Shown: positions 1 to 64,000 of the stretch, in pieces
Layout: the number at the start of each line of letters is the position of its first letter
Position numbering within the stretch: the stretch's first letter is position 1
NCBI RefSeq assembly: GCF_016097555.1
Contig: NC_054713.1
Span: forward strand, 12,512,806 to 12,576,805
Source: Gigantopelta aegis
Lineage: Eukaryota > Mollusca > Gastropoda > Neomphalida > Peltospiridae
Reading direction: 5' to 3'
Length of the DNA stretch: 64,000 bases
Notes under the pieces: model-generated
The model's database searches: none
Seen by the model: only the letters and a program-made list of their open reading frames with translations
Told to the model about the DNA's origin: nothing
Position numbers and translations under genes: made by a program

Positions 1-243
1 GTGTTTTTGGTCTTCCTGGTGTTTTTAATATCACAAAATGTATTTATCATATTTTTATAAATATATAGCAGTAACAGTTATGGAGTCGAGTTTTAGTCTA
101 TTTTTAGAGGGTGTTTCACCATTTCAAAGTCAAAGACTCATATTTCACTCAATTGTAACTTTATCCAAATGTGTTACAAGTTTGTAGATTAAATAAACTT
201 AGTGTTAATTATCACGGGTTGAAACTAGGGTCTGTCCCTTTAA
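1..243 (+). mobile_element. TTAA-MITE family A, right part, cut by window edge
   Basis: It matches the right two thirds of the 380-bp family A consensus, ending CTAGGGTCTGTCCCTTTAA at a TTAA. Confidence 0.7.
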
Positions 244-259
244 GCGTACCCTAAATAAA

Positions 260-475
260 GACCCCTGAAATTATGAATACTTCGTAAACAAACGTTATTT
301 ATAAACACCTGAAATTATAAACACTTTCTAAACAAATGCAATAAACACCTGAAATTAAAAATATTTTTCTAAACGCACGCAACAGATACCTGAAATTTTA
401 AACTTTCTAAACGTACGCTACATATAGCAAGGCCCCTGAAATTATAAACACGTTTTAAATAAACGCTACCCAACA
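260..475 (+). repeat. Tandem repeat, ~50-bp unit, about 5 copies
   Basis: Degenerate units share CCTGAAATTATAAACAC and TTCTAAACAAACGC. Confidence 0.65.
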
Positions 476-479
476 AGCA

Positions 480-1185
480 TGCATCGTCGGCCCGATGTTG
501 GCGAATGGTCGGACATGAGCGGCCACCATCGGCAAATTTTTCCTGCAGCGGCCCGCTGTTGGCCCGACGTCAGCGCGATGACGATATTTTCTGCGACTAC
601 ATCAACACTAATTTACCATCGGGTAGTAATTATAATTATGTAAATAAATCCATAGCTTGTTTTAATTAAGAAAAAAAGAAGATCAATTTTGTTTTGCCTA
701 CAGCGGGCCTACGTTGGAGCGATGACAATATTTTCTGTGGTTAGATCAACACTAATTTACCATCGGATATAAATAATAATGTAGACCAATATATTGTTTC
801 TCTACATTTTGTTTGAATTTAAAAAAAAAAAAAAAAAAAAATAAAAAAGCTCATAAAATGTGTTCTGCCTAGGGCCTACATGTACAGCGGCCCGCTGTTG
901 GCTCAACGTCAGCGCAATTATGATATTTTCCATGGACTAATTTACCATCAGACATAAATAATAATTATGTACAGATCTGTCCATATTTTGCTTGAATTAT
1001 AAAAAAAAAAAAAAAAAAAAAAATGATTTAAAAAATTTGTCTGCAGTGGCCTGCCATCAGCCTTACACTGATGCGATGGCAATATTTTCAGTGACTGTAT
1101 CAACATTAATTTACCTTTGGATATAAATAATAATTAAATAGTAGATATATGTCTATATTTTGTTACACTTAATTTTGTTTTAATA
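480..1185 (+). repeat. Tandem repeat, ~165-180 bp unit, about 4 copies
   Basis: Each unit starts with a GC-rich block (CAGCGGCCCGCTGTTGG type), then GATGACGATATTTTCTG and CACTAATTTACCATCGG, then an AT-rich tail with A runs (e.g. 822-842, 1003-1023). The first partial copy begins GCATCGTCGGCCCGATGTTG. Confidence 0.7.
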
Positions 1186-1389
1186 AAATTGTACACTTTC
1201 TAATACTAGTAGGGCCTAATAGTAAAATAAAAGCTATAAAAACATGAAATTCGTGCCTTGATTACTAGTCTTAAATCGTTTTAAAACTTTAAAGCCCGCC
1301 TTAGGATTTCGGTTAGGATACAATCTATTTATTCTTGATCCATTCATCTTGTTATCCCTACTGGAGAATTATTCGTTTCCATAACTTCA

Positions 1390-1771
1390 TTAAAGGGACA
1401 TACCCTTGTTTTTAAACACTACAACATGTTGTTTCACTATTGGAGCCGTTTATGATCAATGAAGTCAAACATTACTTATATTTTATTGTCTAGAGTATCC
1501 ATTTCCGTAGAATGGAAGTGTTTCTGGTCATCCTGTTGTTTCTAATACCACAAAATGCATTTTTCATATTTTTTTTAAAACGCACGTGCGTCTGAGAAGT
1601 AGCGTTTATTGATTCGAGTTCTAGTCTATTTTTAAGGATATTTACCGATTTTAACGTCACAGACTCTTCTTTCACTCTGTTGTAACTTGATCCAAATGTG
1701 TTACAGGTTTGTAGATTAACTAAACTTAATGTCCATTTTTTAGAAATTAAAACTAGTGCCTGCGCCTTTAA
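1390..1771 (+). mobile_element. TTAA-MITE family A, complete
   Basis: TTAA on both sides, with inverted ends AAAGGGACATACCC and GGGTATGCGCCTTT-like. No coding capacity. It lies in the TMED intron 29 nt from the exon 2 donor. Confidence 0.75.
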
Positions 1772-1800
1772 GTGAATAATAATTTGATGACAAACTCAAC

Positions 1801-4731
<2,931 letters not shown>

Positions 4732-4944
4732 ACTGCAGAACGCGGTGATATCCAGGAGTTATATCGCCAGCTGGACGCGTGGGAATTTTGCCACGATGGT
4801 CTATAATAGCACATGGCAGAGTTTACCAACTGCGACGTACGAACGTGTCTTTGGTGACGTTTTTCATGCATGGAATCGACGTTATCTATTCAAGTGGTTA
4901 TTATATATACAGCTTCAGGGCCAAATCTGGGGGTAAAACGATGA

Positions 4945-5019
4945 TGAAGTTTGTTTCGTTTAACAACACCACTAGAGCACATTGATTTATTACTCATCGG
5001 CTATTGGATGTCAAAGGTT
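4945..5019 (-). mobile_element. SINE tail fragment
   Basis: AACACCACTAGAGCACATTG and TCGGCTATTGGATGTCAAA, the minus-strand 3' domain. Confidence 0.7.
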
Positions 5020-5262
5020 GATTCATACTTCTCTCGCCGACCTCCATACGGAACGGAAATTTTGGTCGCCGCAAGGTTGCCCGACAACAAAAATCCGTCG
5101 AACAAACTCGCATTGAAGGCGCACGCAAGATGACGTAGCGAAGCGAGTGAAACTGACATGTTTTTAGCGTTCGCACGGGTAATCCGTTTCCAATCCGCCC
5201 CAGATGAATTTTATTTATCTTTTTGCGCATTGCGTTTCTGCTTTGTTGAGGTAAAAATAAAG

Positions 5263-5624
5263 ATGGCTGGCGTTAAAAAAGCTCCCCTTTCTTCATTAGA
5301 AGACGAACTTCTCATTAACGAAGTTCGTAAGTATCCAAACCTGTATGATACCAGTTTTCCACAATACAGCGGCCATGGACAGATAGAACAATCATAGATT
5401 GCAGTAGGCAGTATTTTTTTAAATAAAGATCGTGGAGGGAAAGTATTTGCGGGATCAATACACCAAATGTAAATGGTCCAACGTGGTGATCCTGCTATTA
5501 AAAAAACCAAATGGAAATACTACGACCTACTGAGTTTCCTATCCGACCATGTAAAACATAGAGAAACAGATGGGGAACCTATCCAGGTTACCAAATCTAA
5601 AATCTATTTTACAGTGCAGTTATG
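5263..5624 (+). pseudogene. Broken MADF-domain gene
   Basis: It reads MAGVKKAPLSSLEDELLINE then VRKYPNLYD, the start of a MADF DNA-binding domain (Myb/SANT-like, typical of MADF-BESS regulators and Harbinger-associated proteins). Later pieces in other frames give LRDQYTKCKW and AIKKTKWKYYDLLSFLSDHV, the last helix of the domain. A TAG replaces an expected Trp codon at about 5396, and there are at least two frameshifts (around 5430 and 5490). No BESS motif follows. It could be a dead host paralogue or a relic of a transposon accessory gene. Confidence 0.6.
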
Positions 5625-5978
5625 AATTATAACTTAAGCCCCTTTCGTATGAAACTACATTGTAGTTAGTGACAAATCTACTGTTGACGGCCCAATCACA
5701 CGTTATTATCCTGCATAAATAATTGTTTTTTGTATAATATTATGTATACTGCTTACCTAAAACCCCTTGAAATGACAAACTTTACACATCTATGTCAATA
5801 AACATACATGTTAAGTTATTTAGGTATGTAAAAGTATATTAAAATGTCGGTAAGCATTCACATGTCTTAGAAATATTACATGTAGGTTAAAAAAATATAA
5901 TTCAATTAAACACTATGGATAATATGTTTTTAACACATCCATAGAAATTTGGTAGCCCCATTATCAGTACCATGTAGT
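5625..5978. other. AT-rich spacer
   Basis: I see no gene, repeat family or regulatory site here. Confidence 0.4.
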
Positions 5979-5980
5979 GT

Positions 5981-6056
<76 letters not shown>
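5979..6056 (+). repeat. (TA)n microsatellite
   Basis: Nearly pure TA run, about 39 units. Confidence 0.95.
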
Positions 6057-6057
<1 letters not shown>

Positions 6058-6279
6058 ATGATGAAACCATTTATAGCGCGGATCACGACAACATGTAAAG
6101 TATGAATTGTCAGCCGTGAAAAAACGCACGTGAAAATTCCGAAATGCATTCGTCTATGGAAGCTTAAATGGTACCCCAGTTGAGCTTGTGGAAAGCGGAC
6201 TGAGTATGAACACAATCACGACGGAGTGTGCCGGGTACCCGCCGACCAGTGTCGGCAGAGAAGTATGAACCTAGCTTTA

Positions 6280-6400
6280 GAAAGGAAACCCGCTACATTT
6301 TTTCATTAGTAACAATAGAACAGCACATACCACGGCCTTTTGATATACCAGTCGTGGTGCACTGGCTGGAGCGAGAAATGGCCCAATGGGCCCATCGATG
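6280..6400 (-). mobile_element. SINE fragment
   Basis: GGAAACCCGCTACATTTTTT through CACTGGCTGGAGCGAGAAAT, minus orientation; lacks head and tail. Confidence 0.7.
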
Positions 6401-6489
6401 AAAGGTTTTGAGAACTAAATCTGCTACTTTTTGCCAAACAGTTTGGGATGTAGTATTTTCTGTATTAAAACATTTGCCTGATGTGCAGT

Positions 6490-6747
6490 CGATCTCCGTC
6501 GGTGGGCTGATTGGCCTATTTCTCGTTCCAACCACTGCATTACGACTGGTATATCAAAGGCAGCTAGTGGTGTGTGGGGTCTTATCTGTGGGATTGTGCA
6601 TGTAAACAAATCCATTGCTACTAATCAAACATTTTAGCGGGTTTCCTCTTTAAGACTATATGTCAAAATTACCAAATGTTCGACATCCAATTGCCGATGA
6701 TTAACAAATCAATATGCTCTAGTGGTGCCTTTAAACAAAACAAATTG
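6490..6747 (+). mobile_element. SINE, head lost
   Basis: GGGCTGATTGGCCTATTTCTC through TGCTCTAGTGGTGCC and AAACAAAACAAA tail. Confidence 0.7.
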
Positions 6748-6858
6748 TGATAATGTTTAATATGTTTTTCGTTTTGTGAAATATTGGGTTTGTTTACCAC
6801 AGCTTCATACACTGTTTTCAAAGTCTGACCACAGCGTTTATTTTTGTCTTTTTGAAGA

Positions 6859-6859
<1 letters not shown>

Positions 6860-6895
<36 letters not shown>
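6860..6895 (+). repeat. (TA)n microsatellite
   Basis: About 18 TA units. Confidence 0.95.
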
Positions 6896-6897
<2 letters not shown>

Positions 6898-6949
6898 GTT
6901 ACTATGCATAATTGTGTATTTCACGAATGTTACTCTTTCAAGGATAGTA

Positions 6950-7020
6950 CCAGTCTCGGTGGCGTCGTGGTTAGGTCATTGGTCTACAGGCTGGTAGGTA
7001 CTGGGTTCGAATCCCAGTCA
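6950..7020 (+). mobile_element. SINE-A head only
   Basis: tRNA-like: A box GGTGGCGTCGTGG and B box GGTTCGAATCC. The sequence breaks off after the head. Confidence 0.65.
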
Positions 7021-7024
7021 TTCA

Positions 7025-7130
7025 TTATTAAAGTCTAGACTTTAAGGTCTATAAGCACGGGGGCCTGAACTCTAGAATATTTTAAAGGTTCATATCCCGC
7101 TAGGAAGGGAGCAGGTTAACTAGCCCCGTA
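7025..7130. repeat. Parent repeat fragment next to SINE-A
   Basis: It includes a foldback half (AAAGTCTAGACTTTAAGG) and CGCTAGGAAGGGAGCAGG then CTAGCCCCGTAC. It is the reverse complement of 36115-36225, which also borders a SINE-A. Confidence 0.65.
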
Positions 7131-7528
7131 CACCGGCCTCAGTGGCGTCGTGGTTAGGCCATCAGTCTACAGGCTGGTAGGTACTGGGTTCGGATCCCAG
7201 TCGAGACATGGGATTTTTAATGCAGATACCGACTCCAAACCCTGAGTGAGTGCTCCGCAAGGCTCAATGGGTAGGTGTAAACCACTTGCACCGACCAATG
7301 ATCCATAACTGGTTCAACAAAGTCCATGGTTTGTGCTATCCTGCCTGTGGGAAGCGCAAATAAAAGATCCCTTGCTGCCTGTCTTAAAAGAGTAGCCTAT
7401 GTGGCGACAGTGGGTTTCCTCTAAAAAAAAAAAAAGTGTCAGAATGACCATATGTTTGACGTCCAATAGCCGATGATAAGATAAAAAATCAATGTGCTCT
7501 AGTTGCGTCGTTAAATAAAACAAACTAC
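7131..7528 (+). mobile_element. SINE-A, full length
   Basis: tRNA-like head (GGCCTCAGTGGCGTCGTGG, GGTTCGGATCC), core ATAAAAGATCCCTTGCTGCC, and tail GTGCTCTAGTTGCGTCG then AAATAAAACAAAC. Confidence 0.85.
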
Positions 7529-7529
7529 T

Positions 7530-8680
7530 CTTTTTTTTTTACTTTCATTGATATGAATATTATTATTATTATTTTAGAATTTTGACACTATACATCATTT
7601 TTAGATGTCCGACAGTCAGCGACACCATTCATTCACTCGACAACAGCAAGGCAAGATAGAGTAAAGATTACGATTACCCACTAACACTGTCGTGTCGGCG
7701 TAGTGAATGGGCGTGTGTCGGTAAAGACACAACGGTTGCATGTAGTTTTGTCGCGACTAGAGCTTGCGTACACATGATTTTATATTGGCGGGAGGGGGGT
7801 TACGCTATGTATGTATGTATGATTTTATAAGATTTAATATAGTAAAAAGAAAAGAAAAAAGGTTTAAGTGTGTGTGTGGGGGGGGGGGGGGGGATTGTCG
7901 TAGAGACTGGGTGTGTTCTTAATAAAAGAATACAATTATAACTCGGTCAGGGCCCTCAACAGTTGAACTGCCCGTGGCCCTTAGCTCCAGGACACAGCTT
8001 CACTTGAGTGGTGAGTACATACATGTCACGGGGACCAGAAAGCTTGGCCCCGTGGCCGAGTTGTCTCGGACAACTCTGGGCCGAGTTATTAGACTGCATT
8101 ATACCGATAGATACCGCTAACTATATGGTCACCATTAAGAATGACAATTGTGCATGTCGTACGCGCATATTGTAGCGTCGGATGGGTTTCTAGAGTTATT
8201 GTACTATAGAAATAACGCAAAAGACATCATTTGCCAAATTCCCACATTTATTACATTAAATATATACGCACATATGTACGCAAAAAACCAACAGAACACA
8301 TATACATAAATAGTTATAACAACGATCATCTCCAATGTTTAGGCCACCGACTGTAGAACAAAAACAAATTATTCGAACAGCGAAAACTATCTTCAAAGAT
8401 AAATGGATCAGCAATTTATCAATCCGACATGACACTTCGTTTCGGGACGTTTAGGTTAAGGGGGGACTAATTCAATACTAACAAAAACACATTCTTTTAT
8501 TTCGGTGAGAATACTTTAATTTAAAAAACACTTGTCCAACAATAGACAAGATTGTCCCTGTGCCGAGTTGTCTCTGGACTCCGGGCCGAGTTGTCTCGCA
8601 TTCCATGTCACGAGTTGTATGTAGTAGTAGTGTTGGTATAAAGTGCTCCTCCTGGCAATATAAAATGCTCCTCTTGGCAG
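7530..8680. other. Intergenic spacer with low-complexity runs
   Basis: No gene recognised. It contains an ATT repeat (7559), a G run (7879-7893) and short copies of GGCCGAGTTGTCTCG at about 8056 and 8582. Confidence 0.4.
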
Positions 8681-8689
8681 TATCTGGTA

Positions 8690-8878
8690 TCTCTGTCGCT
8701 ACCGACTTTGGCGTTCCTCTCTCCCACCCATCCCAACCACTTTCCTGTCCTGGACAAAGGAGCCCGCTTAAGTCGACACCTGTACCCATAAAAGTCGTGT
8801 CCTACAACAGCTTGATCTGAATGTGCACGTTAAAACCTATGACCTGATCTGACCTGACCTGACCTGATCAGTAGCTAG
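8690..8878 (+). repeat. Dispersed repeat 3' end with TGACC tail
   Basis: CTACAACAGCTTGATCTGAA and GTGCACGTTAAAACCTATG, ending in repeated TGACC. The related end is at 57960-58118. Class not determined. Confidence 0.55.
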
Positions 8879-8888
8879 TCTGAATTTT

Positions 8889-8966
8889 CCCATTAGATCA
8901 GATGGTAGATCGCTGGACTGTTGTTCCTGAGAGTCAGAGGTTCGAATCCGCTCAGTGAAGGTTGAT
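8889..8966 (+). other. tRNA-like pseudogene or SINE head
   Basis: It has a plausible A box (TCAGATGGTAGATCG) and a perfect B box (GGTTCGAATCC), but the acceptor stem pairs poorly, so a working tRNA is unlikely. Confidence 0.3.
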
Positions 8967-9410
8967 TTTTCTGTTCTAAACACAAGATCACAGCCACCCC
9001 ACCCCCCAAAAAAAAATAAATAATAATAATAATAAAACTGACAAAGAAAAAAGCATCACATTTACGGTTTTAATGGTAGATTTTATTGGTTAGTTATTTG
9101 TATAAATAATATATACACACAAGCTTCCTGGGTGGGGAAGTTATCATTTTCAACTGGGAGGAATGCATTATCTTAGGAGGTAATGATACATTCTGAATTT
9201 GGATATTTTGTACAATAATTAATTGTAATACATTAACACAATGCTGTGTTTGTCATCATTGTACAATGTTTCTGTTTAATAGAGCAATGTGACCTTGCCG
9301 TTAAGATTATAAGATTTCTGTCAATAAATTGTTATAACTTAACTTTTGACTCCTTTTTCTTCTCTAACTAGTTCCTCTTTTTCTTTTCTCAAAAGTTCCT
9401 CGTGTTCTTT

Positions 9411-10001
9411 TTACAAAAGTTCCTCTTTATCTGCCAAAAGTTTGCGATATGTTATTTTTAATTCCTGAAGCTTTAGCTTCAAATTAGCTATCGTCACACT
9501 AACGTCTATGGCTGCTTTAAAACTAGACTGACTTCGTCGCAGGTTCTGAGGCACCAACACCCCAAACCAGTTTATGGGATCAACAATGCTCTTTTTGTGT
9601 TTACCATCTGAAGCACTTTCATTCTCGTCTGTTGGAATACCACCCAGTCCAATTGTTTCTACATCCAACTTGTTTCCCTTTTCGTCATCATTTACAACAT
9701 TTCGTTTTCTCAACTTTGACTCTTCATTTGTTTTCTTTTTGTCAGAATCCTGATTAATTATTCTCAGAACAGTGTTTCCATTGTCTTGCTGGATTTCCAG
9801 TTTGACTAGAGCTTTCATCTCATCTTCATTGAACTGCGCTGGGGTCACAAAGTTCGTGCCCATGTTGTACCTCGAACGAGACAGGTCAAGGAATCCGGAT
9901 TTCATGAGATCGCCAAGACATGCCTGTTGTTGGTACAGTTGTTCCAGAATGTCAAAGAAATCCAACAAGGTTTCGTCCAGCTTTTCACAAATGGATTCCA
10001 T
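9411..10001 (-). CDS. CCDC115: CCDC115 homologue, V-ATPase assembly factor (Vma22-like)
   Basis: A single uninterrupted 196-residue reading frame. Residues 141-151, DPINWFGVLVP, followed by QNLRRSQSSFK, match the signature of human CCDC115 (DPLNWFGILVPHSLRQAQ). Residues 1-45 and 155-196 are heptad-like helices around an acidic/lysine-rich linker. CCDC115 (yeast Vma22) works with TMEM199 in the ER to assemble the Vo sector of the V-ATPase. The start is the first ATG after an in-frame TAG at 10022-10020. Human CCDC115 is 180 residues, so length fits. Having no intron is unusual against the multi-exon vertebrate gene. The stop TAA is followed by 23 more in-frame coiled-coil codons (see findings). 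A possible AATAAA is near 9085. Confidence 0.85.
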   Translation of the reverse strand: MESICEKLDETLLDFFDILEQLYQQQACLGDLMKSGFLDLSRSRYNMGTNFVTPAQFNEDEMKALVKLEIQQDNGNTVLRIINQDSDKKKTNEESKLRKRNVVNDDEKGNKLDVETIGLGGIPTDENESASDGKHKKSIVDPINWFGVLVPQNLRRSQSSFKAAIDVSVTIANLKLKLQELKITYRKLLADKEELL

Positions 10002-10318
10002 AACTGCATGTAAAAGTTTCTAGTTTTATTCTGAAGAAATAAAATCTGAAATGAAAAAAGGAAAGGGGCTCATTATAATAAATAATAATAAAATTAAGTC
10101 TCTCTTTAAGCCACAAATATTTTCTCAAAACAGCTGAACAGGAGTTTCCTTTGACACTGTCAGTCAAATGTAATTTTAAAACATACATTTATTAATATGT
10201 CTATCAACAAAACTGTTAAACAACCACTTCAGCTGATTCAGTCTCCAGTGTCAAAGTAAAGTCCTTCCCTTTTAACAAGTCACAACATCCCCTCTACCTC
10301 CATAACATTTTAAAAAGC
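10002..10318. other. Upstream region of CCDC115
   Basis: This AT-rich sequence between the CCDC115 start codon and a TTAA-flanked element should hold the promoter and 5' UTR. I see no convincing TATA box or initiator. Confidence 0.3.
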
Positions 10319-11523
10319 TTAAAGGAGAGGACAATTAAGGCATTTGGCCTGGTATGCATATTTAACGATATGTAATGCACATTATTGCTTAATATCGACA
10401 CGTATAATCGTATAGTTAATTAATAAAACGGTTAAATGTGACGGCTATTATATATAACGGGCGCAGCCATTTTGTACCATCTCAGTGAGTACGCCCTCTG
10501 GCGAGCTGGTGGTTACGTAATGCTTAACGCGTCACGTCAGGAATGAGCCTTAGAACTAGAGAAACACAATCTACCTGGTTTTTGCGGGATGATAAATAGT
10601 CATACATTGCAATGTTCTGTAATAATACACATCCCAGTAAGCCAGTAATAAGTATATCCAGTACTACATATATTATTATTCAATACAAAATAAAATACCA
10701 TTGTCAAAGCGGCTACACAACAAGTCGAAACAATTAACAATGTTATGCCCATGCATTAACCTACGTACTGGAATGATACACGGAGTGCTTTCTTAGTTAA
10801 TTGGTCTATGCTGTTAGTTGCTTCTACCTGTAATTCCTGATTGACAGGTGTGTATTTGATTGGTAACCAGACGAGCCAGTTAATTGACGCTGTCTAGACA
10901 CAAAAATACATACCGGTATTGTGGAATATTACCTGTCGCCCCTAAAATTGTAATGGACATGGTTTATTAATGTATTGATTAAGTAGACTTTTCCATCTAA
11001 AACCACAGAACTGACCAATTACGTAGTCCCAAAGAAAAAAAAATCATCACTTGGGTATCGTGGGTTGTCGTTTTTGCTCCAACGTAGCATATCAATAAGC
11101 CTAATAGTGTACATTTTTCCTTTGGATTATTAAACAGAGAAAAATACTATAACCCCATTTTGTTCCGTTAATGCAACTTGAAATATATTTAGTTAAATAG
11201 TTTATTATATTATTGCGTCATTTATGCTGTTTTACAAGTCAGGTTGATCAAAGAGAAGCGCCTTGTCGAAAATTACTGCTTTTGTTTACACTGTACATAC
11301 AGGAGATGGTCAGGAGCTGACGTCACTTCGCCCCAAGCTATCCCACCGGACGTCATAAAAACGAAACAAAATGGCTGCCCCCAGTTAGCAGGAATAATCA
11401 TGTTTTTTTATTAACTCTAAAATTACGCGTTTTTAATTTGCTAAAGTGTCAGTATGTGTTGGTGGTCCGGGTATGCATCTTTCCAACACATAAGGCTCTT
11501 GTTGGAGTTGACCCTACCTTTAA
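10319..11523 (+). mobile_element. TTAA-flanked element family D, copy 1
   Basis: 1.2 kb between TTAA sites. The ends AGGAGAGGACAATTAAGG and AGGTAGGGTCAACTCC (inverse) are weakly alike. No long reading frame. The same element is inverted at 58123-59332. Confidence 0.7.
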
Positions 11524-12530
11524 TAACACCTAAATCATAGGGTTTTTTCTCTCCATATCTTGTCTTATCATAATGCGGCACATAGCATACCTCAATAGTG
11601 TTGCCCTATCTTATTTCTAAAACTGCCTTTATAAAACACTCAGAAAATTAGCTCAAGTTTCTAAATCTGATGCCAGAGCTTTAGTTTAATTATTCTAGAG
11701 TTCAGTTATGACATTAAACATACATGTTGTTAATACCAATGCTACACGAAGAACCTCGACACGAAACGAAACTGTGTTGTACTTTCTTGTGGTGATGCAG
11801 AGCAAAGTGTGTGCTCATATGACACGTTGGTACTGGTTATCAACAAGTAAGTTTAATGTCATGACTGGAAATGAGAATAATCAAAACTAACGCTCTGTGG
11901 CATCAGATTTAGGAAATCATGTGTATTTTAGACACAGTAGCTTGCGAACATTTCATTGTCGACAATTGCCAAAGCATTACATAGAGTTTCCTCTAGCCTT
12001 CCCCTACATATCAATATTATAAACGGAGGGCTGGAGGTGACTCAAGCTATCAGAAAAATGTGTTATTAATCAATAAAACATCCCAGTTTTATATTTTGCC
12101 ATTCATTTATTAAAGCAAGCACATTAATTACATATAGTTTTATTTCAATTGGTTTTTTTTTAATTATAAGAAAAAAGTGCCCCGAAAATGGGTAAAAATG
12201 CCACAAACGTCACGTGACAAAGTGACAAAGGTTTTAGTCTACCAATACCATGTCTTGCCAAAACACTAAATCATGTCATTAAGATACATAATTATCAACT
12301 TTGATGTATAAACCCCAATAAAGACTGTCCACCATAATTGTATGTCATCACCAACTCAACCAGATACAACATAATTTGTTAAACAATCATCACTTTAAAT
12401 ATCTCTTTACCAAGTTCCGTATTGTCAAATACCAAATGTTTCGAGAATTACCTCCCCCTGATGTTATTAACTATTTCCCTCCACATTTGGGAACGCCCCA
12501 AGATAATAATTTCGGCCCACGCCACGGACC

Positions 12531-12578
12531 AATCTAATTAAAATTAGCTCCAGTAGAGCTAATTTTAATCAGATTGGC
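12531..12578. repeat. Short palindromic element
   Basis: Arms CCAATCTAATTAAAATTAGC and GCTAATTTTAATCAGATTGG face each other across a loop of about 8 nt. Confidence 0.7.
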
Positions 12579-12954
12579 CACGGACTATTACGCGATGCAC
12601 GTGCCTACCATGCTAAGCTTAGAACCACAAGAGCTCAGCGCAGAAACAAAAATAAATTCACATGTATGCGTCGAAAGCGGAGAGGGGGAGAGGTTGGAAT
12701 CACTACCCCTTCCTTGAATACTATCGTTTGATATATATTTTAAAACACTGCCCACAACTCTGCATCATCTCATCTAAAAATCTAAATGAATTAACATATA
12801 GCCACCTTCCACCACCCACTCGCTGCCATTGTCTCACGACAAACTTTCAGATATGTTACTTGCGAAGTGAAGCACGCGATCAAGTTTATTAAAACTAGTT
12901 GTGTTCGTCTTCATTGTTATTAGTAACTGACATAACGTTAAAAGGTGGGCAAAC

Positions 12955-13035
12955 GAGAGCGAACTATTTCACTTAACTAACGTGCACTATAGTATACACT
13001 GGCGTTTAAAGTATCGACTAACAAAACTGGGAGTT
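12955..13035. repeat. Dispersed repeat, inverse of 4360-4440
   Basis: TGCACTATAGTATACACTGG then GCGTTTAAAGTATCGAC. Confidence 0.5.
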
Positions 13036-13361
13036 GTAATAGATCGGACGCAGGCATGTTTACACTATATGCAAAGGATCAAAAGGAATGAAATAGCTCA
13101 TTTATGACGCAGTGGATTTCACGGTCAGTAATAAGAGCTATCTCTGGTATTATCAGTCGTGTAGCACTGATTAGGACAGGAAAAACACTGAGTCCATCGA
13201 GGCGGATTGATGTTACGACCCATCAAACCTCAGGGAGCTGCACACTCTCTACTTATGCAGCTACAAACAAACAAAACAAAATGACTGGTACGTAGAACAA
13301 ATTTTAATCAGATTGAACTAAATGATTGAATGATTGAATGAATGAATGATAGACTGGAGAA

Positions 13362-13735
13362 AGGAAGGAATGTTTTATTTAACAACGAACTCAACACATT
13401 TTAATCACGGTTATACACAGGCGTAGGAAGATGCCAAAACGTGAGGGCGCGCTGCTGCTACAAAGTAACTTACACCCTCCTTTCTCCGCTTTCTACGCTA
13501 GTGTTATATCTTTGAGCAGAACATATAGTTAAGAGCCACAGACAATGAGAAAGGAAACCCGCTGTCGTATCGCAATGGGCTACTCTTCCCGCTTAGCAAC
13601 AAGGGTCTGTTGTATGCAGCATCCAACAGACAGGATAGTACATACCACGGTCTTTGTTACACAAGTTGTGGATCACTGGATGGAATGAGAAACAAACCAC
13701 TGGTCCCACCGACTGGCATCAATCCTAGACAACAT
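13362..13735 (-). mobile_element. SINE with internal insertion
   Basis: Tail ATGTTTTATTTAAC, core AGGAAACCCGCTGTCG and CAGACAGGATAGTACATACC. About 105 bp of foreign sequence separates tail and core (13420-13525). Confidence 0.65.
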
Positions 13736-13968
13736 AAAAACAAAACAAAACTGATTTGTTGACCTTAATACTGTATGCTTGGGTTCCAGTATTAAAACGA
13801 AAACCACCCACTGACCACTGACGATCTTGTTTAGCCCGAGTGCTTTGCCGTTATTAAATCTGGAGCGATTATAACTTTTAAAAAATCAATCAAGTACAAT
13901 GTCAGAAAAAGTTCCAGTACAATGGTGATCACCTTTATAGTGGAGGAAACTACAACGAAAGAACAAGT

Positions 13969-14137
13969 ATGGCAGTGGAAGGCGGTGCAAATTTAATTTT
14001 GCATTATAAATGTTCATGTTTGTCAGTGACAGATCTTCCAGAAGAAATTTTAGAATATATTCTTTCTCAGCTGTCGCCATATCGAGATTTAAAAGCAGCG
14101 AAACAAGTTTGCAAGCAATGGCATCGATTGGTTTTAG
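13969..14137 (+). CDS. FBXO42: FBXO42 exon 1 (F-box)
   Basis: Residues 1-56. It contains the whole F-box and ends HRLVL before the split glycine codon (G|gtaact, phase 1). The upstream frame stays open without an ATG back to about 13880, so this is the best start. Confidence 0.85.
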
Positions 14138-17100
14138 GTAACTATGGATTAGGTTTTTACTTTTTAGTTGGCAACGGTCGTTGGCGTCACAGGTACCCCC
14201 CAAACAAAAATCCCTAGTACTAATACTATAGTTACATATATTGTATAACAACTATAGCCTTATCTGTGCTTGGCGTTGACTGTTACCGTAGCCTAACAGA
14301 CGTAATGTTCAGACACGGTGGAAGCAATTGAATGAAATCGCACAACCAATTTATTGTAATAAACAGTGACATTCCCGTCTGCTTATATGTATATAGAGTA
14401 CTGCGATTTCGCTCAGCAGTATATGGAATTTACGGGCGAGATCACCCGGAAGAGATCAACCGGTGATGAAATCGCCAGACTCCAGCTGTGACACTAAACA
14501 AGTCGGGAGTCTTGATTTAATTAATGTTTTGGGTTTGATACTGTTCTTTATTCCCAAGCTTTTGTTTTTTCTGTCATTGCTTTTGTTCAGTTTACTCCAT
14601 ATCAGCAAGGTTGGGCGAGATCGCCGACGTTTTGTGTACCATTTCATTGTACACTTACTTATTGTTTGAGAACATATTAATGTAACAAATTAATAAAATT
14701 CAAACTCATCTCGTTAATTATGAGTGTTCATTGTTAAAACTAATTATATAATTAACGTATTCCCATGTGTTACAGGCGACATACGTAGCGGAAGATCCGG
14801 TTGACTATTTCCACGACCACCCTGTCCTGCAGATGTCATAGAAGACTCACTTGTTGAACCACCAAGCTTAATTGTTTAGAACATTTATTAAGCAGAAATA
14901 GCAACAGTCCCTTCAATTTACATACACTATGTACATACACCCCAAAGTAGCCTAAGTCCGGACAAAACTACGGCGATTTCGCCCAGCTTCGATCGGCAGA
15001 ATACAAACACTAGCTAACACTTTAACAGGCAAAGACAGAAAAAAAGGACACATCACATTTGATTTGAACATTGTTCGTATCATTTCATGCAGTAAATGAT
15101 AGTAATATAAACATTTTAAATAATAACATTCCTCTTTAGTTAGATATATATAGTACGGCGATTTCGCCCAGCAGTATATGGAATTTACGGCGAGATCGAC
15201 CGGTGGCGAGATCGCCCTACTTCTCACAGCTCACTTGGCACCTTGTCGCTGTATGTCGCAGGGGCGTAGGCTGGGGTGTGTGTGTCAAATGACCCCCCCC
15301 CCACCCCCAGCTGAAGCAATGGTCCACTTTCAGAACTAAAACGTATACACGTTTATACATACGGAGTTTCTGGTGGTGCAAAAACAGAATAGAAAAAGTG
15401 TCCACTTGGTTCATATTTGACCCTGCCCCCCCCCCCCCCCCCCAAGTCCATATCACACTATGCCCCAGTGTCAATCTGTGTTTTCACTTTGGCTCCAGAC
15501 TGTATTTCAATGCATGTCACGCCATTTGCAGTGACCAGTCAAGCGTTGTTAATCCTCTGCCACATTCTTTTGAGTATTGCCAAAAAATACTAATTATTAC
15601 TTTCATTTTAACATAACAATTCATAATTAAATACTTAACAACACATAATTAACTACTTAATAATATTACGTTTTTCGTTTTGTTTAAATTTTATTACCAG
15701 AAGTACATATAGTATTTTATAAATTTAGATCGAAATATTACGATCAGAACCAAATTCAGAATTTTTCCGAAGGAACATGGTACATGGCAAAATGTTATGA
15801 AATGTACCGATAAATGTTCACTGTGCCTATTTGTATCAAACTTCTCCCCTTTCTTCTGGAAAGGGAGAAGTCACTTCTACTTTTTCAATTCTAGATTAGG
15901 GCCTGCTTACAATGAACAATTATACAATCCATTAAAATAATTTGTTAGGGTTACAGAACTTCCCAAATATGAATAATAATATTTGAAAAACTATCATTCA
16001 GCAATGTATTATTTTCAAGTTGCGATGTATTATTATTGTATACACATGTAGTATGCATTAAAAAAAAAAATGACATGATTCCAAATATGTTATTTACATA
16101 AGATTCATTAGCTTTTATCTATATATATTTATTACATTTACAGATCTGTTGAATTACATACATTTACTGTGTCATGCTTATGCAAATTAACTTGGGAGTT
16201 AAATTTGGACAAATGTTTTCAGTCTTATCATACAGGGACTCATTCTATATTGTTCGTTTGACTTGGTACCAAACTAAATATTTACCATAACTATCAAATT
16301 GAATATTGCTGTTTTTACATACATGTAGGTGTGACCCAAATGATGCAGCAGACTTTTCGTTATTCCTTGAGGGAGTCGAAGACAATTTGGACGCAGATTT
16401 TGCCACCGCCGGTCTTGCCGACAGAGCGATACTCACACTGTGCCTGCTTCTTTGATAAATCCATGTACGTTTTTGGCGGGTGCACCTTGAGTAACACGAC
16501 TTTCAACGACCTGTGGAGATTCGATCTGGCAACCCGACAGTGGATCCGTCCACTTGCAATGGGTTTGTGTTTACACATCTTGCAGTTGCAAATGTCATCG
16601 TCAAATTAGCAAATTGCTAATATTAATACAAAGTGGCTACAACATTTAGTTTTTGGCTAATAAAATATTAACATCTATAATAACATCTAAATATTGAATT
16701 TGATTGCTATCTTTCTTTTTTATCCTTTTTGTCAGGTCAGACTAAATAAATACATTTCTAAAACATTTAATATAATTCATTTTATATGAAGGAAAAAGAA
16801 AATGTTTTTGTAGACTAACTGAAGATTAATCAGTATCAAATTATGTTTGCCATGTTGCAACTGCTTTATTTTGTCTGTTTTAAACCATAAGTGACTTAGC
16901 AACGATAACCTATTGATACATGACTGCACAATGCATGCTACATCAATAATGTTACCTTGGTTTATTAGCGACATGTATTTGCCAGAGCTAACTCTGGCAC
17001 TTGCCAAATTCGGCAATTGCGAATTTTGAAACAAGTTGGCGAATTTTACTTTAATTTGGCGAAATAATTTCATGTAATAATTGAATTTTTTTTTAGAAAA

Positions 17101-20100
17101 CAACTATTGATTTCTGCAATTTTTAAAAGTTTAATAGACAATTTGGCGAAATATTTTTCTCACCCAGAGCTAGCCCTGATTTACATATACTCATTTTAAC
17201 AGGTTCTTACCCGTCGCCGAAGGCCTGTGCATCCATGGTTGTGTACAAGGACAGTCTGGTATTATTTGGAGGGTGGAGCCATCCTACTCCATTCCCCCTA
17301 CATCAGGTACTGTAAACATTGTCTATTCCCTTGCATTATGTATAGTATGCATCGGGGAACATTTTGTTCAGTATCATGTTATGATGCACTACGCCAGTAT
17401 CAGAGATAACTACTCAATTCTAAAACAGATCACCAACTGTTGCTAATCAAAGTTTTTAAAACAAAATGTTTCATGCAGATACAGTATTAACTTTGCTTGA
17501 GGTATAATGAACATTCTATACACCCCCTGTGGTATGTGCTATCCTATCTGTGGGATGGTGCATATAAAAGATCCCTTACTACAAATGGAAAAAGTAGCGG
17601 GTTTTCTTTCTAAGACTATATATCAGAATTACCTAATGTTTGACATCTAATAGCTGATGATTAATATATCAATGTGCTCTAGTGGTATCATTAAACAAAA
17701 CAAACTGTCTATATATCCCTTGCATCAGGTATAACAAAAGTTCTACATTCCTTTTGCATCAGGTGTCAAACATTCGATGTGCCCCATGATTCACATACAT
17801 AAGACATTATATATTGCCATTACATCAGATATCCATGCAGCAAAGTTTTGGTGTTCCCCTGCCACAAGGTATTGCAAACATTGCTTATTCCCTAAAATCA
17901 TTTAAATTGTATTCATCCCCAACAATTTCTGTTGTACCCCTGCTTAGCCTTAATAGAACATAAAGTTGATATGACATCGACCATTTGACAGAATGATGGA
18001 ACATATCGATAATTTGAATAAATGCCTGGCTACATATTTTAAAGCTATCTTAGTGCTACAAAATTGTGAACCCATTGTAGGCTGTGACGTCGCTACAGCA
18101 CACACCATAGTGACGTCATAGCTTATGATGGTTTTACGATTTTATACCGCTAAGATATTTAAAAAAAAAAAAAAAAAATTTAATTAAAAAAAAAAACGAC
18201 AAAAAACCTGCCACGAAAATTCAACACAGAGATAAAGAAATTTTTTGTTTTTGGACATTACAAACATGGATGATGATGAGATGAATAGTGAGGCCACAGT
18301 ATGTACATTTCGGTATGGGACTACATGACAGGGCCGTGCTTCACGCTTGCTGTCAGTTGAGCTATCTCGATATCACTCGAGCCCAGGGTACATGGAACCT
18401 GCAGTGCATACTGGGTAATCATCCCCCATGTGGGGTCATACACTCGGGAGACACACCCATAATCGCACCCGTGAAGTGGGTGAAACTCGATGTATGTGCC
18501 CTTACACCTACCCATTGAGCCTAGCAGTGCACTCACTCTGGGTTGGAGCCGGTACTGGCCTCAGGTGGGATACGAACCCAGTACCTACCAGCCTCAAGTC
18601 CGATGGCATAACCACTACACAACAGAGGCTGGTTTTGTAGCACAAAGATAGCTTAGAAAATATGGGCCCAGGTTTTGATAGATTTATTACAGCATGTATA
18701 CAGATGCAAATAGATTCGCTGATCCATTCAGACAGTTGCCCACACATTTTTCTCTCTCCAATTTTCAACATTAATTTTTATTTTGTTTTTATCCCCATCA
18801 TTTCAGGCGGACCGTTTTTTCAACGAGCTGCACATGTACAACCCTGAATCAAACCGCTGGATCCAGCTGAACAGTGTGTCGGCATCTGTACCGGAACCAG
18901 TGGCTGGTCACTCCGTGTCCATCGTTGAAGACCGGATGGTTGTGTTTGGCGGGTCGCACGTCCCAGCGGCAGGGTAATTGAGTCTTTGCACAGGAAAGGA
19001 AAAGAGTGTCTCTTTAAAGAGAGGGGAAGGATGCAGCCCAGTGGTAAAGCGCTCGCTTGATGCACGGTTGATCTAGGATCGATCCCCGTCAGTGGGCCCA
19101 TTGATCTATTTCTCGTTTCAGCCAGTGCACCTTGACTGGTATATCAAAGGTTGTGGTATGTGCTATCCTGCCTGTGGGATGTTGAATATAAAAGATCCCT
19201 TGCTACTATTGAAAACAAAAATGTAGCGGGTTTCTTCTCTAAGACTATATGTTAAAATGACAAAATGTTTGATATCCAATAGCCGATGTTTGATATCCAA
19301 TAGCCGATGATTAATTAATCAATGTGTACTAGTGGTGTCGTTAAACAAAACAAACTTTTAACTTTAAAAGATCATGGAAAGTCATCTAATTGTTTAAAAA
19401 CTAAGTGTACCAACCTTGTACTAATTAGTAAGTAAACATTGTAGACCACTGTATTACTCAGGAGATCCTTGTTAAATGATTTTTTATATTTCTTTTTTCA
19501 CAGAAGCAATGATGTGTGGGTCTTTGACTTTGAGTATTTGTCTTGGAAACAACAGCCGATAGCTGGTCCAAGGCCAAATATGCGATACGGTCAATCTCAA
19601 GTGAGTTTTAAATGTTTTTCTTAGGTCTTGAAAGAAGCAGAATTAACTTACCTGTGCCGTTATTGTTCATTGAAAGTCATTTGTGGTCAGAGTTCCATGA
19701 CTGTTATGTCAAAGGTCATGGTATGTACTGTCATGCCCATGGAAGGTGCATATGAAAGATGCCTTGCTGCTTATTTGATAAGAGTATCCTGTGTGGCAGC
19801 AGCAGGTTTCCTTTCAGCCATATTTTAAAATAACCATATGTTGGACACCAATATAACTGTATAAAATGTGGCGAGATATTCCTTTCCTTTCTTTTACAGT
19901 AATATGGAATAATCTGATTGTATTAACAGTTTGAGATGCACTGTCTGTTTGGGGGCTGGACATAGCCCATTGATAAAGCGTTTGCTAGATGCGCTGTCGG
20001 TCGAGGATCAATCCCCGTCGGTGGACCCATTGGGCTATTTCTCGTCCCAGCCAATGCACCACAACTTATATCAAAGGCAGTCGTATGTACTATCCTGTCT

Positions 20101-23100
20101 GTGGGATGGTGCATATAAAAGATCCCTTGCTGCTAATCGAAAAGAGTAGCCCATGAAGTGGCGACAGCGGGTTTCCTCTCTCAACATCTGTGTGGTCCTT
20201 AACCATATGTCTGATGCCATATAACCGTAAATAAAATGTGTTGAGTGCGTCGTTAAATAAAACATTTCTTTCCTTCCTATCGGTTTGGTATCGATTGATC
20301 CTGTTGGTGGGACCATTGGGCTATTTTTCATTCCAGCCAGTGCCCCACAAAGGCCATGGTATGTGTTATCCTGTTTGTGGGTTGGTACATAGAAAAGATC
20401 TCTTGCTGCTAATGGAAAAATGTAGCGGGTTTCCTCTCTAAGACTATATGTCAAAGTTGCAAAATGTTTGCCATCCAGTAGCCGATGATTATTAAATCAA
20501 TGTGCTCTAGTGATGTCAGTAAACAAAAGAAAACTTTTAACAGTTTGATTTTACTTTTGTTGCAGACTACCATTGATGACAAGCATATCTTAATTCTGGG
20601 TGGATGTGGTGGGCCCAACCAGGTTAGTTCAGATTTGTGTTTCAGGTGATTTTTACTTTTTATATTTTAAAGTATGTGTAAGAGTCTGGTTCTTTAACCT
20701 TCAAACTACTGGATTAATATTTGTCAAAAACCACGTTGAATGGGTACAGATTTATTACTTTTACTTTCATATTTTCACCTAAAATTTGTATAAGTACATA
20801 AAATAAAGTTTATATTTTAATCGGTAAGTATTATTTTCGTGAGTTTTTCTCATTTTTATGTTTTGGATCAATTATTGTTGATTAAAATTAGGCAAAAAAT
20901 TAAAAAAGTCACGTTTATTTACAGGCATTTGTGGCCAGATGTCTATTATTCCCAATAGTTGTGTTTTTCTGACCAGTCATTTTTTGGGAAAGAAACTACG
21001 ATTCATATCCCAATATTTCGTGATTTTCATTGTTGGTAAAATGGTTATATTTATTATCAAATTAGCTGTCAATCAGCTATCAATCCTGAAAATTACAACG
21101 ATATTCCGCCATTTTTGTCAAGTTAAAATACTTTGCCGAAAACCACTTTTTCAACTAAAAATTCCCAGGTATTTTCCATTAAAAAACCTATAAACTAAAA
21201 CTTTTTTACTCTCAGTTAATGTATTTCCTGTTCTGTTATTATTTCCGGTGAGTGCAGTGTGCAGGAAATATGAATTGGGGAATGCACTGTATACTGTGTA
21301 CAGTGTGTCGACTTGCGAGTATTGAGCTAGATGGCTTCGCCTGCAGTAGTATGAAGGTTAATTGTAAATTTTTAATATCTGGCAGCCATCTTAAGGTCAA
21401 CAAGTCTGGATGTATTAAAATATTTCTAATGTATATGATCTACAGCAAAGTAAAATGTTTTGATGTAGATTAGGCCAGAGGCCATATACTGAATAAATAA
21501 ATATACCATCTGTATGTAAGAATATGCCTGGTTTGTTTGTACATTTTTAATGAGATCTGGCTGCAATCCCTGTTTTATGACACATGTAAGAAACTCTTTG
21601 TTTAACTGTAAATTTTTAATAATATTTAATTGTATATTTTTAATGATATTTAATGGTACAGATTTAATGATATTTAATGGTACATTTTTATATTTAATGG
21701 TACATTTTTGATATTTAATTGTACATTTTTAATGATATCAGGTTGCTATCTTTATATTATGATACATGAAAGAATGTGTTTAATTGTATATTTTTAATTA
21801 CATTTTTCTGCTGTCTTTGAATCAACAAGACAGACATTAAAAAATATATTGTAATAGTATCACACATATATGTAAGAATTGTTTAATTGTAGATTTGTAA
21901 TATCTGGTTGCTGGCTGTATATTATGACACATGAAAAAATAAGTTTAATTGTAGATTTTTAATGGCATCTGGCTGCTGTCTTTGGATCATCAAGACATTA
22001 AAAAAAATATTGTAATAGTATCACCCATGAAAGAATGTGTTTAATTGTAGATTTTTAATGATATCTGGTTGCTGGCTCTTGGTCGAGGAGACTGGACATG
22101 GGCAGAGGTGAAAATCAATAACAGCGAGTTTGCAGCCACCCAGCTTTGGTGTCACCCAGTGTGTAAGGTAAGCTACTTTGTAGGGGTGAGTTGTGATGGA
22201 GAGTTCAGGGAGGGAGTTTACAGCGACCCAGCTTTGGTGTCACCCAGTGTGTAAAGTAAGCTACTTTGTGGGGGTGAGTTGTGATGGGGAGTTCAGGGAG
22301 GGAGTTTGCAGCGACCCAGCTTTGGTGTCACCCAGTGTGTAAGGTAAGCTACTTTGTGGGGGTGAGTTGTGGGGGTGTGTGTCAGGGTGGTTGTTAGTGG
22401 GGAGTTTGCAGCGACCCAGCTCTGGTGTCATCCACTGTGTAAGTTAAGCTACTTTGTTGGGGTGAGTTGTGAGGGGGGTGGGGTTCAGGGTGGTTGTCGG
22501 GGGGGAGTTTGCAGCGACCCAGCTCTGGTGTCACCCAGTGTGTAAGGTAAGCTGCTTTGTGGGGGCGAGTTGTGAGGGGGGGTTCAGGGCGGTTGTAAGG
22601 GGGGAGTTTGCAGTGATCCATCTCTGGTGTCACCCAGTGTGTAAGGTAAGCAAAGAAAGAAAGAAATGTTTTATTTAACGGCGCACTCAACACATTTTAT
22701 TTACGGTTATATGGCGTCAGACATATGATTAAGGACCACACAGATTTTGAGAGGAAACCCGCTGTCGCCACTACATGGGCTACTCTTTCTGATTAGCAGC
22801 AAGGGATCTTTTATTTGCACTTCCCACAGGCAGGATAGCACAAACCATGGCCTTTGTTGAACCAGTTATGGATCACTGGTCAGTGCAAGTGGTTTACACC
22901 TACCCATAGCCCTATAATGTAACTGGCGGCAAGCATATGGCAAAACGACGTACACAAATATAATTAAATGAAAGTGACCGTCCTTGCACGGGTACTCGAG
23001 TCCTGTGAACGGACTCCAGTCTTTGCTAGACTCTGTCCGAGTACTCGTGGAGACCCTAGACTACCTCCTCCACCCACTGCTTCCTACACATTTATTGTGC

Positions 23101-26001
23101 ACTAAGGGGTTCAGTTATGCGAACCATACCACCCCAGAAAGGTCCCTTAAAGGCGCAGACTCTAGTTTTAACCCGTAAAAATAGAAACTAAGTTTAGTTA
23201 ATTTTCAAACCTGTAACTCAGTTGGATAAAGTTACAGTAGAGTGAAAGAAGAGTCTGTGACGTTAAAACGGGAAACATCCTTAAAAATAGACAAGAACTC
23301 GAATCAATAAACCGCTACTTCTCAGACGCATGTGCGTTTTTAAAAATATGAAAAATGCATTTTGTAATATTAGAAACAACAGGATGACCAGAAACACCGG
23401 TTCTATGGAAATGGATAATCTAAACAATAAAATATAAGTAATGTTTGATTTCAGTGATCATAAACAGCTCTAATAGTGAAAAAATAAGCTGTAGTGTTTA
23501 AAAACTAGGGTTTGTCCCTTTAATCACCGATCTAAATATCGACACCATGTGATTATTTCAGAAAATTTGAGAAATTTATCTGAATCGAATTCTTAGTATA
23601 GTTGTACTGAGGCGAGTTGGTACGGGGCTAGTAAAGTAAAGTTTGTTTTATTTAACGATGCCACTAGAGCACATTGATTTTTTGTCTTATCATCGGCTAT
23701 TGGACATCAAACATATGGTCATTCTGACACTGTTTTTTAGAGGAAACCCGCTGTCGCCATATAGGCTACTCTTTTACGACAGGCAGCAAGGGATCTTTTA
23801 TTTGTGCTTCCCACAGGCAGGATAGCACAAACCATGGCCTTTATTGAACCAGTTATGATTCACTGGTCGGTGCAAGTGGTCTACACCTACCCATTGAGCC
23901 TTGCGGAGCACTCACTCAGGGTTTGGAGTCGGTATCTGGATTAAAATTCCCATGCCTCGACTGGGATCCAAACCCAGTATCTACCAGCCTGTAGACCGAT
24001 GGCCTAACCACGAGTCCACCGAGGGCGGTGTAAGGTAAGCTGTTTTGTGGCAGATTGGGGTGGCATGAGTTTGCCGCAACCCAGTGTGTAACGTAAGCTG
24101 CTTTGTGGGGGTGAGTCAGGAGGTGGGTGTGTGAGTTCGCAGCCACCCAGCTCTTGTGTCACCCAGTGTGTAAGATAAAGTGCTTTGTGGGGGTGAGTTG
24201 TGAGGGTGGGAGGGTTCAGGGTGAGTTGTAAGGGGGGGAGGGTTCAGGGCAGTGGTCACGGGGGAGTTTGCTGTGATCCAGCTCTGGTGTCGCCCAATGT
24301 GTAAGGTAAGCTGTTTTGTGGCAGATTGGGGTGGCACGAGTTTGCCGCAACCCAGTGTGTAACGTAAACTGCTTTGTAGGGGTGAGTCAGGGGGAGGATA
24401 AAGTGTAAAATAAAGTGTTTTGTGGTACATGTAAGCTGCCTCGGGGAAGTTCACCACTGCTTCATCAAGTTCGTGGGGGTAGTGGTTGAGGGCGGGGAGT
24501 TTGCTGCCAACCAGCTCTGGTGTCGCCCAGTGTGTATGGGATCTTTCATATGCACTTTCTGATAGACTGGACTGCACATACCACAGTCTTTGATATACAA
24601 GACATAGGGCATTGGTTAGGATGGGTAAAATCTAATGGGTCTGTTGCAGGGGATCGATCCTATGAGTCCAGCACCTCAGGTGAATATTTTACTGACTGAG
24701 CTAGATGCTGCCCTCTATAATCTGAATGCCAAATAGCTATGTTTAAACATTTTAGCCCTACTTTACTTAATACAATCTTACTAATACTAATAATCGGATA
24801 TGCTACATAAAGAGGAAGATAAAGATTAAAACACTAAGATTGGGGGGTGGGGGTGGAGGCAGGATATTCATATTGACAAAATACTTGAATGCAGCATTTA
24901 AAAATAAAAATTCACTAACCGTTGGGCATGGCAATATTAGTTATTTACTAGCCCAACATTGAATATCACTAGCCATGGGAGTGGGGCTACCATAATCTAG
25001 AAGCCCTGGTGTTGTTAAACAAACATTCCTTTCTTTTTTTTTCTTTTTTTCTTTTTCAGGTTGGTAATACCTTGGTCATCTTGAATAAACCTCCCAAATC
25101 GAGCGAGTCTGTATCACAGACGAGTCATCAACAGCACATCCAGTCAAATCGAGTTTTACAACCAGCAGTGATACCGAGAGAAAATCAACCAGCCAGATAC
25201 GGGAACAGAGAACCAGAAAATCAACCAGATTCACTAATCAACCGACTGGGTAAAAATCGCCTTAGCACCTCATCGCAACAGAACCCAGGTGGTGGATTTG
25301 TTAACCGGGAACCGGAATACCAACCAAGGTTATCGGTTCACCCACCAGCCGAACACCAACCAGGGCTGATAGCAGCTGTGAACAGAACACCGGAAAACCA
25401 ACCTCCATGTCAGTCGGAAAACCGTCTCGGCGGAAAGCAACTGGGCGTTGCTGCCAGGGCCCTGCATAAAAATCCATCACTGGGTCTGATGGATCAGGGC
25501 GGTTCCGACCTCGATCACAGGGGTGGGACCTCGAATCTCCGTCCCGGCCATCCGTCCGTGAAACCGAACTCCATGCACGATCGGCAGAAGCAGCTGGACC
25601 TTCTCCGGAAGTACGAAGAGCGGATCCGCCAGCACCGGAGCCCTGCATCATCGGGGGGCCAGGGCGGAGTACGGTCGCTCCCGGCAACGTGTGATAATAG
25701 CGTGACGACCCCCCGCGAGTCCAGAATTCCCATGTGTCTTTACCTACTGGACATCGGCTCAGTCGCGCAGACCCAGACCTCCACATGGCTGTGCCCGCGA
25801 GAAACGTTTGTGTGCAACAGCGTGGACGACCGTTCTATCACCATTTTCTACTCCCTCGTTGAGGGCTGGGGGGAGCTCGTTCTGTTCGGAGGGATTCAGA
25901 TGGATCTGTCGTCGACGCAGAGACGAATGGACATGAGCTCAAAGTCGCACCTCGTCAGTAACAATCTGTACGTCCTGCGTGCCTGTAGGCGAAGGTTCTG
26001 A
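13969..26001 (+). CDS. FBXO42: FBXO42 homologue, F-box and Kelch-repeat substrate receptor of SCF ubiquitin ligase (8 exons)
   Basis: Exons 13969-14137, 16329-16562, 17203-17306, 18807-18973, 19504-19600, 20566-20622, 22051-22167 and 25060-26001 splice in frame to 628 residues (human FBXO42 is 717). Residues 20-57 are an F-box ([20 protein letters not shown]). Residues about 80-315 form Kelch blades with repeated FGG/LGG turns ([35 protein letters not shown]). A low-complexity middle follows, then the conserved C-terminal LYLLDI and GELVLFGG segment seen in the human protein. FBXO42 binds SKP1/CUL1 and recruits substrates, reported in mammals to include p53. No upstream in-frame ATG exists near 13969. 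The introns are loaded with SINEs, and exon 7 has duplicated edges. Confidence 0.9.
14138..16328 (+). other. FBXO42 intron 1
   Basis: 2.2 kb. It holds a dispersed GCGATTTCGC repeat, AT-rich stretches, and a C-rich patch at 15290-15312 and 15427-15443. Confidence 0.6.
14397..15217. repeat. Paired repeats with GGCGATTTCGCC palindromes
   Basis: 14397-14476 and 15151-15217 share GCAGTATATGGAATTTACGG. Two more inverted short copies lie at 14606-14627 and 14964-14985. It may be the edges of an unclassified element. Confidence 0.45.
16329..16562 (+). CDS. FBXO42: FBXO42 exon 2 (first Kelch blade)
   Basis: Acceptor catgtag|GTGTGACC, donor ATGG|gtttgt; phase 1 in and out. Residues 57-134 include [20 protein letters not shown] and [18 protein letters not shown], colinear with human FBXO42. 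Confidence 0.88.
16975..17185. repeat. TTGGCGAA-rich repeat with hairpin end
   Basis: It begins with a perfect hairpin, GCCAGAGCTAACTCTGGC, carries several TTGGCGAA copies, and ends CCCAGAGCTAGCCCTGA about 20 bp before exon 3. Confidence 0.45.
17203..17306 (+). CDS. FBXO42: FBXO42 exon 3 (Kelch blade)
   Basis: Acceptor tttaacag|GTTCTTAC, donor CATCAG|gtactg. Residues 135-169, [20 protein letters not shown] then [14 protein letters not shown]. The human equivalent is [20 protein letters not shown]. Ends in phase 0. Confidence 0.88.
17529..17707 (+). mobile_element. SINE core and tail
   Basis: TGTGGTATGTGCTATCCTAT through GTGCTCTAGTGGTATCATT and AAACAAAACAAAC; head absent. Confidence 0.75.
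18042..18656. mobile_element. 615-bp TIR element carrying a tRNA-like SINE head
   Basis: Inverted 20-bp ends AGCTATCTTAGTGCTACAAA and its near inverse (TTTGTAGCACAAAGATAGCT). The interior has two TGACGTCA-like sites (about 18086 and 18111), an A run, and a minus-strand tRNA-like head with B box GGTTCGTATCC (18480-18635). Confidence 0.65.
18807..18973 (+). CDS. FBXO42: FBXO42 exon 4 (Kelch blade)
   Basis: Acceptor atttcag|GCGGACC, donor GCAGG|gtaatt, phase 2 out. Residues 170-224: [20 protein letters not shown], then [20 protein letters not shown]. Confidence 0.87.
19022..19366 (+). mobile_element. SINE-B, full length
   Basis: Head GCAGCCCAGTGGTAAAGCGC, B box GGATCGATCCC, core and tail AAACAAAACAAACTTTTAAC. 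A 21-bp piece of the tail (TGTTTGATATCCAATAGCCG) is duplicated. Confidence 0.85.
19504..19600 (+). CDS. FBXO42: FBXO42 exon 5 (Kelch blade)
   Basis: Acceptor ttcacag|AAGCAAT, donor TCTCAA|gtgagt. Residues 225-257: [20 protein letters not shown] then RYGQSQ, matching human SNDVWVLDLEQWAW and GGQSQ. Confidence 0.87.
19640..19872 (+). mobile_element. SINE, old and diverged
   Basis: Recognisable by GGTGCATATGAAAGATGCCT and GCAGCAGGTTTCC in the expected order. Confidence 0.55.
19952..20278 (+). mobile_element. SINE-B, full length, type-2 tail
   Basis: Head CATAGCCCATTGATAAAGCG, core, then ACCGTAAATAAAATGTGTTG and CGTCGTTAAATAAAACATTT. Confidence 0.85.
20283..20542 (+). mobile_element. SINE, head degraded
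   Basis: Directly follows the previous SINE; core GGGCTATTTTTCATTCCAGCC and type-1 tail with AAACAAAAGAAAAC. Confidence 0.75.
20566..20622 (+). CDS. FBXO42: FBXO42 exon 6 (57-nt Kelch exon)
   Basis: Acceptor gttgcag|ACTACC, donor AACCAG|gttagt. Residues 258-276, [19 protein letters not shown], nearly the same as the human [16 protein letters not shown] segment. Confidence 0.87.
21355..22050 (+). repeat. Tandem copies of FBXO42 exon 7 acceptor edge
   Basis: At least six degenerate units carry TTAATTGTAGATTTTTAAT followed by ATCTGGTTGCTGGCT-like sequence (e.g. 21355, 21600, 21777, 21881, 21943), period roughly 60-160 bp. The last unit is the true acceptor and exon start at 22039-22080. Confidence 0.75.
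22051..22167 (+). CDS. FBXO42: FBXO42 exon 7 (Kelch blade, with amplified edges)
   Basis: Acceptor taattgtag|ATTTTTAATG, donor TGTAAG|gtaagc; 39 codons, residues 277-315: [20 protein letters not shown], then [14 protein letters not shown] (human ELWCHPACR). Copies of its first ~35 nt with the acceptor lie upstream, and many copies of its last ~44 nt with the donor lie downstream. This is the only copy in which the two halves are continuous. Confidence 0.85.
22168..22650 (+). repeat. Tandem copies of FBXO42 exon 7 donor edge, first block
   Basis: Five units of about 90-105 bp, each with GAGTTTGCAGCGACCCAGCT, then CTGGTGTCACCCAGTGTGT and a copy of the AAGgtaagc donor, followed by a G-rich intronic part (CTTTGTGGGGGTGAGTTGTG). 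Confidence 0.9.
22651..24021 (-). mobile_element. Composite SINE-flank-MITE-SINE insertion
   Basis: Read on the minus strand: SINE-A head and body (24021-23636), then flank CTAGCCCCGTACC, a family A MITE (23523-23147), a parent repeat (23146-22907), then the core and tail of a second SINE (22906-22651). GTAAGGTAAGC borders both ends. 22905-24021 matches 34990-36113 closely. Confidence 0.8.
23147..23523 (-). mobile_element. TTAA-MITE family A, within composite
   Basis: TTAA at both ends, TTAAAGGCGCAGACTCTAG and CTAGGGTTTGTCCCTTTAA. Confidence 0.78.
24022..24536 (+). repeat. Tandem copies of exon 7 donor edge, second block
   Basis: The array resumes after the composite: further units near 24064, 24125, 24262, 24340 and 24491 with CCCAGTGTGTAA and donor-like GTAAGCTG, more diverged than the first block. 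Confidence 0.8.
24537..24716 (-). mobile_element. SINE fragment
   Basis: GGGATCTTTCATATGCACTT through GGGGATCGATCCTATGAG and a head remnant (GACTGAGCTAGATG). Confidence 0.65.
24840..25013. mobile_element. CAGGGCTTCTAGA element, partial copy
   Basis: Same sequence as the right half of 26065-26387, ending TAATCTAGAAGCCCTG; 46 bp before FBXO42 exon 8. Confidence 0.65.
25060..26001 (+). CDS. FBXO42: FBXO42 exon 8 (linker and conserved C-terminus, stop)
   Basis: Acceptor ctttttcag|GTTGGTAAT after a long T-rich tract. Residues 316-628. After [13 protein letters not shown] the protein becomes polar and repetitive, with several NREPExQP-like units (residues about 340-450), then a basic stretch ([15 protein letters not shown]). 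It ends with MCLYLLDIG and [14 protein letters not shown], the conserved FBXO42 C-terminal blade. TGA at 25999-26001. Confidence 0.9.
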   Translation, partial: VGNTLVILNKPPKSSESVSQTSHQQHIQSNRVLQPAVIPRENQPARYGNREPENQPDSLINRLGKNRLSTSSQQNPGGGFVNREPEYQPRLSVHPPAEHQPGLIAAVNRTPENQPPCQSENRLGGKQLGVAARALHKNPSLGLMDQGGSDLDHRGGTSNLRPGHPSVKPNSMHDRQKQLDLLRKYEERIRQHRSPASSGGQGGVRSLPATCDNSVTTPRESRIPMCLYLLDIGSVAQTQTSTWLCPRETFVCNSVDDRSITIFYSLVEGWGELVLFGGIQMDLSSTQRRMDMSSKSHLVSNNLYVLRACRRRF

Positions 26002-26064
26002 AACTCACTGGTTTTGACTCACACAGAGTTGAATCGAGTTGAAAACGATGGATCTTACTACTCA

Positions 26065-26387
26065 CAGGGCTTCTAGAATTTTTTTAAAATCCACTAGCCA
26101 TGGGATCAGTGATTTTACTAGCCACGATTAAAAATTCACTAGCCCTACTTTACTTCAAGTTAATACATTTTATTAAATATGTCACTTAAAGAGTGAGATA
26201 GAGCTTAAAACACTAACATTTGGGGTGGGGTGGGAGTAGGATATTCATATTTATAAAATATACTTTACTGCATCATTTGACAGAAAAAATTCACTAGCCG
26301 TCGGGCATGGCAATAGTAGTTATTTACTAGCCCAAAACTAAATATCACTAGCCATGGGAGTGGGGCTACCATAATCTAGAAGCCCTG
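26065..26387. mobile_element. CAGGGCTTCTAGA TIR element
   Basis: 13-bp perfect inverted ends, 323 bp, in the FBXO42 3' UTR or just past it. The interior repeats CACTAGCCATGGGA-like units. A partial third copy follows to 26465. Confidence 0.7.
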
Positions 26388-26465
26388 TTTTAGTTATTTA
26401 CTAGCCCAACATTGAATATCACTAGCCATGGGAGTGGGTCTGTCTACCATAATCTAGAAGCTCTT

Positions 26466-26722
26466 TTTTTTTTTTTAAATTTAGATATATTTTTTAATTA
26501 TTATTATTTTCACAAAGGTTGGATTTGATCAGAAATATAAAACAATGACCTTTATTTATATGTAGTGTAGAGGTTTCAGCTGTATAAAGATCATTTCAGA
26601 TTTTATTTTTAAATGGGTATGGCATCATTGAGATATACAAAATATTTTGATCGCTGTGGACCGACCGAAACTGATCAAACTCATCTTCATCATGTTTTAG
26701 AGTAAGAGACCAGTTGACTGGT
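26466..26722. other. AT-rich FBXO42 3' flank
   Basis: No feature seen. The polyadenylation site of FBXO42 was not located with confidence. Confidence 0.35.
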
Positions 26723-27183
26723 TTAAAGTAACCGACCCTAGTTTTTCACTATTAAAGCCGGTTTTAATAATTTACGTTAGAAGTGCTTTCATTTTATTAT
26801 TTAGAATATTAATTTTCATACACATAAAGAGGTTCTGGGCCCCGTTCCATGGAGCAAACTTATCTCTAAGATCACCTTAGGTGGATATCTATATTATGTA
26901 CTTAAGGTGATCTTAATGCTACGATCGCTTCGTGGAATGAGGCACTGATCATCCATGTTTCTGCAATAACCCAAAATGCATTTTTCTAAAACAATATCCA
27001 TGTTCATCGAAGAAGTACTCGTCATCAAAACAAGCTCTAGTTAGCTTTAGACAATATTTCTCTGTTTAAATATCACAGACTTTAGCTGCTCTCTGTTATA
27101 ACCTTATCCAAATGTGCTACAGGTTTGTAGATTAACTAAACTTAGTGTTAATTTTCACAGGCAGAATCTAGGGTCTGTGTGTA
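26723..27183 (+). mobile_element. TTAA-MITE family A, old copy split by a palindromic MITE
   Basis: Left end TTTAAAGTAACCGACCCTAG; right part with GGTTTGTAGATTAACTAAAC and CTAGGGTCTGTG; the right TTAA is lost. A foldback element sits inside. Confidence 0.65.
26837..26946. mobile_element. GGGCCCCGTTCC foldback MITE
   Basis: Near-palindromic 110 bp, matching 50528-50636 (ATCACCTTAAG...CTTAAGGTGAT core). Confidence 0.75.
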
Positions 27184-27404
27184 CATAGTAGATTAATAGA
27201 CCCAGGTTTAAAATTTGACGGAAGACGGAGACGCATGTTGCTCAAGATGCACAGTATCCTTTCTGACAATCGGTTTTACAAGCATCTGTTGTTTTCCACC
27301 TTGTTTTTTGGCAGTGTTTCAGGCCTAGGCCCAAATTCACTAAATATTGTAAGCCTAGTTTTGCATGTAAACATAAATCTACGACAAAACCACAATTTGT
27401 ATTT

Positions 27405-27407
<3 letters not shown>

Positions 27408-27463
<56 letters not shown>
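27408..27463 (+). repeat. (TA)n microsatellite
   Basis: About 27 TA units, left side of a TIR element. Confidence 0.95.
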
Positions 27464-27467
<4 letters not shown>

Positions 27468-28009
27468 ACCTGTCCTAGCGGCCACCTGTAATAAGCGGTC
27501 ACCTATCTAACGCGGCCACCTAAGTCTTATCCCAAATCGCTAAAATACCTGTATTAAGCGGCCGTAATAAATGTTTACTGTTATATAAAAGGGATATTTT
27601 AACAACAGCAATAAGGTGCAGCAAATAACCGATCTTAACACCTTCAGGACCCATTTAGTCCTACATCTGAACTGTATCAATTAAGATATGACACTGGAAT
27701 GCATGTAATTGCCACTGGGCAGGCTACACTTAACATTTGACTTGGCATACTATGACAATATACCGCATGAAGTAGGAATTAAATAATTAAATACAAAAAG
27801 AAAACAGACTTGTTGAGAACGGTTAATTTAATACAAAAGTTGATTTATAGTCAACAGTGAAGCACATACCCATTAATTAGCAGCACAGACGGTAAAACAA
27901 ACCACAACAACAAATGTTTTAAAGACTGGCAACCTGTAATCAGCGGCTACGTGTCTTAAGCGGCCATTTTTATCTACTCCCTTGTGTAACCGCTTAAGAG
28001 AGGTTTTAC

Positions 28010-28013
<4 letters not shown>
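27464..28013. mobile_element. TA-target TIR element with AAGCGG subterminal repeats
   Basis: Ends TTCAAACCTGTCCTAGCGG and TTCAGTAAAACCTCTCTTAA (inverse), with AAGCGGCCA motifs near both ends. TA repeats flank it on both sides. No coding sequence seen. Confidence 0.65.
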
Positions 28014-28063
<50 letters not shown>

Positions 28064-28066
28064 TAT
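28014..28066 (+). repeat. (TA)n microsatellite
   Basis: Right flank of the preceding element. Confidence 0.93.
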
Positions 28067-28261
28067 ATATATGTATATAATATTATAATTTGAAGTGCAT
28101 ACATTTCATTTTCTTTTGTCCTTAAAGTGTTCCGTCTTCTGTAATGATGTAATTTGATGTGTAAATGTTTGCGTGTAATGAATGCCAAACACGTGTACAC
28201 GTATAACGGGTGAATCTGCGTGTCAGAGACGTAAACCTAACATGTTTTGTTAATTGGCTAG

Positions 28262-28382
28262 GGTGTTTATAAAACGTTTAGAGTCTTGACTGGAGAAACT
28301 AATAAAGAGTCTGAGACTTAACGCCATGGCCATGCTGTACAAATGGAGTCTAAAACTCTAAATGTTTTATAAGCACGGGCCC
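28262..28382. repeat. Foldback with GTTTATAAAACGTTTAGAGT arms
   Basis: Inverted partner ACTCTAAATGTTTTATAAGC then ACGGGCCC. It resembles the ends of the foldback at 36182-36717. Confidence 0.55.
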
Positions 28383-28552
28383 TTTTATATTCAGAATTCC
28401 TTAGGAGTGATAATATACATTATAAACTTATCTGTGTTTGTCTCAAGTCTTTTCATATTGCTGTTAAAAAATGTCTAATAAGTCTTAGTTGTCTAATTAC
28501 CTGACTACGTTCTTGACATTCTAGTTTCAAACATTTGGTTCCAGCTTAAAAT

Positions 28553-28832
28553 AGGGCGGGACGTATATCCCAGTGGGAAAACGCTTGCTTCATGCGCGGT
28601 CGGTCTAGGATCGATCCCCGTTGGTGGGCCTATTGGGCTATTTCTCGCTCTAGCCAGTGCACCACGACTGGTATATCAAAGGCCGTGGTATGTGCTATCC
28701 TGTCTGTGGGATGGTGCATATAAAAGATCCCTTGCTACTAATGGAAAAATGTAGCGGGTTTCATCTCTGTCAAAATGACCATGTGTTTGACATCCAATAG
28801 CCAATGTGCTCTAGTGGTGTCGTTAAACAAAC
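28553..28832 (+). mobile_element. SINE-B, nearly full length
   Basis: GGGCGGGACGTATATCCCAG head, GGATCGATCCCC B box, core, and a tail shortened by a small deletion. Confidence 0.83.
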
Positions 28833-31800
28833 TTCTTCTTCCAGCTTAAAACAGGAGAAGCCGAGACTGCTTCCTAGTCCATAAAATGAATTTCCAACCT
28901 TTGACACATGTACACACATGCATATGTTACAGAGATGAGAAATTAGAACGTTTTAAACAGTGAGGATATGCAAAATGTTTTGACGATTGCGGATCGTGAA
29001 ATGCATGCTCTAAATGGAAACAGATACATGTACATATTAAATATAGTTGGATCTCATTTTTCAGAGATGTGACATGTACGGGCATTTTTTTTAGGATTTG
29101 CTCCAATATGTTGGCCATCTGAGAAATTACGTTTTATAGTTCAAAATGTCTGAAAACAAAATGGCGGAAAATTGCCTAATAAAAAGTATGTAACTGGTAT
29201 TCCAACGATCTGTATAGGATTTGTTTTGACATTAACATATATGTGGATATATTTAATGTATGAAAATCTATGTTGAAAATTTAAAAATTTAGTTTTGTGT
29301 CAGAAAGTTGAAAAACAAGATGTCGTAAAACAAAATGGTGGCCATTTGTCATAAAATCGACATCCAAGTCTTATAAAGGGCATTATTTGCTGCCATAAAT
29401 GCAAGAATGTATCGCAGCATACAACACAAATGAGCTCAACATAAATGTGATATGATTCAAGATAGCCGCCATATCATAACTATTTGCAATGGGTGGAAAT
29501 ATATTGTCCAAAACGTAGTCTATTTAATAATACATTACTGTATGTTTGCTTCATTACATCAAATATTATGCTAAAAATCTTTTAACATGTATGGGTATTT
29601 AGTGAAAGGGTTATTTAACGACAGCACCAACCTTTCTAATACTTTTAACACAAACTGGAAGCAAAATCAGATGGCATTCATAGGTTATTCATCCATACGA
29701 GTCCATCCATTACTGAAGGTAATGAAAGGCCTAGAGTGGTACATGTAAGCTTGCTTTGTATGGTAATGAGATGACACAAGCAGACCCATCTGCAAACACT
29801 ACGTTTTTGGATCTTTCAATTTCCCAGGTAGAACATTTCGTACTTAGTCTCCGCTGTCTACTGTTAGATTATATACTTTACAATTAGTTGTATTAAGCAT
29901 TCCTATTTGCTCTCAGTGACCACCATTGTTTTTTCAGAATCGTTTAATTTCCCTTGAAATACCATAACATATGAGATAATAGTATTGCATAGCTCAGAGC
30001 ATGTAAAACAACCAAACTCAGCATTCTGGTACTAAGAGGTGTGTTTTCCAATATATTTATAGGAATGGTTTTCCAAAAATTGTCCAATTGTTACATCGAT
30101 ATTTGACATGTGAAAAAGCAAAATCCAAAAGGATATCGGTGTCTTACTGATATGTACAGCAATATTTAGTCAGATAGTTTTGAATAGTGAATTGCATGAA
30201 CTGCTATTCTGGTATTGGATTCCTCGTGATTGGTCTTCGGTTATTCGACATTCACTCCGTGTTACTACTCTACACTACATCGTCCTCGGTGAAACCACCC
30301 ACTCATTTTGCATTCAATGCACTTTTTTTTTTAAAGTTTCAAAGACAAAATTAGTTAATTTTACGTTGCTTTCTGTTCAGTGTGAGGCATTGGCATCCTT
30401 GTTACGGGTTTGTATATATCTAATTTGTGCATTTAGTTTGGTTACGAGCGATAGAAATAAGCAGAATTTTTCATTTGTCGAAAAATCTACTCGTCCCGCA
30501 ATATTTTCACTTGTCCAAATAAATGTTTTGTTTTATTCAAGTACAAGGACCATATTTTTTATTGCTCAAAATTAAACATCATTGAACATTTTTACTTGTC
30601 CACTGGACGACCATTGAGGTATATTTTGCTTGTCCGATTATATTTTCACTTGTCAGGACAAACGGACAAGTGCTTATTTGGAACACTAGAACTTAACAGA
30701 AACTTGTAGCGATCAAATACAACATGTCAGCATATTTCTCATACATTTTGTTCCCTTTGAGTTTTGGACTTTGAAACAATGACTATCCGTCAATAATCAA
30801 GACTGACTTCCCGAGTAATTTCTCAGGTACATTTGAATCTTGAGTTTTATTCAACAATGGGTATTGGTATGGGTAGCAAGTCATTCTTTATGATCAGCAA
30901 AGTATTTACTTCTTGGCCGGCTTTGTATGCTGTAAATAGTCTGTGTAAAATGTCTTATTCAACCCAAGGACTGTACCAAATTGTATATTTAGGGTTTTCA
31001 TAATATGAACGTCTGCACATTATTATTATTGTGTCAAAAATGCATTGTATCCAATTAGAAAGGCGTGTTTTTGTTTTTGGATTCAGCATATTTAAATTTG
31101 GTTAGAAAAGTATGTTGGATACAATCCTAAAGAAATTATTTTACAAAAGTAGATAAAAACATAATCTGTGACACACTATTATACATAGATACAATGTATT
31201 TTCAACACAATCCTAATTTTGTATACTACCATTTTGTTTTTGTCATTTTGACCCGTTAAACTTACTTTCTCAGATGGGCAGCATATTTTTAATTTATTTA
31301 TTTATTTTTATTTTTTTGTTTGGGGGGGGGGGGGGGGGGGATTCGGCACCCCCTAATTAGGTTAGAAAAGTATGTTTGATATATAATCCTAAAGAAATGC
31401 TCGGACTTCAATAAATGAGAACTTTTTTTAAAGAAATGAGACCTAACTAATAAGACATACTTTCACGAAACGTGGATACAGTTGAAATCGCGGCACCTAC
31501 CTGGCACAGTTCCAGGACGAAGTGGGCATTCCCATTTTTTTCGCAAAACAATTTGCCATTCAATAATCGATTATTAATTAATCAATGTCTAGTGGTGTCT
31601 TGTTTCCTGATAATATTTTTTTTTTTTTTTTTTAAATCGCGGAAGCGTTTTTAAACGTCCATCTAAAAACATGGCAACAGCATACTTTAATCCCAGCTAA
31701 CTCGAATGTTTGAATACTAGTATCATTATATTGATTCACGGATTGTTCAATGTTCCATTCAAAACTTCTTTTTTGTCGATATGTTCAAGCTTTACTCGTG

Positions 31801-31842
31801 AATTGTTTTCAGTGGTAAAACAGAAGTTTGTTTTGTTTAACG
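28833..31842. other. Intergenic spacer without recognised gene
   Basis: Reading frames here (e.g. 131 codons at 30180) lack domain or codon support. It contains several ACTTGTCC motifs (30495-30675), a G run (31322-31340) and a partial duplication of GGTTAGAAAAGTATGTT (31098, 31361). Confidence 0.4.
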
Positions 31843-32168
31843 AAAGGAAGGAAGGAAGGACATGTATTATTTAACGACGCACTCAACACATTTTATTTGC
31901 GGTTATATGGCGTCGTACATATGGTTAAGGACCACACAGATATTGAGAGAGGAAACCCGCTGTCGCCACTTCATGGGCTACTCTTTTCGATAAGTAGCAA
32001 GGGATCTGTTATATGCACCACCCACAGACAGGGTAGCACATGCCATGGCCTTTGATATACCAATCGTGGTGCATTGGCTGGAACGAGATATAGCCCAATG
32101 GGCCTACCGACGGGGATCGATCCCACACCGATCGAGCGAGCACTGTACCACTCTGCTACGTCCCGCCC
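31843..32168 (-). mobile_element. SINE-B, full length, type-2 tail
   Basis: AAGGAAGGA tail, TATTTAACGACGCACTCAAC, core, GGGATCGATCCC B box and a head ending ACGTCCCGCCC. Confidence 0.85.
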
Positions 32169-32169
32169 G

Positions 32170-32335
32170 TTTTGTTTAACGAGACATCCAATAGCCGATG
32201 ATTAATTAATCAATGTGCTCTAGTGGTGTCGTTAAACGAAAGAAACTTTAACTTGTTTAACGACACCACTAGAGCACATTTATTTATTGATCAGCCACTA
32301 TTGGATGTCAAACATTTGATAATTTTGTCTTGTAG
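32170..32335. mobile_element. Two inverted SINE tail fragments
   Basis: A plus-strand tail (CCGATGATTAATTAATCAAT) is followed at once by a minus-strand tail (GTTTAACGACACCACTAGAG), forming an imperfect palindrome. Confidence 0.7.
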
Positions 32336-32396
32336 AACCGAAACTACACGGCTTGTTTAGGTCTTACACGCGTGTAACTACATACATTTACAATGC

Positions 32397-32749
32397 TTAA
32401 AGGAACAGACCCTAGTGTTTAAACACTACAGCATATGTTTCACTATTAGAACCGTTTATGATCATTGAAATCAAACATTACTCATATTTTATTGCTTAGA
32501 TTATCCATTTTCGTAGAGCCAAAGTGTTTCTGGTCATCCCGTTGTTTCTAATATCACAAAATGGGAGTCTGAGAAGTAGCGATTATTGATTCAAGTTCTA
32601 GTCTGTTGTTTAAGGATATTTCCTGGTTTTAACGTCACAGACTCTTTCTTTCACTCTGTTGTAACTTTATCCAAATGTCTTACAGGTTTGTAGATTAACT
32701 CAACTTAGTGTCCATTTTTACGAGTTAAAACTAGGGTATGCGCCTTTAA
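32397..32749 (+). mobile_element. TTAA-MITE family A, complete
   Basis: TTAAAGGAACAGACCCTAG left end and CTAGGGTATGCGCCTTTAA right end. Confidence 0.77.
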
Positions 32750-32965
32750 ACACCTGCGTTTAAGAAAAACAGTCTTCGCGTAAAGTCGGCACTTACTCTT
32801 TGAGAGGAAATGTTCAATGAACGGCAAATCACTCGTCTGGAGCTTGTGAGGAGAGTGATTTATCGCTCGCCTGATATTTTTAAGCGTGAAGTACTGCCAA
32901 ACGTGAAGAAAGTAATCATTTAGTGATCAAACTAAGTCCTAGACAGAAATCTGTACGGTGTTGTT

Positions 32966-33283
32966 AAAGTTTGTTTTGTTTAACGACACCACTAGAGCAC
33001 GTTGATTTATTGATCAGCTATTGGATGTTAAACATTTTGTAATTTTGACATATAGTCTTAGAAAGGAAACCTGCAATCTTTTTTTTTCCCCCATTAGTAC
33101 TAAGGGATCTTTTCTATCCACTATCTCATAGAAAGGATAGCACATACCACGGTCTTTGGTATACCAGTCGTGGAGCACTGGCTAGGACGAGAAATAACCC
33201 AACTGGGCCCACCGACGGGAATCGATCCCAGACCGACCGCGCATCAAGCGAGCGCTTTTAGCACTGGACTATGTCCCGCCCGT
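32966..33283 (-). mobile_element. SINE-B, full length
   Basis: AAAGTTTGTTTTGTTTAACG tail through ACTATGTCCCGCCCGT head. Confidence 0.84.
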
Positions 33284-33886
33284 AAAGAGGATCAAGTATT
33301 TATAAACATAGTGCTTTTGCAAGGCTCGAAATTGGCAGGCGATATGCAGCTAATGCCGCTCAAAATGCATAATCAGACATGTATGCAGTAATTTATACAG
33401 GTGGGGAGGGAATTGGGGTAGAGAGGCTAAAACGGTAGCGAGCGATATTTCTAGGGTCGATCAATGCTTCTTCGGATAATATAAGTAATTATGTATTAAA
33501 AAAAAAAAAAAGGCTGTGGGGAGTTGAGGTCGAACGCCCCTGAACGCGCCTGACAATATGCTTTCTAATAATAAGTTTCACAAGCAGCTTATGCTTTCCA
33601 TCCTATTTATGACTATATTTCAGATCTATCTTATTTTCAGGAGTGAAAATAGTATACAATTCGTATTCTGTTATCTATGTTTGTCTTTAAAAAGTTATTC
33701 AAATGGTTGTTAAAAACAACTACCAGTGGCGGATCCAGAAAATCCATTTCGGGGGGGGGGGGGGGGGGGCGGGGGGCAATGACATGAGGTGGAATGCCAA
33801 GAGAACTTTGGGTGAAGTTTGGAGGGGGATCGTAAAAAAAATGAAAATTAATATATAATACAATTATAACTATCGCAAAAACAAAT

Positions 33887-33921
<35 letters not shown>

Positions 33922-33991
33922 ATCCGCCTCTTGACTACGTTAAATTTTCTACAACTTTTCTCCTTTTAACATTTGCTTCCTTCTTTAAAGT
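33284..33991. other. Intergenic spacer with long G runs
   Basis: G tracts at 33751-33769 and 33887-33918, the first just after a GTGGCGGATCCAG MITE-type end (33725). No gene. Confidence 0.45.
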
Positions 33992-34710
33992 TTCGGGCGG
34001 GATGTAGTCCAGTGATAAAGCGCTCGCCTGATGCGCGGTCGGTCTAAGATCGATCCCCGTCGGTGGGCCAATTTGGCTTAGGCCTCAGACTAGAGTTATC
34101 CACCCATTTGGTTGTCCAAAATACGGAAACTAATGCGAGAAAATGTAGTTTTCTTGTGATGTGATTAATGGCTGGGGAGCTGCTTAGTATACTGGATTGT
34201 TACACTGGGTTTGACAGGTAAGAGGATGCAGTTAGTGAATATGTGCACTTGGTTTGCACTGGATACTGCATAATGTCCCCCAGAGCCATGCAAAATTTGT
34301 GTAAAATGCAGAGAAATGGGTGTGATTCGGTCCCTTGGCCCACGTGTGTTTATTTACATTGATATAACGCGGAAAAGAGCTGGACAACAGATGTCGTCCT
34401 TTCGAGTGTTCAATGGGCCCAGGCAGGTAATGTTTCCCGTGAAATGCTAATGGCCTGGTGAAATTAATAAAAGTGCTACAGCCACTGGGGCTACATGAGA
34501 ATACATAGTGAAATTAATTGTGGTCTGAGGCCATCTCTCGTTCCAGCCAATTCTCCACATTTGGTAGGCTTCCATAGCAAAGTCCGTGGTATGTACTATC
34601 CTGTATGTGAGATCCCTCATCTGCTACATGTAATTAATCGAAGATAATAGCACATGGTGCGGCAGCGAGTTTCCTCTCTATTTATGTTTGTGGTCCTGAA
34701 CCATATGTGT
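33992..34710 (+). mobile_element. SINE-B split by a TIR element
   Basis: Head and B box (33992-34079), then foreign DNA, then the core resumes at TCTCTCGTTCCAGCC (34530) to CCTGAACCATATGTGTG. Confidence 0.75.
34080..34529. mobile_element. TIR element nested in SINE-B
   Basis: Inverted ends GGCCTCAGAC and GTCTGAGGCC; about 450 bp; no transposase. Confidence 0.65.
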
Positions 34711-35209
34711 GTGTGTGTGTGGGGGGGGGGGGGGGGTTAATGCGTAATCTTAAAAGTTGGGGTCAGTACCTCCGTGGGCCTCCATGAGTCCAAAATATTG
34801 GACTCGAGTACTCAAGGGTCAAACTCGACTCTGACCACTTACACTAGATCTATGATAATGAGACTAATAAGGAATAAAGCAAAATAGCATTATACATATT
34901 GATTCCAGGACCGAACATGGATGCCAAATCATGCCATTGTATTGCATTCCACACATTCGACTTTTTGTTTTCCCTCCTATCCATGTCGCATAGCCCTATA
35001 ATGTAACCGGCGGCAAGCCTATGGCAAAATGACGTACACAAATATTAAATGAGAGTGACGGGTATTCGTGAACAGACTCCAGTCTTTGCTAGACTCTGTC
35101 CGAGTACTCGTGGAGACCCTAGACTACCTCCTCCACCCACTGCTTCCTACACATTTATTGTGCACTAAGGGGTTCAGTTATGCGAACCATACCACCCCAG
35201 AAAGGTCCC

Positions 35210-35588
35210 TTAAAGGCGCAGACCCTAGTTTTAACCCGTAAAAATAGAAACTAAGTTTAGTTAATTTTCAAACCTGTAACTCAGTTGGATAAAGTTATAA
35301 TAGAGTGAAAGAAGAGTCTGTGACGTTAAAACGGGAAACATCCTTAAAAATAGACAAGAACTCGAATCAATAAACCGCTACTTCTCAGATGCACGTGCGT
35401 TTTTAAAAATATGAAAAATACATTTTGTGATATTAGAAACAACAGGATGACCAGAAACACTTCGGTTCTATAGAAATGGATATTCTAAACAATAAAATAT
35501 AAGTAATGTTTGATTTCAGTGATCATAAACAGCTCTAATAGTGAAAAAATAAGCTGTAGTGTTTAAAAACTAGGGTTTGTCCCTTTAA
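35210..35588 (-). mobile_element. TTAA-MITE family A, within composite
   Basis: TTAAAGGCGCAGACCCTAG and CTAGGGTTTGTCCCTTTAA ends. Confidence 0.78.
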
Positions 35589-35721
35589 TCACCGATCTAA
35601 ATATCCACACCATGTGATTATTTCTGCAAATTTGAGAAATTTATCTGAATCGAATTCTTAGTATAGTTGTACTGGGGCGAGTTGACCAACCGCTGGGGCG
35701 AGTTGGTACGGGGCTAGTAAA

Positions 35722-36113
35722 GTAAAGTTTGTTTTATTTAACGATGCCACTAGAGCACATTGATTTTTTATCTTATCATCGGCTATTGGACGTCAAACAT
35801 ACGGTCATTCTGACACTGTTTTTTAGAGGAAACCCGCTGTCGCCATATAGGCTACTCTTTTACGACAGGCAGCAAGGGATCTTTTATTTGTGCTTCCCAC
35901 AGGCAGGATAGCACAAACCATGGCATTTATTGAACCAGTTATGATTCACTGGTCGGTGCAAGTGGTCTACACCTACCCATTGAGCCTTGCGGAGCACTCA
36001 CTCAGGGTTTGGAGTCGGTATCTGGATTAAAAATCCCATGTCTCGACTGGGATCCGAACCCAGTACCTACCAGCCTGTAGACCGATGGCCTAACCACGAC
36101 GCCACCGAGGCCG
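35722..36113 (-). mobile_element. SINE-A with 12-bp target duplication
   Basis: Flanked by GTACGGGGCTAG at 35705-35716 and 36115-36127. Head, core and type-1 tail are all present. Confidence 0.85.
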
Positions 36114-36181
36114 GTGTACGGGGCTAGTTAACCTGCTCCCTTCCTAGCGGGATATGAACCTTTAAAATATTCTAGAGTTCA

Positions 36182-36717
36182 GGCCCCATGCTTATAAACC
36201 TTAAAGTCTAGACTTTAATAAAGTCCAGACTTTAAAGGGACATTCCCGAGTTTGCTCCATTGTAAGATGTTTCCTATTAATAAAATATTTCTACGATTAA
36301 ATTTACATATTAAATATATTTTCTTGTTTAGAATATCAGTGTCTGTATATTCAATGTGTTTCTGGTCGTCTTAATATTTGTAAGAAGCCCAAACTGGATT
36401 TTGTCTTCAAATAATTTCGTACGTACGAAAAAATCTTTTTTTAGGAATTAAAATTAAATTTAACCTTTTACAAATATTAGAACGATCAGAAACACGTTTA
36501 ATATACAGCTACTAATATTTTATGCAGAAAAATATATTTGATATGTAATTACAGTCGTCAAAAGGTCTCTTAACATCTTAAAACATGCAGCAAACTCAGG
36601 AATGTCCTTTTAATGTCATGGCAACGCCATTCAAATAGCATCACGTTAAAGTCTGGACTTTATTAAAGTCTGCACTTTATTAAAGTCTAGACTTTAAGTT
36701 TTATAAGCACGGGCCCT
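36182..36717. mobile_element. Foldback element with AAAGTCTAGACTTTAA arms
   Basis: Inverted ends GGCCCCATGCTTATAAACC and GGGCCCGTGCTTATAAAAC, each followed by repeated AAAGTCTAGACTTTAATAA. It is interrupted by a family B MITE. Confidence 0.72.
36232..36612. mobile_element. TTAA-MITE family B, nested in foldback
   Basis: TTAA at both ends; TTAAAGGGACATTCCCGAGT and inverse. The whole element is close to one large palindrome. Confidence 0.77.
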
Positions 36718-36719
36718 GT

Positions 36720-37869
36720 TAAACACACATTCTTATCCTTCCTTTCATTTATTTATTTATTTATTTATTCTCTTAAACGAGAAACGCAAATAAAGAGATC
36801 CCCCAAACATACAGATAATCAATGGAACCGTCATCAATAGGTTTAGTTAAATAACCGATAACAATATCTCTTAGAATCCCAGTATTGCGGGTGTAAAATT
36901 TGTACCGCGATAACCACGTATTGTTGCATGTCGGTCAACAAACAAACGCTTAACGGCACCTGTTTAAACTTTCACTATCGATTTCGTATCGATATTGTAT
37001 TGATCAGTTCTGTTAGCTCTCTATGTGATGTAAACGAATGTTTTTGCGACATACTTGATGTACCGCTTATTCATTTGGACTTTGTAAAATGAAAAGTTAT
37101 TTTCGTCTTGGTACAAAAGGGTACATAATCATCTGTGTCTTCGTTAATCAAATATTATTTTCCTTTTCTACCTCCTATGGTCATCGGTCAGTCACCGACG
37201 TCAATACATTGCCTCTCAGTATACTTTTATAAGTGGTGTATTTAACCATACAACGCGGAATTTATTTGTTTCTATTTGTTCGACGCGGCGGAGACGTGCA
37301 GAACTACAAATGTGCAACGGTGAAACGCTGAATTACAAAACCGTTAACTCATTCAAAATTGTATCTTCGCACAAGGGAGAGTCCAACAAGTGTTAACAAG
37401 GTCCTGGTTGCTCCTGTGAATCTGCAGTACTGGTGCTGTATGGTGCTTTGTCGATTTGAGGACTAGCTCTCCCTAGAACGATAAATCCTACTTTACCTGC
37501 AGGAGGACTGCCACTGCCAGGTGGACTGCAATTTTCAAGATTAGTTTCCTATGAAAACGGATGACGACTGTTTACAGTATACCTGATTTCAGAGGTTAAT
37601 GCTGGTCTGTTTTTTATATATCCAAGAAGAGCTGCAAACAGAATATAGTATATCTGTCTTAAAACAGAAGAGTTCCGGTTTTCTACATCTCCAAACATTT
37701 TAAATTCGAACGTTTTCATCAGAGCGAAGATATAAACTTGATAATATATCTTCACATATATTCTTATCTAATATACAATATTACGTGTTATACATAAAAT
37801 AATATAAACGATATTGGACTGTTTTTAAAAAAAAAGCTTCTTAAAATGTACATTTCAAAACGTTAGACG
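36720..37869. other. Spacer upstream of PAN-lectin array
   Basis: No gene found. It contains an ATTT repeat (36750-36770). Confidence 0.4.
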
Positions 37870-38640
37870 AAACAGGTCTGTTTTATATCACAAAGGACAA
37901 AACATCCTCCCACTAAGGGAATTCTAACTAGAGACTGTCTTGGTGAAGTCTCGTGGCAGATGGACACATTAGTACGGTTTGCCTTTGTGAAAGTCCCGTT
38001 TTAGAAGAACAAATAACTAGCTCCCACTGAGGGGATTAAAACTAGGGTTTGTCTTTGTGACGATCCTGTAGCAGAAGGACAAATTAATAACTGCCTGCCA
38101 ATGAGGGGATTCCAGTAAGACTTTGTCTTGGTTAAAGTCCCGTGACAGAAAGACAAAGACGTCTTTTCACCAAGTCTATTCAAACTTACATTTCGTTTGG
38201 GTAAAAGTCCTGTAGCAGGAGGACAAATAACTATCTCTCGCTAAGGGTATTCAAACCAAAGACTTGGTGAAAGAGCCGTGGCTACGGCGGTTCAGACTTG
38301 GAACTGTCTTGTAAACATCATTTAACTGCAGAACATTCACCAACAGTTACTGCCAGTAGGATCTCTCCACACGCACAGCAAAGGTATTCAAACAACCAAA
38401 AACTGTGTTAGTGAAAGACTCGTGTCTACGGTGGTTCTGACTTGGAACTATCTTGGTAAACACCCTTTAACAGCAGGAAAATCACCAGCAGCACGCACAC
38501 ACATTAAAGGTATTCAAACAAGACTGTTGGTGAAAGACCCGTGATTACGGTGATTCTGACTTGGAACTGCCGTAATAAAACTCGTAAAAGCAGAACAATC
38601 ACTGTCAGTATAGGATCTCTTCATACACACACTGCTAGAC
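37870..38640 (+). repeat. Diverged tandem array upstream of PAN-lectin gene
   Basis: About eight degenerate units share the boundary motif GTCTTGGTGAAAGTCCCGTG. Five have a period near 70 bp (37945-38267) and three a period near 120-140 bp (38268-38640), the latter with an added CTACGGTGGTTCTGACTTGG block. The array ends 18 bp before the start codon, so it must cover the 5' UTR and probably the promoter. Confidence 0.7.
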
Positions 38641-38657
38641 AGACAGACAGACAGACA
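38639..38657 (+). repeat. GACA microsatellite abutting start codon
   Basis: About five GACA repeats directly before ATG 38658. Confidence 0.8.
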
Positions 38658-38990
38658 ATGTTTCTGTGGACGAGTCTCATTCTGCTGATTGCTGGCTGGA
38701 ACAGCTGTATCGAGAGTCTGCCACCCGGTGCATTCTGTGACGTGTCCTTTGATGTGGAGCACAAGAAGGACCAGAGGCTGGTGGGGCACGTGGTGCACGT
38801 GTATTCTGGCGTGAACGTGCTGCAGTGCACGACGACGTGTTTGACGACGGAGACACGGTGCCGGTCGTTCAACTACCACAGTGTGAACAGAGTGTGCGAA
38901 CTCAACAGCCAGGACTCGAGACTACGTAATAACTCTCTCAGGGCGGAGTCGGGGTGGAGGTACTACCACAGGAGGGTACCCACCAGTGAT
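38658..38990 (+). CDS. PAN-lectin exon 1 (signal peptide and PAN domain)
   Basis: ATG at 38658 is the first in its frame, directly after a short GACA repeat. It encodes [16 protein letters not shown] then the PAN domain, ending PTSD|gtaagt in phase 0. Exon 2 lies 11.5 kb downstream. Confidence 0.83.
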
Positions 38991-39312
38991 GTAAGTTACA
39001 GTTTCATGTATTTATGTGATTACGTTCAATTGCAGGCTGGTTTTTGAGGTATGTGTCTTTATGTGTCTACCAGGAACGCACTGTATTTGCAAATTTGTCA
39101 TTTAATGGTTATAAATCTATTAAAACCAAACATATTTGACACTGCGTGTCCCTAATAATTTTTGGTTTAATGCTTTCCAAGTGTATTGTCCAATACACAA
39201 AGTTGTGTGGGCTGTCTGTCAAAAGCGGACGATAAAATAAAGAGAGATAGAGGGGGATGATGAGAAAAAGACACATACATACACACACGCGCGCACGCAC
39301 AGACACACACAC

Positions 39313-39370
<58 letters not shown>

Positions 39371-42300
39371 GCGCGTTTACATTGGCGGATTCAGAGGGGG
39401 TTCACAGGGATCCAATGACCCACACTCGTCCTTTAATGTGCCCTTTTTAAATTCATCATGCACAAAACAAAGATCATTGGCGGATCCGGGGGGGGGGGGG
39501 GGGGGGGGGGGGTCACTGATTTCCGTACCCCCACATCCTTTGATGTGCCCTTTTCAAATGGCTTTTTAAAAATTATTATTCATAATCCACTAACCAAAGT
39601 AAAGGGTCAGATTTACGACGATGTATCATGTTTCATATCGGACACTTCGCTTTATATCGTAAGCCGTATTTTCACGTTCGCTGATTTTCGGAAATAGTTG
39701 TTCCCGCTTTGAAAAAAAACAAAAAACATGCCACACCAGTGCCGAACTTTGCCGAACTCGATGGGTTGAAAGGCGCGACGCATTTGAAGTAATAACAGAA
39801 CTTTACCCGGCTATTATTACTTTCTTAGACAAGATGAGAACTTCACCGAATGACGTGACACCATTGATGATGTTGGTTGTTATTTTCTTGCAATGACACA
39901 CTTCGAATTCATCGTGACACTCATTGTGACACTGTCCTTCATGGCATACATACGAATCGTAACCGTCTGTCTTCAGGGCAGATCAGTTGACATCGTGAAA
40001 GGCTACCGACATAGTATTTCCATTCAGAGCACATTACAAAGTGTGCGTGACGATGTCAACAAATTCAACAAACATTGGTACAACCAAACTGTTAAATTGG
40101 CTAATAGCATTTCTTTCGGTCCATTGGTTCCGAGAAGCTGTTATGTACAACAACATCGCCGCAATGCGCCTTCCCTGGACCCAGAAGAATATAACAGAAG
40201 AAACCTCACTATAGTATGGCATGGCATGGCATGGCATGGCATGGCATGGCATAGCATACCACATCTAGATCACATCATACAACAGTTATTGGAACATTGC
40301 AGACAGCCACGTTACTGCAATTAAGTCTTTTCACCTAATACCATCTATCATGAGGCCAGGATTAGTGAAATTGACCAAGCCTTTAATTGAATACCACAGA
40401 GAAGATTTACCTAACCCATCTGATGCATCAGTCACTGATGTTGAACTAGAAATGTATGGGAAAGACACTTAGTCCATAAGCCAGGACCCAAAATTTGACC
40501 AATTGGTATTACCTGGGGAGGTTGGGGGGGATTTTTGTCACGGTCTACATCCCTAGGGATAGAACATTTATGATAGCATTGCAGGACTCACAGCTTTGTA
40601 TGTGTATCTACCCGTTTTGTGACCCTACCCCCATTTTCACGACACTTATATTTTTACAGAATTTCTAGAGGGTGACTATATTAAAAGCATTGTAAAATAT
40701 CTGTCAGAACATTTAGGAATACCAAACTTGGATGATGGGGAGTTCATGGACTGGAGAATTTAGATATGTTACCAATATTGAAATCCTTTGAGGATTAGAG
40801 TCTCTGATAACACTTTTTTGTAACGTTACAAAATACAATTCACACAGTTTTATTTTTCAGTAGAAATTTGACATAACGTTTAGCTTCAGCACCTCAAATA
40901 TTCTTTTTGAAGGATCTTATTGCAGCAGAAGCTTATTGTGACATCTAATTAATATGTACATCCTATATATAAAGTTTTCTTTAAACTGTTTCTGTGTAAC
41001 GACCCTCATGATAACCCTACCTCCTTTCCTCAAAAACAATATTTCAAAGGAATTACCAACAGAATAACTAAATATTTATTAAGATGTACATGGCAAAACT
41101 AAGGGAAGATGAAGTTAGTACCGACCGACCTCTCTGGTGCATGGACTAACTGATTGAGAGTTCGACAATCAGATAAGCTCTATTCTGCTTTGGACACTTT
41201 AAAAGAAACAGATGTAATGCTGTTTCTAAATATTCACTGTTTGATGCGTTTTCTCTTGTCTCGTTCCATTAACAAGTTTCGATCGTGAACGTTCATTCAG
41301 TGCACTGCGTCGACTGAAAAAGGTTTTTTTGCGTACAACTATGATGGAGGATCGATTAGATAGACTTGCATTAATGTATATTCACAAAGACGTCACCATC
41401 AACATCAACTCGGTGATTGACATTTTTGCAATGAAATTTCCAACACGCATGCAACTGCCTATATGATGTTGCATAAAAAAGATCCCTTGCTGTTAATTGC
41501 TAAGAGTAGCACAAGGAGTGGAGACAGCATGTTTTCTATCTTAGTATCTTTGTTGCCCGTAACCATGTCGGGGGCGGGATCTAGCCCAGTCGATAGAACG
41601 CTCGCCAGAAGTGCGTCAGTCATAGGATCAAATCCCCTTGGTGGAACAAGTCTCTCATTGGGATTTTTTCCGTCCCAGCCAGTGCCCCACGATTGGTACA
41701 CCAAAGGCCGTGATATGTACTGCCCTGTATATGGATATCACTTGCTACTAATGGAAAAATGTAGCGGGTTTCCTCTGACTACGTGTCACAATGAGCAAAT
41801 GTTTGACATACAATAGCCGATAATTAATAAATCAATGTGTTCTAGTGGTGTCTATACCAAGTATCACAGCCATACTTTAGGCCTAGATACCCAAAGTACT
41901 GTACAAAGTATATGGGTTGTTATTATGTATATGTATGGGTATGTCTGTCTGTGTTTGTGTGCGTGTACGTGCGTGCGTGTGTGTATGTGTGTTTAATTAT
42001 GTATAGTCAAACCTGTATTAGTCGGCCACCCAAGGGAGTAAATATTGTGGCCTTCTAAGACAAGTGGCTGCTTCATACAGACGTTTGACTGTTATTTCTT
42101 CGGGTTGTGCTGGGCATGGAATCCCTTACCAACTATTCAGCCGTTACAACTCGACACCTTTGGACATTTTCCCCGGAACTAATTTTGTATATTTTAATTA
42201 TTTATTCAGTTGATAATAGCATAAGAGAAATTATGTTTTACACCACTAGATAACAGATTAAATAAAATATATGTGCCATTTATTGTAGTGAATACATGGG

Positions 42301-42403
42301 CCATTTTGAATTAAACTTGGTACGTTCCCTTAAATATTAGCATGTTATCGGGATTAGTATGTTGGAAATTGTGTATTTATGTATGTGTGTATGTATGTAT
42401 GAT

Positions 42404-42434
<31 letters not shown>

Positions 42435-42635
42435 TAACTATGTATGTATGTATGTATGATTATGTATGTATGTATGTATGTATGTATGTATGTTTTGATA
42501 ATTAAATCCGTTCTGGCCTCACAAATTGTCCCATGCCGTTGCTGGGACTCGAGCCTGTGGCACGCTCTTTAACTCAACCACATGCATGGGGCCTACAGTC
42601 TATGTATCTATGTATGTATATATATATATATATAT

Positions 42636-42701
<66 letters not shown>

Positions 42702-45700
42702 TCTTCAAAAAAAGAAACGCAAAAGGGTACAAATGGGTTATAACTCCGATTTTATGTTTCCTACCGGTTCATGGTTTGTGAATATAAGGTCATTGCATGT
42801 CCCAAACACATTCCCACGGTTACATTCGATAAAACGCAGCTACTGTACAATAAAGTTCCAAAATGTGAATATTCGCAAAAACGCAGCCACGTGCAAACCA
42901 TGTCACCACTGCACGTGCGTTGTCTGCACGTGCAACATGAACACCGACAGTATGAAAGTGCAGGGTATTCGCTTGCCTGGCCTCTGTATCTGGCCGACAG
43001 TTGACAATCCAGGACATGCCACGTCTCGGTGAACCGCAGAGAAACAATGCCATCGGCCGACTAGACGCAGGCGAATCCAGAACGGCCGTTGCCAGGGCAT
43101 TCCATGTGTCCCCAAGCACCATCTCCAGACTGTGGGACCGTTACCAGCAACATGGATCAACACGTGACCTCCCTAGATCCGGTCGACCACGGGTCACTAC
43201 CCCCGGGCAGGACCGCTACATCCGGGTACGCCACCTTCGGGAACGATTGACTACTGCCACCTCCACAGCCGCAGCAATACCAGGTTTGCGCAGGATATCC
43301 GACCAGACCGTACGGAGCCGTCTACGTGAGGTAGGAATTCGTGCCAGACGTCCAGTTCGAGGTGTCATCTTAAAACCACAACACCGTCGACTCCGACTGC
43401 AGTGGTGCCAGATTCATCGACAATGGCCTCAACTGCGATGGAGACAGGTGTGGTTCAGTGACGAGTCCCGATTTCTGCTCCGACGTCATGATGGAAGATG
43501 TCGCGTGTATAGGCGTCGTGGTGAACGTTATGTGGCAAACTGCGTGCAGGAAGTGGACAGATTCGGCGGGGGTAGTGTCATGGTGTGGGCAGCCATCTCA
43601 CACACTGGCAGAACTGACCTGGTCCACGTGCAGGGCAACCTGAATGCACAGGGCTACATTGACCAGATCCTCCGGCCACACATCGTTCCAGTTATGGCCA
43701 ACGCCAACGCAGTGTTCCAACATGACAACGCCAGGCCTCACACAGCACGTCTCACAACGGCTTTCCTACAGAACAACAACATTAATGTCCTTCCTTGGCC
43801 ATCGATATCACCGGATTTGAACCCAATTGAGCATCTATGGGACGAGTTGGACCGACGCCTCCGACAGCGACAACCACAGCCCCAGACCCTGCCCGAGCTG
43901 GCAGCAGCCTTGCTTGCAGGCCGAGTGGGCCACCATCCCCTGGGACGTCATCCGTACTCTGGTTGCTTCAATGGGCAGGCGGTGCGAGGCAGTTGTCAAC
44001 ACACGCGGAGGCCACACCCGGTATTGACTCCAGATGACCTTGACCTTGGTGGTGTGTCCTATCACTTACTCACAATGGACTAGAGTGAATTGTGAACAAT
44101 CCTGCAACATTTGGTAATTATCGGACTCACCATTCAATAATTAAATCAATTCTCCAAATGTTACGACAATGTGGTTTTGCGTTTCTTCTTTTGAAGAGTA
44201 TATATATAGTGTACATTTGGACATCGCGTGAAGACATTGAATCGCTTCAGTCTGGTACCTAATCCCTTCTCAATTGCAATAAAGATGATCAAAGATTAAT
44301 GAAGAAATCTGCTCCCACTACATTAGATATTTCTACCGGAAAACAGCAAATAATATTTATATGCACAGACATAATATCAACTAGCACGGTATTTAATATA
44401 TAACAAGCATGGGTTACTGGTTCAGATGAGAAAAACCCAATGGGCCGATTTCATATGTCTAGGTTATCGGTGGGTTTTGGAAACATATGGTTTACACCTG
44501 GATTAAACCATGGGTCATGTTTACCGTGCATTTCACATGTCTGTTTTTCAGTAATCCTAGTTTAACACTGGGTTACAACTGTATTGCTTGTTTAAACCTG
44601 CCTTTGAGGTGGTTTTTCGCTGGGTTTGCTCAAAGTAACTTTTCTTCATGGATAATTTCGGCAGCAAAATCGTGTTTTACGTCAGTATTGCAGAGCCATG
44701 AAATGTGAACGTATTTTGGAGATCATTTGAAGCCACTACAGAAACAGTGGTGTAGCCGGGGGGGGGGGGGGGGGGTGCCCTGCCCCCCCCCCCCCCAATC
44801 CCGGCAAAATTAGGGGTGATCAGTGGCGTACTCAATATCATTGTTTACTTGGCTGCCAGGTGCCCCCCCCCAAAAAAAAAAAAATCCTGCCAACGACACT
44901 GTACAGAAACGAATATAGGGTGGGGGTAGGGGGGTTCCAACCCCCTCCCCCTTTAAACAAGATGCCCTTTTGCCTGTTTTTTTTTAGCACGACTGTATAA
45001 TTAGATCCACCTCTTCACCATGTTCGTGGCGAATGAACAACAAAGCGCCTGAGATATATAGAGGATAATAAACGAGATACCAGGTATTACGTCCCGAATC
45101 AAATAATGTTTAGTTGTCGCGAGCTTTAGCGAGTGACAAATGAAAAGTATTTCACTCGGGACATACATTGATAATAACTGGTACTGAGTTTTCTATTCTA
45201 TTTATTACCCCAGCTATGTTTTCTCTAAACGCCTTTATTTTAGGCGCACATGCACGTACATGTAAGCTATTGAAACAATGTAAACCACTTTACACACTGT
45301 TCTGGGTATTGCTATAACTTTGCATTTTAATCACGTTCACAGATAATTTTCAAAAACGAAAGTTATCGTTATTCTGCTAAAAATATAAATAATGATCTGC
45401 GTTAAAATGACATTTTGTTATAAATTTAATATTAAAACAGTCCTGAAAGCAAACACATTAAAGTATATGACGTCATTTTGTGTGTTTGCCAAATCGCGAT
45501 GATGTTATATTTAGTACCGACAAAGTCATTGGTTTGTAAGCGTCAAATCATCTAGTAATATTGTACGTCACAACACTGCATAATATTTCTCATTGAGAAA
45601 ATACGGAAAATATTTTCCCTGTTATGAGTGGTCACTGGGGGTAATGCATATAGTTATTTATTAAATTAGTAAAAATAAACATTTTCTTCATGGTGTATGA

Positions 45701-48700
45701 ACTTCACGAAAACAGGAAGTACTAGTAATGGAAGTTGATCGGTTACCACCGGCATCAAAGCAATAAACGTCTATCATAGACTGCAGTCTTATAATGACAT
45801 ACTTTCGTGTTTGTCTCGTCTTAATAAAGGGGGAACAAGGCGGTACAGGCCCCCAGTTTTGAAAATTTGACCATACGTTATCTCGGTGCCCTCAGGCGTA
45901 CGCGTCCCATCTTTTGTTTTTTAATATTATGTTAGAATTAAAGGGAAATGCCAATAACAAAACGTTTATTCATATTTGCATTATTACCAACAGCTATGTA
46001 GGGTTCTGTAAGTATTTTAGCATTATTACCAACAGCTATGTAGGGTTTTGTAAGCATTTGACATGGATTATAACTAATATTGTGAGTAAAATGATGGAAA
46101 TACATGGTGAAACGTTTTCAGGCCAGCTCATTTCCCCAAATATGTCCATCATTTTTGACAGAATGTGAAGGTTTGCTCCACATTGAGGGGGGGGGGGGAG
46201 GGGAGGGGAGGGGAGGAGGTAGCTAATCCTCCATCTCGAACGCGAATGCTAATAATATACCAGTAATGAGTTTCAACTACAAAGTGATGAAGTGTAAGCT
46301 ATTCCTCGCTTATGTCCCTTTCCAAATCTGCGGGTAACCCATGTAAAAAGCGTGGTTTTGTAAACACGGGTAAAACACACACTTGTGAAATACACCACGG
46401 GTGTAAGTCTTGGTCAGGTTTTTCAGCGTTTTACGTAAACCAGTGTTAAACCTAGGTTTTGATATGACCCGGTGTTTTCGAAACCCAGACATATGAAATC
46501 GGCCCATTGTGAGTCCACCGAGGAGGCTAGATCACATGACCCAAAAGCACCTCGATTGATCGCTCTACTACTAGGCTAAATATAACCCATAAAACAGCTG
46601 AGGTTATTCTCAAATGGTCCATTCCGTTATTGTGTGCTCCACAGCTGGTATATCAAACGTTATGGTATAAGCTATTTGTGAGTGCGAGTAACACACCTAT
46701 TTGCTGATAATCGAAAGGAGAAGCCTAAGTGGCAGTAATGATTGTCTTAAAATATACTCTTCAAAAAAAGAAACGCAAAAGGGTACAAATGGGTTATAAC
46801 TCCGATTTTATGTTTCCTACCGGTTCATGCTTTGTGAATATAAGGTCATTGCACGTCCCAAACACATTCCCACGGTTACATTCGATAAAACGCAGCTACT
46901 GTACAATAAAGTTCCAAAATGTGAATATTCGCAAAAACGCAGCCACGTGCAAACCATGTCACCACTGCACGTGCGTTGTCTGCACGTGCAACATGAACAC
47001 CGACAGTATAAAAGTGCAGGGTGTTCGCTTGCCTGGCCTCTGTATCTGGCCGACAGTTGACAATCCAGGACATGCCACGTCTCAGTGAACCGCAGAGAAA
47101 CAATGCCATCGGCCGACTAGACGCAGGCGAATCCAGAACGGCCGTTGCCAGGGCATTCCATGTGTCCCCAAGCACCATCTCCAGACTGTGGGACCGTTAC
47201 CAGCAACATGGATCAACACGTGACCTCCCTAGATCCGGTCGACCACGGGTCACTACCCCCGGGCAGGACCGCTACATCCGGGTACGCCACCTTCGGGAAC
47301 GATTGACTACTGCCACCTCCACAGCCGCAGCAATACCAGGTTTGCGCAGGATATCCGACCAGACCGTACGGAACCGCCTACGTGAGGTAGGAATTCGTGC
47401 CAGACGTCCAGTTCGAGGTGTCATCTTAACACCACAACACCGTCGACTCCGACTGCAGTGGTGCCAGATTCATCGACAATGGCCTCAACTGCGATGGAGA
47501 CAGGTGTGGTTCAGTGACGAGTCCCGATTTCTGCTCCGACGTCATGATGGAAGATGTCGCGTGTATAGGCGTCGTGGTGAACGTTATGTGGCAAACTGCG
47601 TGCAGGAAGTGGACAGATTCGGCGGGGGTAGTGTCATGGTGTGGGCAGCCATCTCACACACTGGCAGAACTGACCTGGTCCACGTGCAGGGCAACCTGAA
47701 TGCACAGGGCTACATTGACCAGATCCTCCGGCCACACATCGTTCCAGTTATGGCCAACGCCAACGCAGTGTTCCAACATGACAACGCCAGGCCTCACACA
47801 GCACGTCTCACAACGGCTTTCCTACAGAACAACAACATTAATGTCCTTCCTTGGCCATCGATATCACCGGATTTGAATCCAATTGAGAATCTATGGGACG
47901 AGTTGGACCGACGCCTCCGACAGCGACAACCACAGCCCCAGACCCTGCCCGAGCTGGCAGCAGCCTTGCAGGCCGAGTGGGCCACCCTCCCCCGGGACGT
48001 CATCCGTACTCTGGTTGCTTCAATGGGCAGGCGGTGCCAGGCAGTTGTCAACACACGCGGAGGCCACACCCGGTATTGACTCCAGATGACTTTGACCTTG
48101 GTGGTGTGTCCTATCACTTACTCACAATGGACCAGAGTGAATTGTGAACAATCCTGCAACATTTGGTAATTATCGGACTCACCATTCAATAATTAAATCA
48201 ATTCTCCAAATGTTACGACAATGTGGTTTTGCGTTTCTTCTTTTGAAGAGTATACAATAAACTCAACAGCCTCAAACTGAAGAAATGCAGCGCGGTGTCG
48301 TTTAAGCACACGTTCCTTGCCATTTTTGTCGGTGTCTTATTACAATTCAAGATAGCTCTGGTTATTATAAATCAGGGCAATTCTTTGTTACAATTCAAGT
48401 CAGCTAGTTTATTACAATTCAGGGCAGTTGTTATTACAATTCAAGTCAGTATTACAATTCAGGGCAGTTTTGTTTACAATTCAAGGCAGGTATTACAATT
48501 CAGGGCACTACAGACCCCCTCCTTACGAAATCCTGGATCCGCCCCTGATATATATATATATATACTTCAAAAAAAGTAGGGGAACTCTAATAAGAATTTA
48601 CAATTGCCAAAATTGTAAGGTATATTAGCTGTGGGGAATGGTTATATGATAATAGTGAATTAATTGGACACACATTACAACCGGTAGTTCAATATAACAG

Positions 48701-51700
48701 TAAGTTTTATGACCACTAAAAATCTTGAAGGACGATTGGGGTCAGAAGTGCAATTTGAAAGTTGACGGGTTTTTTGAAAATAAGGAAATCACAAATTCAA
48801 ACACAATTGACTTAAAACAAAACAATAACAACTGTATGATCAACAGAATGAACAAAAATGACAGAAATAATATTCCACAGTGATTAATCGACCTTCCTGG
48901 AAATTGTCAAAATTGAGAATGACACCCCCACTCACGTGTACGGGGAAACTGCGTGATGCACGTGCAAACTATGGAATGTGTTTCGGTGTGTTGATGAACA
49001 GACATGAACGTTCTTTACTAGGATGTCTGTGGTCAAAACGTATGTTCGGTCTAATAGTTGATATTAACATTAATATCTCAGGTTCCCCTATTTTTTGAAG
49101 AGTATATATATACCGACCTGATTGCCTCATACTTGCATATTATTTTAAATATGCAACAGGACCAGGATATAATATAAGTTATGCCCTGCGCAGACGAGTG
49201 TTTTTTAACGCATGCGTCTGCGTTAAAAAAACGCAAACTCAACGCAGACGAATGCGTCTCGTGTGCGCCTACCTGCGATGCGTTCCTGTGATCCACTGAC
49301 GATTTCTTTTATTAATTAATTTATTTATACTTCACTCTAGAAAAAATAAAAAAGATTAAATGTAATTTATTAATACATTTTAAAACATAATCAACTTTAT
49401 TTAAAACATTATGTACAATATACTATTACGATATAAATCTTTCTTATTTCACAATTGGTTGTTTTAATTATTATTATTAGGCATAATACAATGAATGCAA
49501 TAATTTTTATTTTTTAATTTCATCTATTTAGAAATGTCATTAATTACACATGCCTAGTCTTTGTTTCAAGGATGAGCAGTTGGAAATTATTTGTGTTGAA
49601 ACATTTACATGTTAGTCATTTTTAATGGTCGGGTCTGTTTTCACAGTTCTATTCATCACTGAAACCAATAATTGTTAATTTCGTTATATACAGATATATA
49701 GACAGATGATTGGTCAATATGAAGATGTGAACGAAACGCAGACGCAAGTAGGCGCACACGTGCGTTTTTAGACGGATGCGGCAGGAGACGGATGCGTTTG
49801 TGTGTCTAAAATCAAACATGTTTGATATTTGAAAAATCGACGCAGCGCTAAAAAAAACGCAACGCAGATGGGGTCGCACACGATGCGTTTTTACTGCGTT
49901 CGTACGTATGCGTTTTTTAACGCAAGACGCATGCGTTAAAAAACGCTCGTCTGCGCCGGGCATATACTTACATTTATCTTCTGCACAGTAACAGTTTGGT
50001 TCGTAAAGAGTCCTGAGTCGAGCCACCTCGGGTTACTGTTATTTCCCGTTCTAACCAGTGGTCCACGACTGGCATATTAAATAATATATTAAAGCCCATT
50101 GTTTAAAAACATATTTAAATAGCTTTCTCGTTAGATACGTTTTGAAACAATTCGTAAGATAAATGGTATATCTGACGGCCACTCGTATACTATTCTCCAT
50201 ATACAGTGAACTGCACAGATATTTAAAAAGGGACCATGAAAAACATTCGGTTTTGAGGGAATTCCGGTTTACAGAGGGTCCGGTTTTGAGAGGTTTCATT
50301 GTATACGTAGTGGCAATGATTCACGATTTATGAATAGGCCTATACAGAATACACAGATTTTAAAAATCTATTTTTTTTATTTATTTTTTTTAAGCTAAAG
50401 GCCTCTAAATAAATCTTACTAGTAATATACAGTTTATGACTAACATCATGTCTACCCTTTCAGAGCCTGCAGACGTATGGATCAGAGCATTGTTTCAGTA
50501 AGTAGGCCTATAATTATTAACACCTCAGGGCCCCGTTCCACGAAGCGATCTTAGCACTAAGATCACCTTAAGTGCATTAGGTAGTTATGCATTTAAGGTG
50601 ATCTTAGCGCTAAGATCGCTTCGTGGAACGGGGCTCGGGGTCGTATCTAACCTAAAGTTACTAGGGTGGTATTTAAAACTTAATTAGGGCACAGTAATGA
50701 AGGATCCAGTTTGATAAAAAAAAAAGGGTATTATCAGGAGTGGGTACGGTGGGGGTGGGGGAGTAATTGAGAGTAATATTTTTTTCGTGTGATGTAGTTA
50801 TAGCAAGTATAATCGAACAATATCGAAAAATGGCGTTCTATGGTATGAAACTTAATGTTGAGGGTATTTTCTAAATGAGTAGCCCAGAAGCGGATCCAGG
50901 AGGGGACTAGCCCCCCCCCCCCTCCAATAAATATATTAAAGACTTACTAAGAACAATTTTATTGAGATGCCCTTTTAACCACTTGGGCCATGTGCCCTTT
51001 TCCCCTTAGTCACCCACCCCAAGTATTTCCTAGATCCGTTCCTGTTATACCTGATAACACAAAAATATACCAAAGACGGCGGCTTTTATAACGATTATTT
51101 TTATTATCAGAGAACCAATGCGCTCCCAATATGGTGTTTACCAATCTCACTGGGTTGTGCTACTCTGTTGTCCTGACACCGCTGCTGACGATGGACGGTG
51201 CTAGCACGTTCTGCACGGAACAGTATGGACGTCTGGCTAACCTGAAGACGAAACAGCTGTTCGCCTTCATAGCAGACTACATCGTCATAAAGTACGGAAA
51301 ATATCGCCAGTTCTACAGTGGTGAGTATACATGTCAGTAGCGGATCCAGGGGGGTTCCAGGGGGTCCGGACCCCCCCCCCCCCCGCCCCTTTTGAAAACC
51401 GACCATAAATTCGAGCATGATGTGTTCAGCTGTAAGAGGCGCGCTGTGTAAAAGGAGAGATCAGTCATCACATTTGTACCCACCCTCCCTTTCAGAAATC
51501 TGTATCCGCGCCTGCATGTAGTACTAACTTAGCTTCGAAGGTAATTACCCAAAACATCTACATGTGAAAATTCCTACAGTTTAAAACTTGGCCAGGTGAT
51601 CGTATAATCTTCACATGAGAATCGATTATGTTAAAATCTATCAGAAATTGTAAACCATCAAAATGTATTAAAAAATGCACATAAACGTTTTAAGGCCGTT

Positions 51701-54700
51701 CATCTGTTCTGTGTTCACTGCAAGGTGAAATTGGTCGTTCATTAGATATCAGGGCCGTAGCTAGGATGTTTTGTTTGGGGGGGGGGGCGGGGGCAACTGA
51801 GTAGTTAATAGTCTAAAACTCCTTAAACAGTTAAGAAGAGCATTTTCTTTAAGTTTCTACAATGCTTTGAGGATTTTTTCTGGGGAGGCAACTGCCCCCC
51901 TTGCCCCCCCCCCCCCCCCGCTAGCTACGGCCCTGGATATAACATGTAGCCTACTCGATAGCTCTGTATAAATAGGATTTCTGTGTATTTTAATTATACC
52001 TTAAAGGCATATTGTCACAGACCACTGACCTATTTAATGGTCTAACAAAGTATTACCTGAACAGAAATTATTTGATTTGTCCCTAAATGTACTTCATTCA
52101 ACCATCTTCACAACCACCATACTCCATTTATTTATGATATTTTGTAAAAATAATTGAATTGTGGCAATGGTCCATAATTCAAAAACTAAAATTGCCGAGA
52201 GGGTTGACATGAATTTCATTCCATCATGGTTCAGTTAAAGTGATGCGATAGCTAGATTTGTTTTCCAACAATTAATGTAATTTTTATTTATTATCCATTT
52301 ATAGAGAAATAAGGTTCTTAAATCCGTGACAGTATGCCTTTAACTGAACAATCTCTTATTGACATTTTGTTATAATAAAAGGGGGGTCAGTTGCCACAGC
52401 CCCTCCCCCGTCTCGTACGCTTATGCAATCAGCAGTCAATCAAATTAATTACACGTGGAGGAAAATGAACTTACTAATGGCCTCTTTTAAATGTATGTCT
52501 TTAATATCTCTTATTTTTCATTTTCCTTTTTTTTTATTATTATTTTTTTTTATATATATATATAAGGACTACAAGAAATCCAGACTAGGTGGCAATGGTC
52601 GGATGGTGACGTAGCGAAACTAACATATCCTCCTTGGTTTTATGATCAACCAGACAATTATGCCAACCCTGATGGTATGTTCAGTTTAATCATATTATAT
52701 ATCTAGTTTTTAATTCATGTCTATTCAAAGGCCTTTGGTATACCCATCGTGGTACACTGGCTGGATCGAGAAATGGCCTAATCGATCCCAGACCGACTGC
52801 GCACCAACAGATCGCTCTACCACTGGGCTACGTCCATCCCCATTTTAAACTACTGCTATTTGGTGTATAACATGATTATTTCCACACAATATCGAGACGG
52901 GCAGGATCTGCTTAGTCCATATAGTGTTTGGGTCGTAGAATCAAACCACCCCCGTGGACCCATTCTATAATTTGGGGCGGGACGTAGCCCGGTGGTAAAG
53001 CGCACGTTTGATGCACGGTCGGTGTAGGATCGATCCCCGTTGGGCTCTTTCTCGTTTCAGCCAGTGCTCCACAACTGGTGTGACAAAGACCGTGGTATGT
53101 GCTATCCTGTCTGTGGGATGGTGCATATAAAAGATCCCTTGCTGGTAATCGAAAGAGAGTAGCTCGTGAAGTGGCGACAGAGGGTTTTCTCTCTCTATAT
53201 CTGTGTGATCCTTAGCCATATAACCATAAATAAAATGTATTGAGCGAGTCGTTAAATAAAACATTTCCTTCATTCATTCTATGATTGTTTTTTGTTTTTT
53301 CCGGATACAACCAATGCCCCAAGACTGGTATATCAAAAGCCGTGATATGTGCTGTCCTGTCTGTAGAAAGAACGTTTGCTCTGTTTAACTACACCACTAG
53401 AACACATTGATGTATTTATAATCGGCTATTGGATGTCAAACATTTGGTAATTTAGAGAGGAAACCCGCTACATTTTTTCCATTAGTAGCAAGATATCTTT
53501 TATATGCACCATCCCACAGACAGGGTGTCTGTATAAAGGTGTACTAAAAGATCCCTTGCTGCTAATGAAGAAATGGACCTGGGCTTCATCTGAAGACCAT
53601 GTCACACATGTTTGACTTCCAATAGCCGATGATTAATCTAGTGATGCCGTTAAACAAAACAAAACAAACTTAGTCAAAAGTGAAAGGAAACTCGCTACCG
53701 CCACATACGCTACTTGTAAAAAAAAAAGCAGCATGGTATCCTTTGTAGGAATTCCCCACAGACAGGACACAATCCGCACCATGGACTTTGAAATGTACCA
53801 GTCGTGGAACATTGGATTGGGGCAGGAAACAAACCTAAATTCGATGATGGTTGATCTGTAACCAATTGCACCTCAGGCGAATGCTCTAGCGCGTGTGCGG
53901 GTGTTCAGCCGTCAAAACCACCCCTGCTCCAAGCTAATTTTCTTCCTTTTTTCAATATATTATATGACTCGACCACCCCCTTAACAACGTTGCTTGCCAA
54001 AGTACAAACTCCCCTGCATATTTTTTTCCCCACACGCACCTTATGCTCTAACATTAACCTATAGTCCGTCCCATCATTCTATAAAAAATATTTTTTGCTA
54101 TTAATTTCAGTATTGTTTGACGTAACAAGAACAGTAAAAGTGTTTTGGAAATAAACAAAAACAACAACAAAAAACCCTCATCAAACAAACAAAAAACAAA
54201 CTATTTTTGTGTGCAATTTACAAATCAGTCGTCTCAGAAATAAATCACTTGTAGTAAATTTCATAGTATGAAAAAGGGCGTTCCCTGTGGGACGGACTAT
54301 AGCTACATTCAGCCCCGTCTCTACTGAAGGGGTTTGATCCTACGATCCAAGCATTTCGGGCAACTTTTCTACCGAGTTAGGCTCCATTCTTATTGGATGC
54401 GGTACGGGTATTTCCAGGGAGAGTATTCACACTATTGGATGCGGTTCGGGTATTTCCAGGGAGAGCATTCACACTATTAGATGCGTGCATCCGGCTGTTA
54501 GCTAGGTCTATGCTTTGTTTGGAAATAGTGGGACGAACTAACACATGCTTGTACATGTACAGGCTTCAGAAATTCGACCTAATGTATTAAAGTTTGTTTT
54601 ATTTAACGACAGCACTAGAGAGAAAAAAAAGATTTGGATGTCAAACATTTGGTAATTTTGAGTCTTAAAGCCGCACACCCTAGTTCCATCCAGCGAAAAT

Positions 54701-55774
54701 AAATTATAATTTGGTTAATCTACAAACCTGTAACACACTTAGATCACGTTTTTATCAAATGGAGTGAAAAAGCAGGTTTTATATCGATAAATACCATGGG
54801 AATCCCCGTGTCCCAATTGCTGGAAATAATCTTGAAAGTTAGTATTCTGATGTCACCGGTAGATGTCGCTCGAAGCACAACAATGCCTACGTCACGACAA
54901 ATTTCACAGACTTGGGGTGCGTTTCTTTCACCTCTCCTGGACATGTTCCAACTGTTCTGTCCTGGTTGTATCCCCTCTCCAGATATCGTAAGACTTAGCA
55001 AAATTATTGGTTTTAAGGGTTTGTAACGTTTTGTATTGAGACACTTACTTGTCTGAACTTTATTGTTACTGAAAATGTTCACGAACTGTGAAGAAAAATC
55101 TCACAAATGAACAACAACAAATCGGATGTTGATTGCGCGAACCGTGCACGAGAAAGCAAACCGAACCAAAATGATAACGGTCACGTGATATACCAAAGTC
55201 TATGACGTTGAAATGGAAATATCCCCTCTAAAAATAGATTAGACCTTGTCTGCTCAACGGTTTTTTCTCAGACGTGCGTGCGATTTATGAAATACGAAAA
55301 ATGCATTTTGTGGTATTACAAAAACCAGGATTACCAAAAAACACTTCAGGTGAATGGAAATGTATATTCTAAATAATAAACGGTAAGTAAAGTGCAATTT
55401 TATTTGTGAAAAAAAATGGGTTTAATAGCGAAAAACAACGCCGTAATGGTTAACAACTAGCTGTAACTAGGGTGTGTTACTTTAAGAGTGGAAACCCGAT
55501 ACATTTTTCCATTAGTAGCACCATCCCACAGACAGGATAGCACATACCACAGCCTTTGATATACCAGTCATGGTGCACTGGCGGCGTGGGATTTAGCTCA
55601 GTCGGTTGAGTGCTCGTTCGAGGTGTGCTTGCGTCGCAGGATCGAACCACCTCGGTGGATGCATTCTGCTGGTTGGGTTTTTCTCGTTCCAACCAGTGCA
55701 CCACAACTGGACAAAGACCGTGGTATGTGTTTTCCTGTCTCTGTGAAAGTACATATAAAAGATCCCTTGCTGCA

Positions 55775-55805
<31 letters not shown>

Positions 55806-57488
55806 CGGGTTTCCACTGATGACTACGAGTCAGAATGTCTAAATGTTTGACATCCAATAGCCGATGATTAATTAATCAATGTGCTTCAGTGGTGTCGTTA
55901 AACAAAACAAACGTTAATTTTGGTTAACTGGCTGGAATGAGAAATAGCCCAATGGGCCAACCGACGGGGATCGACCCTAGACCGATCGCGGCCCAATGTA
56001 TTAACTATTACAATTATTATACTTCATCCAACATGAATTAGTCCTTAGATCCAGCCCCCATTAAACAAAACATTATTGTCGTTTCTCTGGTGATGCGTGT
56101 TATTTTCAGGTCCCGAAGAGTGCAGCAGTATAGAATGGAAGGCGTGGGAGTCTGAGCCGAGGTACGGCTTTCTGGACGTGCCGTGTTCACTCAACTGGAG
56201 CTTCATCTGCGAATACGGTCAGTGATGTTAAAGACACATTCCTGAGTTTGCTGCATTGTAAGATGTTTCCGACTAATAAAATATTTCTACGATTAAACTT
56301 ACATATTAAATATATTTTCTTGTTTAGAATATCAGTGTCTGTATGTTCAATGTGTTTCTGGTCGTCTTAATATTTGTACGAAGGCCAAACTGGATTTTGT
56401 CTTCCAATAATTTCGTACGTACGAAAAAAAAAAAGCGCCCTATTTTAGGAAATAAAATTAAATTTAACCTAGTACAAATATTACAACGATCAGAAACACG
56501 TTTAATATAAAGCCACTAGTTTATGCAGAAAAATATAATTACAATCGTTAAAAAGTCTCCGTTAGTCGACAGCATCTTAAAAATTGCGACCGGCCTCGGT
56601 GGCGTCGTGGCAGGCCATCGGTCTACAGGCTGGTAGGTACTGGGTTCGGATCCCAGTCGAGGCATGGGATTTTTAATCGAGATACCGACTCCAAACCCTG
56701 AGTGAGTGCTCCGCAAGGCTCAATGGGTAGGTGTAAACCACTTGCACCGACCAGTGATCCATAACTGGTTCAACAAAGGCCATGGTTTGTGCTATCCTGC
56801 CTGTGGGAAGCGCAAATAAAAGATCCCTTGCTGCCTGTCGTAAAAAGAGTAGCCTATGTGGCGACAGCGGGTTTCCTCTAAAAACAGTGTCAGAATGACC
56901 ATATGTTTGACGTCCAATAGCCGATGATAAGATAAAAAATCAATGTGCTCTAGCGGCGTCGTTAAATAAAACACACTTTACTTAAAAATTGCAGCAAACT
57001 CAGTAATGTCCCTTTAAAGGGGCGTTCTCATATGCGATTAGTCGTAGTCTTGTCGCATGCGATAATTTCATTATATTTCAACTTATTTTCGTGCTTATAT
57101 CTAATTAAGGTTCAAGCACGCTGTCCTGGGTACAAACATCTCAGTTATCTGTGCTGTCTGTCCAAGACAGTGGGTTAGTTGTTAGTTGTTAGTGGTAAGT
57201 GAGAAAAAAAGGATATAGTGGTCTTGCACCTAGCCATTGAGTCTTTTTTTTTCATTTCAACTTATTTTCGTGCTTGTATCTAATTAAGGATCAAGCACGC
57301 TGCCTGGGTACAAACACCTCAGCTATATGGGCTGTCTGTCCAAGACAGTGGGTTAGTTGTTAGTTGTTAGTGGTAAGTGAGAAAAAAAGGGTATAGTGGT
57401 CTTGCACCTAGCCATTGAGTCTTTTTTTTTTTCATTTCAACTTATTTTCGTGCTTGTATCTAATTAATGTTCAAGCACGCTGTCTTGG

Positions 57489-57539
<51 letters not shown>

Positions 57540-59986
57540 AACTATCTGGGCTGTCTGTCCAGAACAGAGCGTTAGATGTTAGTGGTTAGTGAGAGAGAAG
57601 AGTGTGTAGAGGTCTTGCACCTAAAACTCACTCTGGGTGGGAGCCGGTACCGAGCTGCGAACCCAGTACCTACCAGCCTTATATCCGATGGCTTAACGAC
57701 ACCACCGAGGCAGTTAATGCGACACCACACAAGAGTGCTTCGAACGAAAATAGCCGATTGCACAGCAACCAATGACATCGTAATGTCGGGGTGTCACAAT
57801 CGGCTATTCCCGTACGAGGCACTCGTATCGTGTGTTATTGGCTTTAAAGGCGCCGTCTTAATATTGCATAATTGATGCTTCCCACCAAAACTCAGGGGTC
57901 TCGCTACATGTTATAAGCATAATACTTTGCGCCATTAAAAATTCCATAGCACCTACACCCCCACCCCCGCCTGCTGGTGCTCCCTTGCACCTGCCAGTAC
58001 AGGCGGTCCCTCATTCCCCCCCCCCCCCGCTTTCCCCCCGCTCTTGCGCCCAGGACAGGCGTGCGCTACAACAGCTTGTTCTGAATGTGCACGTAAAGCC
58101 CTATGACCTGACCTGACATCTCTTAAAGGTAGAGTCAACTCAAACAAGAGCCTTATGTGTTGGAAAGATGCACACCCGGATCACCAACACATACTGACAC
58201 TTTAACAAATGAAAAACGCGTAATTTTAGAGTTAATAATAAAAAACATGATTATTCCTGCTAACTGGGGGCAGCCATTTTGTTTCGTTTTTGTGACGTCC
58301 AATGGTATAGCTTGGGGCGAAGTGATGTCAGCTCCGTCCATCTGCTGTATGCACAGTGTAAACAAACACTCTAATTCACGACAAGGCGGTTCGCTTTCAT
58401 CAACCTGACTTGTAAAACAACATAAATGACTTGATAGTGTAATAAACTATTTAACTAAATATATGTCAGGTTACATCAATAGAACGAAATGGAGTTATAG
58501 TATTTTTCTTTATTAAAAAATCCAAAGAAATAATGCGTACTATTAGGCCTATTGGTAGGGCACGTTCGAGCAAAAACGACCACTCAGGATACCCAAGTGA
58601 TACTTTTCTTTTCTTTGGGATGACGTAATTGGTCAGTTTTGTGATTTTAGATGGGAAAGTCTACTTAATCAAGGGTTTTACAGAATTAATTACAGTAATA
58701 AAGCAGAGCGGTTGGTAATGTTCATTAGGATTTGAGGGTATCCGTGCTGTTATCACACAATACCCTGTGATCTTCATAAAAGAGGCACGTCTTTTTAGTG
58801 TGTCTAGACACAGAGGTCTGGGGACCGTTTAAATATACACTTGCCAATCAGGAACACAGGTACAGGCCATGGAAAGAAAAGACCAATTAACCAAGAAAAC
58901 ACTCCGATTAATGTTTCAGTACGTGGGTTAATTTATACATGTACGAAACATAATACAGTTATTTCAACACTTTGACAATGGTGGTTTATTTTGTATTGAA
59001 AAATAATATATAATTGGTGCTGGCTTACTAGGATGGATATTATTACAGAACATTGCGATGCATCCGCAAAAATCAGGTATGTTTTGTTTCTTCAGTTCGA
59101 AGACCAATTCCTGACGTGACACGTTAGGTATTACGTAACCACCAGCTCGCCAGAGGGCGTATTCACTGGGATGGTACAAAATGGCTGCGCCCGTTATATA
59201 TAATAGCCGTCACATTTAAACGTTTTATTAATTAACTATATGATTATACTTGTTGATATTAAGCAATAACGTGCATTATATATCGTTGAATATGCATACC
59301 AGGCCAAGTGCCTTAATTGTCCCCACCTTTAAGACTAATTTCCAATACGCCCGCCATCCATTAGCAGCGGTAGTAGTATCCGTCATCCCTTTATTTAGGC
59401 CGCCATCCAAAATCACAAGTCGTGCCATCGTCTTCAACTACCAGAGTAATCATAGTCATCGTCGTTTAACAAGACATTTTCGAAGTACTTGTACCCTGCA
59501 TATCTTAGGTACCATCTCTTCCTATAAGTGGAACCAGCTCTACTGATTCCCTCCATCTCTTTCCTGAACACTGGAGAGACCACTGAAACTATTTAACTTT
59601 TACTTTGAAATATAAACACTATACCTTCAAATATATGCTCAAAAAAGATTACAACCAAATAATTTAATTTATTGGTAGGACAACAAAAATTGTTTAAAAG
59701 ATGCACCAATCCATATATAGTAAACTCTGTTGAATATACACAAGAAAAACGACACCATTTAACTGATTTTGTATAACTGGGTGTATGCTGGTGGGCAAAT
59801 AAACCACCAAAAATATTATATACAAAGGTTTAATTATTGTGCAATACCACTAACAACTAAAAATTGGGTGGTGCATTTTCAGTATATAAATCATGCATCG
59901 ACCGCGGATTTTCAGCAAATTCTTTTTAATATCGTCTAATTTGTTTTTCTTTTCTTTCAGATCCATGGGTGTACGCTTTGTGGTGA
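38658..59986 (+). CDS. Secreted PAN/apple plus C-type lectin domain protein (6 exons)
   Basis: Exons 38658-38990, 50464-50497, 51111-51320, 52567-52674, 56110-56217 and 59961-59986 join in phase to 272 residues. Residues 1-20 are a signal peptide. Residues 27-106 look like a PAN/apple domain ([16 protein letters not shown]). Residues 126-264 are a long-form C-type lectin domain with cysteines 126/139, 157/262 and 233/254, the core WQWSDG, and Q220-P221-D222-N223. QPD in the calcium loop usually predicts galactose-type binding. The WND triplet is FLD (249-251), keeping only Asp. It is probably a soluble recognition or immune lectin, but the ligand is unproven. No transmembrane segment is seen. 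Confidence 0.87.
39300..39372 (+). repeat. Compound CA/TA microsatellite
   Basis: CACACG, TA and CA runs adjoining each other. Confidence 0.93.
39748..41450 (+). pseudogene. hAT-family transposase relic
   Basis: Pieces in order: [52 protein letters not shown], and the C-terminal dimerisation block [11 protein letters not shown]...[17 protein letters not shown]. This matches hAT transposases of the ZMYM/THAP-associated type. The relic carries an in-frame stop near 39890, a 5-bp ATGGC expansion (40217-40250), a stop at 40322 and lost frame beyond. No ends were found, so it is old. Confidence 0.72.
40217..40252 (+). repeat. (ATGGC)n microsatellite
   Basis: About seven units within the hAT relic. 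Confidence 0.95.
41459..41568 (+). mobile_element. SINE core fragment
   Basis: AAAAAGATCCCTTGCTGTTA through TTTGTTGCCCGTAACCATG. Confidence 0.65.
41570..41856 (+). mobile_element. SINE-C, nearly full length
   Basis: Head GGGATCTAGCCCAGTCGATA, then core and type-1 tail. Confidence 0.75.
42004..42089. mobile_element. Short TIR element related to 27464-28013
   Basis: AGTCAAACCTGTATTAG and inverse GTTTGACTG, with GGCCACCCAAGGGAG as in the longer relative. Confidence 0.5.
42370..42493 (+). repeat. (TATG)n microsatellite
   Basis: Three blocks of TATG repeats with short interruptions. Confidence 0.95.
42617..42700 (+). repeat. (TA)n microsatellite
   Basis: TA run with one short break, abutting Tc1 copy A. 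Confidence 0.95.
42701..44198 (+). mobile_element. Tc1-like transposon copy A
   Basis: 1498 bp between TA sites with ends CTCTTCAAAAAAAGAAACGC and its inverse. By eye only a few percent different from copy B. Confidence 0.93.
43016..44083 (+). pseudogene. Tc1 transposase copy A, frameshifted near the end
   Basis: Residues 1-299 match copy B, including the HTH region, [22 protein letters not shown] and [14 protein letters not shown] 4-nt CTTG duplication at about 43911 shifts the frame, replacing the last ~36 residues. The TATA-box position also reads TATGAAAG instead of TATAAAAG. Confidence 0.88.
44437..46508. mobile_element. 2.07-kb long-TIR element nested in a SINE
   Basis: Perfect inverted ends CAATGGGCCGATTTCATATG with extended weak inverted similarity (about 180 bp). 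Pieces of a minus SINE lie just outside both ends (44412-44436 and 46509-46600). The interior has G/C runs (44760-44800), a 40-bp duplication (45979-46065) and no transposase. Confidence 0.68.
46605..46755 (+). mobile_element. SINE remnant beside Tc1 copy B
   Basis: Diverged core (GCTCCACAGCTGGTATATC), cut by the transposon. Confidence 0.5.
46944..47014 (+). promoter_or_regulatory. Tc1 copy B promoter: three CACGTG sites and TATA box
   Basis: CACGTG at 46944, 46968 and 46983, then TATAAAAG at 47007-47014, 57 bp before the transposase ATG. Confidence 0.6.
47072..48079 (+). CDS. Tc1-type DD34E transposase, intact
   Basis: 335 residues from ATG 47072 (the frame stays open further up, but only with a GTG). 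Cut-and-paste transposase: N-terminal paired-like helix-turn-helix ([20 protein letters not shown]), the SGRPR hook at 55-59, a second DNA-binding half, then the catalytic domain with D149 (WFSDES), D237 (QHDNARPH) and E272 (PIENLWDEL). Spacing between the last two is 34, the Tc1 pattern. The glycine-rich [12 protein letters not shown] lies at 184-195. Length is normal for Tc1. The element sits in sense orientation in intron 1 of the PAN-lectin gene. Close copies A and C suggest a family active in the recent past. Confidence 0.93.
   Translation: MPRLSEPQRNNAIGRLDAGESRTAVARAFHVSPSTISRLWDRYQQHGSTRDLPRSGRPRVTTPGQDRYIRVRHLRERLTTATSTAAAIPGLRRISDQTVRNRLREVGIRARRPVRGVILTPQHRRLRLQWCQIHRQWPQLRWRQVWFSDESRFLLRRHDGRCRVYRRRGERYVANCVQEVDRFGGGSVMVWAAISHTGRTDLVHVQGNLNAQGYIDQILRPHIVPVMANANAVFQHDNARPHTARLTTAFLQNNNINVLPWPSISPDLNPIENLWDELDRRLRQRQPQPQTLPELAAALQAEWATLPRDVIRTLVASMGRRCQAVVNTRGGHTRY
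48565..49102. mobile_element. Non-autonomous Tc1/mariner-type element
   Basis: Ends CTTCAAAAAAAGTAGGGGAA and TTCCCCTATTTTTTGAAGAG (inverse), inside TA repeats. 538 bp with no transposase; terminal bases match the other Tc1 copies, inner TIR differs. Confidence 0.75.
49180..49964. mobile_element. 785-bp long-TIR element rich in ACGCATGCGT
   Basis: Ends TATGCCCTGCGCAGACGAG and inverse TATGCCCGGCGCAGACGAG continue into arrays of ACGCA/TGCGT words. The middle is AT-rich and noncoding. Confidence 0.7.
50030..50085 (+). mobile_element. SINE fragment
   Basis: TATTTCCCGTTCTAACCAGT then CCACGACTGGCATATTAAA. Confidence 0.5.
50199..50304. mobile_element. Short TA-flanked TIR element
   Basis: TACAGTGAACTGC and TACAATGAAACCTCTC (inverse) with GGTTTTGAG repeats inside. 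Confidence 0.45.
50464..50497 (+). CDS. PAN-lectin exon 2 (34-nt microexon)
   Basis: Acceptor cctttcag|AGCCTG, donor TTTCA|gtaagt. It encodes [11 protein letters not shown], a linker with cysteine 121. It is required to bring exon 3 into the lectin frame. A palindromic MITE begins 30 nt past the donor. Confidence 0.7.
50528..50636. mobile_element. GGGCCCCGTTCC foldback MITE
   Basis: Nearly perfect palindrome; GGGCCCCGTTCCACGAAGCG with its inverse, centre ATTAGGTAGTTATGCA. Confidence 0.82.
50885..51045. mobile_element. GCGGATCCAG-type MITE
   Basis: CAGAAGCGGATCCAGGAGG and inverse CAGGAACGGATCTAGG, with a C run. Confidence 0.6.
51111..51320 (+). CDS. PAN-lectin exon 3 (N-terminal half of lectin domain)
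   Basis: Acceptor ttattatcag|AGAACC, donor ACAGTG|gtgagt. Residues 123-192, [20 protein letters not shown] through [20 protein letters not shown]: the first disulfide pair, strand 1 and both helices of a C-type lectin domain. Confidence 0.85.
51335..51514. mobile_element. GCGGATCCAG-type MITE
   Basis: CAGTAGCGGATCCAGGGGGG and inverse CAGGCGCGGATACAG; begins 14 nt past the exon 3 donor. Confidence 0.62.
51750..51935. mobile_element. CAGGGCCGTAGCTAG MITE
   Basis: 15-bp perfect inverted ends, G and C runs just inside; inverse copy at 2046-2222. Confidence 0.75.
52001..52343. mobile_element. TTAA-MITE family C
   Basis: TTAAAGGCATATTGTCAC and TTAAAGGCATACTGTCAC as inverted ends. Confidence 0.77.
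52567..52674 (+). CDS. PAN-lectin exon 4 (calcium/sugar loop with QPD)
   Basis: Acceptor tatataag|GACTAC, donor CTGATG|gtatgt; phase 1 both ends. Residues 193-228 with RWQWSDGD and [15 protein letters not shown]. Confidence 0.85.
52729..52843 (-). mobile_element. SINE-B head fragment
   Basis: CACTGGCTGGATCGAGAAAT through TACCACTGGGCTACGTCC. Confidence 0.7.
52974..53272 (+). mobile_element. SINE-B, full length, type-2 tail
   Basis: GGGGCGGGACGTAGCCCGGT head through GTTAAATAAAACATTTCC. Confidence 0.85.
53290..53895. mobile_element. Cluster of four SINE pieces in alternating orientation
   Basis: Plus (53290-53368), minus (53370-53527), plus (53531-53672), minus (53680-53895), each a different part of the core or tail. 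Confidence 0.65.
53896..54309. other. PAN-lectin intron spacer
   Basis: AT-rich; no feature recognised. Confidence 0.35.
54310..54384 (-). mobile_element. SINE head remnant
   Basis: TTTGATCCTACGATCC and CCGAGTTAGGCTCC. Confidence 0.45.
54390..54485 (+). repeat. Direct repeat of ~46 bp, two copies
   Basis: TTGGATGCGGTACGGGTATT and its copy 46 bp later, each ending in CAGGGAGAG and ATTCACACTATT. Confidence 0.75.
54590..54664 (-). mobile_element. SINE tail fragment
   Basis: AAAGTTTGTTTTATTTAACG and TGTCAAACATTTGGTAATTT, broken off at the next MITE. Confidence 0.6.
54665..55485 (-). mobile_element. TTAA element family A, long form
   Basis: The outer parts match the 380-bp MITE A; about 400 bp of unrelated interior (54790-55200) is extra. 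No transposase frame visible. Confidence 0.65.
55489..55993. mobile_element. SINE-C flanked by minus SINE pieces
   Basis: 55489-55583 minus core; 55585-55917 plus SINE-C (head GGGATTTAGCTCAGTCGG, B box GGATCGAACC, A run at 55777-55800); 55925-55993 minus head. Confidence 0.75.
56110..56217 (+). CDS. PAN-lectin exon 5 (C-terminal lectin strands)
   Basis: Acceptor tattttcag|GTCCCG, donor AATACG|gtcagt; phase 1 both ends. Residues 229-264, [20 protein letters not shown] through NWSFICEY, the closing strands and last cysteines of the fold. A MITE begins 10 nt past the donor. Confidence 0.85.
56228..57017. mobile_element. TTAA-MITE family B, split by SINE-A
   Basis: TTAAAGACACATTCCTGAGT and inverse TTAAAGGGACATTACTGAGT; starts 10 nt past exon 5 donor. 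Confidence 0.77.
56587..56984 (+). mobile_element. SINE-A, full length, nested
   Basis: Flanked by a CTTAAAAATTGC duplication (about 56575 and 56981). Head lacks a few bases after CGTCGTGG. Confidence 0.87.
57073..57720 (-). mobile_element. SINE-D with triplicated body
   Basis: Minus head with tRNA-like CCTCGGTGGTGTCGTTAAGC near 57710. The body block (TTCAAGCACGCTGTC...GGTCTTGCACCTAG) occurs three times at about 180-bp spacing. The third copy holds a CA microsatellite. Confidence 0.65.
57488..57536 (+). repeat. (CA)n microsatellite
   Basis: About 24 units. Confidence 0.96.
57960..58118 (+). repeat. Dispersed repeat 3' end with TGACC tail
   Basis: CTACAACAGCTTGTTCTGAA and CCTATGACCTGACCTGAC, like 8690-8878; stops at the TTAA of the next element. 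Confidence 0.55.
58123..59332 (-). mobile_element. TTAA-flanked element family D, copy 2
   Basis: Same length and sequence as 10319-11523 but inverted; TTAA at both ends. Confidence 0.72.
59333..59960 (+). other. Last PAN-lectin intron, 3' part
   Basis: A 98-codon frame at 59250-59546 is unsupported; otherwise AT-rich with nothing recognised. Confidence 0.35.
59961..59986 (+). CDS. PAN-lectin terminal exon
   Basis: Acceptor ctttcag|ATCCAT. It adds DPWVYALW and TGA, a short tail typical of secreted lectins. It is followed by a 3' UTR ending near the AATAAA at 60224. Confidence 0.72.
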
Positions 59987-60223
59987 AATGAGGAACCAAC
60001 ATGTAGTGCTTTATTGTTCATTTACGACGTTCTTACGAGCTGAACTATCACATTGCACTTATATATTACTATGGTTTACTTCTCTTAATACATGTAATTT
60101 TAACAAAACTATGCGAATACATATAAATTTATTTATTTAAAATTTACATAACATGGATGTGGACATAAACGACAATGGTCAAGCATATGTATGTAAGGCT
60201 TTTATTTGTTCTGTACATTATTC

Positions 60224-60229
60224 AATAAA
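60224..60229 (+). terminator. Polyadenylation signal of PAN-lectin gene
   Basis: An AATAAA hexamer 238 nt after the stop codon, preceded by AT-rich 3' UTR and followed by a TG-rich stretch. Confidence 0.55.
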
Positions 60230-60245
60230 CGCGGTTTGTACAGTG

Positions 60246-61518
60246 CCGTTATGTTACTTTCTTTTCATTAATCACAGCACCCCCGAAAAAGAAAACAAAG
60301 AGTACTGGTGAGGTAGATAATACACCCGGCAGGAGTTTGTTGGACAACCATAAATATTAATAAAAATGTTACAGGTATGATTCAATTCCAATTATGTGAA
60401 TATAGACAAATTATTTGATTTATTTTTATCACAATAACCTAGTAATTGTATGCAACACACTACCATCCCAAGTTGTTCCTACATGTGAGGTTTGATGGTC
60501 CTGTATGCATCTGTATGCAAGATATGGTCCGGGGAAAAAAAGAGTTAATAGACGGATGTACGGACAATGCCAAACCATAACACGACCCATCATAGACGGG
60601 CGTATAAAAAAAAAAAGAGAGAACCCCGAAAAGATCTTCAAAGACGGTGCACACAAAAACACGACACCGCAAAACAAAGTGGTGTAAAAGCAATGAGAGT
60701 AGAAACATGGATGACAGGCAAGAACGTTTAACGACCTCGGGTCACTCTAAACTGTGGCCATTTGATGAAACTTGGTCTACAGTATAAGAGGACCACTGTT
60801 GCCACCACACAGGCTACTCCCTCTTGCAAGCGACATTATGTATTTCCACACAGGATAGTACATATTCTGGCACCAAGGTTGTACCTAGCTTAAAATGTCC
60901 GGGGGAGTGGAGGGAGAAGTAAAATAAAAAACAAGAGATACAGAGGTGTTACTCAAGACAAAAAGACCACCACCACCCCCCTACCAATCAAATAGATAAA
61001 TCCTGGGTACAATATCAAAGACAATGTTCCTATCACGAAGTTCCCAAGGAGAGGGGTAAGGGGGGAATCTGAAAAACTTTAAATTACCTGTATTTATTAA
61101 TGCCCAAGTTGTTTTAATATATATATTAGAATCTTGTTGGCTCAAAAAGAAATGGCCGTATACACCGCAACGCTCGAACCAAAAATGTTTCAGAGTTAAA
61201 CTTACAGGATGTTGACCGAATGGTTAGGTCGAACTATCCGATGGGTCGTGGAACACTTCCTTGAGCACCGACGAGGTTCGAACCAACGGGATCCAACAGT
61301 ATATATATATATCCTTAGTCTTTAATTCCAATGCCTCAAAAGAGCAGTGTCACTAACCACTCGCAACCATTGAACCCTGTTTTGGACAAATGGCTGATGT
61401 GTGTGCCCAGTACAGTATTCTTTAACCGTAATATATAAGCATAAAATACTAATTAAAAATAGGAAACAGAATAAAGGTTCTCATTAACAGGAAAGTTTGA
61501 CCACCAGTAGTGTAGTAG
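60246..61518. other. Downstream spacer
   Basis: Contains a weak minus SINE core remnant (about 60775-60870) and a degenerate tRNA-like stretch at 61212-61288 (B box GGTTCGAACC). No gene. Confidence 0.35.
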
Positions 61519-64000
61519 TACAGATATTAATGGTAATTTAGGTTTGTGATTCTAAATATGAAAAAATATAAAATGTCTAATGAGTACAGATATTAATGGT
61601 AATTTAGGTTTGTGATTCTAAATATGAACAAATATAAAATGTCTAATGAGTACAGATATTAATGGTAATTTAGGTTTGTGATTCTAAATATGAACACATA
61701 TAAAATGTCTAGTCTGTACAGATATTAATGGTAATTTAGGTTTGTGATTCTAAATATGAATACATATAAAATGTCTAGTCTGTACAGATATTAATGGTAA
61801 TTTAGGTTTGTGATTCTAAATATGAACACATATAAAATGTTTAGTCTGTACAGATATTAATGGTAATTTAGGTTTGTGATTCTAAATATGAACACATATA
61901 AAATGTCTAATGAGTACAGATATTAATGGTAATTTAGGTTTGTGATTCTAAATATGAACACATATAAAATGTCTAATGAGTACAGATATTAATGGTAATT
62001 TAGGTTTGTGATTCTAAATATGAACACATATAAAATGTCTAGTCTGTACAGATATTAATGGTAATTTAGGTTTGTGATTCTAAATATGAACACATATAAA
62101 ATGTCTAGTCTGTACAGATATTAATGGTAATTTAGGTTTGTGATTCTAAATATGAACACATATAAAATGTCTAATCAGTACAGATATTAATGGTAATTTA
62201 GGTTTGTGATTCTAAATATGAACACATATAAAATGTCTAATCAGTACAGATATTAATGGTAATTTAGGTTTGTGATTCTAAATATGAACACATATAAAAT
62301 GTCTAGTCTGTACAGATATTAATGGTAATTTAGGTTTGTGATTCTAAATATGAAGACATAAAATGTCTAATCAGTACAGATATTAATGGTAATTTAGGTT
62401 TGTGATTCTAAATATGAACACATATAAAATGTCTAATCAGTACAGATATTAATGGTAATTTAGGTTTGTGATTCTAAATATGAACACATATAAAATGTCT
62501 AATGAGTACAGATATTAATGGTAATTTAGGTTTGTGATTCTAAATATGAACACATATAAAATGTCTAGTCTGTACAGATATTAATGGTAATTTAGGTTTG
62601 TGATTCTAAATATGAAGACATAAAATGTCTAATCAGTACAGATATTAATGGTAATTTAGGTTTGTGATTCTAAATATGAAGACATAAAATGTCTAATCAG
62701 TACAGATATTAATGGTAATTTAGGTTTGTGATTCTAAATATGAAGACATAAAATGTCTAATCAGTACAGATATTAATGGTAATTTAGGTTTGTGATTCTA
62801 AATATGAACACATATAAAATGTCTAATCAGTACAGATATTAATGGTAATTTAGGTTTGTGATTCTAAATATGAACACATATAAAATGTCTAGTCTGTACA
62901 GATATTAATGGTAATTTAGGTTTGTGATTCTAAATATGAAGACATAAAATGTCTAATCAGTACAGATATTAATGGTAATTTAGGTTTGTGATTCTAAATA
63001 TGAAGACATAAAATGTCTAATCAGTACAGATATTAATGGTAATTTAGGTTTGTGATTCTAAATATGAACACATATAAAATGTCTAATGAGTACAGATATT
63101 AATGGTAATTTAGGTTTGTGATTCTAAATATGAACACATATAAAATGTCTAGTCTGTACAGATATTAATGGTAATTTAGGTTTGTGATTCTAAATATGAA
63201 CACATATAAAATGTCTAGTCTGTACAGATATTAATGGTAATTTAGGTTTGTGATTCTAAATATGAACACATATAAAATGTCTAGTCTGTACAGATATTAA
63301 TGGTAATTTAGGTTTGTGATTCTAAATATGAAGACATAAAATGTCTAATCAGTACAGATATTAATGGTAATTTAGGTTTGTGATTCTAAATATGAAGACA
63401 TAAAATGTCTAATCAGTACAGATATTAATGGTAATTTAGGTTTGTGATTCTAAATATGAAGACATAAAATGTCTAATCAGTACAGATATTAATGGTAATT
63501 TAGGTTTGTGATTCTAAATATGAACACATATAAAATGTCTAATCAGTACAGATATTAATGGTAATTTAGGTTTGTGATTCTAAATATGAACACATATAAA
63601 ATGTCTAATGAGTACAGATATTAATGGTAATTTAGGTTTGTGATTCTAAATATGAACACATATAAAATGTCTAATGAGTACAGATATTAATGGTAATTTA
63701 GGTTTGTGATTCTAAATATGAACACATATAAAATGTCTAGTCTGTACAGATATTAATGGTAATTTAGGTTTGTGATTCTAAATATGAAGACATAAAATGT
63801 CTAATCAGTACAGATATTAATGGTAATTTAGGTTTGTGATTCTAAATATGAAGACATAAAATGTCTAATCAGTACAGATATTAATGGTAATTTAGGTTTG
63901 TGATTCTAAATATGAAGACATAAAATGTCTAATCAGTACAGATATTAATGGTAATTTAGGTTTGTGATTCTAAATATGAACACATATAATGTCTAATCTG
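61519..64000 (+). repeat. Satellite/minisatellite array, 62/66-bp units, about 38 copies
   Basis: The unit starts TACAGATATTAATGGTAATT. It comes as a 66-bp form (GAACACATATAAAATG) and a 62-bp form (GAAGACATAAAATG), each ending TAATGAG, TAGTCTG or TAATCAG. It runs past the window end. Confidence 0.97.

Follow-up and report, generated by a model that had tools for sequence, protein, structure and literature searches.

Decaying minisatellites at both splice junctions of an FBXO42-like exon in Gigantopelta aegis

Both splice junctions of a single exon have been copied into the flanking introns of an FBXO42-like gene in the gastropod Gigantopelta aegis. The acceptor and 5′ edge of exon 7 recur in eight upstream copies; its 3′ edge and donor recur in ten downstream copies, eight full and two shortened. 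Passive capture of these splice junctions by local tandem duplication is probably the best account of the arrangement. All coordinates refer to the window, the whole stretch of 64,000 nucleotides that was analysed (contig NC_054713.1, positions 12,512,806 to 12,576,805).

An exon between copies of its own edges

The plus strand of the window carries an F-box/Kelch gene, whose joined exon frames match the Pfam F-box and Kelch models. Among solved structures they match 'F-box only protein 42' best (9o04_C, E=3.5e-105; presumably the human protein), and exons 2-8 join into a single open frame with one terminal stop. The gene is thus a homologue of FBXO42, the name given to it by the first-pass annotation. 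The features considered here are the following:

20566..20622, plus strand: exon 6 of the FBXO42 homologue (open frame; alignment to F-box only protein 42)
21348..22050, plus strand: upstream minisatellite, eight copies (21348-21985) followed by the real acceptor TTTAATTGTAG, whose last base is 22050 (iterative Smith-Waterman; tandem repeats 21601-22077)
22051..22167, plus strand: exon 7, 117 nt, phase 0-0, IFNDIWLL...CHPVCK, aligned ungapped with LFKDAWLL...CHPACR of F-box only protein 42
22078..22125, plus strand: central 48 nt of exon 7, covered by neither tandem array (array limits by Tandem Repeats Finder)
22126..22651, plus strand: proximal downstream array of exon 3′ edge, donor and G-rich spacer; copies u1-u5 at 22214, 22302, 22402, 22505 and 22604
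22639..22651, plus strand: left 13-bp target-site duplication (right copy, 24028-24040)
22652..24027, plus strand: 1,376-bp insert made up of dispersed repeats and interrupting copy u5 (blastn matches at other places in the window; flanking duplication)
24028..24538, plus strand: distal downstream array, more degenerate; u7 at 24067 and u10 at 24338 (both shortened), u8 at 24133, u9 at 24264 and u11 at 24497
25060..26001, plus strand: exon 8, the last exon (open frame after the acceptor; VGNTLVIL aligned with VGQCVVVF)

The window holds several other features. An open frame at 9411-10019 on the minus strand matches Vma22/CCDC115 (E=5.9e-23), and one at 38508-39047 matches a PAN domain (E=1.2e-8). 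Two long open frames (42956-44083 and 47012-48079) match DDE_3 and Tc3-type transposases and look alike by eye. A satellite-like array of 38 copies of a 66-bp unit, with 96% matches, occupies 61517-63998 and reaches the window end.

The downstream array was first noticed as a roughly tenfold amplification of the exon 7 3′ edge and donor, and this amplification is real. Aligned with the downstream intron, the last 60 nt of exon 7 gave a Smith-Waterman score of 41.0, far above the maximum of 18.9 among 1000 dinucleotide shuffles. Ten copies exceed the 95% shuffle level: eight full ones (40-45 nt) and two shortened ones (18-19 nt). By exonic bases alone the shortened copies, u7 and u10, reach 14 and 15, where the shuffle maximum is 15.5; with donor and spacer included they score 33 and 32, versus a maximum of 18.4. 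A full unit contains about 42 exonic nt, the matches in u1-u5 extend over 22211-22645, and the proximal units measure 88, 88, 100, 103 and 99 bp. Exonic bases lie inside the repeat unit, as in the human CBS repeat, and the tandem units contain the exon's own splice site; the description of a minisatellite built from an exon-intron junction therefore holds. So does that of a G-rich spacer, with 42.5 and 41.7 G runs per kb in the two array parts versus 6.4 per kb in 16561-22050.

The first-pass annotation went further in placing a donor in each unit. The exact donor AAG/GTAAGC is retained in only four of the ten copies (u2, u4, u5 and u9). Three others are altered (u1, AAA/GTAAGC; u7, AAC/GTAAGC; u10, AAC/GTAAAC), so that seven of ten retain GT, and the remaining three (u3, u8 and u11) have lost it.

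The copies had also been presented as one array at 22120..24536. The array is present, but it is split by the insert at 22652-24027, which is flanked by two perfect 13-bp copies of GTGTAAGGTAAGC. Since the insert sits between u5 and the distal copies and carries this perfect target-site duplication, the downstream copies are one array divided by an insertion. The duplication contributes one extra perfect donor, at 24035. The insert is 93.7% identical to 34989-36118 over about 1.15 kb. A dispersed element of about 1.1 kb occupies 22905-24032 and 34989-36118 (93.7% identical); we take it to resemble a molluscan element, and its final 400 bp recur in at least two further places of the window at 92-94%.

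The upstream array had been overlooked. Its eight copies, at 21348-21985, pair the acceptor region with the first 13-49 exonic nt of exon 7; the copy at 21725, for instance, agrees with the exon at 22 of 23 bases, and that at 21893 at 23 of 24. When the acceptor is part of the comparison, each of the eight scores above the maximum of 200 shuffles (20.4-35.5 versus 19.0); by exonic bases alone four do so, and the other four exceed the 95% level only.

Copies were found only at the edges of exon 7. These edges scored 21.0 (5′) and 41.0 (3′), values reached by 0 of 1000 shuffles each; the 12 other edges tested in this gene were at chance (14 in all, from the 3′ edge of exon 1 to the 5′ edge of exon 8). 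Random placement of the window's tandem arrays would set two different ones on the two junctions of a single exon with a probability of 0.013, and 22 of 3999 rotations did so; these figures apply to a window that was picked for such an array, and a kinase exon described below (L046) shows the same arrangement. When 22051-22300 was sought in the G. aegis genome (1.149 Gb, 5216 contigs), all eight matches lay in the window, among the best candidates that were scored.

The copies are polar, with the 5′ edge upstream and the 3′ edge downstream, as expected of duplications crossing each junction. Their presence on both sides might also suggest that the whole of exon 7 was once duplicated in tandem and that the extra exons decayed to their edges. 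This history is the least probable of those considered, and was rejected: neither the opposite edges (5′ downstream, z −0.5; 3′ upstream, z −0.1) nor the exon middle (22091-22125, in either intron) have an above-chance match in 200 shuffles each, and the unit sequences of the two arrays differ. Nor is an assembly artefact at all probable. Tandem arrays are often mis-assembled, the genome is repeat-rich, and the copy number rests on one assembly; against this, the units differ from one another, the target-site duplication around the insert is clean, and the same architecture occurs on several other chromosome-scale contigs.

Divergence of the copies and predicted splicing

In array order, the eight full downstream copies carry 3, 1, 4, 2, 5, 3, 7 and 5 mismatches to exon 7. 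Divergence thus rises with order from the exon (Spearman 0.67; permutation p 0.04 one-sided, 0.066 two-sided). The same copies contain 16 distinct coding changes, six synonymous and ten nonsynonymous (W to L, T to I and H to R among them). Six of 16 does not depart significantly from uniform change (p=0.11), leaving the view that the coding parts vary mostly at synonymous or mild positions without demonstration at the codon level.

Two further observations bear on the history of the units. Among the exon unit and u1-u4, pairwise columns differ at 26 of 420 in the exonic part and at 55 of 433 in the spacer, a spacer figure that alignment of G runs may inflate. The lower exonic difference could come from constraint, from conversion between the exon and the units, or from errors in aligning the G runs. 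Moreover, five site pairs show all four combinations, and at 22137/22146 the exon is the only carrier of one of them; the pattern at this pair could stem from exchange between the exon and its copies or from recurrent change.

Two features downstream of exon 7 govern what its decoy donors could produce:

22186..22191, plus strand: candidate alternative donor GTGAGT (GGG/GTGAGT with the preceding bases), +18 nt, in frame, adding VSYFVG
22252..22254, plus strand: in-frame TAA, met by translation that runs on from exon 7 past the donors at 22168 and 22186

The first array donor is at 22256, and every listed array donor sits behind this TAA. Translation therefore predicts that donors at 22256 or beyond, if used, lead to a premature stop, which would make it impossible for them to back up the real donor productively. 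From the real donor to the stop, the site at 22186 is the only one that fits at least seven of the nine consensus bases. Its computed U1 pairing is stronger than that of the real donor (−10.4 versus −9.5 kcal/mol, with an assumed U1 5′ end sequence). It may be the one productive back-up, and it lies inside the first unit, so that the array is not needed for it. On the upstream side, both TAG decoys that were checked (exons starting at 21893 and 21955) run into stops.

These predictions weigh on the proposal that the array buffers the donor against mutation, in which the copies would protect the real donor from being lost or provide coding variants of different length. Four copies do have a donor identical to the real one, and the +18 GTGAGT site is in frame. 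The stop, however, precedes each listed array donor, the first unit is 88 bp and therefore shifts the frame, the coding changes have no significant synonymous bias, and the +18 site does not require an array. The proposal is unsupported, and we consider it very improbable.

A regulatory role has more to recommend it. Repeated donors and G runs might keep U1 and its associated factors bound to intron 7, tuning the FBXO42 level through premature-stop isoforms or intron retention. Decoy exons (intronic splice-site pairs that engage the flanking sites and promote retention) are a published idea, as excerpts of that literature present it. Only 33 of 4085 GT sites on the plus strand of the window have a computed U1 pairing at least as strong as that of the exon 7 donor, itself included; 15 of these 33, again counting the real donor, fall in 22051-25059. 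The G-run density (about 42 versus 6.4 per kb) and the stop ahead of the array donors from 22256 onward would also suit such a role. So would the acceptor of exon 7, with a polypyrimidine tract (7 of 17) that is the poorest among seven acceptors (10-17 in the others). On the other side, the donors decay (three of ten without GT), the unit length is variable, and a 1.4-kb insert splits the array. Arrays of the same kind at unrelated kinase exons, described below, make a gene-specific role unnecessary. A regulatory decoy thus appears unlikely, if less so than the alternatives already discussed.

Edge copies at other exons of the genome

Similar copies were sought at kinase and kinesin exons of the same genome. 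The kinase sample comprised 40 of 136 kinase-domain matches, hand-chosen (mostly short, mostly stop-free, on chromosome-scale contigs), and the kinesin sample 12 chosen from 124 matches; neither is random. Because the ends of domain matches approximate those of exons, the rate found for exons is expected to be an underestimate.

In an initial pass, with each match extended by 30 nt on either side, 12 of 80 flanks in 10 of the 40 kinase loci exceeded a z of 5, and two loci, L046 and L069, were two-sided. Three of these candidates were doubtful: in L052 the overlap with the match was only 8 nt, and L048 and L069 were weak or repeat-like. A filtered pass (overlap of at least 15 nt, complexity filter, score of at least 22) retained eight of 80 flanks in seven of 40 loci, with L046 alone two-sided; at a score of 20 there were nine flanks in seven loci, and L069 was also two-sided. 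Non-coding pseudo-exons of the window served as the control for the filtered pass; at a score of at least 22, matches occurred at 193 of 1200 flanks, in 167 of the 600 pseudo-exons.

Copies per locus were tallied against fixed score cut-offs (20 or 22) and not against shuffles. By this count, five of the 40 kinase loci have arrays of at least three copies of an acceptor and exon edge. Four of them have upstream copies: L056 (14), L074 (13), L070 (4) and L078 (3). The fifth, L046, has nine upstream copies and 32 donor-side segments downstream, and so is two-sided as in the FBXO42-like gene. L045 has two copies and L068 a single one. Among the kinesin exons, one of 12 (L082) has a donor-side copy.

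A uniform test of 60-nt edges detected copies at eight of 80 kinase edges: seven of 40 acceptors and one of 40 donors (acceptor versus donor, p 0.057). The single donor match, L057, looks like an intronic repeat just after the donor rather than an exon-edge copy. Control non-coding points matched in 57 of 480 cases in the same loci and 35 of 384 in loci lacking an exon match, points inside one locus not being independent, and in 65 of 1600 cases in the window; an earlier, unfiltered window control had given 83 of 1200. Kinase acceptor edges exceed the window control (7/40 versus 65/1600, p 0.0014; p 0.02 for both edges together). Compared with the same-locus control they do not (p 0.31; 0.10 excluding loci with an exon match). 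The idea that exon edges are special targets is thus not supported overall (8/80 kinase edges versus 57/480 same-locus points): exon edges are captured about as often as non-coding sequence, with a possible preference for acceptors.

Passive capture would proceed as follows. The G. aegis genome would readily make local tandem duplications. One short duplication would have crossed the 3′ edge and donor of exon 7, and a separate one its acceptor and 5′ edge; slippage or unequal exchange would then have multiplied the duplicated units. Duplications that cross junctions would survive, their extra copies sitting in introns and drifting, because the original exon stays intact with the last acceptor and the first donor. 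Exon definition is an established concept and would account for the choice of the complete exon. Splicing would normally use 22050 and 22168, decoy use would yield premature stops removed by nonsense-mediated decay, and probably no array copy is under selection.

Support for passive capture comes from the polarity and drift of the copies, the loss of GT, the lack of significant synonymous bias, the confinement to the window of all matches scored for 22051-22300, the similar rates of copies at kinase edges and at same-locus non-coding points, and the arrays of like build elsewhere in the genome. Against it are the excess of kinase acceptor edges over the window control and the smaller difference in the exonic part than in the spacer. 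A concentration of 15 of the 33 strongest U1-pairing sites within 22051-25059 would also be striking if wholly inert, and the low chance of two different arrays meeting one exon at both junctions counts on the same side, subject to the choice of the window.

A broader reading is that splice junctions serve repeatedly as raw material for minisatellites in this genome, with edges copied in seven of 40 kinase and one of 12 kinesin exons sampled, and with edge and splice site repeated from three to fourteen times or more beside five of the 40. We regard this as evenly balanced. If true, the spliceosome must routinely choose the final acceptor, or the first donor, from a long series of near-identical ones, providing a natural, large-scale test of exon definition.

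Human parallels and significance

Three human repeats offer the closest comparisons. The CBS gene contains a VNTR with a 31-bp unit at the exon 13-intron 13 boundary, c.1444_1467+7(16_21) (PMC2630376, PMC1395315). Its notation, in the excerpts available, reads as a unit of the last exon bases and seven intron bases, hence including the donor, in 16-21 repeats. The exon 7 array shares this construction; it differs in its 88-103 bp proximal units, its decay, its insert, and the amplification of both edges rather than one.

The CBS allele 844_845ins68 duplicates the intron 7/exon 8 junction, and splicing strongly prefers the more distal copy, according to the available portion of PMC2630376 (whose 'splice donor sites' we take, by their position, as acceptors). 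The upstream array likewise duplicates an intron/exon junction, with eight degenerate copies rather than a single additional 68-bp one.

In ABCA7, an intron 18 VNTR has a 25-bp unit that begins at the exon 18 donor GT and varies in length among people; as excerpted, the report states that splicing at the donor of the following unit leaves one unit retained and the frame shifted, and that longer VNTRs showed more exon 19 skipping but not more unit retention (PMC5954066). Both cases are minisatellites that flank an exon and include its donor. Length variation and splicing were measured for ABCA7, whereas the present array is known from the sequence of one assembly.

Tandem duplication inside a gene also figures in intron evolution: the available part of PMC4974935 reports a new intron gained by tandem genomic duplication. 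No new exon or intron is evident in the FBXO42-like gene.

By its anatomy, the exon 7 array belongs with the CBS and ABCA7 repeats, from which its two-sided build and its recurrence in one genome set it apart. No two-sided case appears among the matches listed in the open-licence literature, as excerpted there. The first-pass judgement that such a minisatellite is unusual was therefore right in part: edge copies recur in the same genome, and the kind is known from human CBS and ABCA7.

A single array of this sort is a curiosity with human parallels. Its copies may nevertheless have practical consequences, in that the exon edges of this genome may be set wrongly by RNA-seq aligners and gene predictors; PMC10632439 deals with false splicing between repeats, as its available portion indicates. 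If such arrays are as common as the small survey suggests, G. aegis would offer numerous natural constructs with near-identical splice sites in competition over known distances, and its genome would be one that can tolerate a heavy load of decoys around its exons.
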